Of a stretch of 64,000 nt of DNA, positions 1 through 64,000 are shown in pieces. Where the stretch lies: positions 310,001-374,000 of the forward strand of contig NZ_JAEQMG010000048.1 of the NCBI RefSeq assembly GCF_016680995.1. Direction: 5' to 3'. A program made the translations under genes and the position numbers. The notes below the pieces were generated by a model, which saw only the letters and a program-made list of their open reading frames with translations, made no database searches and was not told where the DNA came from. This stretch comes from Ruminococcus difficilis. Lineage in GTDB: Bacteria > Bacillota_A > Clostridia > Oscillospirales > Acutalibacteraceae. How positions within the stretch are numbered: position 1 is the first letter of the stretch; each line of letters starts with the position of its first letter.

Positions 1-37
1 AAAATGCGGAGCATATCATCGTTTTGACAATAATGAT

Positions 38-76
38 AACTCCTCACTCCTCACTCCTAACTCCTCACTCCTAACT
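38..76. repeat. Heptanucleotide tandem repeat (CTCCTCA/CTCCTAA type)
   Basis: A run of 7-nt units alternating between ACTCCTC and ACTCCTA fills this stretch just downstream of the queH terminator. The same unit recurs at 5134-5169. It is non-coding and belongs to the family of 7-nt-period repeats seen elsewhere in the window with other unit sequences. Confidence 0.8.
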
Positions 77-110
77 AAAAAACCTCTGACATATCTCTAT
101 GCCAAAGGTT
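75..110 (-). terminator. Intrinsic terminator of queH
   Basis: On the minus strand a 13-bp stem (AACCTTTGGCATA paired with TATGTCAGAGGTT, a few G-U pairs) with a GAGA loop is followed by a run of T. It lies 16 nt past the queH stop codon and is well placed to end that transcript. Confidence 0.85.
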
Positions 111-125
111 CCTGTTCTATTCTAT

Positions 126-764
126 TCAGTTGACGGCTTTCGATCTGTTCTCCGCCTCTTTTTGGGAGAATACACATCCGCAGTAGTTCTGGCGGTACAG
201 GTGATATTGCTTGCTCAGCTCGATGGAGCGCTTATAGCCCTCCTTCTTCTTGAAATCGGAGCAAAGGTAGTTCACACCGTATTCCTCCGCGAGCTTCTCC
301 CCTATTCGGTTGAGCAGCTCGGCGTTCTTGAGCGGGCTGATGGTCAGGGTGGTCGCGAAATAATCGTAGCCGCCTTCGCGGCATAATTCAGCGGTATAGC
401 GCAGACGCTGATCAAAGCAGATCGCGCATCGCGCGCCGCCCTCACGGTCATCCTCTCTGCCCTTGACCGCCTGCAAAAAGTCCTCGGGGCGGTACTCGAC
501 CTCGGCAAAGCGGATGTACTCGCTCAGCCCCGCCTCCTCGACATAGCGCCGCAGCTCACTGTAACGGTAATGATACTCGCTCTCTTTGGTAATGTTCGGA
601 TTGTAGTAGGCGATCGTGATATCGAAATGGCGGTAGAGGTATTCCAGCACGTAGCTCGCGCATACGGCACAGCAAACGTGGAGCAGCAGCGTCGGACGGA
701 GCCCCTCGCGGGCGTTGCGCTCGATCAGCGCGTCCATTTCCTTTTGATAATTGCGTTTGTTCAT
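126..764 (-). CDS. queH: Epoxyqueuosine reductase QueH
   Basis: This 212-residue protein matches the QueH (DUF208) family, which reduces epoxyqueuosine to queuosine in the wobble base of certain tRNAs, replacing QueG. The family's metal-binding cysteines are visible: a CC pair at 31-32 with C35, CxxC at 113/116, and C195/C197 near the C-terminus (YCGC). The YYNPNI stretch follows the first beta-strand. The start at 764 is chosen because GAAAGGA lies just upstream; the open frame extends further into a repeat without a ribosome site. It is the last gene of a minus-strand group, with a 230-bp repeat separating it from the phosphatase gene. Family assignment is firm; in vivo activity is inferred. 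Confidence 0.9.
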   Translation of the reverse strand: MNKRNYQKEMDALIERNAREGLRPTLLLHVCCAVCASYVLEYLYRHFDITIAYYNPNITKESEYHYRYSELRRYVEEAGLSEYIRFAEVEYRPEDFLQAVKGREDDREGGARCAICFDQRLRYTAELCREGGYDYFATTLTISPLKNAELLNRIGEKLAEEYGVNYLCSDFKKKEGYKRSIELSKQYHLYRQNYCGCVFSQKEAENRSKAVN

Positions 765-776
765 AGGATTCCTTTC

Positions 777-1006
777 GGTTAACGGTGAACGGTGAAGGGA
801 GGGCTTGAGGAGTTGTCCAAATCTTTGATTTGGTTTACAACTCCCATGCAACAGCGCTCCAAGAGCGAATTTATTCGCGATTGGCTAAGCGCCACTGCCC
901 GCCCTCACCCATTTATAAAAATGCGGAAACGCTTCATCTCAATGATAATAGGAATCAAAAAATCCGTAAGGATTTTCCCACCACCGTTAACTGTTAACCG
1001 TTAACC
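777..1006. repeat. MITE-like dispersed repeat, copy 1
   Basis: A 230-bp element bounded by GGTTAACGGTGAACGGTG on the left and the inverted motif CGTTAACTGTTAACCGTTAACC on the right. The core is about 95% identical to the element at 3788-4038. The core holds a hairpin (GGAGTTGT...ACAACTCC) and GGGAGGGC...GCCCTCACCC arms. No protein is encoded. The right terminus supplies the last codons and the stop of the phosphatase gene. Confidence 0.85.
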
Positions 1007-1644
1007 AACCTATATAATTCTTCTGCGGAATTAACGATGAAATCCGCGCCGGCTTCTCGGAGCTCCTTTGCGCCGCGAAAGCCCCAGCTCACGCCGCAGA
1101 CCTTGACCCCGGCATTATGCGCGAACACGACATCCACGTTGCTGTCGCCGACATAGAGCGTTTCGCTCTTTTGATAACCGTTGCGCTCAATCAGCGCCTC
1201 GAGTGATTCGGGCGAGGGCTTGCGGGGGAATTCATCCCGCTGACCCCACGCGCTGAGGAAGGTATGGCGCGGATACAGCGCCGAGAGGATCTCGGGCACA
1301 AACCGATCGGGCTTGTTAGAGATCACAGCCGTGGCCGTATGATCCGTGTCCAATCTATCAAGTAACGTTTCGATGCCGTCATAGGCGACGGTACAGTCCG
1401 TGCAATGGTCGGCGTAGTAGGTCTGAAAGTCAGCTTTCGCTCTCACCGCGCCCTCGGGGGTATAGGCGTCCGCCATCGTGACGCGGATCAGATTGTCTAT
1501 ACCGTTGCCGACAAAATGACGGTAATCGTCCACGGGATAAGTCGGAAGATGTTGCCGCGCCAGCGCATAGTTCACGGCGTTGGCAAGATCGGCAAGCGTA
1601 TCGGCGAGGGTGCCGTCCAGATCAAATACGACTAACTTAAGCAT
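994..1644 (-). CDS. HAD-family phosphatase, phosphoglycolate phosphatase-like
   Basis: A 216-residue haloacid dehalogenase hydrolase. Motif I is FDLDGTLADT (Asp8 and Asp10 as nucleophile and acid/base), motif II is the SNKPDRF region, and motif IV is YVGDSNVDV, with a helical cap between motifs I and II. This layout is that of Gph/PgmB-type phosphatases acting on small phosphorylated metabolites; the substrate cannot be read from sequence. Three consecutive ATG codons follow AAAGGAGA; the third, at 1644, has the best spacing (7 nt). The start overlaps the end of the lipoprotein gene, which suggests translational coupling. The final Val-Asn-Gly and stop fall inside the terminal inverted repeat of the neighbouring MITE-like element. 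Confidence 0.85.
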   Translation of the reverse strand: MLKLVVFDLDGTLADTLADLANAVNYALARQHLPTYPVDDYRHFVGNGIDNLIRVTMADAYTPEGAVRAKADFQTYYADHCTDCTVAYDGIETLLDRLDTDHTATAVISNKPDRFVPEILSALYPRHTFLSAWGQRDEFPRKPSPESLEALIERNGYQKSETLYVGDSNVDVVFAHNAGVKVCGVSWGFRGAKELREAGADFIVNSAEELYRLVNG

Positions 1645-3772
1645 CATCATTCTCCTTTGCGGGAGCGTCGGCGCTTTCGCGAGCGGATTCCGGCGCTTCG
1701 GTAGGCTCCAACTCGATTGGTTCCGCAATTTCGTCGGTCGCAGTTTCATCAGAAGAAGGCGTGCGCGCCCCGTAGACCTTACGGCTCATATCCTCCAGCT
1801 CACGCGCGCGGATATCGTGCTTCTGTTCCTCAAGGCTCTGCTCATGCAGGCGCTGTTCAACGTCCTTATTGATCTCGTCGACGTACTTCTTGTTGCGGAC
1901 AAGGGTGTTCAGCTCAAAGATGCTGAACGTCGTGGTCTGTGCCAGCGGAGCCGCGGCTCCTTTTTCTTCTGAGGACGCGTCCTTACTATCATCTCGGGAT
2001 TCGTCGTCGGATTCATCCGCAGGCGCGTCCGCATAGACGGCTTCGGGATTGTTGAGCGGATCGGGAAGGCGCTTCTTCTTGGGCTTGATCAGCTTGATCG
2101 CGATGAAGGCGGTCAGGATCAGCAGCACCAGACCCGCGGAGAGATAGATAACGATGCTCATCGTCACGGGGATGTTGCCGCGGTAGCGCACGGTCGCGCA
2201 GCCGCCCTTGATCTCCATCGTGCCCTTGTTGCTGTCGGTGAACGCCGTTTCACTGCCGTCGACGGAGAGCGATACGATATTCTCGCCGCCCTCGGAGCTG
2301 ACAGAGTAGTGCATCGGGCGCTCGGCGTTCTCACTGTTGAGCATATAGCCGAGATTGACATAGTCGGTCAGCACAGTCTTGATGCTCAGATCGAACGCAC
2401 CCTTCTTCTGTTCATATGCAATAAAGTTGCCGCTGCCGAAGACATTCACCAGCTGTGAGGTGATCTCATCGGTGGTGCCTTCAAAGCTTACACGGCAAAC
2501 GATGTTGCTGTCGGTCGTTTCCACGGCGGCATTCCGCACGCCCTTCGCGGTAAAGTAGCTCAGCGCGTAATCCGCCGCGGCGCTGTTGCCGGGCTCATAC
2601 AGGAACTCGGTCGTCCTGCGAAAGCGCGAATCACCCAGACTGGCAACGGCGAAGTCGATGCCGCTGATTTGGTACTGGATGCCGTCCGGGATCCTGAGCT
2701 GTGCGGTGCCGTTTTTCAGCTCGACGGTATACAGGTCGTTTTCCCACGCGCCCGTGCTGATCCATCTGCCGTTTTCAAAAACGGAGCCTTCGCCGTAGGT
2801 GGTGTTCAGCGGCAGTGAGTAGGAGTAGCGGATCGTCGGGAAACCGTCGTTCTCGCCGATGAAGGAGAAGGAATCGAGCTTCTCCTCATAGGTCAGACCC
2901 TCGGACAGCGGTGTGGAGGCGTTGTCGATGTCGCCGTAGGAGATCGCGACGCTGTCGGTATCGAGGAGCTTGGCGGTCACATCGTTCATCTTGGCGACGG
3001 TCATGTCCTCATAGATAACGGTATAGACCATATCGGAGCCCTCCGCCGACCAGCCCGCGTACTTTGCGTCGGGCAGGGTATCGGCGAGGAAATACGCCTC
3101 GATCGCGTCCTTATCCTTCGTGTAAACAGCGTTGGGCAGATTAAACGCGAAGGTGCGGTCATAGCTGCCCGATTTATGGTTCATCGTCTTGATCGAAATG
3201 CTGTTGATCGCGCTGCCGGTGCAGTCGTTGATGGCAACGGTAGACTTGGTATCATAGCTGTCGGAGCCGATCTTCACGGTGTTGGCACTGTAATCGAACA
3301 CCAGATTCTTGGTCTGTTCGGCGGCGGCGGTATCGCTGACCATCCACGCGATCAGCTCGCTGACGTCAAAATCCTCCGCCATGCGCGTGCCCTGTGTGAG
3401 CTTGGTATTCTTGCGCGACAGGAACACCGCGCTGCCGCGACCGATCAGGGAGCCGACGATCTTCTCATACTCGGCTTTGTCGGTAAACTTCATCACCAAC
3501 TCAAAGTAATAGCCGTCCTCCTTGACGCCGCTGTAGGTGAACGACGCGCCGGGGATATCGGCGGTGGGATCATCCGCGAGGATCTTGTCCTTCACCGCGT
3601 CGATATCGGCAGATACGGGATAGACCGCGGTCACGGTGCGGGTACCGCGAAAGCTCTCGTCGATCGCCAGCACAGAGCTGACAGCGACCTTCGGCTGATC
3701 ACAGCCGGATAGGCAGACACATAGGCTCAATATTAAAATGAAAATCAGTAGTACAGAACATAGTTTTTTCAT
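1637..3772 (-). CDS. Large lipoprotein with a second membrane anchor, unknown function
   Basis: A 711-residue protein that I do not firmly recognise. It starts with a lipoprotein signal peptide (hydrophobic core about 5-20, lipobox LSGC at about 21-24). A large predicted extracellular region of about 510 residues follows, then a single transmembrane helix at about 540-562 (IVIYLSAGLVLLILTAFIAIKLI), a KPKKKR stop-transfer signal and about 145 acidic, low-complexity residues predicted to be cytoplasmic. The early domain recalls LppM-type lipoproteins, which also pair a lipobox with a C-terminal helix, but this similarity is weak. AGAGG precedes the ATG. The gene overlaps the phosphatase gene by about 8 nt, so the two are probably co-translated. 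Confidence 0.75.
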   Translation of the reverse strand: MKKLCSVLLIFILILSLCVCLSGCDQPKVAVSSVLAIDESFRGTRTVTAVYPVSADIDAVKDKILADDPTADIPGASFTYSGVKEDGYYFELVMKFTDKAEYEKIVGSLIGRGSAVFLSRKNTKLTQGTRMAEDFDVSELIAWMVSDTAAAEQTKNLVFDYSANTVKIGSDSYDTKSTVAINDCTGSAINSISIKTMNHKSGSYDRTFAFNLPNAVYTKDKDAIEAYFLADTLPDAKYAGWSAEGSDMVYTVIYEDMTVAKMNDVTAKLLDTDSVAISYGDIDNASTPLSEGLTYEEKLDSFSFIGENDGFPTIRYSYSLPLNTTYGEGSVFENGRWISTGAWENDLYTVELKNGTAQLRIPDGIQYQISGIDFAVASLGDSRFRRTTEFLYEPGNSAAADYALSYFTAKGVRNAAVETTDSNIVCRVSFEGTTDEITSQLVNVFGSGNFIAYEQKKGAFDLSIKTVLTDYVNLGYMLNSENAERPMHYSVSSEGGENIVSLSVDGSETAFTDSNKGTMEIKGGCATVRYRGNIPVTMSIVIYLSAGLVLLILTAFIAIKLIKPKKKRLPDPLNNPEAVYADAPADESDDESRDDSKDASSEEKGAAAPLAQTTTFSIFELNTLVRNKKYVDEINKDVEQRLHEQSLEEQKHDIRARELEDMSRKVYGARTPSSDETATDEIAEPIELEPTEAPESARESADAPAKENDDA

Positions 3773-3787
3773 GGTAACCTCTTTTTC

Positions 3788-4038
3788 GGTTAACGGAGAA
3801 CGGTGAATGGTGAACGGTGAAGGGAGGGCTTGAGGAGTTGTCCAAATCTCTGATTTGGTTTACAACTCCCATGCAACAGCGCTCCAAGAGCGGATTTATT
3901 CGCGATTGGCTAAGCGCCACTGCCCGCCCTCACCCATTGATAAAGGAACGGAAACGCTTCATCTCAATGATAATAGGAATCAAAAAATCCGTAAGGATTA
4001 TCCCACAACCGTTAACCGTTCTCCGTTAACCGTTAACC
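3788..4038. repeat. MITE-like dispersed repeat, copy 2
   Basis: A second copy of the element at 777-1006, in the same orientation, with an extra heptad in each terminus (GTGAACG/GTGAATG units on the left, TTAACCG units on the right). The core differs by only a handful of substitutions. It lies between the cyclase-family gene and the lipoprotein gene; the cyclase stop codon is 4 nt beyond its edge. Confidence 0.85.
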
Positions 4039-4041
4039 AAC

Positions 4042-4632
4042 TCAATATCCTTTCGGCTCGCGCATCAGGATCGCGCGGCAGGGGGACGCTTCCAAGCCCT
4101 GCATTTTCAGCGGCAGGGCGGACAGGGTGTATTCGCCGTCCTCGACGCCCTCGAGGAACAGCCCTTCCAGCACCGCGATCCCGGCTCGCGCCAGCTCGAG
4201 GTGCGGCATCATCTCGTCAAAGGGCGGTGCGATGGACATCGCGTCGGTGCCCACTAATCTCAACTTGCTGTCGGCGATCACTCTCGCCGCCGAAACGCTC
4301 AGATAGGCTTTGCCCGAACCGTGGAGGATCAGCCGTTTGTTGCAATGCGGCAGCAGGCGCTCCATATCCTCGCCCGTCAGGACGCCGTCGATGGTGACGA
4401 CAGTACACTTGCCGTAGAAGCACGACGGCTTCATCGAGCCGATATCCGCGCCCTCCTCGTCAAAATGCAGCGGCGCGTCGATATGGGTACCGTTATGAGT
4501 GCACAGCTCCACGGTGGACAGGTTATAGGTCGAATCGTCTCCGATCGATCTTATAAAGCGCTTGGTGGGTTTCGGATCGCCCGGATAGACCGGCGCGGAA
4601 AACACCTCGCGCGTGATATCATAGATCAGCAT
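4042..4632 (-). CDS. Cyclase-family (kynurenine formamidase-like) hydrolase
   Basis: A 196-residue member of the cyclase/arylformamidase family, metal-dependent amide hydrolases. The diagnostic motif HNGTHIDAPLHF, with the metal-binding His and Asp, lies at about residues 53-64, and the N-terminal YDITREV...PVYPGDP segment is typical of the family. The start at 4632 follows GAGGAGG. No kynurenine pathway gene is nearby, so the natural substrate is open. It is the first gene of the minus-strand group that continues to the lipoprotein, the phosphatase and queH, after a promoter at about 4705. Confidence 0.85.
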   Translation of the reverse strand: MLIYDITREVFSAPVYPGDPKPTKRFIRSIGDDSTYNLSTVELCTHNGTHIDAPLHFDEEGADIGSMKPSCFYGKCTVVTIDGVLTGEDMERLLPHCNKRLILHGSGKAYLSVSAARVIADSKLRLVGTDAMSIAPPFDEMMPHLELARAGIAVLEGLFLEGVEDGEYTLSALPLKMQGLEASPCRAILMREPKGY

Positions 4633-4704
4633 ACTTTTCCTCCTCAATCGTTGGGGTATCGTAACACTCCCCAAAATACTACATATTACTCCACTATACT
4701 TTCT

Positions 4705-4710
4705 ATTATA
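4705..4710 (-). promoter_or_regulatory. Candidate -10 box of the cyclase-family gene
   Basis: On the minus strand TATAAT is preceded by TGTGG, giving an extended -10 (TGG TATAAT). No good -35 box is present at 17 nt. It lies about 70 nt before the start codon. Confidence 0.5.
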
Positions 4711-4750
4711 CCACATATCGACAAAAAATAAAGTACATTTTGTAAACAGG

Positions 4751-4884
4751 CGACGTGTCGCTTCTTCTTATGATACTGTAAGGTTCTTCTGGATCAAAAA
4801 GCTTTCCCCTCGGGGGGCGACGTGTCGCTTTTTCTTGCGATACTGTAAGGTGCTGCTGGATCAAATAGCCTTCCCCTCGGGGCG
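4751..4884. repeat. Tandem 67-bp duplication
   Basis: Two direct copies (4751-4817 and 4818-4884), each beginning CGACGTGTCGCTT and ending in the palindromic TTCCCCTCGGGG. They differ at a few positions. The unit is non-coding and joins directly to the larger palindromic element that follows. Confidence 0.8.
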
Positions 4885-5131
4885 CCCCCGTTGGGGGAAT
4901 GTCCGCAAAGCGGACAAGGGGGGAGCCGCTTCCGGCGAGGAGAAGGTGGCTCGGCGTATGCCGAGTCGGATGAGGGGCAAACTTCGCCAAAAGATCATCT
5001 TAACAAAGAGTGTAATGCTCTTCCATAATTCTCGGTAAACGTACAGCCTCACCAAGTTAGACATCAATAGGAAACGCTTACCCCTCATCCGTCTCCCGTT
5101 GGTCGACACTTTCCCCCCGAGGGGAAGGCTT
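4870..5131. repeat. Imperfect palindromic element, TTCCCCTCGGGG family
   Basis: This stretch begins with CCTTCCCCTCGGGG and ends with the inverted CCCCCCGAGGGGAAGG. Internal arms include GTCCGC/GCGGAC and CGGATGAGGGGCAAAC against ACCCCTCATCCGT. A related element lies at 26753-26950. No plausible gene is present between 4717 and 5425. Confidence 0.75.
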
Positions 5132-5133
5132 TT

Positions 5134-5169
5134 CCTCACTCCTAACTCCTCACTCCTAACTCCTCACTA
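5134..5169. repeat. Heptanucleotide tandem repeat (CTCCTCA/CTCCTAA type)
   Basis: Four to five 7-nt units of the CTCACTC/CTAACTC type adjoin the palindromic element, as at 38-76. The following 5170-5320 contains further palindromic sequence (for example CCCCAAAAAGC against GCTTTTTGGGG) but no supported gene. Confidence 0.8.
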
Positions 5170-5319
5170 AAAAGAAAAGCCTCACCTCGTCGTCACGCTC
5201 CGTATTCGCTGAGAGCGGTCAAATGCCCGCTCTCGTGCTCATGTGGAGGTTCCTCCTCTCCCCAAAAAGCGGGGCTTTTTGGGGTCCCCCATCGCAGATC
5301 AGACCTTACTGAATTATCT

Positions 5320-5350
5320 CAAAAAAAATGCCCCACCCGAAGGTGAGGCA
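5320..5350 (-). terminator. Intrinsic terminator of the ribosomal protein operon
   Basis: On the minus strand GCCTCACC-TTCG-GGTGGGGC is followed by a run of eight T. It lies about 75 nt downstream of the rplQ stop and would end the rpsJ-rplQ transcript. A similar hairpin occurs in the pyrC leader at 45566-45591. Confidence 0.85.
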
Positions 5351-5425
5351 TAATCTATTGTTTTATCGGTTGAGATTGCCGCAGTCCCGACACAAATGTC
5401 GGGCTTCGCAATGACAACTGAAATC

Positions 5426-5767
5426 TTAAACCAGCTCGATGATCGCCATCTCGGCAGCGTCGCCGCGACGGGGGCCGATCTTGGTGATGCGGGTGTAACC
5501 GCCGTTGCGGTCCGCATACTTAGGCGCGATCTCCTTGAACAGCTTGGTCGCGACGTCCTCCTTAGTGACGAACGCCATGACCTGTCTTTTGTTCGCGAGG
5601 GTGTCCTTCTTCGCGATCGTGATCATCTTCTCCGCCATGGAAGCGGTTTCCTTAGCGCGGGAGAGGGTGGTCTCGATCTTGCCGTTTTCGAGCAGGAAGG
5701 TGACGAGAGCTCTCAGCATCGCAAGACGCGCGTCGGTAGCTCTGCCCAGTTTTCTGGTACCCGGCAT
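5426..5767 (-). CDS. rplQ: 50S ribosomal protein L17
   Basis: This 113-residue protein has the L17 signature ([19 protein letters not shown]) after the usual MPGTRKLGR start and is the normal bacterial length. L17 lies near the exit of the large-subunit peptide tunnel. AAAGGAG precedes the ATG. It is the last gene of the operon, 66 nt after rpoA. Confidence 0.96.
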
Positions 5768-5832
5768 TATTATTCACTCCTTTCGGGTCATTTCTTTACA
5801 GAATATCTATAAAGTAGGTTAAATAATCTTTA

Positions 5833-6786
5833 TCATTCATCTTCCTTACGCAGGCTGAAGCCCAGCGTATCGAGCTTGAAGACAACTTCCTCGAGCGACT
5901 TTCTGCCGAGGTTGCGCACCTTCATCATGTCCTCTTCGGACTTACTGATGAGGTCTTCTACGGTATTGATACCGGCTCTCTTCAAGCAGTTGAACGAACG
6001 AACGGAGAGGTCGAGCTCTTCGATGGTCATCTCGAGCACCTTCTCCTTGCCCTTATCGTCCTTTTCCACCATGATCTCGGTGTTGTAGCCTCTGTCGGAG
6101 AGGTTGACAAAGAGATTGAGGTGTTCGGTAAGGACCTTAGCCGCCAGCGATACAGCCTCCTGCGCGTTGATAACGCCGTTTGTCCAAACGCTCAGGGTGA
6201 GCTTGTCATAGTCAGTGATCTGACCGACACGGGTGTTGTCCACCGTATAGTTCACCTTGAGGACAGGGGTGTAGATAGAGTCGATGGGGAGCACGCCGAT
6301 GATCTCGTTGCCCGAGATCAGCTTGTTCTTCTCGGCGGGCACATAGCCTCTGCCCTTGTCCAGCGTGATCTCCATGTTCAGAACCGCGCCGTCGGCAAGG
6401 GACGCGATGTGCAGCTCGGGGTTGAGGATCTCAACTTCGCTGTCGCACTTGATGCTCTCGGCAGTGACCTCGCAGGGACCCTCCGCCGAGATCTCAACGA
6501 TCTTGGGACCGTTAGAATGGAGTTTAGCTACCAAGCTCTTCATGTTCAGAACGATCTCGGTGACGTCTTCCTTGACGCCGGGGATGGTAGAGAACTCGTG
6601 AAGAACTCCGTCTATCTTGATCGATGTGACGGCTACGCCCTCGAGTGACGAGAGCAGTACGCGGCGCAGAGAGTTACCCAGCGTGTTGCCGAAGCCTCGC
6701 TCTAAGGGCTCCACCACAAATCTGCCGTACTTACCGTCCGAAGATAATTCCTCTGTATCAATTCTGGGCTTTTCTATCTCTATCAT
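5833..6786 (-). CDS. rpoA: RNA polymerase alpha subunit
   Basis: A 317-residue alpha subunit. The N-terminal dimerisation and assembly domain occupies about residues 1-230 ([17 protein letters not shown] is the family hallmark), followed by a linker rich in Lys and Glu and the C-terminal DNA- and activator-binding domain at about 250-312 ([29 protein letters not shown]). The start at 6786 follows AAGGAGG; a longer open frame upstream lacks a ribosome site. A palindromic repeat separates it from rpsD, while rplQ follows closely. Confidence 0.97.
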
Positions 6787-6841
6787 TAGCGAATTCCTCC
6801 TTAAATTTTTATACGGCACGGACAGGATTTCCTGCCGTGAA

Positions 6842-7032
6842 GCTCACTATAAGCCTCCCTTTCCCAAGGGATGTGCCCGACAGGGCGGAGGGTTGATGTG
6901 TATGATGTGATATCTTTATCAGAATCACACCGGATATACAATGTTTTCAACCCCCGGTCACTTCGTGACCGCCCCCTTAGGAAAGGGGGCCTTCCTTCTT
7001 CCTCGGAAAGCAGGTATAACCATATAGTGAGC
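6842..7032. repeat. Palindromic intergenic repeat, CTCCCTTTCC family, between rpsD and rpoA
   Basis: This element has perfect 10-bp outer inverted ends (GCTCACTATA at 6842, TATAGTGAGC at 7023) and inner arms of the CCTCCCTTTCCCAAGGG / CCCCCTTAGGAAAGGGGG type with GGAGGGTTGAT and TTCAACCCCCGG segments. It belongs to the repeat family that recurs in the pyr/pur gaps. A separate small hairpin (CACGG..CAGGA/TCCTG..CCGTG) lies at 6817-6839. Confidence 0.8.
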
Positions 7033-7064
7033 GCGATGTCGGAAAAATCCGACCGGCGTACAAA

Positions 7065-7661
7065 TTACTTGGAGTACAACTCGACGATGAGATGTTCCTC
7101 AACGGGATAGTCGATGTCGTCGCGAGCGGGAAGAGCGATGACCTTACCGCTGAGCTTGTCGGTCTTCTCGAGCCACTTCGGAACGAGAGTGGAACCGTCA
7201 TTTTCGGCGATTGCCTTGAAGCGGTTGGTGTCCTTGGAACCGTCCGAAACAGCGATGACGTCGCCTTCTTTTACGATGTAAGAGGGAATGTTGCACTTCT
7301 TGCCGTTAACGGTGAAGTGAGCGTGGTTGACCAGCTGTCTGCCCTCACGACGGGTGGAGCAGAGACCCAGACGATAGACGACGTTGTCGAGTCTGCGCTC
7401 TACGAGAGAGAGCAGGTTCTCACCGGTCTTGCCTTCCATCTTCTCGGCCTTTTCATAATACATACGGAACTGTTTCTCCAGAACGCCGTAGATGAACTTG
7501 ACCTTCTGCTTTTCGGTCAGCTGGATACCGTATTCACTCTGTTTTCTTCTCATTTTGCCGCCGGGGTTACGGTTGGAAGTCTTTTTGGAGTAACCCATAA
7601 CAGCGGGCGAAATGCCCAGCGCTCTGCAGCGCTTTGCGATAGGCTGTTGATTCTTAGCCAT
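7065..7661 (-). CDS. rpsD: 30S ribosomal protein S4
   Basis: A 198-residue S4, a primary 16S rRNA binder and in many Firmicutes a translational autoregulator. The S4 RNA-binding domain follows RLDNVVYRLGL at about residues 90-100 (REGRQLVNHAHFTVNGKKC). This version lacks the N-terminal zinc cysteines. The preceding ribosome site is AAGGAGG. It follows rpsK in the alpha operon. Confidence 0.96.
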   Translation of the reverse strand: MAKNQQPIAKRCRALGISPAVMGYSKKTSNRNPGGKMRRKQSEYGIQLTEKQKVKFIYGVLEKQFRMYYEKAEKMEGKTGENLLSLVERRLDNVVYRLGLCSTRREGRQLVNHAHFTVNGKKCNIPSYIVKEGDVIAVSDGSKDTNRFKAIAENDGSTLVPKWLEKTDKLSGKVIALPARDDIDYPVEEHLIVELYSK

Positions 7662-7683
7662 ATTCTATATCCTCCTTCTTCTT

Positions 7684-8085
7684 TTATACACGTCTTCTCT
7701 TGGGAGGACGGCATCCGTTATGCGGAATGGGGGTAACGTCTTTGATCATGGTGACCTCAAGGCCTGCGGTCTGCAGTGCGCGGATCGCTGCCTCACGGCC
7801 CTGACCGGGTCCCTTGACAAAGACCTCGACGCTCTTCATGCCATGCTCCATCGCGACCTTGGCGGCTGTCTCAGCAGCGCTCTGAGCGGCGAAGGGAGTA
7901 GACTTTCTGGAGCCGCGGAAACCGAGCTCGCCTGCGCTTGCCCAGGAGATCGCGTTGCCCTGTGTATCGGATATAGTTACGATTGTGTTGTTAAAGGTAG
8001 ACTGGATATGCGCCGAGCCCTTTTCGATATTCTTTCTCTCACGGCGGCGGCGGATAGGAGCCTTCTTACCTGTTTTAACTGCCAT
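7684..8085 (-). CDS. rpsK: 30S ribosomal protein S11
   Basis: This 133-residue S11 has the conserved [20 protein letters not shown] and the C-terminal [18 protein letters not shown] tail. S11 forms the small-subunit platform that contacts mRNA near the E site. It is 13 nt after rpsM. Confidence 0.97.
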
Positions 8086-8098
8086 TTAATTGCCCTCC

Positions 8099-8467
8099 TT
8101 ACTTCTTCTTGTTAGCCATCGTCTTGCGCGGGCCTTTGCGGGTACGAGCGTTAGTCTTAGAACGCTGACCTCTTACGGGCAGACCCTTTCTGTGGCGAAC
8201 ACCGCGATAGCTGCCGATTTCGATAAGTCTCTTGATGTCGAAAGCGATATCACGACGGAGATCACCTTCAACGCGGCAATTATGGTCGATATATTCTCTG
8301 AGTTTTGATACGTCTTCTTCGGTCAGATCACGAACACGGGTGTCCGGATTGACGCCTGTTGCAGCAATAATGTCTGTAGCGGTTTTACGACCGATACCGT
8401 AGATGTAAGTGAGTCCGATTTCAACTCGCTTGTCACGGGGTAAGTCAACACCTGCTATACGAGCCAT
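8099..8467 (-). CDS. rpsM: 30S ribosomal protein S13
   Basis: A 122-residue S13 with the start [14 protein letters not shown], the [22 protein letters not shown] motif and a basic tail ending KKK. S13 sits in the head of the small subunit and bridges to the large subunit. GGAGG precedes the ATG. A heptad repeat separates it from rpmJ. Confidence 0.97.
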
Positions 8468-8523
8468 TTAGTGCACCTCCATTTGAAATAATAATAAATT
8501 CTTTTGTATGAAAAGTCTGTTCT

Positions 8524-8597
8524 GAGTGGTCAGTGGTTAGTGGTCAGTGGTCAGAAATCAGTTCAACTGTTCACTGATCACTGATAACTGTTCACTG
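8524..8597. repeat. Inverted heptad repeat (GTCAGTG units)
   Basis: Left arm of 7-nt units GTCAGTG/GTTAGTG and right arm of the inverted form CACTGAT/CACTGTT, forming a long imperfect hairpin between rpmJ and rpsM. It has the same period and hairpin layout as the TTAACGG-type repeats, with a different unit. Confidence 0.8.
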
Positions 8598-8612
8598 CGA
8601 GCGCAGCGAGCC

Positions 8613-8726
8613 TTAGCCCTGGCGCTGCTTATGCTTGGGGTTGTCGCAGATTACCATAACCTTACCGTGGCGCTTGATAACCTTGCACTTCTCACACATT
8701 TTCTTTACTGAAGGTCTGACTTTCAT
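8613..8726 (-). CDS. rpmJ: 50S ribosomal protein L36
   Basis: A 37-residue protein reading [18 protein letters not shown], ending HKQRQG. It carries the zinc-binding set C11, C14, C27 and H32 (CxxC...C....H), the zinc form of L36. Its place between infA and rpsM is the standard one. AAAGGA lies upstream of the ATG. Confidence 0.95.
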
Positions 8727-8768
8727 AATATCATTCCTTTCCTTAGTGTTGAATCAGTAAATGCTTAT

Positions 8769-8958
8769 GCAGGCTCCCTTTGGGAAAGGGAGCTGTCGCC
8801 GGACATACATGTCAGGCGACTGAGGAATTGTATCAAAGGAGCAAAGCGACCAACCGAATAATTCGGTTTCTCGCGTGACACGTATGTCGCGCTCGATCAA
8901 TTCCTGCAATTCATCCGTCACCCTGCGGGTGACACCTTCCTTTACCAAAGGAAGGCTC
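8769..8958. repeat. Palindromic intergenic repeat, CTCCCTTT family, between infA and rpmJ
   Basis: About 190 bp bounded by GGCTCCCTTTGGGAAAGGGAG and CCTTTACCAAAGGAAGGCTC. Internal inverted arms include GAATTGTATCA and TGATCAATTC, and ACATGTCAGGCGACTG. Non-coding. Confidence 0.75.
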
Positions 8959-8967
8959 AGGTTCTGC

Positions 8968-9186
8968 TTACTTTGTTCTCCATGTGATCCTGCCGCGGGT
9001 CAAATCATAAGGCGACATCTCTACGGTCACCTTATCGCCCGGAAGGATGCGGATGAAGTTCATTCTCAGCTTGCCTGAGATCACGGCCAGGATCTTGTGG
9101 CCGTTGGGAAGCTCTACGGTGAACTGCGCGTTCGGCAGAGCCTCGGTGACGATACCCTCTATCTCGATAACATCCTGTTTTGACAT
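8968..9186 (-). CDS. infA: Translation initiation factor IF-1
   Basis: A 72-residue single OB-fold protein, the exact normal length of IF-1, with the signature [22 protein letters not shown] and the ending [13 protein letters not shown]-1 binds the A site of the 30S subunit during initiation. It lies 3 nt after the KOW-domain gene. Confidence 0.97.
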
Positions 9187-9189
9187 GAC

Positions 9190-9432
9190 TTAAGCCTCCT
9201 GTAAAAACTCTTTGAGTATGTTTCTAAGTTGTCGGTTCGTTGTAATGCAATCGACGGTCGTGTTGGTGCCTTGCAGATGGATGACGTTCTTGCGCTTGGG
9301 GCGCTCGATCGGACGGCGCTTGCCGTCGGCGATGAGTACCTCTCTGTCGCTGAGAACCTCGATCACCGCAAATGCCCTGCCCTTGTCGCGACCTGCCTTG
9401 GCGATGACAACGCTGCCCTTTGTGATATCCAT
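9190..9432 (-). CDS. KOW-domain RNA-binding protein (L14e-like)
   Basis: This 80-residue protein begins with a KOW motif (ITKGSVVIAKAGRDKGRAFAV) and continues with a basic segment (GKRRPIERPKRKN). Similar small proteins sit between map and infA in many Clostridia and resemble the L14e/L27e class of ribosomal proteins. Its role is unproven; ribosome association or assembly is the natural guess. It is 7 nt from map and 3 nt from infA, so it is co-transcribed. Confidence 0.85.
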   Translation of the reverse strand: MDITKGSVVIAKAGRDKGRAFAVIEVLSDREVLIADGKRRPIERPKRKNVIHLQGTNTTVDCITTNRQLRNILKEFLQEA

Positions 9433-9439
9433 ATCCGCC

Positions 9440-10192
9440 TCACTTGAGCAAGGTCATGATACGCGGGCCGTCGGGTGTGATGCACACGGTGTGTTCAAAG
9501 TGCGCCGCGAGGGAGCCGTCTACCGTGACGGCTGTCCAATCGTCGGAGAGAATCTTCACCTTGTGATCGCCCGCCGTTATCATCGGTTCGATTGCGATCG
9601 TCATGCCCGGAATGAGGCGAGGGCCTCGTCCGGGTGTACCGTAGTTCGGTACACTGGGGTCTTCATGCAGATTCGTGCCTACGCCGTGGCCGGTAAAGCT
9701 CCGTACCACCGAGTAACCACGAGGTTCGACATACCGCTGCACAGCGCTGCCGATATCGCCGATGCGATTACCTGCCTGCGCTTGCCGTATCCCCTCATAA
9801 AGGCTTTCCTTCGTCGCGTCGAGGAGCGCCTGCGCTTCCTTTGTGATATCGCCGCAGGGATAGGTATAGGCGTTGTCGCCGTGATACCCGTGCATTCCCG
9901 CCATGATATCGATGGAAACGATATCGCCCTGACGAAGGATCGTCTTTTTGCTCGGTATGCCATGGACTACCACACTGTTGACGGAGATACAGGTAGAAGC
10001 CGGATAGCCCTCGTAACCGAGGGTGGAGGGAATTCCTCCCTCACCCTCGATAAACTTACGGACTGCTGTGTCGATCTCTAACGTCGACACACCGGGTTCG
10101 ACCATCTCTCCGGCGAGCTTGAGCGCCCGCGCGGACAGTGTACACGCGTCCTGCATTTTCTGAATTTCACGTGCGGTCTTTACTACGATCAT
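9440..10192 (-). CDS. map: Methionine aminopeptidase, type I
   Basis: A 250-residue enzyme that removes the initiator Met from new proteins. The metal-ligand pattern is visible: VVVHGIP (His), DIVSIDIMAG and GDNAYTY (Asp ligands), GHGVGTNLHEDP (His), and Glu residues in MTIAIEPM and HFEHTVCI. No N-terminal extension is present, so it is the plain type Ia form. It lies 2 nt after adk. Confidence 0.96.
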   Translation of the reverse strand: MIVVKTAREIQKMQDACTLSARALKLAGEMVEPGVSTLEIDTAVRKFIEGEGGIPSTLGYEGYPASTCISVNSVVVHGIPSKKTILRQGDIVSIDIMAGMHGYHGDNAYTYPCGDITKEAQALLDATKESLYEGIRQAQAGNRIGDIGSAVQRYVEPRGYSVVRSFTGHGVGTNLHEDPSVPNYGTPGRGPRLIPGMTIAIEPMITAGDHKVKILSDDWTAVTVDGSLAAHFEHTVCITPDGPRIMTLLK

Positions 10193-10194
10193 GC

Positions 10195-10827
10195 TTACGC
10201 CTCGAGCGCCTCAAAAGTCAGGCGGGTGGTCTCCTCAACGGAGTTGGCACCCTGAATCTCATAGAGCTTACCCTGGCTCTTGTAATAGTACTTGAGCGGC
10301 TCGGTCTCCTTATGATAGATCTTGAGACGAGCTTTGACCGTAAGAGGATGGTCGTCCTTGCGCTGAATAAGGGCGCCTGCGCAATCATCGCACACACCTT
10401 CCACCTTCGGGCGTAAGCTCACAAGGTGATAGGGTCTGCCGCATTTCTCGCACACGCGGCGTCCGGACATACGGTCGATGATGACGTCATCAGACACTTC
10501 GATATCGATGACCTTGTCGATCTCGATACCCATTTTGTCCAGAGCCTCGGCCTGAGGGATGGTACGGGGGAAGCCGTCGAGGATGAAGCCGTCCTTGCAG
10601 TCGTCTTCTTCCAGTCTGTCCTTGATGATGCCGATCACGACGTCATCGGGAACCAGCTTACCCTCTTCGATGAACGATTTAGCCATCTTGCCCATCGCTG
10701 TACCGCTTTTCAGCGCGGCACGGATGATGTTACCCGTGCTGATCTGGGGAATATGATAGCGCTCGCTGATAACAGCTGCCTGAGTGCCCTTGCCGGCACC
10801 GGGCGCGCCTAAAAGGATCAATTTCAT
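10195..10827 (-). CDS. adk: Adenylate kinase
   Basis: A 210-residue kinase interconverting ATP, AMP and ADP. The P-loop GAPGAGKGT is at residues 7-15, the AMP site includes ISTGNIIR, and FILDGFPRT follows. The LID carries a zinc site CEKC...CDDC at about 126-149, usual in Gram-positive adenylate kinases. It lies between secY and map in the spc operon. Confidence 0.97.
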   Translation of the reverse strand: MKLILLGAPGAGKGTQAAVISERYHIPQISTGNIIRAALKSGTAMGKMAKSFIEEGKLVPDDVVIGIIKDRLEEDDCKDGFILDGFPRTIPQAEALDKMGIEIDKVIDIEVSDDVIIDRMSGRRVCEKCGRPYHLVSLRPKVEGVCDDCAGALIQRKDDHPLTVKARLKIYHKETEPLKYYYKSQGKLYEIQGANSVEETTRLTFEALEA

Positions 10828-10848
10828 AAGATATTCTCCTCGTTTTGA

Positions 10849-12210
10849 TTAATCAAGGAAGCCCTTGTAGTGACGCATCATCATCTGGCTCTCGAGCTGC
10901 TTAGCGGTATCCAGAGCGACGCCGACGATAATGATGACGGAGGTACCGCCCATAGACAGGCCGTACATCTGTGTCGCGTCGGAGTACAGGATCGGCAGCA
11001 GCGCGATCACGGAGAGGAACAGCGCGCCGATGAGGGTGATTCTTGAGAGTATCTTAGCGATAAAGTCGGCAGTCGGTCTGCCGGGACGGATACCGGGGAT
11101 GGTACCGTTGTTCTGCTTGAGGTTGTTCGCCATCTCGATCGGATTGTACTGGATCGTGGTATAGAAGTAAGCGAACGCCAGAATCAGAACGAAGTACAGC
11201 ACCGCATACAGCCAGCCGCGGGTGGAGAAAGCATCGAGGAAGCTCTTCCAGAAGCCCTCCTTGGGCTGAACAAACATCTGGATGGTGCTGGGGATAGAAA
11301 GAATGGAGGAGGCGAAGATGATCGGCATAACGCCGCCCAGCGTGACCTTGATCGGCAGGTGGGTGGACTGGCCGCCGTACATCTTACGGCCTACAACACG
11401 CTTTGCGTACTGGATCGGGATCCGTCGCTCCGCGTCCTGCATAAAGGTGATGAACCAGATAACAGCAAGGAACAGTACAACAAACAGCGGAACCAGTACA
11501 TAGTACTGTGTGCTGCCCTGCGCGCCGAGCTTCCAGTACTCGCCCAGAAGGTTGACGGTGTAAGGCAGTCTTGCGACGATACCCGCGAACAGCAGGATAG
11601 AGATACCGTTACCGATACCGTTCTTGTTGATCTGCTCGCCCAGCCACATGATCAGCGCGGTACCCGCGGTGAACACGAAGATGATGACGAACGCCGCGAA
11701 CCACATCGAGAAGCCCGATGTGTATTTCGCCAGAGGCAGGTTCGTGGGAGTCCAGTCACCGCTTGCGGGAGCTTGGGTATCATAGGTATTCTTCAGGAAG
11801 AAGTAATACGCGGTACCCTGGATCAGACCCAAGCCGACAGTAACGTATCTGGTGATAGCGGCGATCTTCTTTCTGCCCTCTTCACCTTCCTTGGAGAGGC
11901 GCTCGAGGGGCGGGATCGCTACACACAGCAGCTGCATGATAATGGAGCTGTTGATGTAGGGGGTGATACCCATGGCGAAGATGGTCGCGTTAGAGAACGC
12001 GCCGCCGGAGAGGGTGTTCAGGTAGCCGACCAGAGTGTCGTCTACGCCGGAGCCCGCGGCGTTGTTCATAACATGAGCCAGCGCGTCCATGTTCAGGAAC
12101 GGAACCGGGATAACGGAACCGATTCTGAAGATAACAATGATTAACAGAGTAAAGAGAATCTTTTTGCGCAGATCCGGGATGGACCAGGCATTCTTAATTG
12201 TTTTAAACAA
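10849..12210 (-). CDS. secY: Preprotein translocase subunit SecY
   Basis: A 453-residue polytopic membrane protein with ten predicted helices, the pore of the SecYEG channel. Family landmarks include FRIGSVIPVPFLN after helix 1 (plug region), the cytoplasmic loop AERRIPIQYAKRVVGRKMYGG that contacts SecA and ribosome, and NPIEMANNLKQNNGTIPGIRPG. Its ATG directly follows the rplO stop. Confidence 0.97.
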   Translation of the reverse strand: MFKTIKNAWSIPDLRKKILFTLLIIVIFRIGSVIPVPFLNMDALAHVMNNAAGSGVDDTLVGYLNTLSGGAFSNATIFAMGITPYINSSIIMQLLCVAIPPLERLSKEGEEGRKKIAAITRYVTVGLGLIQGTAYYFFLKNTYDTQAPASGDWTPTNLPLAKYTSGFSMWFAAFVIIFVFTAGTALIMWLGEQINKNGIGNGISILLFAGIVARLPYTVNLLGEYWKLGAQGSTQYYVLVPLFVVLFLAVIWFITFMQDAERRIPIQYAKRVVGRKMYGGQSTHLPIKVTLGGVMPIIFASSILSIPSTIQMFVQPKEGFWKSFLDAFSTRGWLYAVLYFVLILAFAYFYTTIQYNPIEMANNLKQNNGTIPGIRPGRPTADFIAKILSRITLIGALFLSVIALLPILYSDATQMYGLSMGGTSVIIIVGVALDTAKQLESQMMMRHYKGFLD

Positions 12211-12651
12211 TTAAATCACCTCAGTCTTTCCGCCGGCAGCCTCGATCTTAGCAACAGCGCCCTTGGAGAACGCGTTCGCTTTGACTGTGAGCTTTTTCGT
12301 GACCGTGCCGTTGGAAAGAATCTTTACGCCGTCAAAGGAATTCTTGACAATACCTTTCTCGGTAAGCGCAGCGATATCTACAACAGCGCCGTCCTCAAAC
12401 TTGTTGAGGGTGCCGACATTGATAGCAACAACATTCTTTCTGAAGATGTTGTTGAAGCCACGCTTAGGGAGACGTCTCTGCAGCGGCATCTGACCGCCTT
12501 CAAAACCGACGCGCATACCCTTACCGGCTCTTGCTTTTTGACCCTTGTGACCTTTACCGGCAGTCTTGCCCTGACCGGAGCCGTGGCCTCTGCCGATTCT
12601 CTTTGCTTCCTTTTTGGAACCCTCTGCGGGGGATAATTCATAAAGTTTCAT
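12211..12651 (-). CDS. rplO: 50S ribosomal protein L15
   Basis: A 146-residue L15 with the start [14 protein letters not shown], the Gly-rich [22 protein letters not shown] region and the [18 protein letters not shown] motif. It organises domain II of 23S rRNA during assembly. It directly abuts secY. Confidence 0.97.
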
Positions 12652-12664
12652 CTATCGCACCTCC

Positions 12665-12835
12665 TTAGTCTTCTTCAACTGCTACGAGGTGTACGATCTT
12701 CTGTACCTTACCTCTGGTAGCCGCGTTGTCGGGCTGCTCGGTGATGTCACCGATCTTCTTCAGACCCAGAGAATAAGCGGTAGCAATCTGATCCTTCTTG
12801 GAGCCGATGAGGCTCTTAACCAATTTAATTTTCAT
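12665..12835 (-). CDS. rpmD: 50S ribosomal protein L30
   Basis: A 56-residue protein starting MKIKLVKSLIGSKKDQ, with the L30 pattern SLGLKKIGD and RGKVQKIVHLV. Its position between rpsE and rplO is canonical. GGAGG lies upstream of the ATG at 12835. Confidence 0.94.
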   Translation of the reverse strand: MKIKLVKSLIGSKKDQIATAYSLGLKKIGDITEQPDNAATRGKVQKIVHLVAVEED

Positions 12836-12847
12836 CTTGCCGCCTCC

Positions 12848-13363
12848 TTACAGAATCTCTTTTACGGACTTGCCGCGTACGCGGGCAACCTCTTCTGCGG
12901 TGCGCAGAGCGCCCAGACCCTGAAGAGTCGCGCGAACGACGTTGCAGGGATTGTTGGAGCGGAGAGCCTTTGTACGGATGTCCTTGATGCCGACTGCCTC
13001 GACAACGGCACGGACGGGACCGCCCGCGATTACGCCGGTACCGGGTGCGGCAGGCTTCATCAGAACTCTGCCCGCGCCGTAGGCGCCGATGATCTCATGG
13101 GGAATGGTCGTGCCCTTGAGGGATACGGTCATCAGGTGCTTTTTCGCGTCCTCAATTCCCTTGCGGATCGCGTCGGGAACTTCACCGGCCTTGCCGATAC
13201 CGAAGCCAACGATACCGTTGCCGTCGCCGACGACTACGAGAGCCGCGAACTTCATGACACGGCCGCCCTTTACGGTCTTACTGACACGGTTGATCGCGAC
13301 AACGCGCTCGGTCAGCTCCAGTGTTGATGCGTCAATAATATTAGCCAAAGTTGTTTCCTCCAA
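12848..13363 (-). CDS. rpsE: 30S ribosomal protein S5
   Basis: A 171-residue S5 with a double-stranded RNA-binding N-terminal half ([27 protein letters not shown]) and a C-terminal half carrying [21 protein letters not shown]5 shapes the mRNA entry and affects decoding accuracy. It is 3 nt after rplR. Confidence 0.97.
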
Positions 13364-13366
13364 TCC

Positions 13367-13723
13367 TTAGAAATTGAGGCCGCCCTCACGGGCGCCTTCG
13401 GCCAACGCTTGTACACGGCCGTGATAAATGTTACCGCCTCTGTCAAAAACGACGTCGGTGATGTTCTTGTCTTTTGCGCGCTCGGCGATGAGCTTGCCGA
13501 CAGCCTTGGCTGCCTCTTTGTTGCCGCCGCCTTCTATGGTCTTATCGAGAGAAGAAGCGCTGCACAGGGTAACGCCCTTTACGTCATCGATGATCTGAGC
13601 ATAGATGTTGTTGGTGGAGCGGAACACACAAAGGCGGGGACACTCGGCTGTGCCGCTTAACTTACCGCGTACTCTCTTGTGTCTTTTGACACGAGCAGCT
13701 TTCGAATCAGGTCTACTTACCAT
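13367..13723 (-). CDS. rplR: 50S ribosomal protein L18
   Basis: A 118-residue L18, a 5S rRNA binder, with the basic N-terminus ([24 protein letters not shown]) and the ending [24 protein letters not shown]. Order and spacing fit the spc operon. Confidence 0.97.
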
Positions 13724-13744
13724 TTGTTTATTTCACTCCTTTGA

Positions 13745-14284
13745 TTAAGCCTTACCGGCCTTGCCTTCCTTACGGCGGATATATTCACCGGCATACTTGA
13801 TGCCCTTACCCTTATAAGGCTCCGGCGGACGTTTCTCTCTGACCTCGGCAGCAAACTGACCTACCTTTTGCTTATCTATGCCGTGGATGATGATGCTGTT
13901 GGGGTTGGGGACCTCGATAGTGATGTCCTCGGTATCCTCCACGATGACCTGGTGGCTGTAGCCGATGTTCATGACGAGCTTCTTGCCCTGCTTCTGAACA
14001 CGGTAGCCGACGCCGTTGACCTCGAGCTCCTTCTTGTAGCCCTCGGTAACGCCGACGATCATATTGTGGATGATGGTACGGGAAAGGCCGTGCAGAGAGC
14101 GGTTGAGCTTCTCATCGTCCGGACGCTTTACCTCGATGACTGCCCCATTGATTTCTACAGCCATGTTAGGATGGATCTTCTGGGTCAAAGTACCCTTGGG
14201 ACCCTTGACTGTGATAACACCGTTTTCGAATTTCGCTTCGACACCGGCGGGAATATTTATAGGTTTTCTTCCAATTCGAGACAT
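13745..14284 (-). CDS. rplF: 50S ribosomal protein L6
   Basis: A 179-residue L6 with two related alpha/beta domains. It starts MSRIGRKPINIPAGVE and has the C-terminal PEPYKGKGIKYAGEYIRRKEGKAGK signature. L6 lies at the base of the L7/L12 stalk. GGAGG precedes its ATG. Confidence 0.97.
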   Translation of the reverse strand: MSRIGRKPINIPAGVEAKFENGVITVKGPKGTLTQKIHPNMAVEINGAVIEVKRPDDEKLNRSLHGLSRTIIHNMIVGVTEGYKKELEVNGVGYRVQKQGKKLVMNIGYSHQVIVEDTEDITIEVPNPNSIIIHGIDKQKVGQFAAEVREKRPPEPYKGKGIKYAGEYIRRKEGKAGKA

Positions 14285-14299
14285 GATCGCACCTCCTTC

Positions 14300-14698
14300 T
14301 TACCAAATGAACGCGAGTACCTCGCCGCCGACGTTCTGCTTTCTGGCTTCACGGTCGGTCATCACGCCCTTAGAGGTCGAGATGATGGCGATACCAAGGC
14401 CCTTCATGACCTTGGGCATATCCTCTACGCTGCTGTAAATACGCAGGCCGGGCTTGGATACACGGCGTAAACCCTGAATGACGGGCTGCTTGCCCTCCAG
14501 ATACTTCAGGGTCACGGTGATGACGCCCTGCTTGCCGTCCTCCTCTACGGAGAACTTCTTGATATAACCCTCGTCAACCAGGATCTGGCAGATAGCCTTC
14601 TTCATGTTGGACGCGGGGATCTGAACAGTGTCGTGCTTCGCTGAGTTAGCATTACGGATTCGTGTCAGTAAATCAGCGATAGTATCAGTAATTTGCAT
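14300..14698 (-). CDS. rpsH: 30S ribosomal protein S8
   Basis: A 132-residue S8 ([17 protein letters not shown]), with the C-terminal [26 protein letters not shown], the family's conserved RNA-binding end. In E. coli S8 represses the spc operon; no such site is evident here. Confidence 0.97.
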
Positions 14699-14716
14699 AA
14701 CTTAAATCCTCCCTGC

Positions 14717-14902
14717 TTACCAGCTTGCTTTCTTTACGCCCGGGATCTCGCCCTTGTAAGCGAGCTCACGGAAACAAATACGGCATACGCCAAACTTACG
14801 AAGGTAGGCGTGTGGTCTACCGCATATCTTGCAACGTGTGTATTCGCGAGTAGAGAACTTCTGTTTTCTCTGCTGCTTATTCTTCATAGCAGTCTTTGCC
14901 AC
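14717..14902 (-). CDS. rpsN: 30S ribosomal protein S14, zinc type
   Basis: A 61-residue short S14 (type Z) with CKIC and CRIC pairs that bind zinc, and the ending [14 protein letters not shown]. This is the zinc-dependent paralogue usual in Gram-positive operons. It lies between rplE and rpsH. Confidence 0.97.
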
Positions 14903-14914
14903 AACAATCCCTCC

Positions 14915-15454
14915 TTACTTCTCGAACGGAGCGCCCATCAGAGAGAGCAGCTCACGTGCTTCTTCATCATTCTGCGCGGTGGTAACGAAAACGATATCCA
15001 TACCGCGAACCTTGTCGATCTTATCGTAGTCGATCTCCGGGAAGATCAGCTGCTCCTTGAGACCGAGCGCGTAGTTGCCTCTGCCGTCAAAGGAGTTGGG
15101 GTTGATACCGCGGAAGTCACGTACTCTGGGCAGCGCGATGTTGAAGAGTCTGTCGAGGAACTCATACATACGCTCGCCTCTGAGGGTGACCTTGGCGCCG
15201 ATGGGCATACCTTCACGCAGCTTGAAGTTCGCGACGGACTTTCTCGCCTTGCAGATATGCGCCTTCTGACCCGTGATCTGAGCCAAATCGGAGAGGATCG
15301 CGTCCATCGCCTTCGCGTTGTCCTTGACCTCGCCCGCGCCTACGTTTACTACGATCTTGTCGAGCTTGGGGATCTGCATCACACTCTTGTAAGAGAACTT
15401 CTTCATCAGAGCAGGTGCAACTTCCTCAGCATAAAACTTTTTCAGTCTTGCCAT
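14915..15454 (-). CDS. rplE: 50S ribosomal protein L5
   Basis: A 179-residue L5 that binds 5S rRNA in the central protuberance. Landmarks are the [11 protein letters not shown] region and the C-terminal [20 protein letters not shown]. The start at 15454 ([12 protein letters not shown]) follows AAGGAGG; an in-frame upstream ATG would run into rplX. Confidence 0.97.
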
Positions 15455-15468
15455 TTCTTCAGTCCTCC

Positions 15469-15786
15469 TTACAGTGCTTCGCCGCACTTCACGCAGATAC
15501 GGCTCTTGGTGCCGTCCTCGTAGAGCTTGTGGCCTACGCGGGTCGGCTTCTTGCAGCGGGGGCAGACGATCTGGACCTTGGACGCGTACATCGCGCCCTC
15601 AGCCTTGATGATGCCGCCGGGCTCGCCCATACGGCGGGGCTTGATGTGCTTGGAGACGATATTGATCTTCTCTACGATGACCTTGCCCTCTTTGGGAGAT
15701 ACCGCGAGCACCTTGCCCTTCTTGCCCTTGTCTTTACCGCTTAAAACTACTACGGTGTCACCGGTTTTAACATGAACTTTATTCAT
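15469..15786 (-). CDS. rplX: 50S ribosomal protein L24
   Basis: A 105-residue L24 with an N-terminal KOW motif ([19 protein letters not shown]) and a C-terminal zinc ribbon (CPRC...CVKC). L24 is an early assembly initiator of the large subunit. It is 14 nt downstream of rplN. Confidence 0.97.
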
Positions 15787-15800
15787 TTATGACACCTCCA

Positions 15801-16169
15801 TTAAAGTACTTCCGGAGCGAGGGAGAGGATCTTCATGTAATCCTTGTCACGAAGCTCTCTTGCTACCGGTCCGAAGATACGAGTACCGCGCGGGTTCTTA
15901 TCTTCCTTGATGATAACGGCCGCATTCTCATCGAAGCGGATGTAGGTACCGTCCTCGCGGCGAACGCCCTTAGCGGAGCGAACGACAACGGCGCGAACGA
16001 CCTCACCCTTCTTTACTACGCCGCCGGGCGCAGCCTTCTTAACAGAAGCAACGATAACGTCGCCGATATTGGCATATCTTCTCCTGGTACCGCCGAGTAC
16101 ACGAATGCACATAAGTTCTTTTGCACCGGTGTTGTCGGCGACCTTGAGATAAGTTTGCTGTTGAATCAT
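15801..16169 (-). CDS. rplN: 50S ribosomal protein L14
   Basis: A 122-residue L14 starting [18 protein letters not shown], with the [24 protein letters not shown] core and the [10 protein letters not shown] ending. It lies at the subunit interface near L19. Canonical position after rpsQ. Confidence 0.97.
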
Positions 16170-16191
16170 GTGTTAATCTCCTCTCAAGAAC

Positions 16192-16449
16192 TTATTTCGC
16201 TTTTTCGACGATTTCCACGAGTCTCCATCTCTTGTCCTTGGACAGGGGACGGGTCTCCATGATCTTAACGCGATCACCTACGCCTGCCTCATTCTTTTCA
16301 TCGTGAGCCTTGACGCGGATGGTGCGCTTGATAACCTTGTTGTAAAGCTTATGCTTTACGCTGTCCTCGATCGCTACGACGATGGTCTTATCCATCTTAT
16401 CGGAAGCAACGCGACCGATGAGAGTCTTTCTCATATTTCTATCGCTCAT
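16192..16449 (-). CDS. rpsQ: 30S ribosomal protein S17
   Basis: An 85-residue OB-fold protein ([22 protein letters not shown]) with the [20 protein letters not shown] segment. It is a primary 16S rRNA binder. It follows rpmC by 11 nt. Confidence 0.97.
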
Positions 16450-16460
16450 GGTTTACCTCC

Positions 16461-16658
16461 TTATGCTTCCTGGTCAGCGAGCTCACGCATCACGGTAGAA
16501 ACGCGCGCGATATCTCTCTTGACCGCAGTAATACGCATCGGGTTCTCGAGCTGGTTGATCGCAAGCTGGAAGCGAAGATTGAAGAGCTCCTCTTTGAGTT
16601 CCTTCAGTTTAAGCTCAAGCTCGCTGGGGGTTAAATCTCTTAATTCCTTAGCAGTCAT
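16461..16658 (-). CDS. rpmC: 50S ribosomal protein L29
   Basis: A 65-residue helical protein ([28 protein letters not shown]) with the usual ending that includes [19 protein letters not shown]29 lies at the tunnel exit and helps dock trigger factor and SRP. It is 2 nt after rplP. Confidence 0.97.
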
Positions 16659-16660
16659 GC

Positions 16661-17077
16661 TTAAACCTCCTCTTCCTTCTTAATGAACTTGCACTTGATC
16701 GGCAGCTTGGCAGCCGCTAAGCGCATAGCCTCTCTTGCTGTCTCTTCCGGAACGCCGGCGATCTCGAACATTACTCTGTCGGGCTTGACGACAGCTACCC
16801 AATACTCGGGTGAACCCTTACCGGAACCCATTCGGGTCTCAGCGGGCTTCGCTGTAACCGGCTTATCGGGGAAAATCTTGATCCAAACTTTACCGAATCT
16901 CTTGCAGTAACGGGTCATGGCGACACGGGCTGCCTCGATCTGGTTGGAAGTAATCCATGCAGGCTCTAATGCCTGGAGACCGTACTCACCGTAGGTGACC
17001 TTGTTACCTCTGTAGGCGCGGCCTGTCATTCTGCCTCTGTGAACTCTTCTGTACTTCACACGCTTAGGCATCAGCAT
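16661..17077 (-). CDS. rplP: 50S ribosomal protein L16
   Basis: A 138-residue L16 with [17 protein letters not shown] at the N-terminus and the [22 protein letters not shown] segment near tRNA sites. The first ATG overlaps the rpsC stop as TAATG; a second ATG two codons later also fits. AAGGGGG upstream favours the first. Confidence 0.97.
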
Positions 17078-17817
17078 TATTTTCTGCCCCCTTCCCTATT
17101 ATCTCTGCGGGGTCTTCTCTCACCGCGGTTGTCGCGTCTGTCCCCGCGTCTCTCGCGTCTTTCTCTGCGCTGCTGGCTGCCGGCGTTGTCTCTGAGGACC
17201 TCACCGCGATACAGCCAAACCTTGACGCCGATCTTACCGTAGGTGGTGTTCGCCTCGGCAAAACCGTAGTCGATGTCGGCGCGCAGGGTCTGCAGCGGGA
17301 TCGTACCCTCGTGGTACTGCTCGGATCTTGCGATCTCGGCGCCGCCCAGACGACCGGAGCACTGTGTCTTGATACCCTTAGCGCCCAGACGCATGGCTCT
17401 GCCGATCGACTGCTTCATCGCGCGGCGGAAGGAGATTCTTCTCTCGAGCTGGGAAGCGATGCTCTCTGCGACGAGCTGTGCGTTGAGGTCGGGGTTCTTG
17501 ACTTCTACAATATTGATAGCGACGGGCTTGCCGAGCTTCTTCTCGCACTGTGCGCGGAGCTTCTCGATCTCCGCACCGCCCTTACCGATGATCATACCGG
17601 GCTTGGCGCAGTGGATGTGAATACGGATCTTCTTGCCGTCTCTCTCGATTTCGATCTTGGGAACGCCTGCTGCCGCAAGCTGCTTCTTCAGATCACGGCG
17701 GAGGTTGTAGTCCTCAACCAGTGTATCGCCGAAGTGCTTCTTGTCAGCGAACCAACGGGAATCCCAATCTTTGATGATACCTACACGTAAACCGTGCGGA
17801 TTAACTTTCTGGCCCAT
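17077..17817 (-). CDS. rpsC: 30S ribosomal protein S3
   Basis: A 246-residue S3 with the start [14 protein letters not shown], a KH domain ([15 protein letters not shown]) and the C-terminal domain ([17 protein letters not shown]...IDYGFAEA). It ends in about 30 residues rich in Arg, Glu, Asp and Gly, likely disordered and RNA-contacting. S3 lines the mRNA entry channel. Confidence 0.97.
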
Positions 17818-17829
17818 AACTCTACCTCC

Positions 17830-18165
17830 TTATTCTCTTTCCTTGAGCACCAGGGTGATGTGCGAGGTCTTCTTATCGATGCGGAAGGCTCTGCCCTGTG
17901 CACGGGGACGGATACGCTTGAGTGTGGGGCCCTGGTTTACATAGCACTCAGCTACGTAAAGACTTGCCACATCCATATCGTGGTTATTCTCAGCATTTGC
18001 TACAGCGGACTTGAGCAGCTTTAACAGCGGCTCGCAAGCGGCCTTGGGAGTCTGCTCAAGAATAGCCTTCGCGAGCTTTGCGTCCTTACCTCTGATGAGG
18101 TCAAGTACAACGGAAACCTTGCGAGGTGAGATACGGACATAATTCAAATATGCCTTACTTTCCAT
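17830..18165 (-). CDS. rplV: 50S ribosomal protein L22
   Basis: A 111-residue L22 ([19 protein letters not shown]) with the extended loop [18 protein letters not shown] that lines the nascent peptide tunnel and ends [10 protein letters not shown]. It follows rpsS by 20 nt. Confidence 0.97.
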
Positions 18166-18185
18166 TCTCTGTACTCTCCTTTGCC

Positions 18186-18458
18186 TTACTTACTAGTCTT
18201 GGAACCGGCGTGACCGCGGAAGGTACGGGTCGGAGCGAACTCGCCCAGCTTATGACCTACCATATCCTCGGTGACATATACCGGAACATGCTTTCTGCCG
18301 TCATGAACAGCAAATGTGTGTCCTACAAATTCGGGGAAGATCGTCGAGCTTCTGGACCAAGTCTTCAGAATTCTCTTCTCGCCCTTTTCGTTCATTTCCT
18401 GAACTCTTTTGAGCAGCACCGGCTGAACAAAAGGTCCTTTTTTCGTACTTCTACTCAT
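18186..18458 (-). CDS. rpsS: 30S ribosomal protein S19
   Basis: A 90-residue S19 ([13 protein letters not shown]), with the conserved [28 protein letters not shown] split over its core and the [14 protein letters not shown] ending. S19 contacts S13 in the small-subunit head. Confidence 0.97.
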
Positions 18459-18482
18459 AAATCAAGTTCCTTCCTTTCTGCC

Positions 18483-19316
18483 TTACTTGCTGTTTCTGCG
18501 TCTTACGATGAGCTTATCGGACGCCTTGTTGGTCTTTCTGGTCTTATAACCGAGCGCCGGCTTACCCCACGGGGTAACAGGGCCGGGACGGCCGACAGGG
18601 GATTTACCCTCACCACCACCGTGCGGGTGGTCATTCGGGTTCATGACAGAACCGCGGACGGTCGGGCGGATACCCATGTTTCTCTTACGACCGGCCTTAC
18701 CGATCTTGACGTTCTCATGGTCGATGTTGCCGACCTGGCCGATGGTGGCCATGCAGCTCTCGGGTACGTTTCTTAACTCGCCGGAGGGCAGTCTGAGAAG
18801 CGCGTAGCCGTTTTCCTTCGCCATGAGCTGAGCCATGTTGCCTGCGGCTCTGGCGAGCTGAGCGCCTCTGCCGGGATAAAGCTCTACGTTATGGATAAAG
18901 GTACCGGTGGGGATGTTCTTGAGCGGAAGGGCGTTACCGGGCTTGATATCCGCGGTCTCGCCGGCTACGACCTTGTAGCCTACCTTCAGACCCTGGGGCG
19001 CGGTGATGTACGCCTTCTCGCCGTCCTCATACTCGACCAGCGCGATGAACGCGGAGCGGTTGGGATCGTACTCGATGGTCTTAACGATACCTTCTACGTC
19101 AAATTTCTGTCTCTTGAAATCAATAATACGGTATTTTCTCCTGTTGCCGCCGCCTCTGTGACGAACTGTGATGCGACCGTAGCTGTTACGGCCTGAGTGC
19201 TTCTTCAGAGGCTCGAGCAAGCTCTTTTCGGGAGCGACCTTGGAAAGTCCGGAGTAATCCGTAACCGACATATTACGTCTTGCGTTTGTTGTCGGCTTAT
19301 AAACCTTAATAGCCAT
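18483..19316 (-). CDS. rplB: 50S ribosomal protein L2
   Basis: A 277-residue L2, needed for subunit joining and peptidyl transfer. Landmarks are the [16 protein letters not shown] region and the C-terminal [25 protein letters not shown] 213-nt gap before rplW contains a heptad repeat and hairpins, an unusual insertion inside the S10 operon. Confidence 0.97.
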
Positions 19317-19454
19317 GTTATTTCACTCTCCTCATGATGGCTTTGCGGGATGATGGCGCATCCCATACATTCTTGCCTGTGTTGTTAATGATAAGATGAT
19401 TTTCTGTTTTTCGCGGGAACATTCGGAGTGAACATAACAGGAATCGGGTGTGGG

Positions 19455-19528
19455 CGGAGCCCACCCTTCACCGTTATCCGTTCACCATTCACCGTTCACC
19501 GGCTGTGTTCGCCCCGCGAACACAGGCT
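19455..19528. repeat. Heptad repeat with flanking hairpins inside the S10 operon
   Basis: Units of the TTCACCG/TTATCCG type run at 19466-19502, flanked by a GGGTGTGGGCGGAGCCCACCC hairpin on the left and GGCTGTGTTCGC...GCGAACACAGGC on the right. It lies between rplW and rplB and adjoins the rplW stop codon. Confidence 0.75.
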
Positions 19529-19529
19529 T

Positions 19530-19823
19530 TTACATCATGCCTTCAAAAAACTCGATCGGTTTGCTGTCGGCAGTCAGCTGTACATAGGCCTTCTTCCAGC
19601 TACGGGTGTAGCCCTCGAAACGACCCTGTCTCTTCAAACGGCCGCGTACATGAACGGTGTTGACCTTCTGTACCTTAGCGCCCTTGAAGAGCTCCTCAAC
19701 AGCTCTTGCGACGTCTATCTTAGTAGCTTTCTTCGCTACCTCAAAAACATATTTCTTCTTGGTAATGTCCTGCATCGACTTCTCAGTGATGATGGGGCGG
19801 ATTACGATATCTTGAGCAATCAT
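19530..19823 (-). CDS. rplW: 50S ribosomal protein L23
   Basis: A 97-residue L23 (DIVIRPIITEKSMQD) with the KATKIDVARAVEELF and VNTVHVRGRLKRQGR segments. L23 is the main docking site for trigger factor and SRP. Its start overlaps the end of rplD by 4 nt. Confidence 0.97.
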   Translation of the reverse strand: MIAQDIVIRPIITEKSMQDITKKKYVFEVAKKATKIDVARAVEELFKGAKVQKVNTVHVRGRLKRQGRFEGYTRSWKKAYVQLTADSKPIEFFEGMM

Positions 19824-20443
19824 GCGTATACCTCCTCAATCTTGGTGAGCGCGTCCTTCGCGATGATCAGCTTATCGGCATTGAGAATGTCATAAACGTT
19901 CATCTCGTTTACCTGAGTGGTCTTGACGCCGGGGATGTTGCGCGCGGACTTGATCGCCTTTTCGTCAACCTCGGGCAGAACAATAAGCGCCTTCTTCTCA
20001 GAGCCTACGGCCTTGAGCATCGCGGCAGCCTTAGCGGTCTTGATCTCATCAAAAGCGATAGAATCGATGACGATGATCTCTTCAGCCTGAGCCTTGCTCG
20101 ATAAAGCGGACTTCATAGCGAGTCTCTTTACCTTCTTGTTCACAGAGAAACGATAATCTCTGGGCTTAGGAGCAAATACGACGCCGCCGTGGTACCACTG
20201 GGGAGCGCGAGTCGAACCCTGACGAGCACGACCGGTACCCTTCTGTCTCCAGGGCTTTCTGCCGCCGCCGGAAACTTCGCTTCTGGTGAGTGCGGACTGT
20301 GTACCCTGACGCTGATTAGCGAGGTAGCTGACTACCATCTGGTGCATAACAGCCGCGTTCGGCTCGATGCCGAAAATCGATTCTGCAAGGTCTACGGAAC
20401 CTACGTTCTTGCCCTGCATATCAACAACCTGTACGTTAGGCAT
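19820..20443 (-). CDS. rplD: 50S ribosomal protein L4
   Basis: A 207-residue L4 with the tunnel-lining loop TRSEVSGGGRKPWRQKGTGR followed by ARQGSTRAPQWYHGGVVFAP. In E. coli L4 represses the S10 operon through the rpsJ leader; whether it does so here is unknown but a long leader exists. Confidence 0.97.
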   Translation of the reverse strand: MPNVQVVDMQGKNVGSVDLAESIFGIEPNAAVMHQMVVSYLANQRQGTQSALTRSEVSGGGRKPWRQKGTGRARQGSTRAPQWYHGGVVFAPKPRDYRFSVNKKVKRLAMKSALSSKAQAEEIIVIDSIAFDEIKTAKAAAMLKAVGSEKKALIVLPEVDEKAIKSARNIPGVKTTQVNEMNVYDILNADKLIIAKDALTKIEEVYA

Positions 20444-20459
20444 GTGATTTCCTCCTTCC

Positions 20460-21092
20460 TTAAGCCTTTACGCTGTCTTTGATGACAACGTAGCCGCCGT
20501 TCGCGCCCGGGATGGCGCCCTTGATGGCGATGAGGTTATCCTCAGCGTCGATCTTGACAACGGCGAGATTCTGAACAGTGACCTTCTCGGCGCCGAGGTG
20601 GCCTGCCATCTTCTTGCCCTTCCAAACTCTGGAGGGAGAGGAGCAAGCGCCCATGGAGCCGCCGTGACGAGCGTTCGGGCCGGTACCGTGAGATTCCTTG
20701 AGTCGAGCGAAGTTCCAGCGCTTGATAACGCCGGCATAGCCTTTACCCTTGCTCTTACCCGTGACGTCGACCTTGTCACCTGTTTCAAATACATCTGCCT
20801 TGATGACCTGACCCAGCTCGTAAGCGGCACAGTCATCAAATCTGAATTCCTTAAGAACTCTCTTGGGAGCTACGTCAGCCTTCTTGAAGTGACCCTGCAG
20901 GGGCTTTGTGACGTGCTTCGGCTTTACATCGCCGTAGCCCATCTGGATGGCTGCGTAGCCGTCGGTCTCAACGGTCTTGACCTGTGAAACGACACAGGGG
21001 CCCGCCTCGACTACGGTTACGGGAACAACTTTTCCCTTTTCGTCGAAGATCTGTGTCATACCGATCTTCTTGCCGATTAATGCTTTCTGCAT
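20460..21092 (-). CDS. rplC: 50S ribosomal protein L3
   Basis: A 210-residue L3 ([19 protein letters not shown]), with the conserved [21 protein letters not shown] loop that reaches the peptidyl transferase centre. A 253-nt gap containing a repeat separates it from rpsJ. Confidence 0.97.
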
Positions 21093-21207
21093 TCTGTATA
21101 TCCTCCTTTTAGGTTATTGGTCGGCTTTCGCCGACATGACCCTGTCTGCGTGGTAGGTTGGGAATGTGATTATTATAATAGGTATATATCGGTCGTTCCG
21201 ATCAACG

Positions 21208-21312
21208 TGTCATCGCGAAGCCCGCAGGGCTGTGGCGATCCCACAAAGAGGAACAGTGCATTTCCTTTTTGTGGGATTCCCACGGGGCTTGAGCCCCTCG
21301 GAATGACGGCAA
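21208..21312. repeat. Palindromic repeat, GTCATCGCGAAG family
   Basis: About 105 bp between rpsJ and rplC bounded by GTGTCATCGCGAAGCCC and the inverted GGGGCTTGAGCCCCTCGGAATGAC. Inner arms GATCCCACAAAGAGGAA and TTCCTTTTTGTGGGATTCC pair well. Shorter relatives lie at about 5365-5415 and 45485-45535. Confidence 0.75.
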
Positions 21313-21345
21313 ACCGCAATGACTGATATATTGGGTTAATACCGA

Positions 21346-21657
21346 TTATAATTTAATCTCAATCTCAACGCCGGCAGGGAGCTCTAAGCTCATAAGAGCC
21401 TCGACTGTCTTGTTGGACGGTCTTAAGATGTCGATCAGGCGCTTGTGGGTGCGCATCTCGAACTGCTCGCGGCTGTCCTTATACTTATGAACAGCGCGCA
21501 GAATGGTAACGACCTGCTTCTCGGTGGGGAGCGGGACGGGACCCGATACTCTCGCGCCGGTACGCTTAGCGGTAGCTACGATTCTTTCTGCGGACTGATC
21601 GACCAGCTGGTGATCATAGCCCTTCAATCTGATTCTGATTTTTTCCTTGACTGCCAT
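21346..21657 (-). CDS. rpsJ: 30S ribosomal protein S10
   Basis: A 103-residue S10 ([22 protein letters not shown]), first gene of the S10-spc-alpha cluster, with the conserved [31 protein letters not shown] split across its middle. S10 also acts as NusE in transcription antitermination. TTAGGAGGCGAAGAT precedes the ATG. Confidence 0.97.
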
Positions 21658-21931
21658 ATCTTCGCCTCCTAAATATTGTTTGGGTCGGCACGACTGAAGC
21701 CGAACTTTTCAAACACCCGTCCGGGTGTTCCTACCCCATCCGTTAAAAAAGCCGATAGCCGCAAAACGGCAACCGGAAGCACAGTGGCGCAGTAATGACA
21801 TAGCAACCCCAATGTCATCAAAAGCTCAAACTATTCTTTCGCCCGGTTTAAAATCGGACATACTCCACGGAAAAACCAACGCTTTTGCGTTGCAACCTCC
21901 CGCTTCATCGCATATCTTGTGCAGTCACGCA
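21658..21931 (-). promoter_or_regulatory. Long structured 5' leader of the rpsJ operon
   Basis: About 270 nt lie between the predicted transcription start and rpsJ with no gene. The minus-strand leader contains several possible hairpins: TGACAT...ATGTCA, GCCGTTTTGCGGC, CACCCGGACGGGTG, and GCAACGCAAAAGCGTTG. A ribosomal-protein-binding leader is plausible; no named motif was matched. Confidence 0.5.
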
Positions 21932-21937
21932 GGGTTT

Positions 21938-21966
21938 ATTATAGTATATAAGAACTGAAATTGCAA
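21938..21966 (-). promoter_or_regulatory. rpsJp: Promoter of the rpsJ operon
   Basis: On the minus strand TTGCAA (21961-21966) and TATAAT (21938-21943) are separated by exactly 17 nt, a good sigma-A promoter. It is the only strong candidate upstream of the ribosomal cluster. Confidence 0.85.
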
Positions 21967-22128
21967 GAAATTACAGAAAATTTACATTTGAGAAATACGA
22001 CGATATTTTTCGGGTGTTTTTATGCATCTTGCACAAACCTTCTATATCTTGTGTGTCAATCCTCCTCAACCACAAGGAGAATCGCCTTTTTCGCCATTCT
22101 TTCCCATTTTAAAACTTTATCAAAAAAC

Positions 22129-22157
22129 TTGTTTTTGTTCAAGCGTGACGATATAAT
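22129..22157 (+). promoter_or_regulatory. Promoter of the 249-residue lipoprotein gene
   Basis: TTGTTT (22129-22134), 17-nt spacer, TATAAT (22152-22157). It is divergent from the rpsJ promoter about 170 nt away and lies 29 nt before the start codon. Confidence 0.75.
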
Positions 22158-22185
22158 AAGGTAAATATCCATCGGAGATGATAAA

Positions 22186-22935
22186 ATGAAAAAATGGCTA
22201 TTACTAATCCTGACTGCCGCTTTGATTTTCAGCCTGTGTGCCTGTTCTAAGGATCATATCGAGATCGATCCCGAGCCGACCGCCGTTAATACCGCCGCCC
22301 TGCGCGGCGAGTTCGACGCCGCGTGCGCGTATGTTGAATCCGCTGCCGATGTGAGCAAGATGGAAGCGACCCTGCAGGACGATGAAAACGGTCTGTTTCG
22401 GCACTGGAACGGATTCAGTGAAGAATACGACGAGATCGGACTTGATTTTAAGTTAGAAGATAACGTCTTCACGCTCGGCACGACCACCGTCAGCGAGCTG
22501 ACCGCGCTCGGCTACAAGCCCGATACGGATATCGAAACCTTAGAACCCAACACCGTACAGGGCTTCAGTATCACCAAGGGCGACAAATTCTGTAACCTTG
22601 CGGTAGACAACAGCACTGATCAGCCGCAGAAATTTTCGGATATGCTGATCGTGCAGTTCAACGGCACTTCTCCCGAGAACGGCTGTCTGCCTTTCACTTA
22701 CAGCGGGATCACCTGCGGCTCCACGCTCAAGGAGGTGCTCGACGCACTCGGCACGCCGAAACTCAACATCACCGTATTGACCGACACGGCAGGCACAGAG
22801 ATCGGGCTGAACTATCTGAACGCGACAACCAAGGACGATCTCGATACGCTGGAAATCTATTTGAGGTATGACAAAGACAAAGACACCGCGTTAGTCACAT
22901 CTATTATCCTCAACCGTGTGGTTGGCGGTGTCTAA
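22186..22935 (+). CDS. Lipoprotein of unknown function
   Basis: A 249-residue protein with a lipoprotein signal peptide (MKKWLLLILTAALIFSLCAC, lipobox LCAC, lipidated Cys about 20). The mature part is acidic, with no family I recognise; segments such as FSYGG-like strands (FTYSGITCGSTLKEVLDALGTP) recall small beta-rich Clostridial lipoproteins that recur as two similar halves. GGAG precedes the ATG. It is a single-gene unit with its own promoter and terminator, convergent with purL. Confidence 0.8.
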   Translation: MKKWLLLILTAALIFSLCACSKDHIEIDPEPTAVNTAALRGEFDAACAYVESAADVSKMEATLQDDENGLFRHWNGFSEEYDEIGLDFKLEDNVFTLGTTTVSELTALGYKPDTDIETLEPNTVQGFSITKGDKFCNLAVDNSTDQPQKFSDMLIVQFNGTSPENGCLPFTYSGITCGSTLKEVLDALGTPKLNITVLTDTAGTEIGLNYLNATTKDDLDTLEIYLRYDKDKDTALVTSIILNRVVGGV

Positions 22936-22971
22936 GGACAAAGAACATCCGAATAATCATTATATATGTAT

Positions 22972-23009
22972 AAAGGCTGCTGTTCAACGCGAACAGCAGC
23001 CTTTCCTTA
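22972..23009. terminator. Bidirectional terminator between the lipoprotein gene and purL
   Basis: A 14-bp perfect stem, AAAGGCTGCTGTTC with GAACAGCAGCCTTT and a short AACGC loop. A T-rich run follows on the plus strand and an A-rich region precedes it, so it can serve both converging genes. Confidence 0.8.
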
Positions 23010-23023
23010 TAATAATATACTTA

Positions 23024-26000
23024 TCAGCCCTTAAAATACTTGACCGCCGACTCAAACATCTTGATATCGTAGTTGCCGGGGACGTTTTGGTACAGACCGC
23101 TGTTCCAGCGCTCGGAGTGTCCCATCTTGCCGAATACTCTGCCGTCGGGCGAGGTAATACCCTCGATCGCGTAGACGGAGTTGTTCGGGTTGAAATGAAC
23201 GTCGGTGGTCGCGTTGCCGGACAAATCAACGTACTGAGTCGCGATCTGGCCGTTTGCGGCTAATTCTCTCACCAATTCCTCGGAGCAATAGAAGCGTCCC
23301 TCGCCGTGCGAGATCGGTACATTGTACACATCGCCGACGTTGGTCAGGCTCAGCCACGGGCTCATATTGGACGCCACACGAGTATGCACGATACGGCTCT
23401 GGTGGCGCGAGATGGTGTTGTAGGTCAGGGTCGGGCAGTTCTCATCGGTGTCGATGATCTTCCCGTAGGGCACCAGACCGAGCTTGATCAGCGCCTGGAA
23501 GCCGTTGCAGATACCGCACATCAAGCCGCCGCGGTTATCGAGCAGATCGGTCACGCCCTCTTTGACTGCCGCGTTGCGGAAGAAGGCGGTGATGAACTTC
23601 GCCGAACCGTCGGGCTCGTCGCCGCCGGAGAAGCCGCCGGGGATAAAGACCATCTGCGCCTCTTTCAGCTCACGTGCAAATTGTTCTACGCTCTGACGAA
23701 TGCCCTCGGCACTCAGGTTGTTGATGACGAGGATCTTCGCGTCAGCGCCCGCGTCAGCCATCGCCTTAGCGGAATCGTACTCACAGTTGGTACCCGGGAA
23801 CGCGGGGATCAGCACCTTGGGCTTAGCCGAGCAAGCGTGTGCTTTTTTGTTCTGTGTTGTGTTAGCGGTATAGGAGAAGGTCTCGACCGGAGCCTTTGTA
23901 TCAGCGATATTGCAGGAATAGACGCCCTCGAGCTTATCCTCATATACCTTTAATATATCATTTTCCGCGACAGACTCGTCACCGTAGGAGAATTTGCCGT
24001 CGTCGGTGATCGAGCCGATCAGCGTACCGTCGAGCGTTTCATCCGTTTCGATCAGGAACGCGCCGTAGCAATAGCCAAAGAGCTTGTCAAGTTCGATCTC
24101 CTCGTTGAAGCTAAAGCCGAAGCCGTTGCCGAACGCGGATTTCATGACCGCCTCGGCGATACCGCCGATGGTCGGCGTATACGCGGCGCAGACCTTGCCC
24201 GCGCGCATCAGGTCGGTGACCTTGTTGTACAGCGCGATCAGGCTGTCGGTCTCAGGCAGACCGTTTTCATCATATTCGGGAGCGAGCAGATATACCTTGT
24301 GGCCTGCCGCCTTGAACTCGGGAGAAATGATGTTCTTCACCTGATCGGTGGTAACGGCGAAGGATACCAGCGTCGGCGGAACGTCGAGATCCTCAAAGCT
24401 GCCGGACATACTGTCCTTGCCGCCGATGGAGCCGATACCGAGGTTCATCTGCGCCTTGAACGCGCCGAGCAGTGCCGAAAGCGGCTTGCCCCAGCGTTTG
24501 CCGTCCGTACCGGGCTTCTCAAAATACTCCTGGAAGGTGAGGTACACATCCTCAAAGGACGCGCCTGTCGCGATCAGCTTGGAAACACTTTCCACGACCG
24601 CCAGATACGCGCCGTGATAGGGACTTTTCTCGGTGATGAGCGGATTGTAGCCCCACGCCATCAGGGAGACGGTGTCGGTGTGCTTCTTCTCCACGCTGAC
24701 CTTCTGCACCATCGCCTGGATCGGGGTGAGCTGATTCTTGCCGCCGAAGGGCATCAGCACCGTACCCGCGCCGATGGTGGAGTCAAAGCGCTCGGAAAGA
24801 CCGCGCTTGGAGCAGATATTCAGATCGGAAGCGAGCTGCTTCATATTCTCGGCAAAGCTGCCGTTGATCTTCTTTGTATAATCCTGAGGAGCGGCGGGCG
24901 TGATATCGATATGCTTCTCCGCGCCGTTAGAATTGAGGAACTCGCGGGAGATATCGACGATCTTGTTGCCGTTCCATGTCATGGTGAGTCGGGGTTCTTC
25001 CTTGACCACGGCAACCGGGCAGGCGTTCAGATTCTCCTCTTTCGCCAACGCCAAAAACGCGTCGACGTTCTCGGGCTCGACGACGACCGCCATGCGCTCC
25101 TGTGATTCGGAGATCGCCAGCTCCGTGCCGTCCAGACCCTCATATTTCTTGGGAACGGCGTTGAGGTCGATATCGAGACCGTCAGCCAGCTCGCCGATCG
25201 CAACGGAAACGCCGCCCGCGCCGAAGTCGTTACAGCGCTTGATCATGCGGGTCGCTTTACGGTTGCGGAACAATCTTTGCAGTTTTCTTTCCTCGGGGGC
25301 GTTACCCTTCTGCACCTCCGCGCCGCAGGTCTCTACCGAATGGGCGTTATGCGCCTTGGAAGAGCCTGTCGCGCCGCCGATACCGTCGCGTCCTGTCGCG
25401 CCGCCCAGCAGGATGACCACATCACCGGGAGCGGGGACCTCGCGGCGGATATTCTCAGCGGGAGCCGCGGCGATGACCGCGCCGATCTCCATACGCTTCG
25501 CGGCATAGCCGGGATGATAGATCTCGTCCACGATGCCGGTCGCCAGACCGATCTGGTTGCCGTAGGAGCTGTAGCCCTGCGCGGCGGTGGTAACGATCTT
25601 GCGCTGTGGGAGCTTACCCTCGATGGTCTCGGACACGGGAACGGTCGGGTCAGCCGCGCCGGTCACACGCATCGCGCCGTAGACATAAGCGCGTCCCGAG
25701 AGCGGATCACGGATCGCGCCGCCGATGCAGGTCGCCGCGCCGCCGAAGGGCTCGATCTCGGTGGGATGGTTATGGGTCTCGTTCTTGAACAGCAGGAGCC
25801 ACGGCTCGATCACGCCGTCGACCTCGACCTCCATCTTCACGGTGCAGGCGTTGATCTCCTCGCTCTCGTCGAGCTTATCGAGCTTGCCGTCCTTTTTGAG
25901 CTGACGGACGGCGATGGTCGCCAGATCCATCAGGCAAACGGGCTTGGTCCTGCCCAAATTCTTTCTAACATCCATATAATCGTTGTACGCCGCCTGTAAC

Positions 26001-26728
26001 AGCTCATCCTCGAACTTCACGCTGTCGATCGTGGTCAGGAAGGTGGTATGACGGCAGTGATCCGACCAGTAGGTGTCGATCATGCGGATCTCGGTGATGG
26101 TCGGGTCACGGTGCTCCGACTGAAAATACTGCTGACAGAAAGCGATATCGTCGATATCCATCGCCAGACCGTAGTCCGCTATGAACTGAGCGAGCCCCTC
26201 TCTGTCGAGCTGATTGAAGCCGTCAAGGGTCTTAACGGTAGTCGGGATCTCATATTGAACCGTCAGGGTCGCGGGCTTCGTGAGTGCCGCCTCACGCGCC
26301 TCGACGGGGTTGATGACATATTTCTTGATCTCAGCGATCTCAGCGTCGGTCAGATCGCCGTACAGGATATAGACCTTTGCCGAACGGATCGTCGGTCGGT
26401 CGCCCTGCGAGATGATCTGGATACACTGGGCGGCGGAATCCGCTCGCTGGTCAAACTGACCGGGCAGGAACTCCACACCGAAGACAGTGGTATGCGCGCC
26501 TTTTTCTATTTCGATCTCAGGCGTCGCGATATCGAGCTGCGGCTCGGAGAACACCGCGCCGACAGCATAATTGAACAGCTCCTCGGTGATATTCTCCGCG
26601 TCGTAGCGGTTGATGACGCGCACATCGGTCAGGGACTTGATCGACAAAAGCTCGTTGATCTCGCCGAGAAGGGCTTTTGCCTCATTCTGCAAGCCCTCTT
26701 TCTTTTCTACAAATACTCTATAAACCAT
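23024..26728 (-). CDS. purL: Phosphoribosylformylglycinamidine synthase (single-chain PurL)
   Basis: A 1234-residue single-chain FGAM synthase that combines the PurS-, PurL- and PurQ-type parts. It converts FGAR, glutamine and ATP to FGAM. Landmarks are the N-terminal PurS-like domain, the tandem PurM-like halves (LFKNETHNHPTEIEPFGGAATCIGG) and a C-terminal class I glutaminase at about 970-1234 with the Cys nucleophile in GLMCGICNGFQ (second Cys, about 1073). The start at 26728 follows ACGGAGGATGAA; an upstream TTG is less likely. It is the last gene of the nucleotide array and ends at a shared terminator. Confidence 0.96.
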   Translation of the reverse strand: MVYRVFVEKKEGLQNEAKALLGEINELLSIKSLTDVRVINRYDAENITEELFNYAVGAVFSEPQLDIATPEIEIEKGAHTTVFGVEFLPGQFDQRADSAAQCIQIISQGDRPTIRSAKVYILYGDLTDAEIAEIKKYVINPVEAREAALTKPATLTVQYEIPTTVKTLDGFNQLDREGLAQFIADYGLAMDIDDIAFCQQYFQSEHRDPTITEIRMIDTYWSDHCRHTTFLTTIDSVKFEDELLQAAYNDYMDVRKNLGRTKPVCLMDLATIAVRQLKKDGKLDKLDESEEINACTVKMEVEVDGVIEPWLLLFKNETHNHPTEIEPFGGAATCIGGAIRDPLSGRAYVYGAMRVTGAADPTVPVSETIEGKLPQRKIVTTAAQGYSSYGNQIGLATGIVDEIYHPGYAAKRMEIGAVIAAAPAENIRREVPAPGDVVILLGGATGRDGIGGATGSSKAHNAHSVETCGAEVQKGNAPEERKLQRLFRNRKATRMIKRCNDFGAGGVSVAIGELADGLDIDLNAVPKKYEGLDGTELAISESQERMAVVVEPENVDAFLALAKEENLNACPVAVVKEEPRLTMTWNGNKIVDISREFLNSNGAEKHIDITPAAPQDYTKKINGSFAENMKQLASDLNICSKRGLSERFDSTIGAGTVLMPFGGKNQLTPIQAMVQKVSVEKKHTDTVSLMAWGYNPLITEKSPYHGAYLAVVESVSKLIATGASFEDVYLTFQEYFEKPGTDGKRWGKPLSALLGAFKAQMNLGIGSIGGKDSMSGSFEDLDVPPTLVSFAVTTDQVKNIISPEFKAAGHKVYLLAPEYDENGLPETDSLIALYNKVTDLMRAGKVCAAYTPTIGGIAEAVMKSAFGNGFGFSFNEEIELDKLFGYCYGAFLIETDETLDGTLIGSITDDGKFSYGDESVAENDILKVYEDKLEGVYSCNIADTKAPVETFSYTANTTQNKKAHACSAKPKVLIPAFPGTNCEYDSAKAMADAGADAKILVINNLSAEGIRQSVEQFARELKEAQMVFIPGGFSGGDEPDGSAKFITAFFRNAAVKEGVTDLLDNRGGLMCGICNGFQALIKLGLVPYGKIIDTDENCPTLTYNTISRHQSRIVHTRVASNMSPWLSLTNVGDVYNVPISHGEGRFYCSEELVRELAANGQIATQYVDLSGNATTDVHFNPNNSVYAIEGITSPDGRVFGKMGHSERWNSGLYQNVPGNYDIKMFESAVKYFKG

Positions 26729-26748
26729 TTCATCCTCCGTAGGAATCA

Positions 26749-26955
26749 AATAGGCTTCCCCTTGGGGGGAAGCTGTCAGACAACGTCTGACTGATGAGGG
26801 GCAGACTTTTCCATTCTTACCCCGAATTCAGTTGCACAAAAATATCCCCTTACAAATGGTGATGTACAACACTCTTTGAATCATTGATGAAAGGATAGGT
26901 GATCCCCTCATCCGTCACCTTTGGTGACACCTTCCCCCCGAGGGGAAGGCTCTTA
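26749..26955. repeat. Palindromic element, TTCCCCTCGGGG family, between purD and purL
   Basis: Bounded by GGCTTCCCCTTGGGGGGAAGC and CCTTCCCCCCGAGGGGAAGGC, with arms CTGATGAGGGGC and GATCCCCTCATCCGTCA. It is related to the element at 4870-5131. Confidence 0.8.
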
Positions 26956-26958
26956 CTC

Positions 26959-28224
26959 TTACCCTTTTGCTTTCAGCGCTCTTTGACCGATATCGTGGCG
27001 GTAAAAGGCGTTGTCAAAATGAATCCGCTCCACCATTTTGTAGGAGCTGTCGATCGCTTCCTGCAAGGTGTCGGCGATCGCGGTCACGCCTAAGACGCGT
27101 CCGCCGGAGGTCAGGAGCTTGCCGTCCTCACACTTAGCGCCCGCGACAAATACACAGTCGGCAATATCCTCGGGGATGGTGATCTCGTAGCCCTTTTCAT
27201 AGGATACGGGATAGCCCTCGCTCGCCATGATGACACAGGCGGCGTTTTTATCCGCAAACTCCACTTCCGTCTGCGCAAGCGTGCCGTCGGTAGTGGCTTT
27301 CATGATGGTGAACAGGTCGGATTTGAGCAGCGGCAGCACCACCTGTGTTTCGGGATCGCCGAAACGGCAGTTGTATTCGATGACCTTGGGGCCGTCCTTT
27401 GTGATCATCAAGCCGAAGTACAGGCATCCCTTGAAGGTTCTGCCCTCGGCGTTCATCGCGTTGATGGTCGGCAAAAAGATCTTCTCCATGCACTCCTTCG
27501 CGACCGCCTCGGTATAGTAAGGATTCGGAGCGACCGTGCCCATGCCGCCGGTGTTCAGACCCGTGTCGTTATCACCGGCACGCTTGTGATCCATCGAGGA
27601 GATCATCGGCACGACGACCTTGCCGTCGGTGAAGCTCAGCACGCTGACCTCGGGGCCTTCGAGAAACTCTTCGACCACGATGCTGTTGCCGCTCTTACCG
27701 AACTTCTTGTCCTTCATGATGGAGATGATCGCGTCCTCTGCCTCTTCGCGGGTCATCGCGATGATGACGCCCTTGCCCAGCGCTAAACCGTCCGCCTTGA
27801 TAACGGTAGGGATCGGAGCGGTCTTGATGTATGCAAGCGCCTTGTCCGCGTCGTCGAACACCTCATAAGCCGCGGTGGGGATGCCGTATTTCTTCATCAG
27901 GTTCTTGGAAAAAACCTTACTGCCCTCGATGATCGCGGCTTCACTGCGCGGACCGAAGCAGGGGACGCCGTGCGCTTCGAGCGCGTCGACACAGCCCAGC
28001 ACCAGCGGATCGTCGGGCGCGACGACCGCGTAGTCGATGCTGTTCTCCACGGCGAAGGTCACGATATTGTCGATATCCGTCGCGCCGATATTGACGCACT
28101 GCGCGTCAGCGGCGATACCGCCGTTGCCCGGCAGGGCGTAGATCACATCGATCTCTTGATTCTCTTTCAGTTTTTTGATGATGGCGTGCTCGCGTCCGCC
28201 GCCGCCTACAACTAATACTTTCAT
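26959..28224 (-). CDS. purD: Phosphoribosylamine-glycine ligase
   Basis: A 421-residue ATP-grasp enzyme that makes GAR from phosphoribosylamine, glycine and ATP. Landmarks are MKVLVVGGGGREHAI at the start, VIKADGLALGKGV (ATP-grasp), FGLMITKDGPKVIEYNCRFGDPETQ (the GARS signature) and a C-terminal GARS domain. The start at 28224 is chosen over an upstream ATG because homologues begin at MKVLV and AAAGGGG lies upstream. It lies between the AICAR transformylase and purL. Confidence 0.96.
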   Translation of the reverse strand: MKVLVVGGGGREHAIIKKLKENQEIDVIYALPGNGGIAADAQCVNIGATDIDNIVTFAVENSIDYAVVAPDDPLVLGCVDALEAHGVPCFGPRSEAAIIEGSKVFSKNLMKKYGIPTAAYEVFDDADKALAYIKTAPIPTVIKADGLALGKGVIIAMTREEAEDAIISIMKDKKFGKSGNSIVVEEFLEGPEVSVLSFTDGKVVVPMISSMDHKRAGDNDTGLNTGGMGTVAPNPYYTEAVAKECMEKIFLPTINAMNAEGRTFKGCLYFGLMITKDGPKVIEYNCRFGDPETQVVLPLLKSDLFTIMKATTDGTLAQTEVEFADKNAACVIMASEGYPVSYEKGYEITIPEDIADCVFVAGAKCEDGKLLTSGGRVLGVTAIADTLQEAIDSSYKMVERIHFDNAFYRHDIGQRALKAKG

Positions 28225-28248
28225 GTTGTTTCCCCTTTTAACCAACTT

Positions 28249-28384
28249 ATTGTAGGGGAGGGTCTTGACCCTCCCTATCCGTCAAAAAAACAGACAGCCA
28301 AATTGATATCTTTCAAAAAATCATTCACAAAAATACTGCAACCATTCGCTTCGCGATCGGGAGAGTCAAGACTCTCCCCTACAC
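28249..28384. repeat. Inverted-repeat element, GTAGGGGAGGGTC family
   Basis: Bounded by TTGTAGGGGAGGGTCTTGACCCTCCC and the inverted GGGAGAGTCAAGACTCTCCCCTACA, spanning almost the whole gap between the AICAR transformylase gene and purD. Shorter relatives lie at 32329-32352 and 44187-44234. Confidence 0.8.
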
Positions 28385-28392
28385 CGGAAATA

Positions 28393-29577
28393 TCAATGGT
28401 GGAACAATCTCATGCCCGTGAACGCCATCGCCATGCCGTACTTGTCACAGCAGTCGATGACCGCGTCATCACGGATGGAGCCGCCGGGCTCCGCGATATA
28501 TTTGACGCCGCTCTTGTACGCTCTCTCGATATTGTCGGAGAACGGGAAGAACGCGTCCGAACCAAGCGCGACGTTGTCGATGGTATCGAGATACGCTCTC
28601 TGCTCCTCATCGGTAAAGGGAGCGGGCTGCTCGGTAAAGTATTTCTGCCAGTTGCCGTCGGCGGTAACATCCTCTTCATTGCGGTTGATATAACCGTCGA
28701 TGACGTTGTCGCGGTCGGGACGGCGGATATCCTCGCGGAACGGGAGGTTGAGCACCTTATCGCTCTGGCGGAGGAACCATGTGTCCGCCTTGGAGCCTGC
28801 CAGACGGGTGCAGTGGATACGGCTCTGCTGACCCGCGCCGACGCCGATCGCCTGACCGTCTACCGCGTAGCAGACGGAATTGGACTGGGTATATTTGAGG
28901 GTGATCAGGGAGATGATCAGATCGCGCACAGCGCTCTCGGGCATCTCCTTGTTCTTGGTTACGATGTTCTCGAGCAGAGCGCGGTTGATCTCAAAGTTGT
29001 TTCTGCCCTGCTCAAAGGTGATGCCGTAGACCTGCTTATGCTCAACGGGATCGGGAACATAGTTCGGGTCGATCTGTACGATATTGTAGTTGCCTTTTCT
29101 CTTGGATTTGAGGATCTCGAGCGCCTCGGGCTCATAGCCGGGGGCGATGATGCCGTCACTTACCTCACGCTGGATCATTTTCGCGGTGGTCACGTCGCAG
29201 ACGTCACTCAGCGCGACCCAGTCGCCGAAGGAGCACATACGGTCGGTACCGCGCGCACGCGCATAGGCACAGGCAAGCGGGCTGTCATCCAGACCCTCGA
29301 TGTCATCGACAAAGCAAGCCTTTTTGAGCTTATCGGAAAGCGGTACGCCGACAGCCGCCGAGGTGGGGCTGACGTGCTTGAACGAGGTGACGGCAGGCAG
29401 TCCGAGCGCCTCCTTGAGCTCCTTAACGAGCTGCCAGGAGTTGAACGCGTCGAGGAAGTTGATGTAGCCGGGTCTGCCGCACAGGATCTCGATCGGCAGA
29501 TCAGAACCGTCGTGCATAAAGATCTTCGCGGGTTTCTGGTTGGGATTACAACCGTATTTCAATTCAAATTCTTTCAT
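28393..29577 (-). CDS. AICAR formyltransferase, stand-alone (PurH C-terminal type)
   Basis: A 394-residue protein equal to the transformylase domain of PurH. It transfers a formyl group from 10-formyl-THF to AICAR giving FAICAR. The catalytic Lys-His is in SFKHVSPTSAAVG (about residues 66-78), and SNSVCYAVDGQAIGVGAGQQSR and the AEPGGSIRDD end region are family hallmarks. The N-terminal IMP cyclohydrolase domain of usual bacterial PurH is absent, and a separate cyclohydrolase gene lies directly upstream, so the two activities are on separate chains here. Confidence 0.93.
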   Translation of the reverse strand: MKEFELKYGCNPNQKPAKIFMHDGSDLPIEILCGRPGYINFLDAFNSWQLVKELKEALGLPAVTSFKHVSPTSAAVGVPLSDKLKKACFVDDIEGLDDSPLACAYARARGTDRMCSFGDWVALSDVCDVTTAKMIQREVSDGIIAPGYEPEALEILKSKRKGNYNIVQIDPNYVPDPVEHKQVYGITFEQGRNNFEINRALLENIVTKNKEMPESAVRDLIISLITLKYTQSNSVCYAVDGQAIGVGAGQQSRIHCTRLAGSKADTWFLRQSDKVLNLPFREDIRRPDRDNVIDGYINRNEEDVTADGNWQKYFTEQPAPFTDEEQRAYLDTIDNVALGSDAFFPFSDNIERAYKSGVKYIAEPGGSIRDDAVIDCCDKYGMAMAFTGMRLFHH

Positions 29578-29599
29578 TGATAAAACTCCTCTCTGATTT

Positions 29600-29735
29600 G
29601 GCCCCCTTTCCTAAGGGGGCTGTCGCCATAGCGACCGGGGGTTGATACGCAAAATCAAGATGATTTTTCAAAGAATATCGTAATACAACGATCAACCCTC
29701 CGCCCTATCGGGCACCTCCCTTAGAAAAGGGAGGC
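29600..29735. repeat. Palindromic intergenic repeat, CTCCCTTTCC family
   Basis: Bounded by GCCCCCTTTCCTAAGGGGGC and CCTCCCTTAGAAAAGGGAGGC, with inner arms GACCGGGGGTTGAT and GATCAACCCTCCGCCC. It fills the gap between the cyclohydrolase and AICAR transformylase genes. Confidence 0.85.
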
Positions 29736-29737
29736 TA

Positions 29738-30457
29738 TTATCTATTCTTATTCACCAGACGATTCTCTTCCTCGCCGGTCTCGAGGTCGATGTATCTGAC
29801 ATACAGCGAGATCTTGTTGTTCTCGTCCAGCGCGTTCCACAGTTTGTCGGTGAACGCGTCGATGTCATCGTCGATCGCGACTCTCTCCGGCTCTCCCTGG
29901 AAGGTCGGGATCGGGTTGCCGTCGCAGACATAGGTGTGGATGAAGTGACCTAAGCCCGCCTTGGACGGATAGCTGAAAAGGTAACGCGCGCAGTCGCTGC
30001 CCTCGGGGTCGATGGACTTGAGGATGGACATCTTATAGCTGAAATCGCCGTCCTCAAAGGTCAGCATACCGCTGATACGGGGTGTGAGATTCGGCGCGTC
30101 GGGCTCGAATTCACGGCTCTTGAGAGAACCGTTGAAGCACTTGCCGTTCTGCAGACCCTCATAGATGGTGTCGGTCTGGTCGCCGTTGGTGACGATCAGG
30201 TTGTTCTCATACTCACGGATCGCCGCATAGATGATCAGCGAGGGATCCTCGACCTTAGATGCGTCGAAGGGCTCGGTGAATACCGCGCCGTCGCGCTCGG
30301 TGAAGATGCGGTTTCTGGAATTGGCGCTGCGACCCATGATGAAGTAAGCGGTCGCCGCCTTGGTGCCGTCGGCAGTCTTGCCGATGATGATGCCTCTGCC
30401 CGGATAGGTGTTGCCGTCGAGCAGCTCGGCGATATCGTTGATTTTATAGATGTTCAT
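29738..30457 (-). CDS. purO: IMP cyclohydrolase, archaeal PurO type
   Basis: A 239-residue protein matching the IMP_cyclohyd (PurO) family rather than the PurH N-terminal domain. It closes the ring of FAICAR to IMP, the last step of purine synthesis. Family features are the early NTYPGRGIIIGKT segment, YFIMGRSANSRNRIF, the middle YEGLQNGKCFNGSLKSREFEPDAPNLTPRISG stretch, and FSYPSKAGLGHFIHTY. The start at 30457 (MNIYKIND) is 9 nt after GGGGG. Its neighbours are purN and the stand-alone AICAR transformylase, its direct substrate supplier. Confidence 0.88.
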   Translation of the reverse strand: MNIYKINDIAELLDGNTYPGRGIIIGKTADGTKAATAYFIMGRSANSRNRIFTERDGAVFTEPFDASKVEDPSLIIYAAIREYENNLIVTNGDQTDTIYEGLQNGKCFNGSLKSREFEPDAPNLTPRISGMLTFEDGDFSYKMSILKSIDPEGSDCARYLFSYPSKAGLGHFIHTYVCDGNPIPTFQGEPERVAIDDDIDAFTDKLWNALDENNKISLYVRYIDLETGEEENRLVNKNR

Positions 30458-30494
30458 TTTCATATACCCCCAAAACAATGATTGAAACCTTATA

Positions 30495-30647
30495 AGCCTC
30501 CCTTTTCTAAGGGAGGTGGTGCGAAGCACCGGAGGGTTGTCACATACGTAAAGATGGTTTTCTGAAACAGTGATCAAAACGCATCCTATCAACCCTCAGT
30601 CGCCTTGACACAAGTGTCCGGCGACAGCTCCCTTAGGAAAGGGAGCC
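30495..30647. repeat. Palindromic intergenic repeat, CTCCCTTTCC family
   Basis: Bounded by GCCTCCCTTTTCTAAGGGAGG and CTCCCTTAGGAAAGGGAGCC, with GGAGGGTTGTC and ATCAACCCTCAGTCGCC arms. It abuts the stop codon of purN. Confidence 0.85.
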
Positions 30648-31249
30648 TATTGTATCAGCGAAGCCGAAACCTTTTCGACAGATTCGGGCAGGATGATCCA
30701 CTCCGCCTGCTCCATGACGCGTCGTTGCAGGAGCTCGGGCGTGTCGCCGTCCTTTACCTCGACCGCCTTTTGCGCGATGATCTCGCCGCCGTCGGGGATC
30801 TCGTTGACAAAGTGGACGGTCGCGCCGGTCACCTTGACGCCTTTTTCAAGCGCCGCCTCATGGACCCGCAGGCCATAGTATCCCGTTCCACAGAAAGAAG
30901 GGATTAAGGACGGATGGATGTTGAGGATACGGTGGTCATAGCGCGCGGTGAATCGCTCCGATAAAATCGACATGAAGCCCGCGAGAACGATCAGATCGAT
31001 CCCGTTTTCCTCGAGCGCTTCGATCATGGCGGTCTCAAATGCCTCTTGTGTTTTTAATTCTTTTTTAGAAATATATAACGCTTTGATCCCGGCATTCTCG
31101 GCGCGGGTCAGCGCATAGGCGTTTTGGTTGTTGGAGATCACCAGCGTGATCTCGCCGCTATGGATGATCCCGCTGTTCTGCGCGTCAATCAGCGCCTGCA
31201 GGTTCGTGCCGCCGCCGGAAACCAAAACAGCGATCTTCTCCTTTAACAT
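30647..31249 (-). CDS. purN: Phosphoribosylglycinamide formyltransferase
   Basis: A 200-residue folate-dependent GAR transformylase. The N-terminal phosphate loop [13 protein letters not shown], the catalytic Asn/His of [13 protein letters not shown] and the Asp-bearing [17 protein letters not shown] are all present. Its ATG overlaps the 3' end of purM by 7 nt. Its stop codon lies at the edge of a palindromic repeat. Confidence 0.96.
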
Positions 31250-32292
31250 AACTCGATCTTCTCCTCGCCCTGCGCCTTGACGATCTCGCCGATAAGATAA
31301 GCGTCCTCGCCCTCAGCCTTGAGGATCGCGAGCGCCTCATCCGCCTGAGAAGCAGGGACGACGATGCTCATGCCGACGCCCATGTTGAAGGTGTTGAACA
31401 TATCGTGCTCCGAGATACCGCCCTTTTCCTGAATGAGGCGGAAGATCGGCAGGATACGGACAGCGTCCTTCCGGATATTCGCGCACAGTCCGTCGGGGAT
31501 GGAACGCGGGATGTTCTCATAGAAACCGCCGCCGGTGATATGCGAGATGCCCTTGACCTGCACCTTGTCGAGCAGCGCCAGAACGGGCTTGACATAGATC
31601 CTGGTCGGGGTGAGCAGGGTCTCGCCCACGCTCTTGCCGCCGAGAGCCTCCACAGGTGTTTTGATATCGGCGTTCTCTACGTCAAATACCTTGCGAACGA
31701 GAGAAAAACCGTTAGAATGAACGCCGGAGGACGGCAGCGCGATGACGACGTCGCCGACCGCCATCTTCTTGTTATCGATGATCTTATCTTTATCGACCAC
31801 ACCGGTGCTGTAACCGGCGAGGTCGTATTCGTCCTCGGGATAGAAGCCGGGCATCTCAGCGGTCTCGCCGCCGATCAGCGCCGCGCCGGACTGTACACAG
31901 CCGTCGGCAACGCCCTTGACGATGTCCGCGATCCGCTCGGGAACGTTCTTGCCGCAGGCGATATAGTCGAGGAACAACAGCGGCTTCGCGCCCACGCAAA
32001 CGATATCGTTGACGCACATCGCCACGCAGTCGATACCCACGGTATCGTGCTTGTCCATAAGGAACGCGAGCTTGAGCTTGGTGCCGACGCCGTCGGTGCC
32101 GCTGACCAGAACCGGCTTGGTGATGCCGGTCAGATCGAGCTCAAACAGTCCGCCGAAGCCGCCCACATCGGAGCATACGCCCGCCGTCGCGGTACGCGCG
32201 ACATGCTGCTTCATCAACTCGACTGCCTTGTAACCCGCGGTGATATCGACGCCCGCCGCGGCGTAAGCGTCGGATTTGGAGTTTTTATTCAT
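31243..32292 (-). CDS. purM: Phosphoribosylformylglycinamidine cyclo-ligase (AIR synthase)
   Basis: A 349-residue AIR synthase that converts FGAM to AIR with ATP. Landmarks are [44 protein letters not shown] and the C-terminal [16 protein letters not shown]. The start at 32292 follows AGAAAGG; an earlier ATG exists but homologues start here. It overlaps purN. Confidence 0.96.
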
Positions 32293-32328
32293 ATTCTTAA
32301 CCTTTCTGCTCATTTCAATGAACATTTT

Positions 32329-32436
32329 ATAGGGAAGGGTCTCGACCCTACATTATTTGTTTCTCGCTTTGCTCGATCAATAGTACAATCCCTCACCGCG
32401 CTCAGGCGCGGAGCTCCCTTTACCAAAGGGAGCCTT
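32329..32436. repeat. Partial palindromic repeats between purF and purM
   Basis: Two short remnants lie in this 159-nt gap: AGGGAAGGGTCTCGACCCT at 32330-32349 and GAGCTCCCTTTACCAAAGGGAGCC at 32411-32434. They are half-elements of families seen elsewhere. No gene. Confidence 0.65.
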
Positions 32437-32451
32437 AAAAGGCACACGTGC

Positions 32452-33876
32452 CTACTCTTCGCCGTCCCAGCAGTAGGTGCACAGCTCACATTTGGGGAGA
32501 CCGATCGCCTCTACGATGCCGTCGAGGGACTGGAAATCCAGCGAATCGAATTTCAGCTTTCCGCAAATGGTTTTTCTCAGGTTTTTGCCGCGGGTCGTGG
32601 AACCGTCGGCGTATTCCTTGATATGATTGAAGCCCTCTTCCCCCTCGAGCTCGAGGATGACTCTGCGCGCGATCAGATCCATGTCGGAAGTATTGCGCGA
32701 GAAGTTGAGGTACTTACAGCCGTACATGATCGGCGGACACGCCGAGCGCATATGTACGCTCTTGGCGCCGTTCTCATACAGGAACTCGACCGTTTCTCTG
32801 AGCTGAGTACCGCGCACGATGGAGTCGTCCACAAAGAGCAGGTCTTTGTCGGTGATCAGATCATAGACGGGGATCTGCTTCATCTTCGCGATCTTGTTGC
32901 GGTCGTTCTGGTTGGTCGGCATGAAGGAGCGCGACCAGGTCGGTGTGTATTTGATGAACGCGCGCGCGAAGGGCTTGCCGCTCTCATTGGCGTAGCCGAT
33001 CGCGTGAGGCGTACCCGAATCCGGCACACCGCCGACATAATCGACGTTGATATCGCCGAGATTTTTCTGATCATGGTGCGCCATGATCGCGCCGTTGCGG
33101 TAGCGCATCAGCTCGACGTTCACGCCCTCATAGGTCGAGGTCGGATAGCCGTAGTAGCTCCACAAGAAGGAGCAGATACGCTTTTTCTTGCCGGGCTTCG
33201 CGAGCTGTTTGAGATAGGTCGGCGTGAGCAGAACGATCTCGCCGGGGCCTAACTCTCTGTGGTCCTCATAGCCGAGCTTCTGGTACGCGTAGCTCTCAAA
33301 GGACACCGCGTAACCGTACTCGCTCCTGCCGATACAGACAGGCAGTCTGCCGACCTTATCACGCGCGGCGATCAGAGAGCCGTCCTCCATCAGGATCAGG
33401 ATGTTCTGTGTGCCGTCGATGATGCTCTGGGCAAACTTGATGCCCTCGGCAAAGCTCGACTGTGTATCGATCAGCGCGGCGAGCAACTCGGTGGAATTCA
33501 CCTTGCCGCCGGTCATCGCGTCGAAATGGCCGTAAGAATGCTTGAGGTGCCTTTCGATCAGCTCCTCCGCGTTATTGATGATACCCACGCTGCAGATCGC
33601 GTAGGTGCCTAAATGAGAGCGGATCAGCATCGGCTGAGGATCGGTGTCCGAAATGACGCCGATCGCCGAGGTGCCGACCATCTCATCAAAAATATGCAGA
33701 AACTTTGTTCTGAACGGTGCGTTTTCTATATTATGGATCTTTCTTTGTAAGCCTACCCCGGGATCGTAGGCGGCGAGTCCGCCGCGCCGTGTGCCGAGAT
33801 GGGAATGGTAGTCAACGCCGAAGAACACATCCATCATGCAGTCTTCGGTTGACGTTATGCCGAAAAAGCCACCCAT
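32452..33876 (-). CDS. purF: Amidophosphoribosyltransferase homologue lacking the cysteine nucleophile
   Basis: A 474-residue PurF-family protein; PurF makes phosphoribosylamine from PRPP and glutamine. The PRPP site FVDDSIVRGTQLRETV (about residues 345-360) is intact, as is the C-terminal CELCTYC cluster of the iron-sulfur Bacillus-type enzymes. The Ntn glutaminase half, however, starts MGGFFGI where active enzymes read (M)CGxxGI, so Gly replaces the catalytic Cys, and the NGN oxyanion region reads IINNAEEL. The start is firm because only a repeat lies upstream. It may use free ammonia or an external donor, or a second PurF may exist elsewhere. It is placed between purE and purM. Confidence 0.85.
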   Translation of the reverse strand: MGGFFGITSTEDCMMDVFFGVDYHSHLGTRRGGLAAYDPGVGLQRKIHNIENAPFRTKFLHIFDEMVGTSAIGVISDTDPQPMLIRSHLGTYAICSVGIINNAEELIERHLKHSYGHFDAMTGGKVNSTELLAALIDTQSSFAEGIKFAQSIIDGTQNILILMEDGSLIAARDKVGRLPVCIGRSEYGYAVSFESYAYQKLGYEDHRELGPGEIVLLTPTYLKQLAKPGKKKRICSFLWSYYGYPTSTYEGVNVELMRYRNGAIMAHHDQKNLGDINVDYVGGVPDSGTPHAIGYANESGKPFARAFIKYTPTWSRSFMPTNQNDRNKIAKMKQIPVYDLITDKDLLFVDDSIVRGTQLRETVEFLYENGAKSVHMRSACPPIMYGCKYLNFSRNTSDMDLIARRVILELEGEEGFNHIKEYADGSTTRGKNLRKTICGKLKFDSLDFQSLDGIVEAIGLPKCELCTYCWDGEE

Positions 33877-33894
33877 GATATACCTCCAAATTTT

Positions 33895-34035
33895 GGTGAA
33901 CGGTGAATGGTGAACGGTGAATGGTGGATGGCGGGACACCCGCACCCGATCTATAGGATCTATCTCATGCAATACAAATCAAAAACGCCTCAGCGTTTCC
34001 CACCACCGTTAACTGTTATCCGTTATCCGTTAACC
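33895..34035. repeat. Heptad-TIR repeat, short internal variant
   Basis: Left terminus of GTGAACG/GTGAATG units and right terminus CCACCACCGTTAACTGTTATCC with more units up to GTTAACC, as in the elements at 777-1006 and 3788-4038, but with a different, shorter core. Its right end encodes the last residues and the stop of purE. Confidence 0.8.
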
Positions 34036-34517
34036 CTATCTAAGATTCCTTTATCTTTCTCCAAAACCACTGCCGCGTCCGATTTACGCTTGGCGTCCAG
34101 CTTTGCCGCCAGATCGGCGTCTTCTACCGCGATGATCTGCGCCGCTAAGAGCGCCGCGTTTGCCGCGCCGTTCAGTGCGACGGTCGCCACCGGGATACCG
34201 GTGGGCATCTGCACGGTAGAGAGCAGCGCGTCCAGACCGTCCATCATGCCGCCCTTACAGGGGATGCCGATGACGGGCAGGGTGGTGTTCGCGGCGATCG
34301 CGCCGGCTAAGTGCGCCGCCATACCCGCCGCGGCGATCAATACGCCGAAGCCGCGCTCGCGAGCGTTTTTCGCGAATTCAGACGCTTCAACGGGAGTGCG
34401 GTGAGCGGAATATACGTGTACTTCAAAAGGAATGTCGAGGGTCGACAGCATGTCGGTCGCCTTTTTGACGATCGGCAAATCGCTGTCGGAGCCCATGATG
34501 ATCCCGACTTTTTTCAT
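34023..34517 (-). CDS. purE: N5-carboxyaminoimidazole ribonucleotide mutase (class I PurE)
   Basis: A 164-residue PurE with the phosphate loop [11 protein letters not shown] and the catalytic-His motif YSAHRTP, plus [15 protein letters not shown] and [13 protein letters not shown]. Class I enzymes work with PurK, which is not in the window; length and motifs do not exclude direct CO2 use. The protein ends in Val-Asn-Gly because the adjoining heptad repeat provides the terminal codons and stop. Confidence 0.94.
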
Positions 34518-34541
34518 ATACTGATTCCTCCAAACATATTG

Positions 34542-34681
34542 AGCCTCCCTTTTCTAAGGGAGGTGCCCCGACAGGGGCGGAGGGTTGCCGCGTTATCGCA
34601 TAATCACTTTATGATAAACCATCAAAATACAGCGTATCAACCCTCAGTCACTTCGTGACAGCTCCCATAGGAAAGGGAGCC
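34542..34681. repeat. Palindromic intergenic repeat, CTCCCTTTCC family
   Basis: Bounded by GCCTCCCTTTTCTAAGGGAGG and CTCCCATAGGAAAGGGAGCC, with GGAGGGTTGCCGCG and ATCAACCCTCAGTCAC arms. It fills the gap between guaB and purE. Confidence 0.85.
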
Positions 34682-34683
34682 GT

Positions 34684-36189
34684 TTATTTCATCGCGGAGC
34701 TCTTATCCTTCTGGATAACGTCGTGCGCACCGCCCTCGACGATCGAGGTCGCGGATACGAGGGTGAGCTTCGCCTTTTCCTGTAATTCGCGAATGGTCAG
34801 CGCGCCGCAGTTGCACATGGTCGACTTGACCTTACTGAGCGACAGCGCGACATTGTCCTTCAACGAACCCGCGTACGGTACGAGAGAATCGACGCCTTCT
34901 TCAAAGCTGAGCTTCTTATCGCCGCCGAGGTCATAGCGCTGCCAGTTTCTCGCGCGCTGAGAGCCCTCGCCCCAATACTCTTTATAATAGGTACCGTTGA
35001 TGCTGACCTTGTTGGACGGGCTCTCGTCAAAGCGGGCAAAATATCTGCCCAGCATGATGAAGTCGGCGCCCATCGCCAGCGCCAGCGTGATATGGTGATC
35101 GTATACGATACCGCCGTCGGAGCAGACGGGGATGTATACGCCGGTCTCTTCAAAATACTTATCTCTCTCGGCACAGACCTCGATCAGCGCGGTAGCCTGA
35201 CCGCGGCCGATACCCTTGGTCTCGCGGGTGATACAGATCGAACCGCCGCCGATACCGACCTTGATGAAGTCGGCGCCACAGTCGGCGAGATAGCGGAAGC
35301 CCTCCGCGTCGACGACGTTGCCCGCGCCCACCTTGACGCTGTCGCCGTAGTTCTCACGGATCCAGTCGATGGTCAGCTTCTGCCACTCCGAGAAGCCCTC
35401 GGAGGAGTCGATGCACAGCACGTCGGCGCCCGCCTCGATCAGCGCGGGAACACGCTCGGCATAGTCGCGGGTGTTGATGCCCGCGCCGACAACATAACGC
35501 TTGTGCTCATCGAGCAGTTCGTTGGGATTCGCCTTATGGCTGTCGTAGTCCTTGCGGAAAACGAAGTATCTCATTTTGCCGTCCTTAGAGATCACGGGCA
35601 GGGAATTGAGCTTGTGATCCCAGATGATGTCGTTGCACTCGGACAGGGTCGCGCCCTCATAGGCGTAGATCAGCTTATCGAACGGGGTCATGAAGCTCTC
35701 GACCTTCTCGTTCTTATCCATACGGCTGACGCGGTAGTCACGGCTGGTGACGACGCCGAGGAGCTTGCCGTCGGGCTTACCGCCCTCAGTGACAGCCAGC
35801 GTGCTGTGACCGGTGCGCTCGGTCAGCTCGATGACGTCCGCCAGAGTCGCGTCGGGGCGGATATTGCTGTCGCTCTGGACAAAGCCCGCCTTATAGCTCT
35901 TGGCTCTTTTGACCATCGCCGCCTCGTTCTCAACGCTCTGGGAGCCGTAGATGAAGCTCACACCGCCCTGCGTCGCGAGGGCTACGGCGAGCTTGTCGCC
36001 GGATACCGCCTGCATGATCGCGGACACGAGCGGGATATTCATGGTGATCGCGCTCTCTTCACCCTTCTTGTACTTGACCAGAGGGGTTCTCAGGGTGACG
36101 TTAGCGGGTACGCACTCCGAAGAGGAGTAACCCGGGATGAGCAGATATTCATTAAAAGTATGGGCAGGTTCATTGATAAAAGTTGCCAT
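34684..36189 (-). CDS. guaB: IMP dehydrogenase
   Basis: A 501-residue IMP dehydrogenase, which oxidises IMP to XMP on the way to GMP. The barrel is interrupted by two CBS repeats at about residues 105-225. The active-site Cys is in [17 protein letters not shown], and the mobile-flap Arg-Tyr is in [12 protein letters not shown]. The ATG is only 2 nt beyond the pyrI stop and its ribosome site AAGGAAG lies inside pyrI, so the purine half of the array is transcriptionally joined to the pyrimidine half. Confidence 0.94.
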
Positions 36190-36191
36190 CT

Positions 36192-36617
36192 TTAATACTT
36201 CCTTTCAGCTTTGGTTTCGCAGTAGATACAGCGGTAGATCTTATTCTCTTTATCCGTCAGGCGGAATACATGATCGAGCTCCTGTTCCGTCGTGGTGATA
36301 CAACGCGGATTCATACAGCGGATGACGTTGGTCAGCTCGAGCGGCATCTCGATACAGCGCTTGCGTACCAGCTCGCCGTCACGAATGATGTTGACGGTCG
36401 CCTGCGGATCGACGAAGCCGATCACGTCCATGTTGATATGGGCTCTGGAATCGATCTTGATGATATCCTTCTTCGCCATCTTCTTTGAGGTGACGTTTTT
36501 GATGATCGCGACGGAGCAGTCCAGATCATCGAGGTGCAGCAGCTCATACAGCCGCATACCGCGTCCGGCGGTGATGTGGTCGATGACGACGCCGTCACGG
36601 ATGGAATCGATATTCAT
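36192..36617 (-). CDS. pyrI: Aspartate carbamoyltransferase regulatory subunit
   Basis: A 141-residue PyrI with an N-terminal nucleotide-binding domain ([16 protein letters not shown]) and a C-terminal zinc domain with four cysteines (CMNPRC and CIYC). In E. coli PyrI binds CTP and ATP to control PyrB. Its ATG overlaps the pyrB stop (4 nt). A separate pyrI is less usual in Firmicutes than in enterobacteria but is known in Clostridia. Confidence 0.95.
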
Positions 36618-37537
36618 ATCGTGCCCGCCTCCTTGAGTAGTTTCAAAATCAGCGCCATGCGCATGTACTTGCCGTTCAAAACCTGCTTGAAGTAGCAGGC
36701 GCGGGGATCGTCGTCGATGGCGACGCTGATCTCATTGACACGGGGCAACGGGTGCATGATCGCCAGATCCTTTTTCGCGGTCATCAGCTTTTGCGGTGTG
36801 AGGATGTAGCTGTCCTTGAGCCGTAAATAATCCTCTTCATTGAAGAAACGCTCACGCTGAACGCGCGTCATATACAGGATATCGAGCTGCGGCATAACAT
36901 CCTCAAGATTTGTAGTCTGTAAATACGGGATCCGCTTGCGCTGGAGAACGTCCTTTTTGACGTAGCTCGGTACTTTTAATTCTTCAGGAGAAATAAGCAC
37001 AAACCGTGAGCCTTCGTAACGCGACATCGCGTTGATCAGAGAATGGACGGTCCTGCCGAATTTCAAGTCGCCGCACAGACCGATGGTCAGATTCTCCATC
37101 TTTCCCTTTTCACGATAGATAGTCAAGAGATCGGCGAGCGTCTGGGTCGGATGATTATGACCGCCGTCACCGGCGTTGATGACCGGGATGGACGCGGCTG
37201 CGGCGGCTACCATCGCCGCGCCCTCCTTCGGATGGCGCATCGCGATGATGTCCGCGTAGCAGGACACGGTCTTGGCGGTATCGGCGACGGATTCACCCTT
37301 AGCCGCGGAGCTGTTGTTGGCGGAAGATACCGAGATCACGTTGCCGCCCAGCTCGTACATCGCCGCCTCAAAGCTCAGTCGGGTACGGGTGGAGGGTTCA
37401 AAGAACAGGGTCGCGAGCTTCTTGTGCCGGCAGACCTCCTGATACTTTTCGGGATTGTCGATGATGTCGCAGGCTGTCTGCATGAGCTCCTGCAGCTCGT
37501 CGACAGACAGATCGACGATATCGAGAACAGATCTCAT
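36614..37537 (-). CDS. pyrB: Aspartate carbamoyltransferase catalytic subunit
   Basis: A 307-residue ATCase that makes carbamoyl aspartate. The carbamoyl phosphate site [13 protein letters not shown] is present, as is [13 protein letters not shown] and [10 protein letters not shown] near the end. It overlaps pyrE by 4 nt and pyrI by 4 nt, so the three are tightly coupled. Confidence 0.97.
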
Positions 37538-38178
37538 GCTTGTCCTCCGATCCAGCTCTCGTCGGAGGGATTGTTGCGGAATTTGATGAGTCTTTCAACG
37601 TCCTCGGGCTTGATGTAACCGTCCTCGGCGGCGACCTTCGCGATCACATCGAAGTTGGTCAGCGAGATGTTCCTGACGTCAGCGGCAGCCAGACGGTCAA
37701 GACCCTTCTGCATACCGTAGGTAAAGATGGACACGATGCCCAGCACCTCGGCGCCCGCCTCACGGAGCACGTCGACGACCTCGAGTACGGAACCGCCGGT
37801 GGAGATCAGATCCTCGACGACGACGACCTTCTGACCCTTTTCGAGTCTGCCCTCGATCTGGTTCTGTCTGCCGTGATCCTTGTGACCGGAGCGGACATAG
37901 CCCATCGGCAGTCCCATCAGGTGAGCAGTAATCGCCGCGTGAGCGATACCGGCGGTGGAGGTACCCATCAGCACCTCGACCTCGGGATAATTCTCTTTGA
38001 TCAGGGTCGCGAGCCCGGTCTCAACGTCGGTACGAACCTCCGTATCCGACAGGGTCAGGCGGTTGTCGCAGTAGACAGGGCTTTTGATGCCGCTCGCCCA
38101 TGTGAACGGCTCTTCGGGGCGGAAAAATACCGCCTTTATCTTTAATAGAGCCTTAGCGATTTTGATATTCAGTTCCAT
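37534..38178 (-). CDS. pyrE: Orotate phosphoribosyltransferase
   Basis: A 214-residue type I phosphoribosyltransferase that joins orotate to PRPP to give OMP. The PRPP loop [17 protein letters not shown] lies at about residues 118-134, and [17 protein letters not shown] carries the catalytic-loop Lys residues. The N-terminus [24 protein letters not shown] is typical. A palindromic repeat separates it from pyrF. Confidence 0.95.
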
Positions 38179-38195
38179 AAAATTCTCCTTTCAAA

Positions 38196-38350
38196 GCCTC
38201 CCTTTCCTAAGGGAGGTGGGCTCGCCGCAAGGCGAGGTCGGAGGGTTGAGTCCGATCATTTTATCAATCCAAGTCATTGAACTGCCACGTTTTTTCAACC
38301 CTCAGTCACTGACACAAGTGTCTGTGACAGCTCCCTTAGGAAAGGGAGCC
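38196..38350. repeat. Palindromic intergenic repeat, CTCCCTTTCC family
   Basis: Bounded by GCCTCCCTTTCCTAAGGGAGG and CTCCCTTAGGAAAGGGAGCC, with GGAGGGTTGAG and TTCAACCCTCAGTC arms and an inner TCGCC/GGCGA stem. It lies between pyrF and pyrE. Confidence 0.85.
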
Positions 38351-38367
38351 CTTCACATTCATCAGCG

Positions 38368-39072
38368 TCAGCCGATGAATTCTTCCACACATCTTCTGTA
38401 CGCCGCGACGGGATCCTTTGCCGCGGTGATCGGTCTGCCGACAACGATATAATCGGAGCCGATCTCTTTAGCCGCCTTGGGGGTCATCACGCGCTTTTGG
38501 TCGCCGATATCGCCGTCCGCGAAACGCACGCCCGGTGTGATGGTCAAAAAGCTGTGGCCGCAGGTCTCATGCACCTTGCCCGCTTCGAGCGGGGAGCATA
38601 CCACGCCGTCAAGACCGCTTTCCATCGCGTTCTTCGCGTAGTGCATGACCACCTGATCGATCGGTTCTTTGATCAGCAGGTCATTTTCCATCGCCTGCTG
38701 ATCGGTGGAGGTCAGCTGGGTCACCGCGATCAGCAGAGGACGACTGCCGTCGGGACGGGTCAGTCCCTCCAAAGCCGCCTGCATCATTGCCTTGGTACCG
38801 GCGGCGTGCAGATTGGTGATATCCACATCGAGCCCGCTCAATACCCGCATCGCTTTCATGACGGTGTTAGGGATGTCGTGGAGCTTTAAATCGAGGAAGA
38901 TCTTGTGTCCTCTGCGCTTGATCTCACGCACGATGGACGGGCCCTCCGCGTAAAACAGCTCCATGCCGATCTTGACGAACGGCTTACGCACCTCGTTCTC
39001 GAACTTGTCGAGAAAGTTGAAGGTAGCTTCCGCGCTTGAAAAATCGCAGGCTACGATTACGTCCTTACCCAT
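38368..39072 (-). CDS. pyrF: Orotidine 5'-phosphate decarboxylase
   Basis: A 234-residue class I OMP decarboxylase forming UMP. The catalytic Asp-Lys-Asp array is in FLDLKLHDIPNTV (about residues 58-70), and ITPGVRFADGD and YIVVGRPITAA follow. Its ATG overlaps the pyrD stop by 8 nt. Confidence 0.96.
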   Translation of the reverse strand: MGKDVIVACDFSSAEATFNFLDKFENEVRKPFVKIGMELFYAEGPSIVREIKRRGHKIFLDLKLHDIPNTVMKAMRVLSGLDVDITNLHAAGTKAMMQAALEGLTRPDGSRPLLIAVTQLTSTDQQAMENDLLIKEPIDQVVMHYAKNAMESGLDGVVCSPLEAGKVHETCGHSFLTITPGVRFADGDIGDQKRVMTPKAAKEIGSDYIVVGRPITAAKDPVAAYRRCVEEFIG

Positions 39073-39982
39073 TCTTAACGCCTCCTATGATTTCATTTAA
39101 ACTATTGATATGATATTGATCCATCACGGCGGGGAGATCCTCGATGATCTCCTTACACGCCGTGGGGTTGACTAAATTCTGTGCGCCGACCTCGACAGCC
39201 GTCGCGCCCGCTAACATCATTTCGATGACGTCCTCCGCAGTGCTTACGCCGCCCATACCGACGACGGGAATCTTTACCGCGTGAGCGACCTGATACACCA
39301 TCCTCAGCGCCACGGGGAAGATCGCGGGACCCGAAAAGCCGCCCATCGTATTCTTGATGATCGGTTTCTTTGTCCGCAGGTCGATCCGCATACCGAGCAG
39401 AGTATTGATCAGGCTGATACCGTCCGCACCGGCATTCTCACACGCCTTGGCGATGCTGACGATATCGGTGACGTTCGGGCTGAGTTTGATGATGACGGGC
39501 TTTTGCGTCACCTTTTTGACCGCCCTTGTCACCTCGGCAGCCGCCTCGGGGGATGTGCCGAAGCTCATGCCGCCGCCGTGGACGTTCGGACAGCTGACGT
39601 TGACCTCCAGCCAGCCGACCTGCTCCTCTTTGTCGAGGCGCTCGCAGGTGTAGGCGTAGTCCTCGACCGAAAAGCCGCTGACATTCGCCATCACGGGTTT
39701 ATGAAAACACGCTTTCAGCTTGGGCAGTTCCTCCGCGATGACCTTGTCCACGCCGGGATTTTGCAGTCCGACGGCGTTGATCATGCCCGCAGTGCACTCC
39801 GCGATACGCGGGGTGGGATTGCCGAAGCGGGGATCCTTTGTCGTTCCCTTGAACGAGAACGTTCCCAAGCAGTTGATATCGTAGATCTCGGCAAACTCAT
39901 AGCCGTATCCGAAGGTGCCCGAGGCGGGGATCACGGGATTATCGAGCTTGATCCCGCACAGGTTGACGCTCAGTCTGTCCAT
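39065..39982 (-). CDS. pyrD: Dihydroorotate dehydrogenase B, catalytic subunit
   Basis: A 305-residue class 1B enzyme that oxidises dihydroorotate with FMN and passes electrons through PyrK to NAD. The active-site Cys is in NVSCPNVHGGG, and SFKGTTKDPRFGN and the C-terminal GGVSTAEDVIEMMLAGATAVEVG phosphate site are present. It overlaps pyrK by 13 nt and pyrF by 8 nt. Confidence 0.96.
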   Translation of the reverse strand: MDRLSVNLCGIKLDNPVIPASGTFGYGYEFAEIYDINCLGTFSFKGTTKDPRFGNPTPRIAECTAGMINAVGLQNPGVDKVIAEELPKLKACFHKPVMANVSGFSVEDYAYTCERLDKEEQVGWLEVNVSCPNVHGGGMSFGTSPEAAAEVTRAVKKVTQKPVIIKLSPNVTDIVSIAKACENAGADGISLINTLLGMRIDLRTKKPIIKNTMGGFSGPAIFPVALRMVYQVAHAVKIPVVGMGGVSTAEDVIEMMLAGATAVEVGAQNLVNPTACKEIIEDLPAVMDQYHINSLNEIIGGVKNG

Positions 39983-40704
39983 ATGATCTCCTCCTTTTTC
40001 AGCACCGGGCCATCCTTACAGATGCGCTTGTTGCCGGTGAGAGTCTTGCAGGAACAGCCCATGCAGGCGCCGAAGCCGCACCCCATGCGCTCCTCAAAGC
40101 TGAACTGACCCGAGGTTTTGACCGCCTTGTTCAAAGCCCTGAACATCGGCATCGGGCCGCAGGTGTAGAAGTAGGTATACCGCTCGGGCAGCGCGTCGGT
40201 GACAAAGCCCTTCACACCGTGTGAGCCGTCGACGGTCGTGACCTGTACGTCACAGCCGAGTGCCTTGAACTCATCCTCATAAAAGACCTCGTCCGCGGTG
40301 TTGAAGCCCAGCACGATGCGCACATCTTTTCCTTGTGCTAACAAACGTTTAGCAAGAAGGAACATCGGCGGTACGCCGACGCCGCCGCCGACCAGCAGCG
40401 GATGATCACCCGCGGGCGTCAGATCATAACCGTTGCCGAGCCCCGTCAGAATCCGCAGCACGGTACCCTCGGGCATTTCGCTCATCGCCAGAGTACCCTT
40501 GCCGACGACCTTGTAGATCAGGGTGAGCACATCGCCATCCACATCACAGACGGAGATCGGACGGCGCAGATAGAAGCCGTCAAGCTGTATATTGACGAAT
40601 TCCCCGGCGTTGATGATCGCCGAGGTATCGCCGCGCAGGAGCATTTTGTATACATCCTTCGCAATTTTGGTGTTTTCTATGATGGTAAAATTCGAATCTT
40701 GCAT
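39970..40704 (-). CDS. pyrK: Dihydroorotate dehydrogenase B, electron transfer subunit
   Basis: A 244-residue flavin and iron-sulfur protein. The FAD-binding RRPISVCDVDGD region, a nucleotide-binding LLVGGGVGVPPMFLLAKRL, and a C-terminal [2Fe-2S] site with four Cys (MGCGFGACMGCSCKTL, plus ICKDG) are visible. It overlaps pyrD. A palindromic repeat lies between it and carB. Confidence 0.95.
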   Translation of the reverse strand: MQDSNFTIIENTKIAKDVYKMLLRGDTSAIINAGEFVNIQLDGFYLRRPISVCDVDGDVLTLIYKVVGKGTLAMSEMPEGTVLRILTGLGNGYDLTPAGDHPLLVGGGVGVPPMFLLAKRLLAQGKDVRIVLGFNTADEVFYEDEFKALGCDVQVTTVDGSHGVKGFVTDALPERYTYFYTCGPMPMFRALNKAVKTSGQFSFEERMGCGFGACMGCSCKTLTGNKRICKDGPVLKKEEIIWTD

Positions 40705-40740
40705 TGGTTCACCTTCCTAAAACAGGAGCAGTGCGTTTAT

Positions 40741-40935
40741 TTGGCTCCCTCTGACGAGGGAGCTGTCACCATTAAGGTGACTGAGGGAGAGATAACGCGG
40801 CGTAATAATGGATCGATAACATCTGACTCAATACCATGTGCAATGGTGATTTTGCGCAATATTGAGTCAATCAAAAATCTCTGCTGTTACGCTTCGTTAT
40901 CTCTCCCCCAACCCCCTCGTCAGAGGGGGCGGAGG
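40741..40935. repeat. Palindromic intergenic repeat between carB and pyrK
   Basis: Bounded by GGCTCCCTCTGACGAGGGAGC and CCCCCTCGTCAGAGGGGGC, with arms GAGGGAGAGATAACG and CGTTATCTCTCCCCC and a central TGACTCAATA/TATTGAGTCA stem. Non-coding. Confidence 0.85.
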
Positions 40936-40963
40936 ATAAGCCGGATTTACTCTGACGTGCGCG

Positions 40964-43900
40964 TCAGGCGTCGATCGTCGAGATCGTCAGCGTGGTCTCC
41001 TCGAGTACATCGAGCAGAACACGAACGGTATCTAATGATGTAAAGATGGTCACGCCGTTCTCGACCGCCGTCTGACGGATGGCGGTACCGTCCTCATAGT
41101 GGACGCCGGACATGATGGCACGGGTGTTGATGACGTAGCTGACATAGCCCGCGCGGATCGCGTCGAGGATCTCGGTGCTGCCCTCGCTGATCTTGCCCAG
41201 CTTACGGGTCTTGATACCGTTCTCACGCATGACCTTTGCGGTCAGGTCGGTCGCCTCGATGTTGAAGCCGAGGTTGTAGAAGCGGCGTACCAGCGGAACA
41301 GCTTCTTCCTTATCCTCATCGGCAAGGGTCACGATGACGGTGCCGTAGTTCTGCACCTTGGTGCCTGCCGCAACGAGTGCCTTATACATGGCTCTCGACA
41401 GCTTTTTATCATAACCGATGGCTTCACCGGTCGACTTCATCTCGGGAGAGAGATAAGCGTCCAGACCCTTGATCTTCTGGAAGGAGAATACCGGAACCTT
41501 GACGTAGTATCGCTTCTTCTCTTCGGGATAGAGCTGGAAGATACCCTGCTCTTTCAGGCTCTTGCCGAGGATGACCTCGGTCGCGATATCCGCGAGGCTG
41601 TAGCCGGTGGACTTAGACAGGAATGGAACGGTTCTCGAAGAACGCGGGTTGACCTCGATGATGTAGACGTCATCGTTTTCATCAACGATGAACTGGATAT
41701 TGTACAGACCGATGATGCCGATGGCTTTACCTAATTTCTTAGCATACTGTAAAATGATACCCTTGACCTTGTCGCTGATGGAGAAAGAGGGGTAAACGGA
41801 GATGGAGTCGCCGGAGTGAACGCCGGTACGCTCGACCAGCTCCATGATACCGGGTACGAATACATCGATACCGTCGCAGATCGCGTCGACCTCGACCTCC
41901 TTACCCATGATGTATTTATCGACCAAAACAGGTTTATCCTCGTCGATCTCAACCGCGGTTTTCAGATAATGTCTGAGGTCTTCCTCTTTGCTGACGATCT
42001 GCATCGCGCGGCCGCCGAGCACGAAGGACGGACGGACGAGCACGGGATAACCGATCTCGGCGGCGGCTTTGACGCCCTCCTCGATCGAGGTGACCGCCTG
42101 ACCCGCGGGCTGCGGGATGCCGAGCTCCTTGATGATCGCGTTGAAGGAATCACGATTCTCCGCTCTTTCAATGGCGGCGCAGTCGGTACCGATGATCTTC
42201 ACACCGCGATCCATGAGCGGCTGTGCGAGGTTGATGGCGGTCTGACCGCCCAGAGAAGCGATAACGCCCTCGGGCTGTTCAAAGTCGATGATCGCCATGA
42301 CGTCCTCGGGAGTGAGGGGCTCAAAGTAGAGCTTATCGGCGGTGGTGTAGTCGGTGGAAACGGTCTCGGGGTTGTTGTTGATGATGATCGCCTCATAACC
42401 CGCGCGACGGATGGTCTGTACCGCGTGAACGGTACTGTAGTCGAACTCTACGCCCTGACCGATACGGATGGGACCCGCGCCGAGCACGATGATCTTCTTT
42501 TTGTCGCTCAGTCTGGATGCGTTCTCACCCGTGTAGGACGAGTAGAGATACGCGATATATTTGCCGGTGTGCAGGGTATCGACCATCTTGAAGATCGGGG
42601 TGATACCGTTTGCTTTTCTGGTATTGTAGATCTCAACCTCGGGAGTGTCCCAAAGCGAGGAAATGTATTCATCGGAAAAGCCCATGATCTTGGCGGCCTT
42701 GAGGGTCTCGATATCGCCCTTGTTTGCCTTTAAGGTGCCCTCCATATCGACGATCTTCTTGAAGCTCTCAAGGAACAGTTCGGTGATCATGGTGATCTCG
42801 TGGAGCTTCTCGATCGAAGTACCGCGGCGGAGCAGCTCGAACACGGCGTAAACGTTGTCGTCCTTGAACTCCTTGATATAGTCAAACAGCTCGTCGTCGG
42901 AGAAAGAGTCGAACTTCGCGAGGTGGAAGTGGCACACGCCTGTCTCCAGCGAACGAACGGATTTCAGACAGCACTCCTCGAGTGTGGAGCCGATGCCCAT
43001 GACCTCACCGGTCGCCTTCATCTGGGTGCCGAGGGTATTGGGCGCGTCGGCGAATTTATCAAACGGAAAACGCGGGAACTTCGCGACGATGTAATCGAGG
43101 CTCGGCTCGATCGCCGCCGTACCGCCCGCTACGGGGATCTCCTCGAGCGCCATACCCATGGCGATCTTCGCGGTCACGCGGGCGATCGGATAACCCGACG
43201 CCTTGGAAGCGAGCGCGGAGGAACGTGAAACTCTGGGGTTGACCTCGATCAGGTAATATTCGCTGGAATTCGGATTCAGCGCGAACTGGACGTTACAGCC
43301 GCCCTCGATCTTCAGTTCACGGATAATCTTGATCGCGGAATCGTTCAGCATTTTGAGGTCTTTATCATTGAGTGAAAGGATCGGCGCGACAACGATGCTG
43401 TCACCGGTGTGGACGCCGACGGGGTCGACGTTCTCCATGCCGCAAATGGTGATCGCGGTGTCGTTGGAGTCACGCATGACCTCGAACTCGATCTCTTTAT
43501 AGCCCTTGACGGACTTCTCAATCAGCACCTGATGGACGGGACTGAGGGCAAAAGCCTGTTTTCCGATCTCCAAGAGTTCAGCTTCATTGTCCGCAAAGCC
43601 GCCGCCGGTACCGCCGAGGGTGAACGCGGGACGCAAGACGACAGGATAACCTACGGCCTTGGCTGCTTCCTTTGCTTCATCAAGATTGTAGGTGATCTGC
43701 GACGGGATGACCGGCTCGCCGATCGATTCGCACATCTCCTTGAACAGCTCTCTGTCCTCAGCGCGCTCGATACTCTCGGAGGATGTGCCGAGCAGCTGTA
43801 CGCCGCATTCCTTGAGGATACCCTTGCGCTCGAGCTGCATCGCGAGGTTCAGACCCGTCTGTCCGCCGATACCGGGGACGATCGCGTCGGGACGCTCGAA

Positions 43901-44137
43901 TCTCAGGATCTTCGCGATATACTCGAGGGTGAGCGGCTCCATATAGACCTTGTCCGCGATCTGGGTATCCGTCATGATGGTCGCGGGGTTTGAGTTACAC
44001 AGGATGACCTCGTAGCCCTCTTCTTTCAGCGCCAAACACGCTTGAGTGCCGGCGTAGTCGAACTCGGCAGCCTGACCGATGACGATAGGTCCCGAGCCGA
44101 TGATGAGTACCTTTTTCACATCTGTTCTTTTTGCCAT
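40964..44137 (-). CDS. carB: Carbamoyl phosphate synthase large subunit
   Basis: A 1057-residue enzyme with two homologous ATP-grasp halves (each opening with VLIIGSGPIVIGQ / IVLGAGPIRIGQG) and a C-terminal MGS-like allosteric domain. It makes carbamoyl phosphate from bicarbonate, ammonia and two ATP. The small glutaminase subunit gene, carA, normally adjacent, is not found in this window, so it must lie elsewhere. AGGTATGAAAA precedes the ATG. It lies between pyrC and pyrK. Confidence 0.97.
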   Translation of the reverse strand: MAKRTDVKKVLIIGSGPIVIGQAAEFDYAGTQACLALKEEGYEVILCNSNPATIMTDTQIADKVYMEPLTLEYIAKILRFERPDAIVPGIGGQTGLNLAMQLERKGILKECGVQLLGTSSESIERAEDRELFKEMCESIGEPVIPSQITYNLDEAKEAAKAVGYPVVLRPAFTLGGTGGGFADNEAELLEIGKQAFALSPVHQVLIEKSVKGYKEIEFEVMRDSNDTAITICGMENVDPVGVHTGDSIVVAPILSLNDKDLKMLNDSAIKIIRELKIEGGCNVQFALNPNSSEYYLIEVNPRVSRSSALASKASGYPIARVTAKIAMGMALEEIPVAGGTAAIEPSLDYIVAKFPRFPFDKFADAPNTLGTQMKATGEVMGIGSTLEECCLKSVRSLETGVCHFHLAKFDSFSDDELFDYIKEFKDDNVYAVFELLRRGTSIEKLHEITMITELFLESFKKIVDMEGTLKANKGDIETLKAAKIMGFSDEYISSLWDTPEVEIYNTRKANGITPIFKMVDTLHTGKYIAYLYSSYTGENASRLSDKKKIIVLGAGPIRIGQGVEFDYSTVHAVQTIRRAGYEAIIINNNPETVSTDYTTADKLYFEPLTPEDVMAIIDFEQPEGVIASLGGQTAINLAQPLMDRGVKIIGTDCAAIERAENRDSFNAIIKELGIPQPAGQAVTSIEEGVKAAAEIGYPVLVRPSFVLGGRAMQIVSKEEDLRHYLKTAVEIDEDKPVLVDKYIMGKEVEVDAICDGIDVFVPGIMELVERTGVHSGDSISVYPSFSISDKVKGIILQYAKKLGKAIGIIGLYNIQFIVDENDDVYIIEVNPRSSRTVPFLSKSTGYSLADIATEVILGKSLKEQGIFQLYPEEKKRYYVKVPVFSFQKIKGLDAYLSPEMKSTGEAIGYDKKLSRAMYKALVAAGTKVQNYGTVIVTLADEDKEEAVPLVRRFYNLGFNIEATDLTAKVMRENGIKTRKLGKISEGSTEILDAIRAGYVSYVINTRAIMSGVHYEDGTAIRQTAVENGVTIFTSLDTVRVLLDVLEETTLTISTIDA

Positions 44138-44186
44138 TTTTCATACCTCCAAATTTTCATCTATATCAATCTATCAGACAAATTTG

Positions 44187-44234
44187 TAGGACGAGCATTG
44201 CTCGTCCGCGGACGGTCAATGACCGTCCCTACGA
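44187..44234. repeat. Short inverted-repeat element, GTAGGACGAGC family
   Basis: TTGTAGGACGAGCATTGCTCGTCC followed by GGACGGTCAATGACCGTCCCTAC: two adjoining hairpins inside an outer TGTAGG/CCTACA frame, between carB and pyrC. It is a short cousin of the element at 28249-28384. Confidence 0.75.
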
Positions 44235-44235
44235 T

Positions 44236-45450
44236 TTATATGCTGTACACTTTCACGCCGTCCTTGACGGTCATCAGGCATACGCCGTTGAGCTTCCAGC
44301 CCTCAAAGGGCGTCGCCCTGCCCATCGACCGGAAGACGGCGGGATCTACGGTGAATTCTTTATCCAGATCCCATATCGTATAATCATTTTTCTTTAACGG
44401 AATATTGAAACGCTCGCGCGCGTTGAACACCAACAGCTCCATCAGCCTGTCCATCGTGATGAACCCGGTCTTGACGAGCTTCGTATACAGCACCGGGAAC
44501 GCGGTCTCGATACCGACGATACCAAAGGCGGATTTCTCCAGCCCTCTCGCCTTTTCCTCCGCGCTGTGCGGTGCGTGATCGGTGGAGATCATGTCGATCG
44601 TGCCGTCCTTGATCCCTTGCAGCAGCGCCTCGCGGTCGGCTTTATCTCTCAGCGGCGGATTCATCTTGAAGCGTCCGTCCTCTTTTAGATCGCTGTCGTC
44701 CATCACGAGGTAATGCGGCGCGGTCTCACAGGTGATATCCACGCCCTCAGCTTTCGCCTGACGGATCAGCTCCACGCTCTCTTTGGTCGAGATATGGCAC
44801 ACATGATAGCCGCAGCCGGTCTCACGGCACAGCTCGATATCACGCTTGATCGGACCCCACTCGCTCTGTGAGCAGATCCCGCGGTGACCGTGCGCCTTGG
44901 CGTAGTCGCCGTCATGGATATAGCCGCCGTGCAACAGGCTGTTGTCCTCGCAGTGCGCGACGATCAATTTGCCGAGCGCCTTTGCTCTTGTCATCGCCTC
45001 GCGCATCATCGCTGCATCCTGCACGCCTCTGCCGTCATCGGAGAAGGCGACAACATCCTTTGCCATCCCTTCGAGGTCGGCGAGCTGTTCTCCCCTCTCT
45101 CCCACGGTGATCGCGCCGTAGGGCAGGACTTCGATCACCGCGTCACGCTCGATGATCTCGAGCTGACGGCGCAGATTATCGACGCTGTCGGGCACAGGGT
45201 TCAGGTTCGGCATCGTGCAGACGGCAGTGTATCCGCCGCGTGCCGCGGCAGCCGATCCGGTAGCGATTTTTTCTTTATAAGAAAATCCCGGCTCGCGAAA
45301 ATGCACATGCACATCACAAAAGCCGGGAAAGACAACAATATTATCGGAGCACTGCGAAAAGTCCTCAGGGCAGAAAAGCGCACTGTCGACCGAGGGCAAA
45401 ACGTCAGTTTTTTCGATTCTCTTACAAGCATATACCTTCATACCGCTCAT
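44236..45450 (-). CDS. pyrC: Dihydroorotase
   Basis: A 404-residue class I dihydroorotase that closes carbamoyl aspartate to dihydroorotate. Metal ligands are in DVHVHFREPG, further His in VAHCEDNSL and the AETAPHYL-like TCETAPHYLVMDD, and the catalytic Asp in STDHAPHS. The start follows AAAGGAG by 9 nt. It is the first gene of the pyr/pur array, about 225 nt after the predicted transcription start. Confidence 0.95.
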   Translation of the reverse strand: MSGMKVYACKRIEKTDVLPSVDSALFCPEDFSQCSDNIVVFPGFCDVHVHFREPGFSYKEKIATGSAAAARGGYTAVCTMPNLNPVPDSVDNLRRQLEIIERDAVIEVLPYGAITVGERGEQLADLEGMAKDVVAFSDDGRGVQDAAMMREAMTRAKALGKLIVAHCEDNSLLHGGYIHDGDYAKAHGHRGICSQSEWGPIKRDIELCRETGCGYHVCHISTKESVELIRQAKAEGVDITCETAPHYLVMDDSDLKEDGRFKMNPPLRDKADREALLQGIKDGTIDMISTDHAPHSAEEKARGLEKSAFGIVGIETAFPVLYTKLVKTGFITMDRLMELLVFNARERFNIPLKKNDYTIWDLDKEFTVDPAVFRSMGRATPFEGWKLNGVCLMTVKDGVKVYSI

Positions 45451-45565
45451 ATCGGAACGCTCCTTTCGTTATATCAAAATATCGGTTGAGATTGCCGTGT
45501 CATCGGTACGGTTGCCGACTCCTCGCAATGACAATCGTTTACGGGAAAGTCATCCCGAATACTAA

Positions 45566-45591
45566 TCAAAAAGCCCCACCCAAGGCGAGGC
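45566..45591 (-). terminator. Terminator hairpin in the pyrC leader (candidate attenuator)
   Basis: On the minus strand GCCTCGCC-TT-GGGTGGGGC is followed by TTTTTGATT. It lies between the pyr promoter and pyrC, so transcripts must read through it. A second stable hairpin, CGGGTC-GAAG-GACCCG, lies just upstream at about 45608-45625. Confidence 0.75.
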
Positions 45592-45682
45592 AACACACGC
45601 AAAATCCCGGGTCCTTCGACCCGTATCAAAATTATCAGATCTTGTCGATATCACAGTATCGCCTTAAAGATTTGTTGTCTGT

Positions 45683-45711
45683 ATTTTACCATACGAGGGT
45701 AGGTCTGTCAA
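45683..45711 (-). promoter_or_regulatory. Promoter of the pyr/pur array
   Basis: On the minus strand TTGACA (45706-45711), 17-nt spacer, TAAAAT (45683-45688) with TGG just before the -10 (extended form). It is the strongest promoter upstream of the 22-kb array. Confidence 0.85.
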
Positions 45712-45848
45712 ATAGGTTTATTCTTCTAATAGCGCATAAATTCTGGTGAATATGACCAAAATCTTTCGTCATTATTCTCTTGTGAAAAAATCCGGGAATC
45801 CGCACCGTCAGAACCGCCCCCAAAAAGCCGTTTTCGGGCTTACAACGA

Positions 45849-45879
45849 AAAAAAGCGGAAAGATCCCTCTCCGCTTTCA
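45849..45879 (-). terminator. Terminator of the CobO-like gene
   Basis: On the minus strand AAAGCGGA-GAGGGATC-TTTCCGCT followed by a run of T. It lies 9 nt beyond the stop codon. Confidence 0.8.
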
Positions 45880-45887
45880 CTCAAATA

Positions 45888-46304
45888 CTATCCTTTTCTC
45901 AATTCAACGATCTCGTCCGCGATCTTCAAAAACCGCTCCTGTACCTTTTCACCGGTACAGATGATCTCCAGACTGTCGGGCGCGTTGGACAAAAACTCAT
46001 CCACCTCAGAGATACTGAGCTGCTGCTTTTCCACGCTGTCAAAAACGCCGTCCAGAATCAGCACACTGTAGCGAAACGTCATCGCGATACGCGCCGCGTG
46101 ATCAAAGTATTCGCGCACACCGGCATTCGCGGGCAGCATCAGCCGCGTGATATGCGGCGCGATCTCAAACAGCCCGCTGTAGTCGTCATAATCCTCGCCG
46201 AAGCTCACCATCAAAACGTTCTTCTTTTTCAGCGCCGCTCTGATCGCCGTACCGGTACACAGTCTGGTTTTTCCGTTTGCTTCACCGTAATAGATCTCTA
46301 CCAT
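45888..46304 (-). CDS. CobO/BtuR-like P-loop protein
   Basis: A 138-residue protein resembling corrinoid adenosyltransferases of the CobO type. It starts MVEIYYGEANGKTR, in the place of the family's Walker A, then has a strand ending SVLILDGVFD (usual ILDE, so the acidic residue is lost) and ICTGEKVQERFLKIADEIVEL, equal to the LTGR..P..L...AD segment. It is shorter than true CobO and its active site is altered, so another ligand is possible. The start at 46304 has AGAGG 8 nt upstream; an ATG at 46337 is the alternative. It has its own promoter and terminator. Confidence 0.65.
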   Translation of the reverse strand: MVEIYYGEANGKTRLCTGTAIRAALKKKNVLMVSFGEDYDDYSGLFEIAPHITRLMLPANAGVREYFDHAARIAMTFRYSVLILDGVFDSVEKQQLSISEVDEFLSNAPDSLEIICTGEKVQERFLKIADEIVELRKG

Positions 46305-46362
46305 ACCGAACGCCTCTTTCTCCAAAAGCTCTCGCATCATCCGTGATCGTTCTACTGTTTTT

Positions 46363-46391
46363 ATTATACACCACGCGGAGCACGAATACAA
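46363..46391 (-). promoter_or_regulatory. Promoter of the CobO-like gene
   Basis: On the minus strand TTGTAT (46386-46391), 17-nt spacer, TATAAT (46363-46368). The -35 box is 5 nt from that of the divergent DUF3006 gene, so the two promoters are back to back. Confidence 0.8.
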
Positions 46392-46396
46392 TACGG

Positions 46397-46425
46397 TTGA
46401 CAAAGATTTCTGCTCAGTGTAAAGT
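46397..46425 (+). promoter_or_regulatory. Promoter of the DUF3006 gene
   Basis: TTGACA (46397-46402), 17-nt spacer, TAAAGT (46420-46425). Back to back with the promoter of the CobO-like gene. Confidence 0.75.
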
Positions 46426-46455
46426 ATTATTGAAAAGTATTTTTGAGGTGATAGC

Positions 46456-46737
46456 ATGAAAGTGATCGTTGACAGGATCGAAGAAAACATCGTGATCGTA
46501 GAAGCGGATGACGAGAATACATACAAGCTGTCATCAGCGCTTTGCCCCGACGCCCGCGAGGGCGATACCCTCGAGATCAACGTGATCGGAAAACAGCTCT
46601 CAAAAGAAGAGCCCCACACGATTTTCGAGCGCCTGCGCAAAAACAGCAATCGCAAAAAGGACATGAAAAAGGCAGTGAAAAGCGGCTCCTCTCCCGAGGA
46701 TGACACTGTAGAAAAGAACGCTGAAACGCCCGATTAA
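46456..46737 (+). CDS. DUF3006 family protein
   Basis: A 93-residue protein whose first 55 residues match DUF3006 (MKVIVDRIEENIVIVEAD and EGDTLEINVIG), a small beta-rich domain often encoded near competence or metallo-hydrolase genes in Firmicutes. The C-terminal 35 residues are Lys-rich then acidic, likely disordered. GAGGTGAT precedes the ATG. Function unknown. Confidence 0.8.
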   Translation: MKVIVDRIEENIVIVEADDENTYKLSSALCPDAREGDTLEINVIGKQLSKEEPHTIFERLRKNSNRKKDMKKAVKSGSSPEDDTVEKNAETPD

Positions 46738-46776
46738 TACGCCGTTTTTCCGTCAATGACAATGCCAAATTTCGTG

Positions 46777-46805
46777 TTGACAAACGAGGGATAACTTGCT
46801 ATAAT
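46777..46805 (+). promoter_or_regulatory. Promoter of the tRNA gene
   Basis: TTGACA (46777-46782), 17-nt spacer, TATAAT (46800-46805): a consensus promoter 53 nt before the tRNA. Confidence 0.9.
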
Positions 46806-46857
46806 GATTGGGCTGTAAAGCGATCATTACGGCGCCTGACATGACGCCGCTGCACAA

Positions 46858-46934
46858 GGGCCATTAGCTCAGTTGGTTAGAGCAACCGGCTCATAACCGG
46901 TCGGTCCGGGGTTCGAGTCCCTGATGGCCCACCA
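46858..46934 (+). tRNA. tRNA with CAU anticodon (Met elongator or Ile2)
   Basis: A 77-nt cloverleaf with encoded CCA: acceptor GGGCCAT/ATGGCCC, D arm GCTC...GAGC, anticodon stem ACCGG/CCGGT with loop CTCATAA, T arm with GGTTCGAGTCC. The CAU anticodon could be elongator Met or, after lysidine change, Ile for AUA. It is not the initiator type, because the acceptor starts with a paired G. The DNA to its right is AT-rich and carries mobile genes. Confidence 0.92.
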
Positions 46935-47003
46935 TCCCAATATAAATCAAACCCATATTATTATGTCGGCGGGTTCGCCGTCACGGTTTGGTTTTAACGA
47001 AGA

Positions 47004-47052
47004 ATAGCAGTTAGTTTTACGCTTAATCGAGCGTGAAGCTAACTGCTATTTT
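47004..47052 (+). terminator. Terminator after the tRNA
   Basis: AATAGCAGTTAG...ACGC-TTAATCGA-GCGT...CTAACTGCTATT followed by TTTTATTT: a long, nearly perfect hairpin. It also abuts the end of the convergent transposase-like gene. Confidence 0.8.
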
Positions 47053-47976
47053 TTATTTAATAATTGGTAATCGCCTAAAATCAATAGTATTATTGTTTAT
47101 GGCATTTTGCATTAAATCCTCAAAACTGATTTCTGGATTAAACCCATTGATCCTTTTTGTGTATTCATTTACTGCTTCATTTATCGATTCTGGTCTGTAA
47201 CTATTTGCTTTATAGAAATCCATAAAATCATCAAATGTTTTCTCTACGAACTGATAGTTATATGTATCAGGTTTCCGCATTAAAGAAATTCCCATTTTTT
47301 TAATTCTTTTGTCTAAATGATCTATCTCGATTCTTATTCTTTTAATTGGAAACGAGAGCTGTAAAGTGCTATTCTCTTCAACAGAGTTACATACAAAATC
47401 GGTAAAAGATTCTTTATTATCATAAGGATAAACAGACATTTTTATTCTTTGAACTTTTTTATTGACTATTTCAACAGCTAAATACACAAAATCTTCAAAA
47501 TCTACATTTTTATCATTTCTTGCGTAACGGTACTTTCTTTTTTCTTGGTCAGTGGGTTTACGCTTTCCGCTTATCTCGACAAGCCCTTTTAGTTTTCTAG
47601 TATTGAAATCATCGCAAACCATTGCAGACTTCAGTTTTTTATTTACTGACTTTGCTGCTCTTAATCCTATATCTATTAATTCTTTTATTTCTTCCGCAGT
47701 AGCTTTACTATTTATATTTGTTAAGTACCATGCCGCCCTAAACCATTTTGTCAACGGCAAATGTGTGTGATGAAATAGAGTTCCCGCCGTAACTGTGCAC
47801 TGATATTCACAGTTACGGCATTTATTTTTATATGGACTGATTTCCCAAGAGTCGTTGCAACCACAACGCGGACAGCAAAAACCATTAGACCACCTTAATG
47901 CATACAAGTAATCTAAACAATGCTTTTCGTCGAAAAACAAATCATAAAAGTCATCAAAGCTATATAAGTCTGTCAA
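47053..47976 (-). CDS. IS1595-like transposase homologue, divergent
   Basis: A 307-residue protein. Its N-terminal quarter is the IS1595/ISXO2 zinc-ribbon module: Cys at about 35, 38, 53 and 56, then TVTAGTLFHHTHLPLTKWFRAAWYL. The remainder does not show the usual ISXO2 DETYFGGK catalytic motif, so it may be inactive or belong to a related non-transposase family. The start is a TTG at 47976 with AAAGGAG upstream; the longer open frame runs into non-coding DNA. No inverted terminal repeats were seen. It converges on the tRNA and its AT content exceeds that of the core genes. Confidence 0.6.
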   Translation of the reverse strand: MTDLYSFDDFYDLFFDEKHCLDYLYALRWSNGFCCPRCGCNDSWEISPYKNKCRNCEYQCTVTAGTLFHHTHLPLTKWFRAAWYLTNINSKATAEEIKELIDIGLRAAKSVNKKLKSAMVCDDFNTRKLKGLVEISGKRKPTDQEKRKYRYARNDKNVDFEDFVYLAVEIVNKKVQRIKMSVYPYDNKESFTDFVCNSVEENSTLQLSFPIKRIRIEIDHLDKRIKKMGISLMRKPDTYNYQFVEKTFDDFMDFYKANSYRPESINEAVNEYTKRINGFNPEISFEDLMQNAINNNTIDFRRLPIIK

Positions 47977-48087
47977 TATAAGAACACTCCTTTTGGTTCG
48001 TAAAGGGAACTTTTTAACCCAACTAGCTATTAAGACTAACATCAACAGCAAACCATACTGATTTTTGCGAGCAGGGGGTCTTCAACT

Positions 48088-48258
48088 ATGGATCGCGTCG
48101 CGCTTCAAATCATTTTGAGCAAGGAACAAACTAAAGAAATCGCGCGGTCTATCTATGGAGATATTGCCGATTACATTCAAGCACATCAGCAGGAATATGA
48201 GGATTTCTTAAATATCGAATATCCTTGTTTACAAAAGAAATATCAAACCAAAAAATAA
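48088..48258 (+). CDS. Small hypothetical protein
   Basis: A possible 56-residue protein (starts MDRVALQIILSKEQTKE, ends KYQTKK), mostly helical and charged, with a GGGGG ribosome-site candidate 8 nt before its ATG. I do not recognise it. It lies between the transposase-like gene and the reverse transcriptase. Confidence 0.45.
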   Translation: MDRVALQIILSKEQTKEIARSIYGDIADYIQAHQQEYEDFLNIEYPCLQKKYQTKK

Positions 48259-48412
48259 CTCTGATATTTAATCAGCTATGCTGTATTAGATATAAAAAAA
48301 CAAAAAAAAGGAGATGGTGCCTATGATTGATTGATAATCATTTCAGGCAAAATATAAGCTTTTTATACTTGTGTGCGCGAGTGCTCTTTATGCTTGAGTA
48401 TCTGAGTGTAAA

Positions 48413-49702
48413 ATGCTTCAGGAAAGTGAGATGATAATTCTGCAAAAAGCACACAATGCGCCCGGGCAGAACTTTCTAAACAAGGGTAGCGAACAGAACG
48501 GGAGACCGTACGCCTCTTGTGACGCGGAGCAACGCTGGCTTGGATTTGATTTCAAGTCAGCGGAGCGCCTCGTTCGAAAGCTGCAAGGACGCATTGACAA
48601 GGCTCTGCTCACAGGAGAATTTGATAAGGTTTCGTATTTGCAAAACCTAATAGTCCATTCTTATTCTGCTAAAATGTTAGCTGTAAAAATAGTTACAACT
48701 AATAATGGTAAATATACCTCTGGTATAGATAATGTATTATGGTTGTCCCATGAGGACAAGTATAATGCTACTTTATCTTTGAACCGGCGGGGATATGTTC
48801 CTCGACCGTTAAGGAGAATCTATATCCCGAAGCGGAATGGGAAGGTTAGACCTTTGAGTATTCCAACGATGAAAGACAGGGCTATGCAGACTCTTTATAA
48901 GTTTGCATTGGAACCTATATCTGAATTGTTGGCGGACGAGCATTCCTATGGATTTCGTCCGAAGCGGTCTACTCGTGATGCTTTGATTAGATGTCATAAT
49001 ATCCTGTATAATCAAGAAGATTGTAGATGGGTATTGAAAGCAGATGTCCAATCATGCTTCGACAATCTCAGTCATGAGTGGATCATGGAGAATATCCCAA
49101 TTGATAAGGAGATCCTTTGGAAATTCTTAAAATGCGGGGTCGTCCACCATGGTAGAAAGTATACCACAAAGTGCGGTGTTCCGCAAGGTGGGGCTATATC
49201 TCCGATGATTTGCAACATGGCGCTTGACGGGTTAGAACAGAGATTGACAGATTCCTTGCAAGACACCGAGTTTATTCGCTACGCTGATGACATTCTTGTT
49301 CTCAGTCCGTATGCAGGTAAGTTAGGCAAAGCAATCGGAATCATCAACGAATTTCTGTCAGTCAGAGGTCTAAGTCTATCCAAGGAAAAGACTATCATAA
49401 CCGAAGCAAACAAAGGGTTCAGCTTCTTAGGCTGGTCGATAAAGACGGGGGAAGAACTCCCGCTGATAGTCGCTGATAGAAGTAATATTGAATCCCTGTT
49501 TGAAAAGGCTAGAGATATAATCTTTGGGTATGACGAATTATCAGATGTACTCAATAAACTAGAGCCTATAACAAAAGGATGGGCAGGATACCATAAGGGT
49601 GTTGTCCCTGAGGAGTTCTTAAAGGATGTTGCCAGAGCACTTCAAGATATTATCGGAAGTGTTAATGATGGCATTTATCCAAACCTATCTCAATTTTTTT
49701 AA
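48413..49702 (+). CDS. Group II intron-type reverse transcriptase/maturase
   Basis: A 429-residue RT. Blocks in order: PLRRIYIPKRNGKVRPLSIPTM (RT1-2), SYGFRPKRSTRDAL, KADVQSCFDNLSHEW (RT3, catalytic Asp), GVPQGGAISP (RT4), RYADDILVL at about 288-296 (catalytic YADD), and a short thumb/domain X with ITKGWAGYHKG. No HNH endonuclease domain is present. The first 60-70 residues may be intron RNA rather than protein, since their DNA looks structured. YADD and QGG..SP set it apart from retron and DGR enzymes. A canonical domain V was not found downstream. Confidence 0.85.
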   Translation: MLQESEMIILQKAHNAPGQNFLNKGSEQNGRPYASCDAEQRWLGFDFKSAERLVRKLQGRIDKALLTGEFDKVSYLQNLIVHSYSAKMLAVKIVTTNNGKYTSGIDNVLWLSHEDKYNATLSLNRRGYVPRPLRRIYIPKRNGKVRPLSIPTMKDRAMQTLYKFALEPISELLADEHSYGFRPKRSTRDALIRCHNILYNQEDCRWVLKADVQSCFDNLSHEWIMENIPIDKEILWKFLKCGVVHHGRKYTTKCGVPQGGAISPMICNMALDGLEQRLTDSLQDTEFIRYADDILVLSPYAGKLGKAIGIINEFLSVRGLSLSKEKTIITEANKGFSFLGWSIKTGEELPLIVADRSNIESLFEKARDIIFGYDELSDVLNKLEPITKGWAGYHKGVVPEEFLKDVARALQDIIGSVNDGIYPNLSQFF

Positions 49703-49793
49703 CTCGTCCCTGTAATCGTCCTCTACGCGCACGGAGGGCGAGCACATACGAGCCCGACACAAATTGAAAAATATTATTTAACAGGAGGATTTT
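49703..49793. other. GC-rich non-coding stretch after the reverse transcriptase
   Basis: The segment CTCTACGCGCACGGAGGGC then GAGCACATACGAGCCCGACAC is far more GC-rich than its surroundings. CGCGCAC and GAGCAC are complementary to GTGCGCG and GTGCTC at about 48373-48386, upstream of the RT. It may be the remnant of an intron RNA 3' part; no domain V consensus is seen. Confidence 0.4.
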
Positions 49794-50339
49794 ATGTTAG
49801 AAAAATATGATTTGAATTATTTTGAAGAAAAAACTGAAATGTTAGCTGATGAAACAACAGAGCTTCTCGTGAAAGGTATTCCTATGTTTGATAGTATTAT
49901 TTCTGTATTAGATATTACAGGAAGACTGCTACCAAATGATTCAAAAGAACAGTTGTTCTCTGTTTATAAACTTAATATTCAATTATATAAATATGCCAAT
50001 GAACTTTTGCAAGATAATCGTAAGTCCAAATACTTTTATCACCAGGGGATTGTTCGATTCAGGAAAGAGGTGCTTTCATGCTTACAAACTCTCAGAAAAG
50101 TAATAGAATTCATAAAAATATCTGGAAACATACTTTCTGAGAATTATGTTGTAGAAATAGCTCAGTGTAAAAACCAATGGCAAAACATACTCGATTTTGA
50201 TTTTTTCGAAACTTATGACAAAGAGCAAAACAATATTGAAGAAGTCGAGCAATCAACAGATGACGATGACGATTGGTCATATACAAAATACTATGGGGAG
50301 ATTGAATTCGAAGATGAATTCACTCAGCCTATAGTTTGA
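49794..50339 (+). CDS. Hypothetical protein with acidic tail
   Basis: A 181-residue protein that I do not recognise. It is largely helical (residues 1-140) with an acidic C-terminus (EEVEQSTDDDDDW). It has no signal peptide or membrane helix. AGGAGG precedes the ATG, a strong site. It follows the reverse transcriptase by 91 nt on the same strand. Confidence 0.7.
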   Translation: MLEKYDLNYFEEKTEMLADETTELLVKGIPMFDSIISVLDITGRLLPNDSKEQLFSVYKLNIQLYKYANELLQDNRKSKYFYHQGIVRFRKEVLSCLQTLRKVIEFIKISGNILSENYVVEIAQCKNQWQNILDFDFFETYDKEQNNIEEVEQSTDDDDDWSYTKYYGEIEFEDEFTQPIV

Positions 50340-50533
50340 GAAGTCGTAGATAGCGGTGGACGGACAAATAGTACTTCAAAATAAAGTATTCAGATTAATA
50401 AGCATTTAATGAATTATGTGTAAGCGTAATTAAAACACCATACACTGTTTTCAAAACACAGATACCCTGTGGATTCTTCGGGATTTTTTTAAACTACATA
50501 TCAATCAGCCTTTCTGGTCACATCATAAACAAA

Positions 50534-50565
50534 AACCATTGGGACAAATCAACGTCTCAATGGTT
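50534..50565 (-). terminator. Terminator after the 87-residue hypothetical gene
   Basis: On the minus strand AACCATTGAGAC-GTTGATTT-GTCCCAATGGTT followed by TTTGTTTAT. The rest of 50340-50604 is AT-rich without a recognised gene. Confidence 0.75.
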
Positions 50566-50604
50566 CTTGCTCGTTATTAATCACTTAGTAGGTATAAACT
50601 ATAA

Positions 50605-50868
50605 TTAAATCAAGCCTGTGTCAATTCGATAGACATTGTCGCCAACCAAGAATTCCCACAGACCGTCACCGCAGTTTACGGCTTGGACTAACATATCTTT
50701 CAGTTCGTCTACAGCGGTCATCAAAGATATAATGTCATCCGCAGTAAAATAATCCAGCGAATCCGTCGAGGCAGTGATCGGCTGCTTTTCTTCTTTCTTG
50801 CTCAATCGGGGTTTATGCACCTTTTTGCCTTGCTCAGTACCTGAACCTTCTCGGTAAACCCTTATCAT
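50605..50868 (-). CDS. Hypothetical protein next to an XRE regulator
   Basis: An 87-residue protein (MIRVYREGSG at the start, basic KKVHKPRLSKKEEKQ stretch, then FTADDIISLMTAVDELKDML and GLWEFLVGDNVYRIDTGLI). Function not recognised. The start at 50868 follows AAAGGA by 11 nt; longer starts at 50892 or 50919 are open but lack a clear ribosome site. It lies downstream of the XRE regulator on the same strand. Confidence 0.6.
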   Translation of the reverse strand: MIRVYREGSGTEQGKKVHKPRLSKKEEKQPITASTDSLDYFTADDIISLMTAVDELKDMLVQAVNCGDGLWEFLVGDNVYRIDTGLI

Positions 50869-50958
50869 ACTCAAATATATCCTTTCATGCATGAAGTACA
50901 GAGGTTTTTCTCTGTTCATAGATATATAAGGTATTTTTTTATTTGAGGCAATTGCGGA

Positions 50959-51279
50959 TTATATCGATTCGATACCGAGCAGTATATCGACTGCTTTCTG
51001 TAAGTCTGTTTTCTCTCGGTATGAAATAATGATTTTTCGTTCTTTATCGTTCAATTCATCGGAAGCAAGACGGACGTTGAGCAATTCACTCGGAGATACA
51101 TTTAAAGCAATGCAGATGTCAGCCAGAATATCGGCGTCGGGACGATTGACCCCTTGTTCCCAGTTAGATACTCGGCTGTTGCTGACGCCGATCATTTCAC
51201 CGAATTCACGTTGACTATAGCCCCTGTCCTCACGGTATTTCTTAATTCTTGCACCGATTTCATACTTAGAATTGCTCAC
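50959..51279 (-). CDS. XRE-family transcriptional regulator
   Basis: A 106-residue repressor-like protein. A helix-turn-helix of the Cro/C1 type covers about residues 8-65 (RIKKYREDRGYSQREFGEMIG, SNSRVSNWEQGVNRPD). The start is GTG with GAGGTGAG upstream. Its promoter -10 lies inside a perfect 19-bp palindrome, suggesting autoregulation. It is divergent from a second XRE gene. Confidence 0.88.
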   Translation of the reverse strand: MSNSKYEIGARIKKYREDRGYSQREFGEMIGVSNSRVSNWEQGVNRPDADILADICIALNVSPSELLNVRLASDELNDKERKIIISYREKTDLQKAVDILLGIESI

Positions 51280-51292
51280 GATAACTCACCTC

Positions 51293-51327
51293 AATAAGTA
51301 TTATACTTATTTGGTGAAAAAATGCAA
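51293..51327 (-). promoter_or_regulatory. Promoter and operator of the minus-strand XRE gene
   Basis: A perfect 19-bp palindrome, AATAAGTATTATACTTATT (51293-51311), covers the -10 (TATAAT on the minus strand, 51300-51305). The -35 candidate TTGCAT is at 51322-51327 with a 16-nt spacer. Confidence 0.75.
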
Positions 51328-51342
51328 TGAAAAATCAAGGAT

Positions 51343-51410
51343 TTCTGTAATAATATATTGACTTTACAGAATAACGGTTTTATAATGATAATAAATACAG
51401 ATAATCTGTA
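51343..51410 (+). promoter_or_regulatory. Promoter and operators of the plus-strand XRE gene
   Basis: TTGACT (51358-51363), 17-nt spacer, TATAAT (51381-51386). An inverted pair TTCTGTAA (51343-51350) and TTACAGAA (51364-51371) straddles the -35, and a perfect palindrome TACAGATAATCTGTA (51396-51410) lies after the -10. These share the half-site TCTGTA. Confidence 0.8.
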
Positions 51411-51426
51411 AAAGGAGTGATGAAAA

Positions 51427-51633
51427 GTGAGAGTTTATGAAAAGGTTCGAGCTTATATTGACGAACAGGGCTTGAAGCAAAAGACCGTCGCAGAGAAAGC
51501 AGGGATTTCAAATGTGACTTTCAATGCGATTATGAACGGAAAGAGAACACTGTATGCGGACGATCTCAAGGCGATCTGCATAGCCTTGCAGGTCAGTCCA
51601 GAGTTATTCATTGAGGTGAATTCCATAAGTTAG
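51427..51633 (+). CDS. Small XRE-family regulator
   Basis: A 68-residue protein that is almost only a Cro/C1 helix-turn-helix (QKTVAEKAGISNVTFNAIMNGK). GTG start with AAAGGAG 9 nt upstream. Similar small regulators act as Cro-type partners in mobile elements. It is divergent from the larger XRE gene and directly precedes the LRR-dockerin gene. Confidence 0.85.
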   Translation: MRVYEKVRAYIDEQGLKQKTVAEKAGISNVTFNAIMNGKRTLYADDLKAICIALQVSPELFIEVNSIS

Positions 51634-51670
51634 TACTGCTAACATCTGACATATCGAAAGGATGGTTTTG

Positions 51671-54178
51671 ATGAAGAAACTGATATGTATATTATTGACA
51701 GCGGCATTGTTGACATCTGTAATGATGTCGGTGATGGTATTCTCGGCTTCGGCTGATATTTTACAAACAGGATATTATGATGATCCATATGTGGGAACTG
51801 AACCGCCTATTCCTTCTCCCGAATGGTGTTTTAGACAGCTATCCGACAACACGGTAGAAACATATCTGTATATTCCGTCTGATTCATATGGATATTTTCC
51901 TAATTATTATAGTTTCTCATCATCATACTACAGTGATATTCCGTCATCATACTACGGTAAACCCATTACCCGAATCGGTAATATATTATATGACGGTTAT
52001 CGTTACCATGACTGCATAATAACTGTGGATTCAATAAAAATCCCTGAGAGTATAACCCATATTGAAGCGGGAGCATTCTCAGCATTTCAAAATGTGAAGA
52101 CGATTAATTTCAATGCCGTGGATTGTAAACAAATTGGCTCATTCGTTAATGAAAACAATAATAATACTATAAAAACCGCGTTTGACGGGTTTACGTCACT
52201 TGAAAAGATAGTGTTCGGTGAAAATGTGAAAACAATACCTGATTTTGCTTTCTATGGATTAAACTATCTTAATGATATAACAATCCCTGATAGCATAACA
52301 TCTATCGGACAGTATTCCTTTAATGGATTAACTCAGTTTGAAAGTATTACTATCCCAAATACTGTTCAGTCTATCGGAAATTGTGCATTTGCCGATTGTA
52401 CAAGTTTAGAGACGATCACCTTGTCTGAAAGATTGACCACTATCGGCTCTGGTGCTTTTTCAAACTGTGAAAAGCTGAAAGAAATAACTATTCCTAAAAA
52501 TGTGTCCTATATAGGTGACTGCGCATTTGCAAATTGTTTATGTCTTAAAAAAATAAATTATAAGGCAACAGATTGTGATCACATGGGGTATCTGGTATAT
52601 TACGGCGAAGATTATGATGATGAACTTAAATCACACGTATTCCAAAACTGTCCATCTGTTGATAGCATTACTATTGGAGATAATGTTACAAAAATACCAA
52701 ACGCAGCATTTAGGGGGATTAAACATTTGGATTCTTTTACTGTACCTGAAAACATCATCTCAATGGGAAATTACGTTTTTGACGAAGATGCTTCAATTAA
52801 CACACTGTATTTCAATGCTTCAAATTGTGATTATCAATCATATTCATATCATGATGATGGTTCAGAATCATATATTATTGAATCCTCTTTTCCGCATACA
52901 ATGTACATTGATTCTATTTGTATTGGAGATTCTGTCAATTCTATTCCCGATGGACTGTTTTGCAATATGCAGCATATATCATTCATTGAAATCAAGTGTA
53001 AAATAACCGAATTAGGAAATATTCAAAATTGTTACAACCTAAAAGAAATCGTGTTACCTGATAGTATTACTGTATTCAATTCTCAGGCATTCAAAGGTTG
53101 CACTCAACTTGAACAATTCAATATCCCCGAAAGTCTTGAAAGAGTTAGTCGGGGTGCCCTTGATGATACTGCTTGGTATGCGAATCAACCTGACGGTGTT
53201 GTTTATGTAGGCACAGTATTATATTCATATAAAAACACAGAACATCCCGAAACTGTTACTATAAAGGACGGAACAAAAGCCATAACTTCATATGCTTTTG
53301 AAAGAAGTAATATTGAAAGCATTTCCGTTCCGGACAGTGTTACAGTAATCGGAGAGGGAGCATTCAAAAATTGCTCGGAATTAAAACAAGTGCACCTCGG
53401 CAATGGATTAACCGAGATAAAGGGAAGTACATTTTATAACTGCAATAACCTTGAAACGATCAACATACCTATGGGAGTAACAAGTATTAACAGTACTCGT
53501 ACCAGTTATCTTTGGGGTCCAACCGTTTATGATGGAGCTTTTGAAAACTGTTCAAGTCTGCAACATGTTTATATTCCTGACAGCGTAGAGACAATAGGTA
53601 TTGAAGCATTTGAAAACTGTTCAAGTCTGCAACATGTTTATATTTCTGATAGCGTAGAAAACATAGGAATAGCATCATTTCAAAACTGTACAAGTCTTTG
53701 TTCTGTCAGGATGAGTCGTAACATTTCTAAAATAGGTGAATATGCATTTAAAGATACAGCATTAAAGGATATAACTATCAGAAACTCTGAAGTTACAATA
53801 TCAGATGAAGCGTTTGGTTATGTTACAGGAGAGTATAACTATAATACAGGGAAATATGACTTAGAACGAACTGATGATTTTAAAATGTATGGGTACAAGA
53901 GAAGCACTACCGAAGTTTATGCTTTCCTAAACAGATTTATTTTTGAAGAAATAAGCGACAAAGAATATCTCGGTGATATTGACGGCGATGGTGAGGTCAG
54001 CATTATAGACGCAACCCTTATCCAGCGGCACCTTGCGGAGATACCTGTCTATGAGTATATTGAACAAGCAGCAGACACAGACGGCGACGGCTCCGTAACA
54101 ATCATCGACGCAACTTGTATTCAGCGGTACTTGGTAAACCTTACTTGTCCCGCAGGTATCGGCGACCTGATTCCATAG
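51671..54178 (+). CDS. Secreted leucine-rich-repeat protein with C-terminal dockerin
   Basis: An 835-residue exported protein. A Sec signal peptide (about 1-28, ending FSASA) is followed by many BspA-type LRR_5 repeats of about 23 residues (pattern ITIPDSVTSIG, AFxNCTSL) and a C-terminal type I dockerin at about 766-830 (DIDGDGEVSIIDATLIQRHL and DTDGDGSVTIIDATCIQRYL) with two calcium loops. Dockerins bind cohesins on cellulosome scaffolds or cell surface. Three DC-containing inserts (FNAVDCKQ, YKATDCDH, FNASNCDY) recur at a longer interval. The second ATG at 51671 is chosen for its spacing to GAAAGGA. AT-rich codon use and neighbours (recombinases) suggest acquisition. Confidence 0.9.
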   Translation: MKKLICILLTAALLTSVMMSVMVFSASADILQTGYYDDPYVGTEPPIPSPEWCFRQLSDNTVETYLYIPSDSYGYFPNYYSFSSSYYSDIPSSYYGKPITRIGNILYDGYRYHDCIITVDSIKIPESITHIEAGAFSAFQNVKTINFNAVDCKQIGSFVNENNNNTIKTAFDGFTSLEKIVFGENVKTIPDFAFYGLNYLNDITIPDSITSIGQYSFNGLTQFESITIPNTVQSIGNCAFADCTSLETITLSERLTTIGSGAFSNCEKLKEITIPKNVSYIGDCAFANCLCLKKINYKATDCDHMGYLVYYGEDYDDELKSHVFQNCPSVDSITIGDNVTKIPNAAFRGIKHLDSFTVPENIISMGNYVFDEDASINTLYFNASNCDYQSYSYHDDGSESYIIESSFPHTMYIDSICIGDSVNSIPDGLFCNMQHISFIEIKCKITELGNIQNCYNLKEIVLPDSITVFNSQAFKGCTQLEQFNIPESLERVSRGALDDTAWYANQPDGVVYVGTVLYSYKNTEHPETVTIKDGTKAITSYAFERSNIESISVPDSVTVIGEGAFKNCSELKQVHLGNGLTEIKGSTFYNCNNLETINIPMGVTSINSTRTSYLWGPTVYDGAFENCSSLQHVYIPDSVETIGIEAFENCSSLQHVYISDSVENIGIASFQNCTSLCSVRMSRNISKIGEYAFKDTALKDITIRNSEVTISDEAFGYVTGEYNYNTGKYDLERTDDFKMYGYKRSTTEVYAFLNRFIFEEISDKEYLGDIDGDGEVSIIDATLIQRHLAEIPVYEYIEQAADTDGDGSVTIIDATCIQRYLVNLTCPAGIGDLIP

Positions 54179-54206
54179 CTTAAAACACAATCAAATACGT
54201 CTTGCC

Positions 54207-54241
54207 ACGCAGGAGCGACCGATCTCTTGCGTGGTTTTTTC
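54207..54241 (+). terminator. Terminator of the LRR-dockerin gene
   Basis: CCACGCAGGAG...CTCTTGCGTGG followed by TTTTTTCTAT. Confidence 0.8.
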
Positions 54242-54360
54242 TATATAAAAACAAACATCTCATTTCCTTTATAGTTTTTGAGGTCAAGAATCTAATAAAA
54301 AACTTTTAAAAAACCGTAAATAATATAAAAGAAACACTTTATTTCTTTTCGTTTATATAC

Positions 54361-54366
54361 TATAAT
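54361..54366 (+). promoter_or_regulatory. Candidate -10 of the small recombinase gene
   Basis: TATAAT preceded by TTTATATAC, 34 nt before the start codon. The -35 is weak (TTTATT). The region 54242-54360 is AT-rich with AAAGAAA/TTTCTTT inverted runs that may be a recombination site. Confidence 0.55.
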
Positions 54367-54400
54367 ATCATTATCATATTTCTCGAAAGGAATTATAATT

Positions 54401-54988
54401 ATGATTTACGGATATGCAAGATGTTCTACAAATGATCAGTTACAAGACGTTCACAGGCAAGTTAGAGAGCTAAAACATAAAGGAGCTAAAGACGAAACGA
54501 TCTATTATGAATATGAAAGCGGTATGAAATCTGATCGTCCCGAATTAAACAAATTGCTAAAGGCTGTTAATTTAGGCGATACGATTATTGCAACGGAACC
54601 AAGTAGAATGACCCGTAGCACCAAACAACTATGTGAGATCATAGAATTCGCTAAAGAGAAGCATATAAGACTGGTATTAGGTACATTTGTTGTTGATTGT
54701 ACCAAAGAGCTTGACCCGATGACCGAAGGAATGTTAAAAATGATGGGCGTGTTCAGCGAGCTTGAACGGAATATGATTAGTCAAAGGGTCAAGAGCGGAA
54801 TGAATAATGCTCGAGCAAAGGGGAAGTCAATCGGACGACCGAAAACAACAGCCGACGACATCCCGAACATTTTCTACAGACATTACCCGAAATACAAAAA
54901 CGGAGAAATCAACAAAAAGGAGTTTTCCCGACTTTGTGATCTTTCGTACCCGACGATTTATAAATACTTGAAAATGGTTGAGGGTTGA
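54401..54988 (+). CDS. Small serine recombinase (resolvase/invertase)
   Basis: A 195-residue resolvase-type enzyme. The catalytic Ser is Ser9 in YARCSTND, with conserved Arg residues in EPSRMTRS and GVFSELERNMISQRVKSGM. The C-terminal 50 residues form a helix-turn-helix (FSRLCDLSYPTIYKYLKM). Length and layout fit resolvases or DNA invertases. It is followed after 58 nt by a large serine recombinase. Confidence 0.92.
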   Translation: MIYGYARCSTNDQLQDVHRQVRELKHKGAKDETIYYEYESGMKSDRPELNKLLKAVNLGDTIIATEPSRMTRSTKQLCEIIEFAKEKHIRLVLGTFVVDCTKELDPMTEGMLKMMGVFSELERNMISQRVKSGMNNARAKGKSIGRPKTTADDIPNIFYRHYPKYKNGEINKKEFSRLCDLSYPTIYKYLKMVEG

Positions 54989-55046
54989 TTTTAGTTTCAC
55001 TTTTCTATATACTTTAAGCAAAGCAGATTAAGGGAGCAGAATTCAT

Positions 55047-56618
55047 ATGAAAGCTGTTATTTATGCAAGATATAGTTCATCAGCACAAAGAGAGGCAAGC
55101 ATAGAGCAACAGGTTGAAGTGTGCGAAAACTACGCACGCAATAATGATTATCAAGTTGTTAAGGTCTATTCTGATAAAGCAAAGACAGGGCGAACAGATG
55201 ATAGACCGGGGTTAAAGAAACTACTCTCAGACTGCTCAAAAAATATATTTGATGTAGTATTGATCTATGCTATGGATAGATTCAGCAGAGATACAAGACT
55301 TGCTCTTGAAAACTTATACAAAATAGAATTTGAAAACAATAAAAAAGTCATTTCGGTGACACAGCCCCTTGATGATTCTCCTTGGGGACGTTTTTATCGA
55401 GTTGTGCAAATGGCAGACGCACAAAAGTATAGCGAGGAGTTGGCGGAGAAAGTTAAACGAGGCATGAAATATAATGCTGATAAGTGCTTATATAACGGCG
55501 GTAGCGTACCACTGGGATTTAAAATTGTGGATAAAAGATACGAAATAAATCCCGATACTGCCCCGATTGTAAAAATGATATTTGAATGGTACGCCGACGG
55601 TGTAACCGTTGCCGATATAGCTAAAAAGCTAAATGCACAAGGAGCGAAAACCTCTTTCGGGCGACCTTTCAACAAGAATTCCCTGCATACCCTATTGAAA
55701 AACAAAAAGTATTTAGGGTACTATACATTTGATGGATTGGAAATTCCTGACGCAATACCGCAGATTATATCAGATGAACTGTTTGATAAAGTTGCAAAAA
55801 GAATGGCTACAAACAAGCAAGCCCCTGCGAGAGCAAAGGCTAAGGTCGAATACATACTTACAACTAAACTTTTTTGCGGACACTGCAAGGGTATGATGAC
55901 AGGCTTTTCCGCTACAGGACACTTAAAGAAAACCTATAGATACTATGTCTGTAACAAGACTAAAGAAGTTCCAAAAAACTGCAATAAAAAAGCGGTTCAT
56001 AAAGAGTATATTGAAGATTTGGTTATAGAACGGTGCCGTAAACTGTTGACGACCAAAAACATACAACGGATAACTAAAGAATTAGTTGCTACCGCCGAGA
56101 GAGAAAAGGACACTACAAATCTAAAGGCTTTACGAAAAGCACTAAAGGATAACGAAAGAAAGCACGAAAACACCATAAACGCAATCATGGAAAGTGATAT
56201 TGAAAGTGTACGCAAGGCGTTGGGTACTAAGATACCTGTCTTAGAAGCTGAACACGAGGAAATCGAAAAACAGATTGAAGCAGAGGAGCGGTTATTTGCT
56301 TCTATCTCCGAATCAAGTATACTATTCTTCTTAACGAGTTTGAAGAAAGGCAATATCAATGATATTAAGTACCGCAAATTGCTGGTGAATGTGTTTGTCA
56401 ATAAAATCTATTTATACGATGATAAAGTAACAATAACATTTAATTCAGGCGACGAGCCTGTAACTATATCAGACACACTCCTTTCAGAATTAGATGAACA
56501 CAGTAAGCCCTCCAAGGGTTTGAGTTCAAAAAAAGATGGACCACCACAGCAGAGCAAATCCGAAATCGTCATCGTCGGTGACTGTTTCGGATTTCTCATT
56601 TTCCGTGGTTTTGTCTGA
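55047..56618 (+). CDS. Large serine recombinase
   Basis: A 523-residue site-specific integrase-type recombinase. The N-terminal catalytic domain has Ser10 (YARYSSSAQ) and conserved Arg residues (YAMDRFSRD); a recombinase domain follows (about 155-260), then a zinc ribbon (CGHC...C...C, about 275-315), and a coiled coil with Glu/Lys repeats at about 355-420. Such enzymes integrate and excise phages and conjugative elements. Its presence implies a mobile element whose ends I could not define. The C-terminal 30 residues differ from the family's usual end. Confidence 0.93.
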   Translation: MKAVIYARYSSSAQREASIEQQVEVCENYARNNDYQVVKVYSDKAKTGRTDDRPGLKKLLSDCSKNIFDVVLIYAMDRFSRDTRLALENLYKIEFENNKKVISVTQPLDDSPWGRFYRVVQMADAQKYSEELAEKVKRGMKYNADKCLYNGGSVPLGFKIVDKRYEINPDTAPIVKMIFEWYADGVTVADIAKKLNAQGAKTSFGRPFNKNSLHTLLKNKKYLGYYTFDGLEIPDAIPQIISDELFDKVAKRMATNKQAPARAKAKVEYILTTKLFCGHCKGMMTGFSATGHLKKTYRYYVCNKTKEVPKNCNKKAVHKEYIEDLVIERCRKLLTTKNIQRITKELVATAEREKDTTNLKALRKALKDNERKHENTINAIMESDIESVRKALGTKIPVLEAEHEEIEKQIEAEERLFASISESSILFFLTSLKKGNINDIKYRKLLVNVFVNKIYLYDDKVTITFNSGDEPVTISDTLLSELDEHSKPSKGLSSKKDGPPQQSKSEIVIVGDCFGFLIFRGFV

Positions 56619-56646
56619 ATGTGAGCTATATCCGTATAATCGAATC

Positions 56647-56682
56647 AGGCAGGGAGTTTTGACGCTCCCTGCCTGTTTTTTA
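56647..56682 (+). terminator. Terminator of the large recombinase gene
   Basis: AGGCAGGGAG and CTCCCTGCCT with an 8-nt loop, then GTTTTTTA. It may also insulate the convergent 82-residue gene. Confidence 0.85.
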
Positions 56683-56697
56683 CTCTCGCAGCGATAT

Positions 56698-56946
56698 TTA
56701 CATCTGTTCGATCACCGGCCCACATTCGCTCTGTTCTTCGTCCTGTTGCTTCAAAAGCTCTTGCGCCTGTCTCCATTCTTCAAACTCTTTTTGTCCTTCC
56801 TCGGTCTCAAAGAAGGCAATGATGTCGGGGAGAACCATTCGTGCAATGGATTCCAATACATGTTCCGGGATTCCGCACTCGGTGTTAGGATCGGGCGGTA
56901 ATCCCATTAAGTCGGCTTCAGTGATTGTCTTGCGTGTTGTTGCCAT
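56698..56946 (-). CDS. Small hypothetical acidic protein
   Basis: An 82-residue, Glu-rich helical protein (TEADLMGLPPDPNTECGIPEH, then FEEWRQAQELLKQQDEEQ). Function not recognised. Its own ATG lacks a ribosome site; instead AAGGAGG serves an ATG at 56975 that would read a 22-residue peptide overlapping the start of this gene, so translation may be coupled. A strong minus-strand promoter lies at 57156-57184. Confidence 0.6.
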   Translation of the reverse strand: MATTRKTITEADLMGLPPDPNTECGIPEHVLESIARMVLPDIIAFFETEEGQKEFEEWRQAQELLKQQDEEQSECGPVIEQM

Positions 56947-57155
56947 AAGACAACGCTTCTATCTTTGTTGGTCATTCCTCCTTCTTATATCAGATTGATT
57001 GTGCCCATCGGGCGGTGGATTTGTAATTCATTTTTCCTCCGACATTTGTTTTTGCTATTTGGAAAGAGTAACTGAAAATGAAATAGCCTCATGTGTCAAG
57101 CAGGTTGACACACAAGACTATGAATCGGCTGTATTCAGTTATCTTTCTGTTTGTT

Positions 57156-57184
57156 ATTATATCAAATTCGAACATATTTGTCAA
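57156..57184 (-). promoter_or_regulatory. Promoter of the 82-residue gene
   Basis: On the minus strand TTGACA (57179-57184), 17-nt spacer, TATAAT (57156-57161). The leader contains a palindrome TGTGTCAA...TTGACACA (about 57095-57115). It is nearly 200 nt upstream of the gene. 56947-57387 otherwise holds no supported gene. Confidence 0.75.
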
Positions 57185-57330
57185 GACTTTGGTTTCGAAC
57201 TATCATTAGTAGAGCCTTTACATATGCCGAACTGTTCTTCAGAGCCGTTCGGCGTTTTCTTTGTATTGCGCCACAATATTTGACAACGGATTTGTATCAC
57301 ACCGGACAAATATTTACTGAAAACTTTTAC

Positions 57331-57359
57331 TTGTAAAACCTCCCGATCTAAGCTAAAAT
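57331..57359 (+). promoter_or_regulatory. Promoter of the dockerin/transglutaminase-like gene
   Basis: TTGTAA (57331-57336), 17-nt spacer, TAAAAT (57354-57359), 28 nt before the start codon. Confidence 0.75.
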
Positions 57360-57387
57360 ACACCAAACCGTGAAGGAGGTTTCTGTT

Positions 57388-58497
57388 ATGAAAATCAAAT
57401 CTGTATTATCTTTATCACTCTGTATTGCTATGATGATGACCGTTTCCGTTCATGCTCAGAGCCGAATATTAGGCGATGTCGACGGTGACGGTGAGATCGG
57501 TATCACCGATGCTACCGTCATTCAGCGATATACGGTCGGTATCAAGACGCCTGTCGCCGTTACTTCTTCTGTTGCGGATATCGACGGCGACCATGCTGTG
57601 ACCGTGATGGATGCTTCACATATCCAACGCTGGATGGTGAATGTATCAGATAGCTATCCGATCTCGAAGCCTGTCTATGAACCGTCACCGACCGATCGGT
57701 ATGTTACGGTCGAGGGCGTCACCTTCGATTTGAAGAAGGTTCCGTCGGAGATCATGCTTACCGATAAAAGCATTACCTTGATGCTCTTGCCAAAGAGCGA
57801 AATCGATCCGCACGATATCACGACGATAGTCAACAACGGTCACTACCGAAACGAGATCGACTACACCGACAGCCGTTTCAAGGAGAGTTACCTGATTGAA
57901 AAGGAGAACGGAATTCTCTACGGCTACGACTGTGAAGTGACCGACAGAGTGGATAATCCTCTCGCTTACGTCTATGCTCATTACAAAAGCGGACTGTACT
58001 TTCCTTTCCAGACAACGGTCAGCTGTATCGGAAAAGCGCACGGAAGCTTCCCGATCGAGCTGTATTACAAGGGCGAACTGATCCGCCGAGTGAACGTCAA
58101 GGTCGACGTCAACCGTGCTCCCGATGATATTGAAAAGACGTTGAATGTTGTTCGCTCGGCAGAGAAAGTGTGCTGGACTTCGTCCATGAACGACAGAGAA
58201 AAGATGAAAGCCTTCGCCGAATACATACGGGATCACTACACATATGATCAGATCATGTGCGTTGAAGGAGCGGTTCTGACCGCCTTTGCTGCGCGCGATC
58301 TGGGACTTGAATCCATGCTTCTATACCCCGGTGGTGAAGCAACCCAGCACTGTGATCGCCATATCGTTACATATAATCTGTACGCCAATACAGCCGTTCC
58401 GGGCGGTCACTGCGCATGCCTGGTCGAGTACGATGATTGCATCCTACGCTATGATGTGCAGGGTGAGCTGTGTATTATCAAGGAATATACATGCTGA
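57388..58497 (+). CDS. Secreted dockerin protein with transglutaminase-like C-terminus
   Basis: A 369-residue exported protein. Signal peptide 1-24 (VHA cut site), type I dockerin at about 28-86 (DVDGDGEIGITDATVIQRY and DIDGDHAVTVMDASHIQRW), a middle beta-rich region, and a C-terminal domain with a possible Cys-His-Asp triad: C291 (MCVEGA), H341 (GGHCACLVEY) and D356 (RYDVQG), as in the transglutaminase-like/cysteine-protease fold. The dockerin is N-terminal, unlike the LRR protein. The start at 57388 follows AAGGAGG by 8 nt. Role probably in cell-surface or secreted complex; substrate unknown. Confidence 0.82.
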   Translation: MKIKSVLSLSLCIAMMMTVSVHAQSRILGDVDGDGEIGITDATVIQRYTVGIKTPVAVTSSVADIDGDHAVTVMDASHIQRWMVNVSDSYPISKPVYEPSPTDRYVTVEGVTFDLKKVPSEIMLTDKSITLMLLPKSEIDPHDITTIVNNGHYRNEIDYTDSRFKESYLIEKENGILYGYDCEVTDRVDNPLAYVYAHYKSGLYFPFQTTVSCIGKAHGSFPIELYYKGELIRRVNVKVDVNRAPDDIEKTLNVVRSAEKVCWTSSMNDREKMKAFAEYIRDHYTYDQIMCVEGAVLTAFAARDLGLESMLLYPGGEATQHCDRHIVTYNLYANTAVPGGHCACLVEYDDCILRYDVQGELCIIKEYTC

Positions 58498-58513
58498 TAA
58501 CTCAACAAGAATC

Positions 58514-58540
58514 GCCGTCCTTCGGGACGGCTTTTTCTTT
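58514..58540 (+). terminator. Terminator of the dockerin/transglutaminase-like gene
   Basis: GCCGTCC-TTCG-GGACGGC followed by TTTTTCTTT. Confidence 0.85.
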
Positions 58541-58627
58541 ATTACACCCAGTAAAACCGGACAACTTTTTCTTTGTCTAAGCGGAGAAATAATTTCTCTT
58601 TTGTGCACTTTTTTGCCCGAAATCTAG

Positions 58628-58814
58628 TGCAACCCACTTTAAGCACTGATTTTTGGCTTGATTTCGTAATCAGAAAATCTCAGCAACCCACAAAATCAAA
58701 AATGTTTCAGTAGCAACCCACCTAAAAACCAGCCCAATAAAGGTCTCAAAAATGGCTTAACGGTCGGCGTTGCCGTCCGTTGTGATGCCCGATAACTTGA
58801 AACAGCAACCCACT
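58628..58814. repeat. Four dispersed AGCAACCCAC-type repeats
   Basis: The motif GCAACCCAC occurs in the same orientation at about 58625, 58682, 58712 and 58804, three times preceded by A/T-rich spacers and AG or CA. Between the last two lies GGTCGGCGTTGCCGTCC. The unit is not part of any open frame. The 690-nt gap 58498-59188 has no supported gene. Confidence 0.6.
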
Positions 58815-58913
58815 TCCTTTTCACCTGCTTCAAAATCGAACTTACACCGTATTCGTCATAATGAACAATTCACTTCATAGAATAAGCCTTCAGCGTTAAT
58901 TCATTTTGGGGAC

Positions 58914-59025
58914 GGTATTATGCAGGGACGACAACGCATTGTACTAAAATGGCGCTTATCTAAGCGCTTTTCGATGTTTTGGTGGTGTGTAGAAAAAATA
59001 TCGTCCCCACCGTCCCCGAGTAATA
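58914..59025. repeat. Inverted-repeat element, GGGGACGGT type
   Basis: Bounded by TTTGGGGACGGTATTATGC and the inverted ATATCGTCCCCACCGTCCCC, with GGCGCTTA...TAAGCGC in the middle. The end sequence GGGGACGGT is common to stem-loop repeats in many bacteria. Confidence 0.65.
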
Positions 59026-59160
59026 AACGAGGATATAAGAAGGTCAATCACCTTATAATTCTTCTCCAAGAACACATCTCAAAACCAGATGTTTAAGAAC
59101 CATAATTTTACGATTCAAATAGCGAAAATCATTCCAAATTTGCTCATCAGAAACGAGAAC

Positions 59161-59187
59161 AGCGGTGAGATTATCTGTCTCACCGCT
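59161..59187 (-). terminator. Hairpin after the DUF6809-like gene
   Basis: AGCGGTGAGA-TTATCTG-TCTCACCGCT, a perfect 10-bp stem, 1 nt past the stop codon on the minus strand. The following T run is weak. Confidence 0.6.
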
Positions 59188-59188
59188 G

Positions 59189-59452
59189 CTATGATTCTGT
59201 ATAAATCTCTGTTGCGATCTTCACGCCGAGCTTGAAGCCTTCGATATAAGCATCCTTCTCAGACAGAGCGATCAGCGAAAGCTGACAGCTTTCTATCTGT
59301 TCCAGCTTTTCTTTTTGCTGCTCCGAAGTGATTATTGATCGAAACTCATCGAGTAATTTCGCCATCTCTGAGAGCTTTTTCTTGGTGTCCCTGCCCTGAT
59401 TATACTCGCTTGGATTCACATTTCCGAAGTAGAAATCTTCTAACGTGGTCAT
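59189..59452 (-). CDS. DUF6809-like small protein
   Basis: An 87-residue helical protein (MTTLEDFYFGNVNPSEYN, QQKEKLEQIESCQLSL, YIEGFKLGVKIATEI). This pattern is seen in many small Clostridial proteins of unknown role (DUF6809-type), often with mobile elements. The start at 59452 has AAGGAG upstream; the longer frame is not supported. It lies 83 nt after hsdR on the same strand. Confidence 0.7.
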   Translation of the reverse strand: MTTLEDFYFGNVNPSEYNQGRDTKKKLSEMAKLLDEFRSIITSEQQKEKLEQIESCQLSLIALSEKDAYIEGFKLGVKIATEIYTES

Positions 59453-59535
59453 GGTATCACGCTCCTTACAAGCACAATACAATACCACAGAAAACGAAAA
59501 AGTCAAGCAGAATTAATCACTTTCTAAATTGATAA

Positions 59536-62500
59536 TCAAGCGACTTCTCCTATCCAGCCATAGCCCTGTACCGCCATATCGACAAAGTGATTCATTAGCA
59601 AGTTGATTTTGGAATCGAATGAGACCTTGTCATAGCTATCGGGCAAATCTTCGTTGAGCGATACCGCTACAGCTGATCTCACCGTTTCTCTAGTCTGGTC
59701 ATCTTTGTACCAATCCACTACCAGCAATTCGTTACGACTTTCTGTCAGTTTCTTGAATAGATTCTTAGCGGACAGTTTAACCTTTTGCTCTTCCTTTTGA
59801 GAGAGCTTTTTTCCGGCTGCTAATAGATCATAGATTTCCAGTTCTTCTTCGGTAAGTCCTTCAGTATTAGCTCGCTCATTCTCCTGCTGTAATTCCTCGA
59901 TGAGTTTAATCAATTGCTCATAGTAATCCTCGTTCTCAGAACCGCCTGCATTATACCGATCAATGATATTTTTATAACGCTGAGAGAACTTACTACGGGT
60001 ACAGTTTTTGTTAAGCATCTGCTGCAGTGCTTTCTTTATATAATCCTTGAGATCATCGATCTCAATTGCCTTATACTGGGCAACCTTGATTTCTTTTCTC
60101 AGTTCGTCTACATCGATTTTTGATAGATCAATTACCTTTGTACGGTGGATCACATACTCTGCATCGTCCTCAAGAGATGAATTAGCAGATACGCTGCCAT
60201 CCAGCACTTTTGCCATTCTGACTCTGGCGCGGGCGACTTTTTCATCGTCTATCGTATGCCGGAACAAACCGTGCAGATAAACCAGCGCGGCGAATTTGTC
60301 ATTCTCCCAGTTCTTTTCAAATACTTCGGGCTTTGATGCGTCATAAAGATTAACCAGTGTATTCAAAATGACCTTAAACTTTTCTTTGTCATCATCGTTA
60401 GCTATAATGGTATCATAAGCAGAGCGCAACATATCCAAACGGTCAAGCACGTTGTTATTCTCAACGATTGTGCTGATATCAATCCCGAGTGACAGCAAAA
60501 ACTCATCCGCTTCTGCAATTGTTGCGTCAATATATCCGATCAGCTTGTCGATATCTTTTGCAGGAAACTCTGTGCCATCATTACCGGTGGCATACTGAGA
60601 TAAAGCCTTCTGCATATACTTAAAGACGTTCACATAGTCTACGATGATACCGCACGCCTTGCCGGGATAGACGCGGTTAGTACGAGCGATCGCCTGCATC
60701 AGCGTATGCCCTTTCATCGGCTTGTCCAGATAAAGGGTAGACAGATTCTTGACGTCAAATCCTGTCAACCACATCGCGCAGACAAAGACAAGCTGCAGCG
60801 GATCATAATCCAGTTTGAACCGATCTTCAATATCCAGACCTTCCGGTGAGATTTCGTTCATCTTGCGGCGATGCTCAGTAATATCCAAGCCCTGCTTGCT
60901 GAACTTCTCGCCCTCGTCCTGCTCCTCAGAAATGATAACCGCCATCTCTACACTATCCATATAGTTCAGGATGTTCTTTAAGCGGTCGCGCTCTTCTTTT
61001 GTTTTTGCGGCGTTTCGCTCCTGTACGATCTTCTGTCGTTCAATCTTCCAATAGTGTTGAACCTTGTCATACATCTTAACGGCGGTATACTTATCAACCG
61101 ATACCACCATGCCTTTGCCGAGGAATCCCCGACGTGGGAAGTGATGCGCGATATCCTGAGCGATCTTATCCAGTCTGTCCTCGCGCTTGATAACCTCTAA
61201 AATACGGGATGACGAATTCTCCAGTAAACGTGTTTCATCCTCGTTCAAATTCTCATCCTCAATAATATCGACGATATCGTCATCAAGGAAGTCGTTTTCC
61301 AATCCGACCTCAGGAACTCTGCGCGAGTAGTACAGCGGTACTGTCGAGCCGTCCTCTACCGATTGAGCAAAGTTATATTCCGATACATAGTTGCCGAACC
61401 ACTGATTCGTCAGGCGCTTTGAGCCGAGCAGAGGTGTACCGGTAAACGCAATATAGTTCGCGTTCGGCAGAGCGATGCGCATATTCTCCGCCAAATCTTT
61501 ATACTGTGTTCTGTGCGCTTCATCCACCAACACGATGATATCGTCACGTTCAGACAACACAGGGTACTTTTTACCCTTGTCGTAGCGGAACTTATGTATC
61601 AGGGTGAAGATGAATGACTTGTTTGTTTTAAGGAATTCTCTGAGCTGACGGCTGTTGCGAGGCTGGCACTCTTCTTTCGTCCCGATGACCTCGGTGCGGA
61701 CAAAGTTCTTGTGTATCTGGGTGTCCAGATCCTCTCTGTCCGTAATGATCAAAAAGCTGAAATTGCCCTCGATCTTACGGCGCACCTTACGGGCGAACAT
61801 GACCATCGAATAGGATTTACCGGAGCCTTGCGTATGCCAGAAAACACCGAGCTTTCCGTTCAACTCTTTACGATTCTTCACGGATTTCATCAGATTATTA
61901 ACGCCGAGATACTGGTGATTCTTAGCGATGATCTTGACGCTCTGATTCTCAAAGAGGATAAAATTCTCGATATAATCGATCAGTCGAGCTTTATCCAGCA
62001 GACCGTCAACAAAGTATCTGACGGAACTATCCTCAACACTATCAGGATCAGCCAGAAGCTCTCTGTCGAGTGATTCTTTTTCGTCCTTGACTTTCAGCCA
62101 CTCGAAGAAGTAGTCAAAGGTAGCGTTGAATGCGCCGAGCTTCGTCTGAATGCCGTTGGAGAGAGCGCAGATCTGGTTGAACGCAAAGAGGTTGGGGATA
62201 TCTCTGCGATAATCCAGCAGATTCTTATTATACGCTTCCTCTACCTTGATAACGCTGTTTTTTAACTCGATGAACACCAGCGGCAGACCGTTGACAAAGA
62301 TCAGAATATCGGGGCGGCGATAATACACCCTGCCCTGAATCCACATCTGCGATACTGCGGTGAAGGAGTTGTTCCCGGGACGGTCAAAGTCGATCAGCTT
62401 AACAAAATCAAAGTCCTCTTTTCCGTTTCTGCGAACTGTAATCTTGATGCCGTTGCGTAACTGCTGATATAGCTTATAGTTGGTAGCGGTCATATCCGTT

Positions 62501-62760
62501 CCGGTGAAATCACGGCGCAAATCCTTGACGATCTGCTCCAGATATTGATCCTCTACCGTCGGATTAATCTGCTTTAAGGAGCTGAGGAGGATATCCGGCA
62601 ATACGCACTCCCTCTTAGAAGCGCGACCGGTACCGTCCGGCAGAGCTTCACGCTTTGACGGATCAGCATCACAGACAATGACGTCATACTCAAAAGGCTT
62701 CGCCCTGAGCTTGTCCAATATCGCCTGTTCTATATCGTTTTCAGAAATGAAGTTACGCAT
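59536..62760 (-). CDS. hsdR: Type I restriction enzyme, R (translocase/nuclease) subunit
   Basis: A 1074-residue HsdR. The N-terminal nuclease carries RPDILIFVNGLPLVFIELKN (PD-ExK type, about residues 148-167); the helicase/translocase has Walker A WHTQGSGKS (about 308-316), Walker B VDEAHRTQ (about 410) and AFTGTPL. The C-terminal third is helical, as expected for binding the M2S core. HsdR cuts DNA after ATP-driven translocation once HsdS recognises an unmodified site. HsdM and HsdS are not in the window. It overlaps the upstream 215-residue gene by 8 nt. Confidence 0.95.
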   Translation of the reverse strand: MRNFISENDIEQAILDKLRAKPFEYDVIVCDADPSKREALPDGTGRASKRECVLPDILLSSLKQINPTVEDQYLEQIVKDLRRDFTGTDMTATNYKLYQQLRNGIKITVRRNGKEDFDFVKLIDFDRPGNNSFTAVSQMWIQGRVYYRRPDILIFVNGLPLVFIELKNSVIKVEEAYNKNLLDYRRDIPNLFAFNQICALSNGIQTKLGAFNATFDYFFEWLKVKDEKESLDRELLADPDSVEDSSVRYFVDGLLDKARLIDYIENFILFENQSVKIIAKNHQYLGVNNLMKSVKNRKELNGKLGVFWHTQGSGKSYSMVMFARKVRRKIEGNFSFLIITDREDLDTQIHKNFVRTEVIGTKEECQPRNSRQLREFLKTNKSFIFTLIHKFRYDKGKKYPVLSERDDIIVLVDEAHRTQYKDLAENMRIALPNANYIAFTGTPLLGSKRLTNQWFGNYVSEYNFAQSVEDGSTVPLYYSRRVPEVGLENDFLDDDIVDIIEDENLNEDETRLLENSSSRILEVIKREDRLDKIAQDIAHHFPRRGFLGKGMVVSVDKYTAVKMYDKVQHYWKIERQKIVQERNAAKTKEERDRLKNILNYMDSVEMAVIISEEQDEGEKFSKQGLDITEHRRKMNEISPEGLDIEDRFKLDYDPLQLVFVCAMWLTGFDVKNLSTLYLDKPMKGHTLMQAIARTNRVYPGKACGIIVDYVNVFKYMQKALSQYATGNDGTEFPAKDIDKLIGYIDATIAEADEFLLSLGIDISTIVENNNVLDRLDMLRSAYDTIIANDDDKEKFKVILNTLVNLYDASKPEVFEKNWENDKFAALVYLHGLFRHTIDDEKVARARVRMAKVLDGSVSANSSLEDDAEYVIHRTKVIDLSKIDVDELRKEIKVAQYKAIEIDDLKDYIKKALQQMLNKNCTRSKFSQRYKNIIDRYNAGGSENEDYYEQLIKLIEELQQENERANTEGLTEEELEIYDLLAAGKKLSQKEEQKVKLSAKNLFKKLTESRNELLVVDWYKDDQTRETVRSAVAVSLNEDLPDSYDKVSFDSKINLLMNHFVDMAVQGYGWIGEVA

Positions 62761-63400
62761 AGCTTTCCTCTTTTTTTATTGAAAGGGCTGAACGATAGAA
62801 TATTTGATCCTTTATTATCGTTTTAACCGGTGTTGGAACCTTCTTGCAATTATCAATTGCGCTTGAAAGAATGTCTTTCACACTGATTCTGGACAACCTC
62901 ACTCGTTTCATTACGTCTTTTGCAGTTACCTCTGATTTTGCGCTTCGAATTAAAGATTCCATGAAGTTTTGAAACGAATCAAGATACCCTTCCCGTATGC
63001 CTTTTCTTACATCGATTGCTACATAGTTTTGGAAATTTAAAACATTTCGTTTTCCGGGATTGTTTTGTAAAACCAAAATCTCTGTTTCTCCGGAATATCT
63101 CCAATTAATTCTATCTTCCAATTTGTTTTTGAAGTCGACAAATGCTTTATTACTGAAATACCAATCTCCCGACATAGCTTCATTTACTCTTTTGTAGGTT
63201 GGATCTTTTGATTTTGTAAAATCATCTGTATAACCTATTGCATATATCGAACAATACTTTGCTGAATTATAATGGATGTATTCAAATTCTTTCAAAATCT
63301 CTGTTTCTGTAGAACGAGCAAAAAGAAAAACTACAATCTCTAAACTCTCTATCTGTCGTTCTCTTCTTTCGATTTCTTCATAACTACTTGCAGCAAACAT
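62753..63400 (-). CDS. Unrecognised protein coupled to hsdR
   Basis: A 215-residue protein that I do not recognise. The first half is an alpha/beta stretch (ESLEIVVFLFARSTETEIL, YCSIYAIGYTD), the second half carries LVLQNNPGKRNVLNFQNYVAIDVRKG and a basic end (KKVPTPVKTIIKDQ). No signal or membrane segment. Its stop overlaps the hsdR start, so they are co-translated; a restriction-accessory or anti-phage role is plausible but unproven. Confidence 0.7.
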   Translation of the reverse strand: MFAASSYEEIERRERQIESLEIVVFLFARSTETEILKEFEYIHYNSAKYCSIYAIGYTDDFTKSKDPTYKRVNEAMSGDWYFSNKAFVDFKNKLEDRINWRYSGETEILVLQNNPGKRNVLNFQNYVAIDVRKGIREGYLDSFQNFMESLIRSAKSEVTAKDVMKRVRLSRISVKDILSSAIDNCKKVPTPVKTIIKDQIFYRSALSIKKEESYA

Positions 63401-63419
63401 AATGACCTCCTACATACTT

Positions 63420-64000
63420 CTACAATTCAGCAAGTAAAGCATTTATTTCCTGTGTTTTTTTAGCTTCTTCTACTTCTTTTGCTCTAGCTTCTATTTCTTC
63501 TCTTCTTTTTTTCTCCGCCGTTTTCTTAAGAAAGTTTCTATAATTTATATTCGTTTGATTAATCCACTCGTTAACCGTTTCGATTATTTGTTTTAACAAT
63601 TGTTTATCTACATTTCCTTTAATGGGCATTACTAATGATTGTTCATTATCAGCACCGTGAATCCTTTTTGGCTCATATCCCATAACATATGTATACGAAT
63701 CTAGATGAACAAGCAATGAAAACCATTCCACTGGGAAAGCTTTATCTAATTCAAACACAATTCCATTGTCACGATAATAATAACGAACCACATTCAGATT
63801 GAAATCCATATCTCCGTTATCGGGAATTATAGCTTTCTCTAATTCCGCTTTTTTCTTTTCAATCTCACTATTCTCAATCAGCGCATACAATTCGTTTAAT
63901 ATTTTATCAGCAGGAAACAAACGATCATCAGGGTTTTGCTGATACAGTTTATTAAACAACTTGTCTAAAAAAGCATACTCAGGTTCAACCTCTGCTATCG
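63420..64000 (-). CDS. Unrecognised protein, 5' end beyond the window
   Basis: The reading frame stays open to the right edge (…VEPEYAFLDKLFNKLYQQNPDDRLFP at 63960-64000), so this is a partial gene and the apparent internal start at 63959 is not its true start. The visible part is at least 190 residues: VVRYYYRDNGIVFELD, WFSLLVHLDSYTYVMGYEP, then a charged coiled coil (KKTAEKKRREEIEARAKEVEEAKK). It lies 19 nt before the 215-residue gene, in the same unit as hsdR. Not an obvious HsdM or HsdS. Confidence 0.7.
   Translation of the reverse strand, partial: IAEVEPEYAFLDKLFNKLYQQNPDDRLFPADKILNELYALIENSEIEKKKAELEKAIIPDNGDMDFNLNVVRYYYRDNGIVFELDKAFPVEWFSLLVHLDSYTYVMGYEPKRIHGADNEQSLVMPIKGNVDKQLLKQIIETVNEWINQTNINYRNFLKKTAEKKRREEIEARAKEVEEAKKTQEINALLAEL

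Follow-up and report, generated by a model that had tools for sequence, protein, structure and literature searches.

The reaction of PRPP with ammonia is a known half-reaction of PurF (PMC12017579, in the portion available), and according to the excerpt of a second study the E. coli enzyme still uses ammonia when its cysteine is replaced by alanine or serine (PMC3261824). The same excerpt describes the closest precedent for the proteins reported here: the crenarchaeal PurF' and Mlab_0150 of Methanocorpusculum are PurF-like, have no N-terminal cysteine and lie near pur genes, ammonia use by PurF' having already been proposed there as a hypothesis, and each crenarchaeon studied also has a PurF with the cysteine beside PurF' (PMC3261824). 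A comparable change affects human CPS1, where, as the excerpted account has it, the catalytic cysteine of the ancestral glutaminase domain has become serine, the domain has been kept and external ammonia is used (PMC4655335). In the literature within our reach (titles and the beginnings of abstracts, most subscription journals lying outside it) we found no description of a bacterial Cys-less PurF family, of its service as sole PurF, or of its parallel with a lone CarB.

The window analysed here, a stretch of 64,000 nucleotides from Ruminococcus difficilis, carries a gene for such a Cys-less PurF homologue. With canonical PurF (EC 2.4.2.14; TIGR01134) the protein shares the PRTase domain, the PRPP loop, the cysteines of putative Fe-S type and the place in the pur operon before purM; its family differs in having no N-terminal cysteine and no visible propeptide, in the loss of the glutaminase residues and in its long branch. 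The likeness to archaeal PurF', judged by the published description as excerpted, consists of the missing N-terminal cysteine and the proximity to pur genes (stand-alone members excepted), whereas PurF' is always found beside a PurF with the cysteine and of our 166 carriers in the order sample 67 show no canonical match, confirmed for 36 by a recheck. Relative to CPS1, this would be the same kind of evolutionary step, with the glutaminase cysteine replaced and the domain retained, although CPS1, by the excerpted account, is another enzyme, has a class I glutaminase domain and serves ammonia detoxification rather than purine synthesis. On the sequence evidence, and with a probability of about three in four, we regard Cys-less PurF as a PRPP amidotransferase of purine synthesis that is glutaminase-dead and uses ammonia.

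The window gene and its family

Cys-less purF belongs to a cluster with the order purE, Cys-less purF, purM, purN, IMP cyclohydrolase-like gene (PF07826), AICAR formyltransferase gene, purD and purL (Table 1). It encodes a PurF homologue of 474 residues that begins MGGFFGITSTEDCMMDVFFGVDYHSHLGTRRGG... (Met-Gly-Gly, MGGFFGITS), and a GGAGGT ribosome site precedes its ATG. The protein matches PDB chains 1ao0 and 1gph (E 1e-37), which we take to be B. subtilis PurF, and scores 163.2 bits against TIGR01134 (purF), below the curated cut-off of 350. An earlier sequence-only reading of the gene had pointed to a start MGGFFGI in place of Met-Cys-Gly and to a changed oxyanion NGN region, and alignment bears out both observations: Gly2 falls on the catalytic Cys of canonical PurFs, and SVGI replaces HNGN. 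In addition, the R-Y-x-T-T-G stretch is deleted and the position of the glutamine-binding Asp holds Ser, the roles of this stretch, of the NG oxyanion and of the Asp in the glutamine site being those that we presume for the canonical enzyme. The same reading had named an alternative start and a sequencing error as other possible origins of the glycine, and both were looked for and rejected. Extending the frame to its longest form (from a TTG at 33972) brings in 32 further residues, none of them Cys, and in relatives such as L004 the frame is closed by stops a short way upstream, which rules out an alternative start yielding an N-terminal Cys, and an error is ruled out by the absence of Cys at this position from all 124 loci of the family.

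The further claim that the rest of the purine pathway is present, with an intact PurL glutaminase, stands for PurL and for purE, purM, purN, the PF07826 gene, AICAR formyltransferase and purD; inspection by eye of the ORFs listed for 24000-42000 of the window revealed neither purC nor purB. Between 28393 and 30592, the genes point to final purine steps via a monofunctional AICAR formyltransferase and a PurO-like IMP cyclohydrolase, not the bifunctional PurH. An Rfam scan of the window returned one tRNA and one S10 leader (S10-Clostridia ribosomal protein leader, 21839-21916, minus strand), and at 47053-49702 a transposase-like ORF on the minus strand lies beside a reverse-transcriptase-like ORF on the plus strand, as judged by eye.

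Table 1. Purine and pyrimidine genes of the window (positions within the 64,000-nucleotide stretch).
Feature	Position	Strand	Remarks
purL, large form	23024..26749	-	glutaminase Cys motif GICNGFQ present
purD	26959..28245	-	TIGR00877, 526.1 bits
AICAR formyltransferase, monofunctional (PRK07106 type)	28393..29577	-	NF005492, 696.2 bits
IMP cyclohydrolase-like, PurO-like (PF07826)	29738..30592	-	below NCBIfam cut-offs
purN	30647..31249	-	TIGR00639, 203.4 bits
purM	31243..32325	-	directly downstream of Cys-less purF; TIGR00878, 444 bits
Cys-less PurF homologue	32452..33876	-	glutaminase residues missing from the Ntn domain (about residues 2-225); PRPP loop of the PRTase domain intact; four cysteines of putative Fe-S type
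purE	34023..34517	-	directly upstream of Cys-less purF; TIGR01162, 195.8 bits (cut-off 149.6)
carB, carbamoyl-phosphate synthase large subunit	40964..44137	-	directly behind pyrC-like gene
pyrC-like dihydroorotase	44236..45450	-	directly upstream of carB

A scan of named genomes gave 212 relatives of the window protein, of which 80 loci were kept, and the family set comprises 124 loci with 121 distinct proteins (three identical pairs included). The Cys position is Gly in 115 of these loci, Ser in nine and Cys in none, one alignment being left out of the count because it misplaced the first residues of the family relative to the Cys column. Residues were compared between 114 members, chosen by their Gly-Gly start, and 29 canonical PurFs; the ten loci outside this set are the nine with Ser plus L077, which has Gly with no preceding Met. 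All 114 members have lost the R-Y-x-T-T-G stretch and the first N of HNGN, more than 90% have lost the glutamine-site Asp (mostly to Ser, Thr or Ala) and the His, and QHRGQES of canonical PurF has become SHLGTRR. The PRPP loop and C-terminal cysteines, which the sequence-only reading described as kept, are indeed so throughout the family: the loop DDSIVRGT is found in 113-114 of 114 members per position, as are the four cysteines (C235, C387, C466 and C469) that align with the cysteines of B. subtilis PurF which we take to be its Fe-S ligands (29 of 29 canonical proteins); they are putative cluster ligands of Fe-S type. The PPi loop PDSG is present in 114 of 114 members, and Lys309, Arg316, Gln323 and Arg326 are kept (112-114 of 114 per position).

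The Ntn domain of the family has invariant residues of its own (D22, Y23, H24, H26, H48, R56, S76, D77 and N127). Purifying selection is strong in both halves of the protein, with a median dN/dS, over 177 pairs drawn from 70 sequences, of 0.093 for the Ntn part and 0.073 for the PRTase part. A quick tree of 54 family and 25 canonical rows groups the family as a single clade, separated from the canonical sequences by a very long branch. As a base rate, 40 of 40 canonical PurFs of the phylum carry the Cys, these being the top of the match list and not a random draw, and among the first 30 PurFs of the canonical clade it is missing in one. This protein (L147, genome G167) is the lone PurF match of its genome, lies in a pur operon, reads LSGIIGVFS and has MDGA in place of HNGN, and it likely represents a second, separate loss of the Cys.

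Genomes with Cys-less PurF as the only match

Among the 297 genomes of the order sample, 67 have Cys-less PurF only, 99 have it together with a further match, 110 have canonical PurF only and 21 have none, a four-way split made from the number and strength of the matches, in which a split gene or a second copy of the Cys-less form could also count as a further match. Most genomes are draft assemblies. A recheck with TIGR01134 covered the 36 of the 67 sole carriers with an estimated completeness of at least 97%, the other 31 being classed by matches alone: none of the 36 had a protein over the cut-off, against 13 of 14 control genomes. Sole carriers are spread over 44 genus codes, by a count made by eye. 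In the phylum sample, Cys-less PurF occurs in 20 of 299 genomes, all 20 with two or more matches, so that sole carriers came to light in the order sample alone. For three of the 99 co-carriers (G001, G227 and G277) and for ten other carriers, from the phylum sample, we read the canonical copy and saw its Cys. A purM match accompanies 65 of the 67 sole carriers (all 65 over the purM cut-off; the exceptions are G314 and G368), 98 of the 99 genomes with both, 108 of the 110 with canonical PurF only and three of the 21 without PurF, four of these matches falling below the cut-off, two of them in the 21 genomes without PurF.

In 17 of the 20 sole-carrier loci that we opened, Cys-less purF is part of a pur operon and immediately precedes purM, with purN and the genes for IMP cyclohydrolase and AICAR formyltransferase further along; purE precedes in 15 of the 20 and purL lies within the stretch in 13, with a purC-like gene in between in 12 of the 17 operons. 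The glutaminase motif of PurL was seen in ten of the 20 loci; in the other ten, purL falls wholly or partly beyond the stretch, or none was recognised. Cys-less purF stands alone in the three remaining loci (L097, L103 and L107), and of their genomes two have purM elsewhere and G314 is without purM and carB. Over the whole family, one of the next three recognised genes is purM in 102 of 124 loci, and six of the remaining 22 have less than 2.5 kb of downstream sequence. Among 60 opened loci, three (L145, L146 and L148) hold a canonical PurF in the same slot of the pur operon, and in L127 the Cys-less and canonical forms stand in tandem. Since sole-PurF genomes keep purM and the operon slot is shared with canonical PurF, Cys-less PurF stands in for PurF.

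Five genes in gaps of the operons were identified with Pfam, as SAICAR synthetase, formate/nitrite transporter, serine hydroxymethyltransferase, adenylosuccinate lyase and an Imm33/DUF1266 protein. The transporter family gene (PF01226, 86 bits) lies between purM and purN at 12166-12860 of L094, the locus for which PF01226 was tested, and similar reading frames occur in L096 and L099; in pur operons it perhaps feeds formate to the formylation steps.

In genomes with a further match, the Cys-less gene lies outside the pur operon in 12 of 20 opened loci, and distant members stand alone where the genome's pur operon holds canonical PurF; these stand-alone members may have a different role. Around 15 stand-alone loci no neighbour family recurred in four or more, except for an ABC-transporter-like group in seven. 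Riboswitch control of Cys-less purF was considered and rejected: the Rfam scan of the window gave only the tRNA and the S10 leader, and 14 of the 15 stand-alone loci scanned have no riboswitch directly upstream. The c-di-GMP-I aptamers in L115 and L121 lie on the downstream side of the gene.

Nitrogen donor and competing explanations

In the mechanism that we propose, the C-terminal PRTase domain would bind PRPP and join it to ammonia, giving 5-phosphoribosylamine, with free ammonia supplying the nitrogen; the N-terminal Ntn domain would be retained as a conserved part unable to split glutamine. The formation of phosphoribosylamine we infer from genome content, and free ammonia as the donor from the loss of the glutaminase site together with the finding that 17 pur-operon stretches of sole carriers hold no class I glutaminase Cys motif besides that of PurL (reading frames of at least 120 residues; PurL's motif in ten). 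Ammonia use is most likely because the glutaminase parts are lost and some genomes seem to be without another PurF copy. Of the two options left by the sequence-only reading, an enzyme that takes ammonia or another amine donor and one that no longer makes phosphoribosylamine, the former is favoured because the remainder of the pathway is retained in sole-PurF genomes. Such retention falls short of strict proof of PurF function, since in Salmonella purF mutants, according to the portion of the report available, phosphoribosylamine also arises by other routes, through TrpD or from ribose 5-phosphate plus ammonia (PMC3485032). Glutamine is not generally avoided, since the glutaminase motif of PurL is intact in the window and was seen in ten of the 20 loci.

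The invariant residues of the Ntn domain leave room for a site for another donor, a ligand or a regulator. Phosphoribosylamine could thus be made with ammonia from a separate, docked glutaminase, or with another amine donor at a rebuilt Ntn site, as could be expected of a domain on which selection is nearly as strong as on the rest of the protein and which has acquired new invariant polar residues. We consider this unlikely: a partner glutaminase appears neither in the 17 operon stretches, where PurL's is the only class I motif in frames of at least 120 residues, nor among the five gap genes tested with Pfam, and the 15 stand-alone loci share no neighbour family in four or more besides the ABC-transporter-like group. 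A non-catalytic or regulatory role, as a PRPP-binding pseudo-subunit tuning canonical PurF, would fit the further match found beside the Cys-less form in all 20 carriers of the phylum sample and 99 of the 166 in the order sample, as well as the position of 12 of the 20 opened loci of this kind away from the pur operon. However, 67 genomes have no canonical match to be tuned (36 of them rechecked), yet 65 of these have purM, and the copies in operons occupy precisely the position of purF and keep the PRPP loop. For the family at large such a role is very improbable; it could hold for the stand-alone members.

The sole-PurF state itself would be an artefact if canonical purF were merely missing from incomplete metagenome-assembled genomes, and the assemblies are mostly drafts, the nearest genome in our set being 87% complete with 8% contamination. 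This explanation is barely credible, given that all 36 sole carriers with at least 97% estimated completeness are without canonical purF by the PurF model, that purM is missing in only two of 67 sole carriers and that the pattern recurs across the 44 genus codes.

Ammonia is plentiful in the gut and rumen, and there may be a link to ruminococci that require ammonia. The carriers of the ammonia-using form that we favour include many uncultured gut and rumen Clostridia. In these, if the proposal is correct, the committed step of purine synthesis would need no glutamine, should be insensitive to glutamine analogues and would tie growth to free ammonia. Genomes with the Cys-less form as the only PurF found would also offer a natural test of the hypothesis put forward for archaeal PurF'. 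Proteins of the family carry the automatic annotation amidophosphoribosyltransferase, which would mislead metabolic models about the nitrogen donor.

Lone CarB and the close relatives of the window

A second enzyme of the window also appears to be without its glutaminase. No carA, the gene for the glutaminase subunit, was found beside carB, nor anywhere in the window by motif or tblastn, which makes this carB, from its sequence, a candidate ammonia-fed carbamoyl-phosphate synthase. For comparison, E. coli CarB makes carbamoyl phosphate from ammonia, though at high levels, in the excerpted account, which calls ammonia use by E. coli CPS likely physiologically irrelevant (PMC6245113).

We examined close relatives of the window gene at ten of 18 loci with at least 87% identity, in genomes of unstated completeness. 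The second purF with a Cys that the sequence-only reading had proposed to look for is present in part: a canonical PurF over the cut-off is found elsewhere in seven of the ten genomes, its gene being followed in each by carA and carB, and is absent in three, as it is in all 36 rechecked sole carriers. In the nearest genome of our set (L003), an ammonium transporter gene joined to that of P-II precedes canonical purF. Genomes G596, G598 and G600 have neither canonical PurF nor carA, and carB is present in all three (in pieces in G598 and G600).

At E 1e-60, a threshold at which the carA counts include seven genomes below the curated cut-off (231 vs 224), carA is absent from 33 of 67 sole carriers as against 16 of 209 genomes with canonical PurF, and it is present in 14 of 14 control genomes. 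Of these carA-less genomes, 29 of 33 and 11 of 16, respectively, retain carB, so that a lone CarB is found in 29 of 67 sole carriers and 11 of 209 genomes with canonical PurF. Among 17 genus codes with genomes of both kinds (assessed by eye), carA is lost together with canonical PurF in seven, seven show no difference, three are mixed and none shows the opposite. Loss of carA is associated with loss of canonical PurF with Fisher p values of 8e-13 and 2e-12, which overstate the evidence because the genomes are related and a single deletion could account for both losses, the two genes adjoining in the window's relatives. The glutaminase losses of PurF and CPS are not strictly tied, since 11 genomes with canonical PurF also have a lone CarB.

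Taken together with the ammonia-using PurF, the joined pyr-pur cluster of the window could be an ammonia-fed assembly line, with a PurF without glutaminase and a CarB without CarA. The relatives' separate module of canonical purF, carA and carB, which sits behind the ammonium transporter and P-II where readable, would be glutamine-fed, presumably for nitrogen-poor times, and many lineages would have dropped it and would start purines and pyrimidines from free ammonia. We offer this picture tentatively, at odds that we put slightly short of even. Six genomes (G345, G310, G327, G542, G401 and G370) have CarB frames of about 1340-1360 residues, compared with the usual length of about 1060, which suggests an extra domain.
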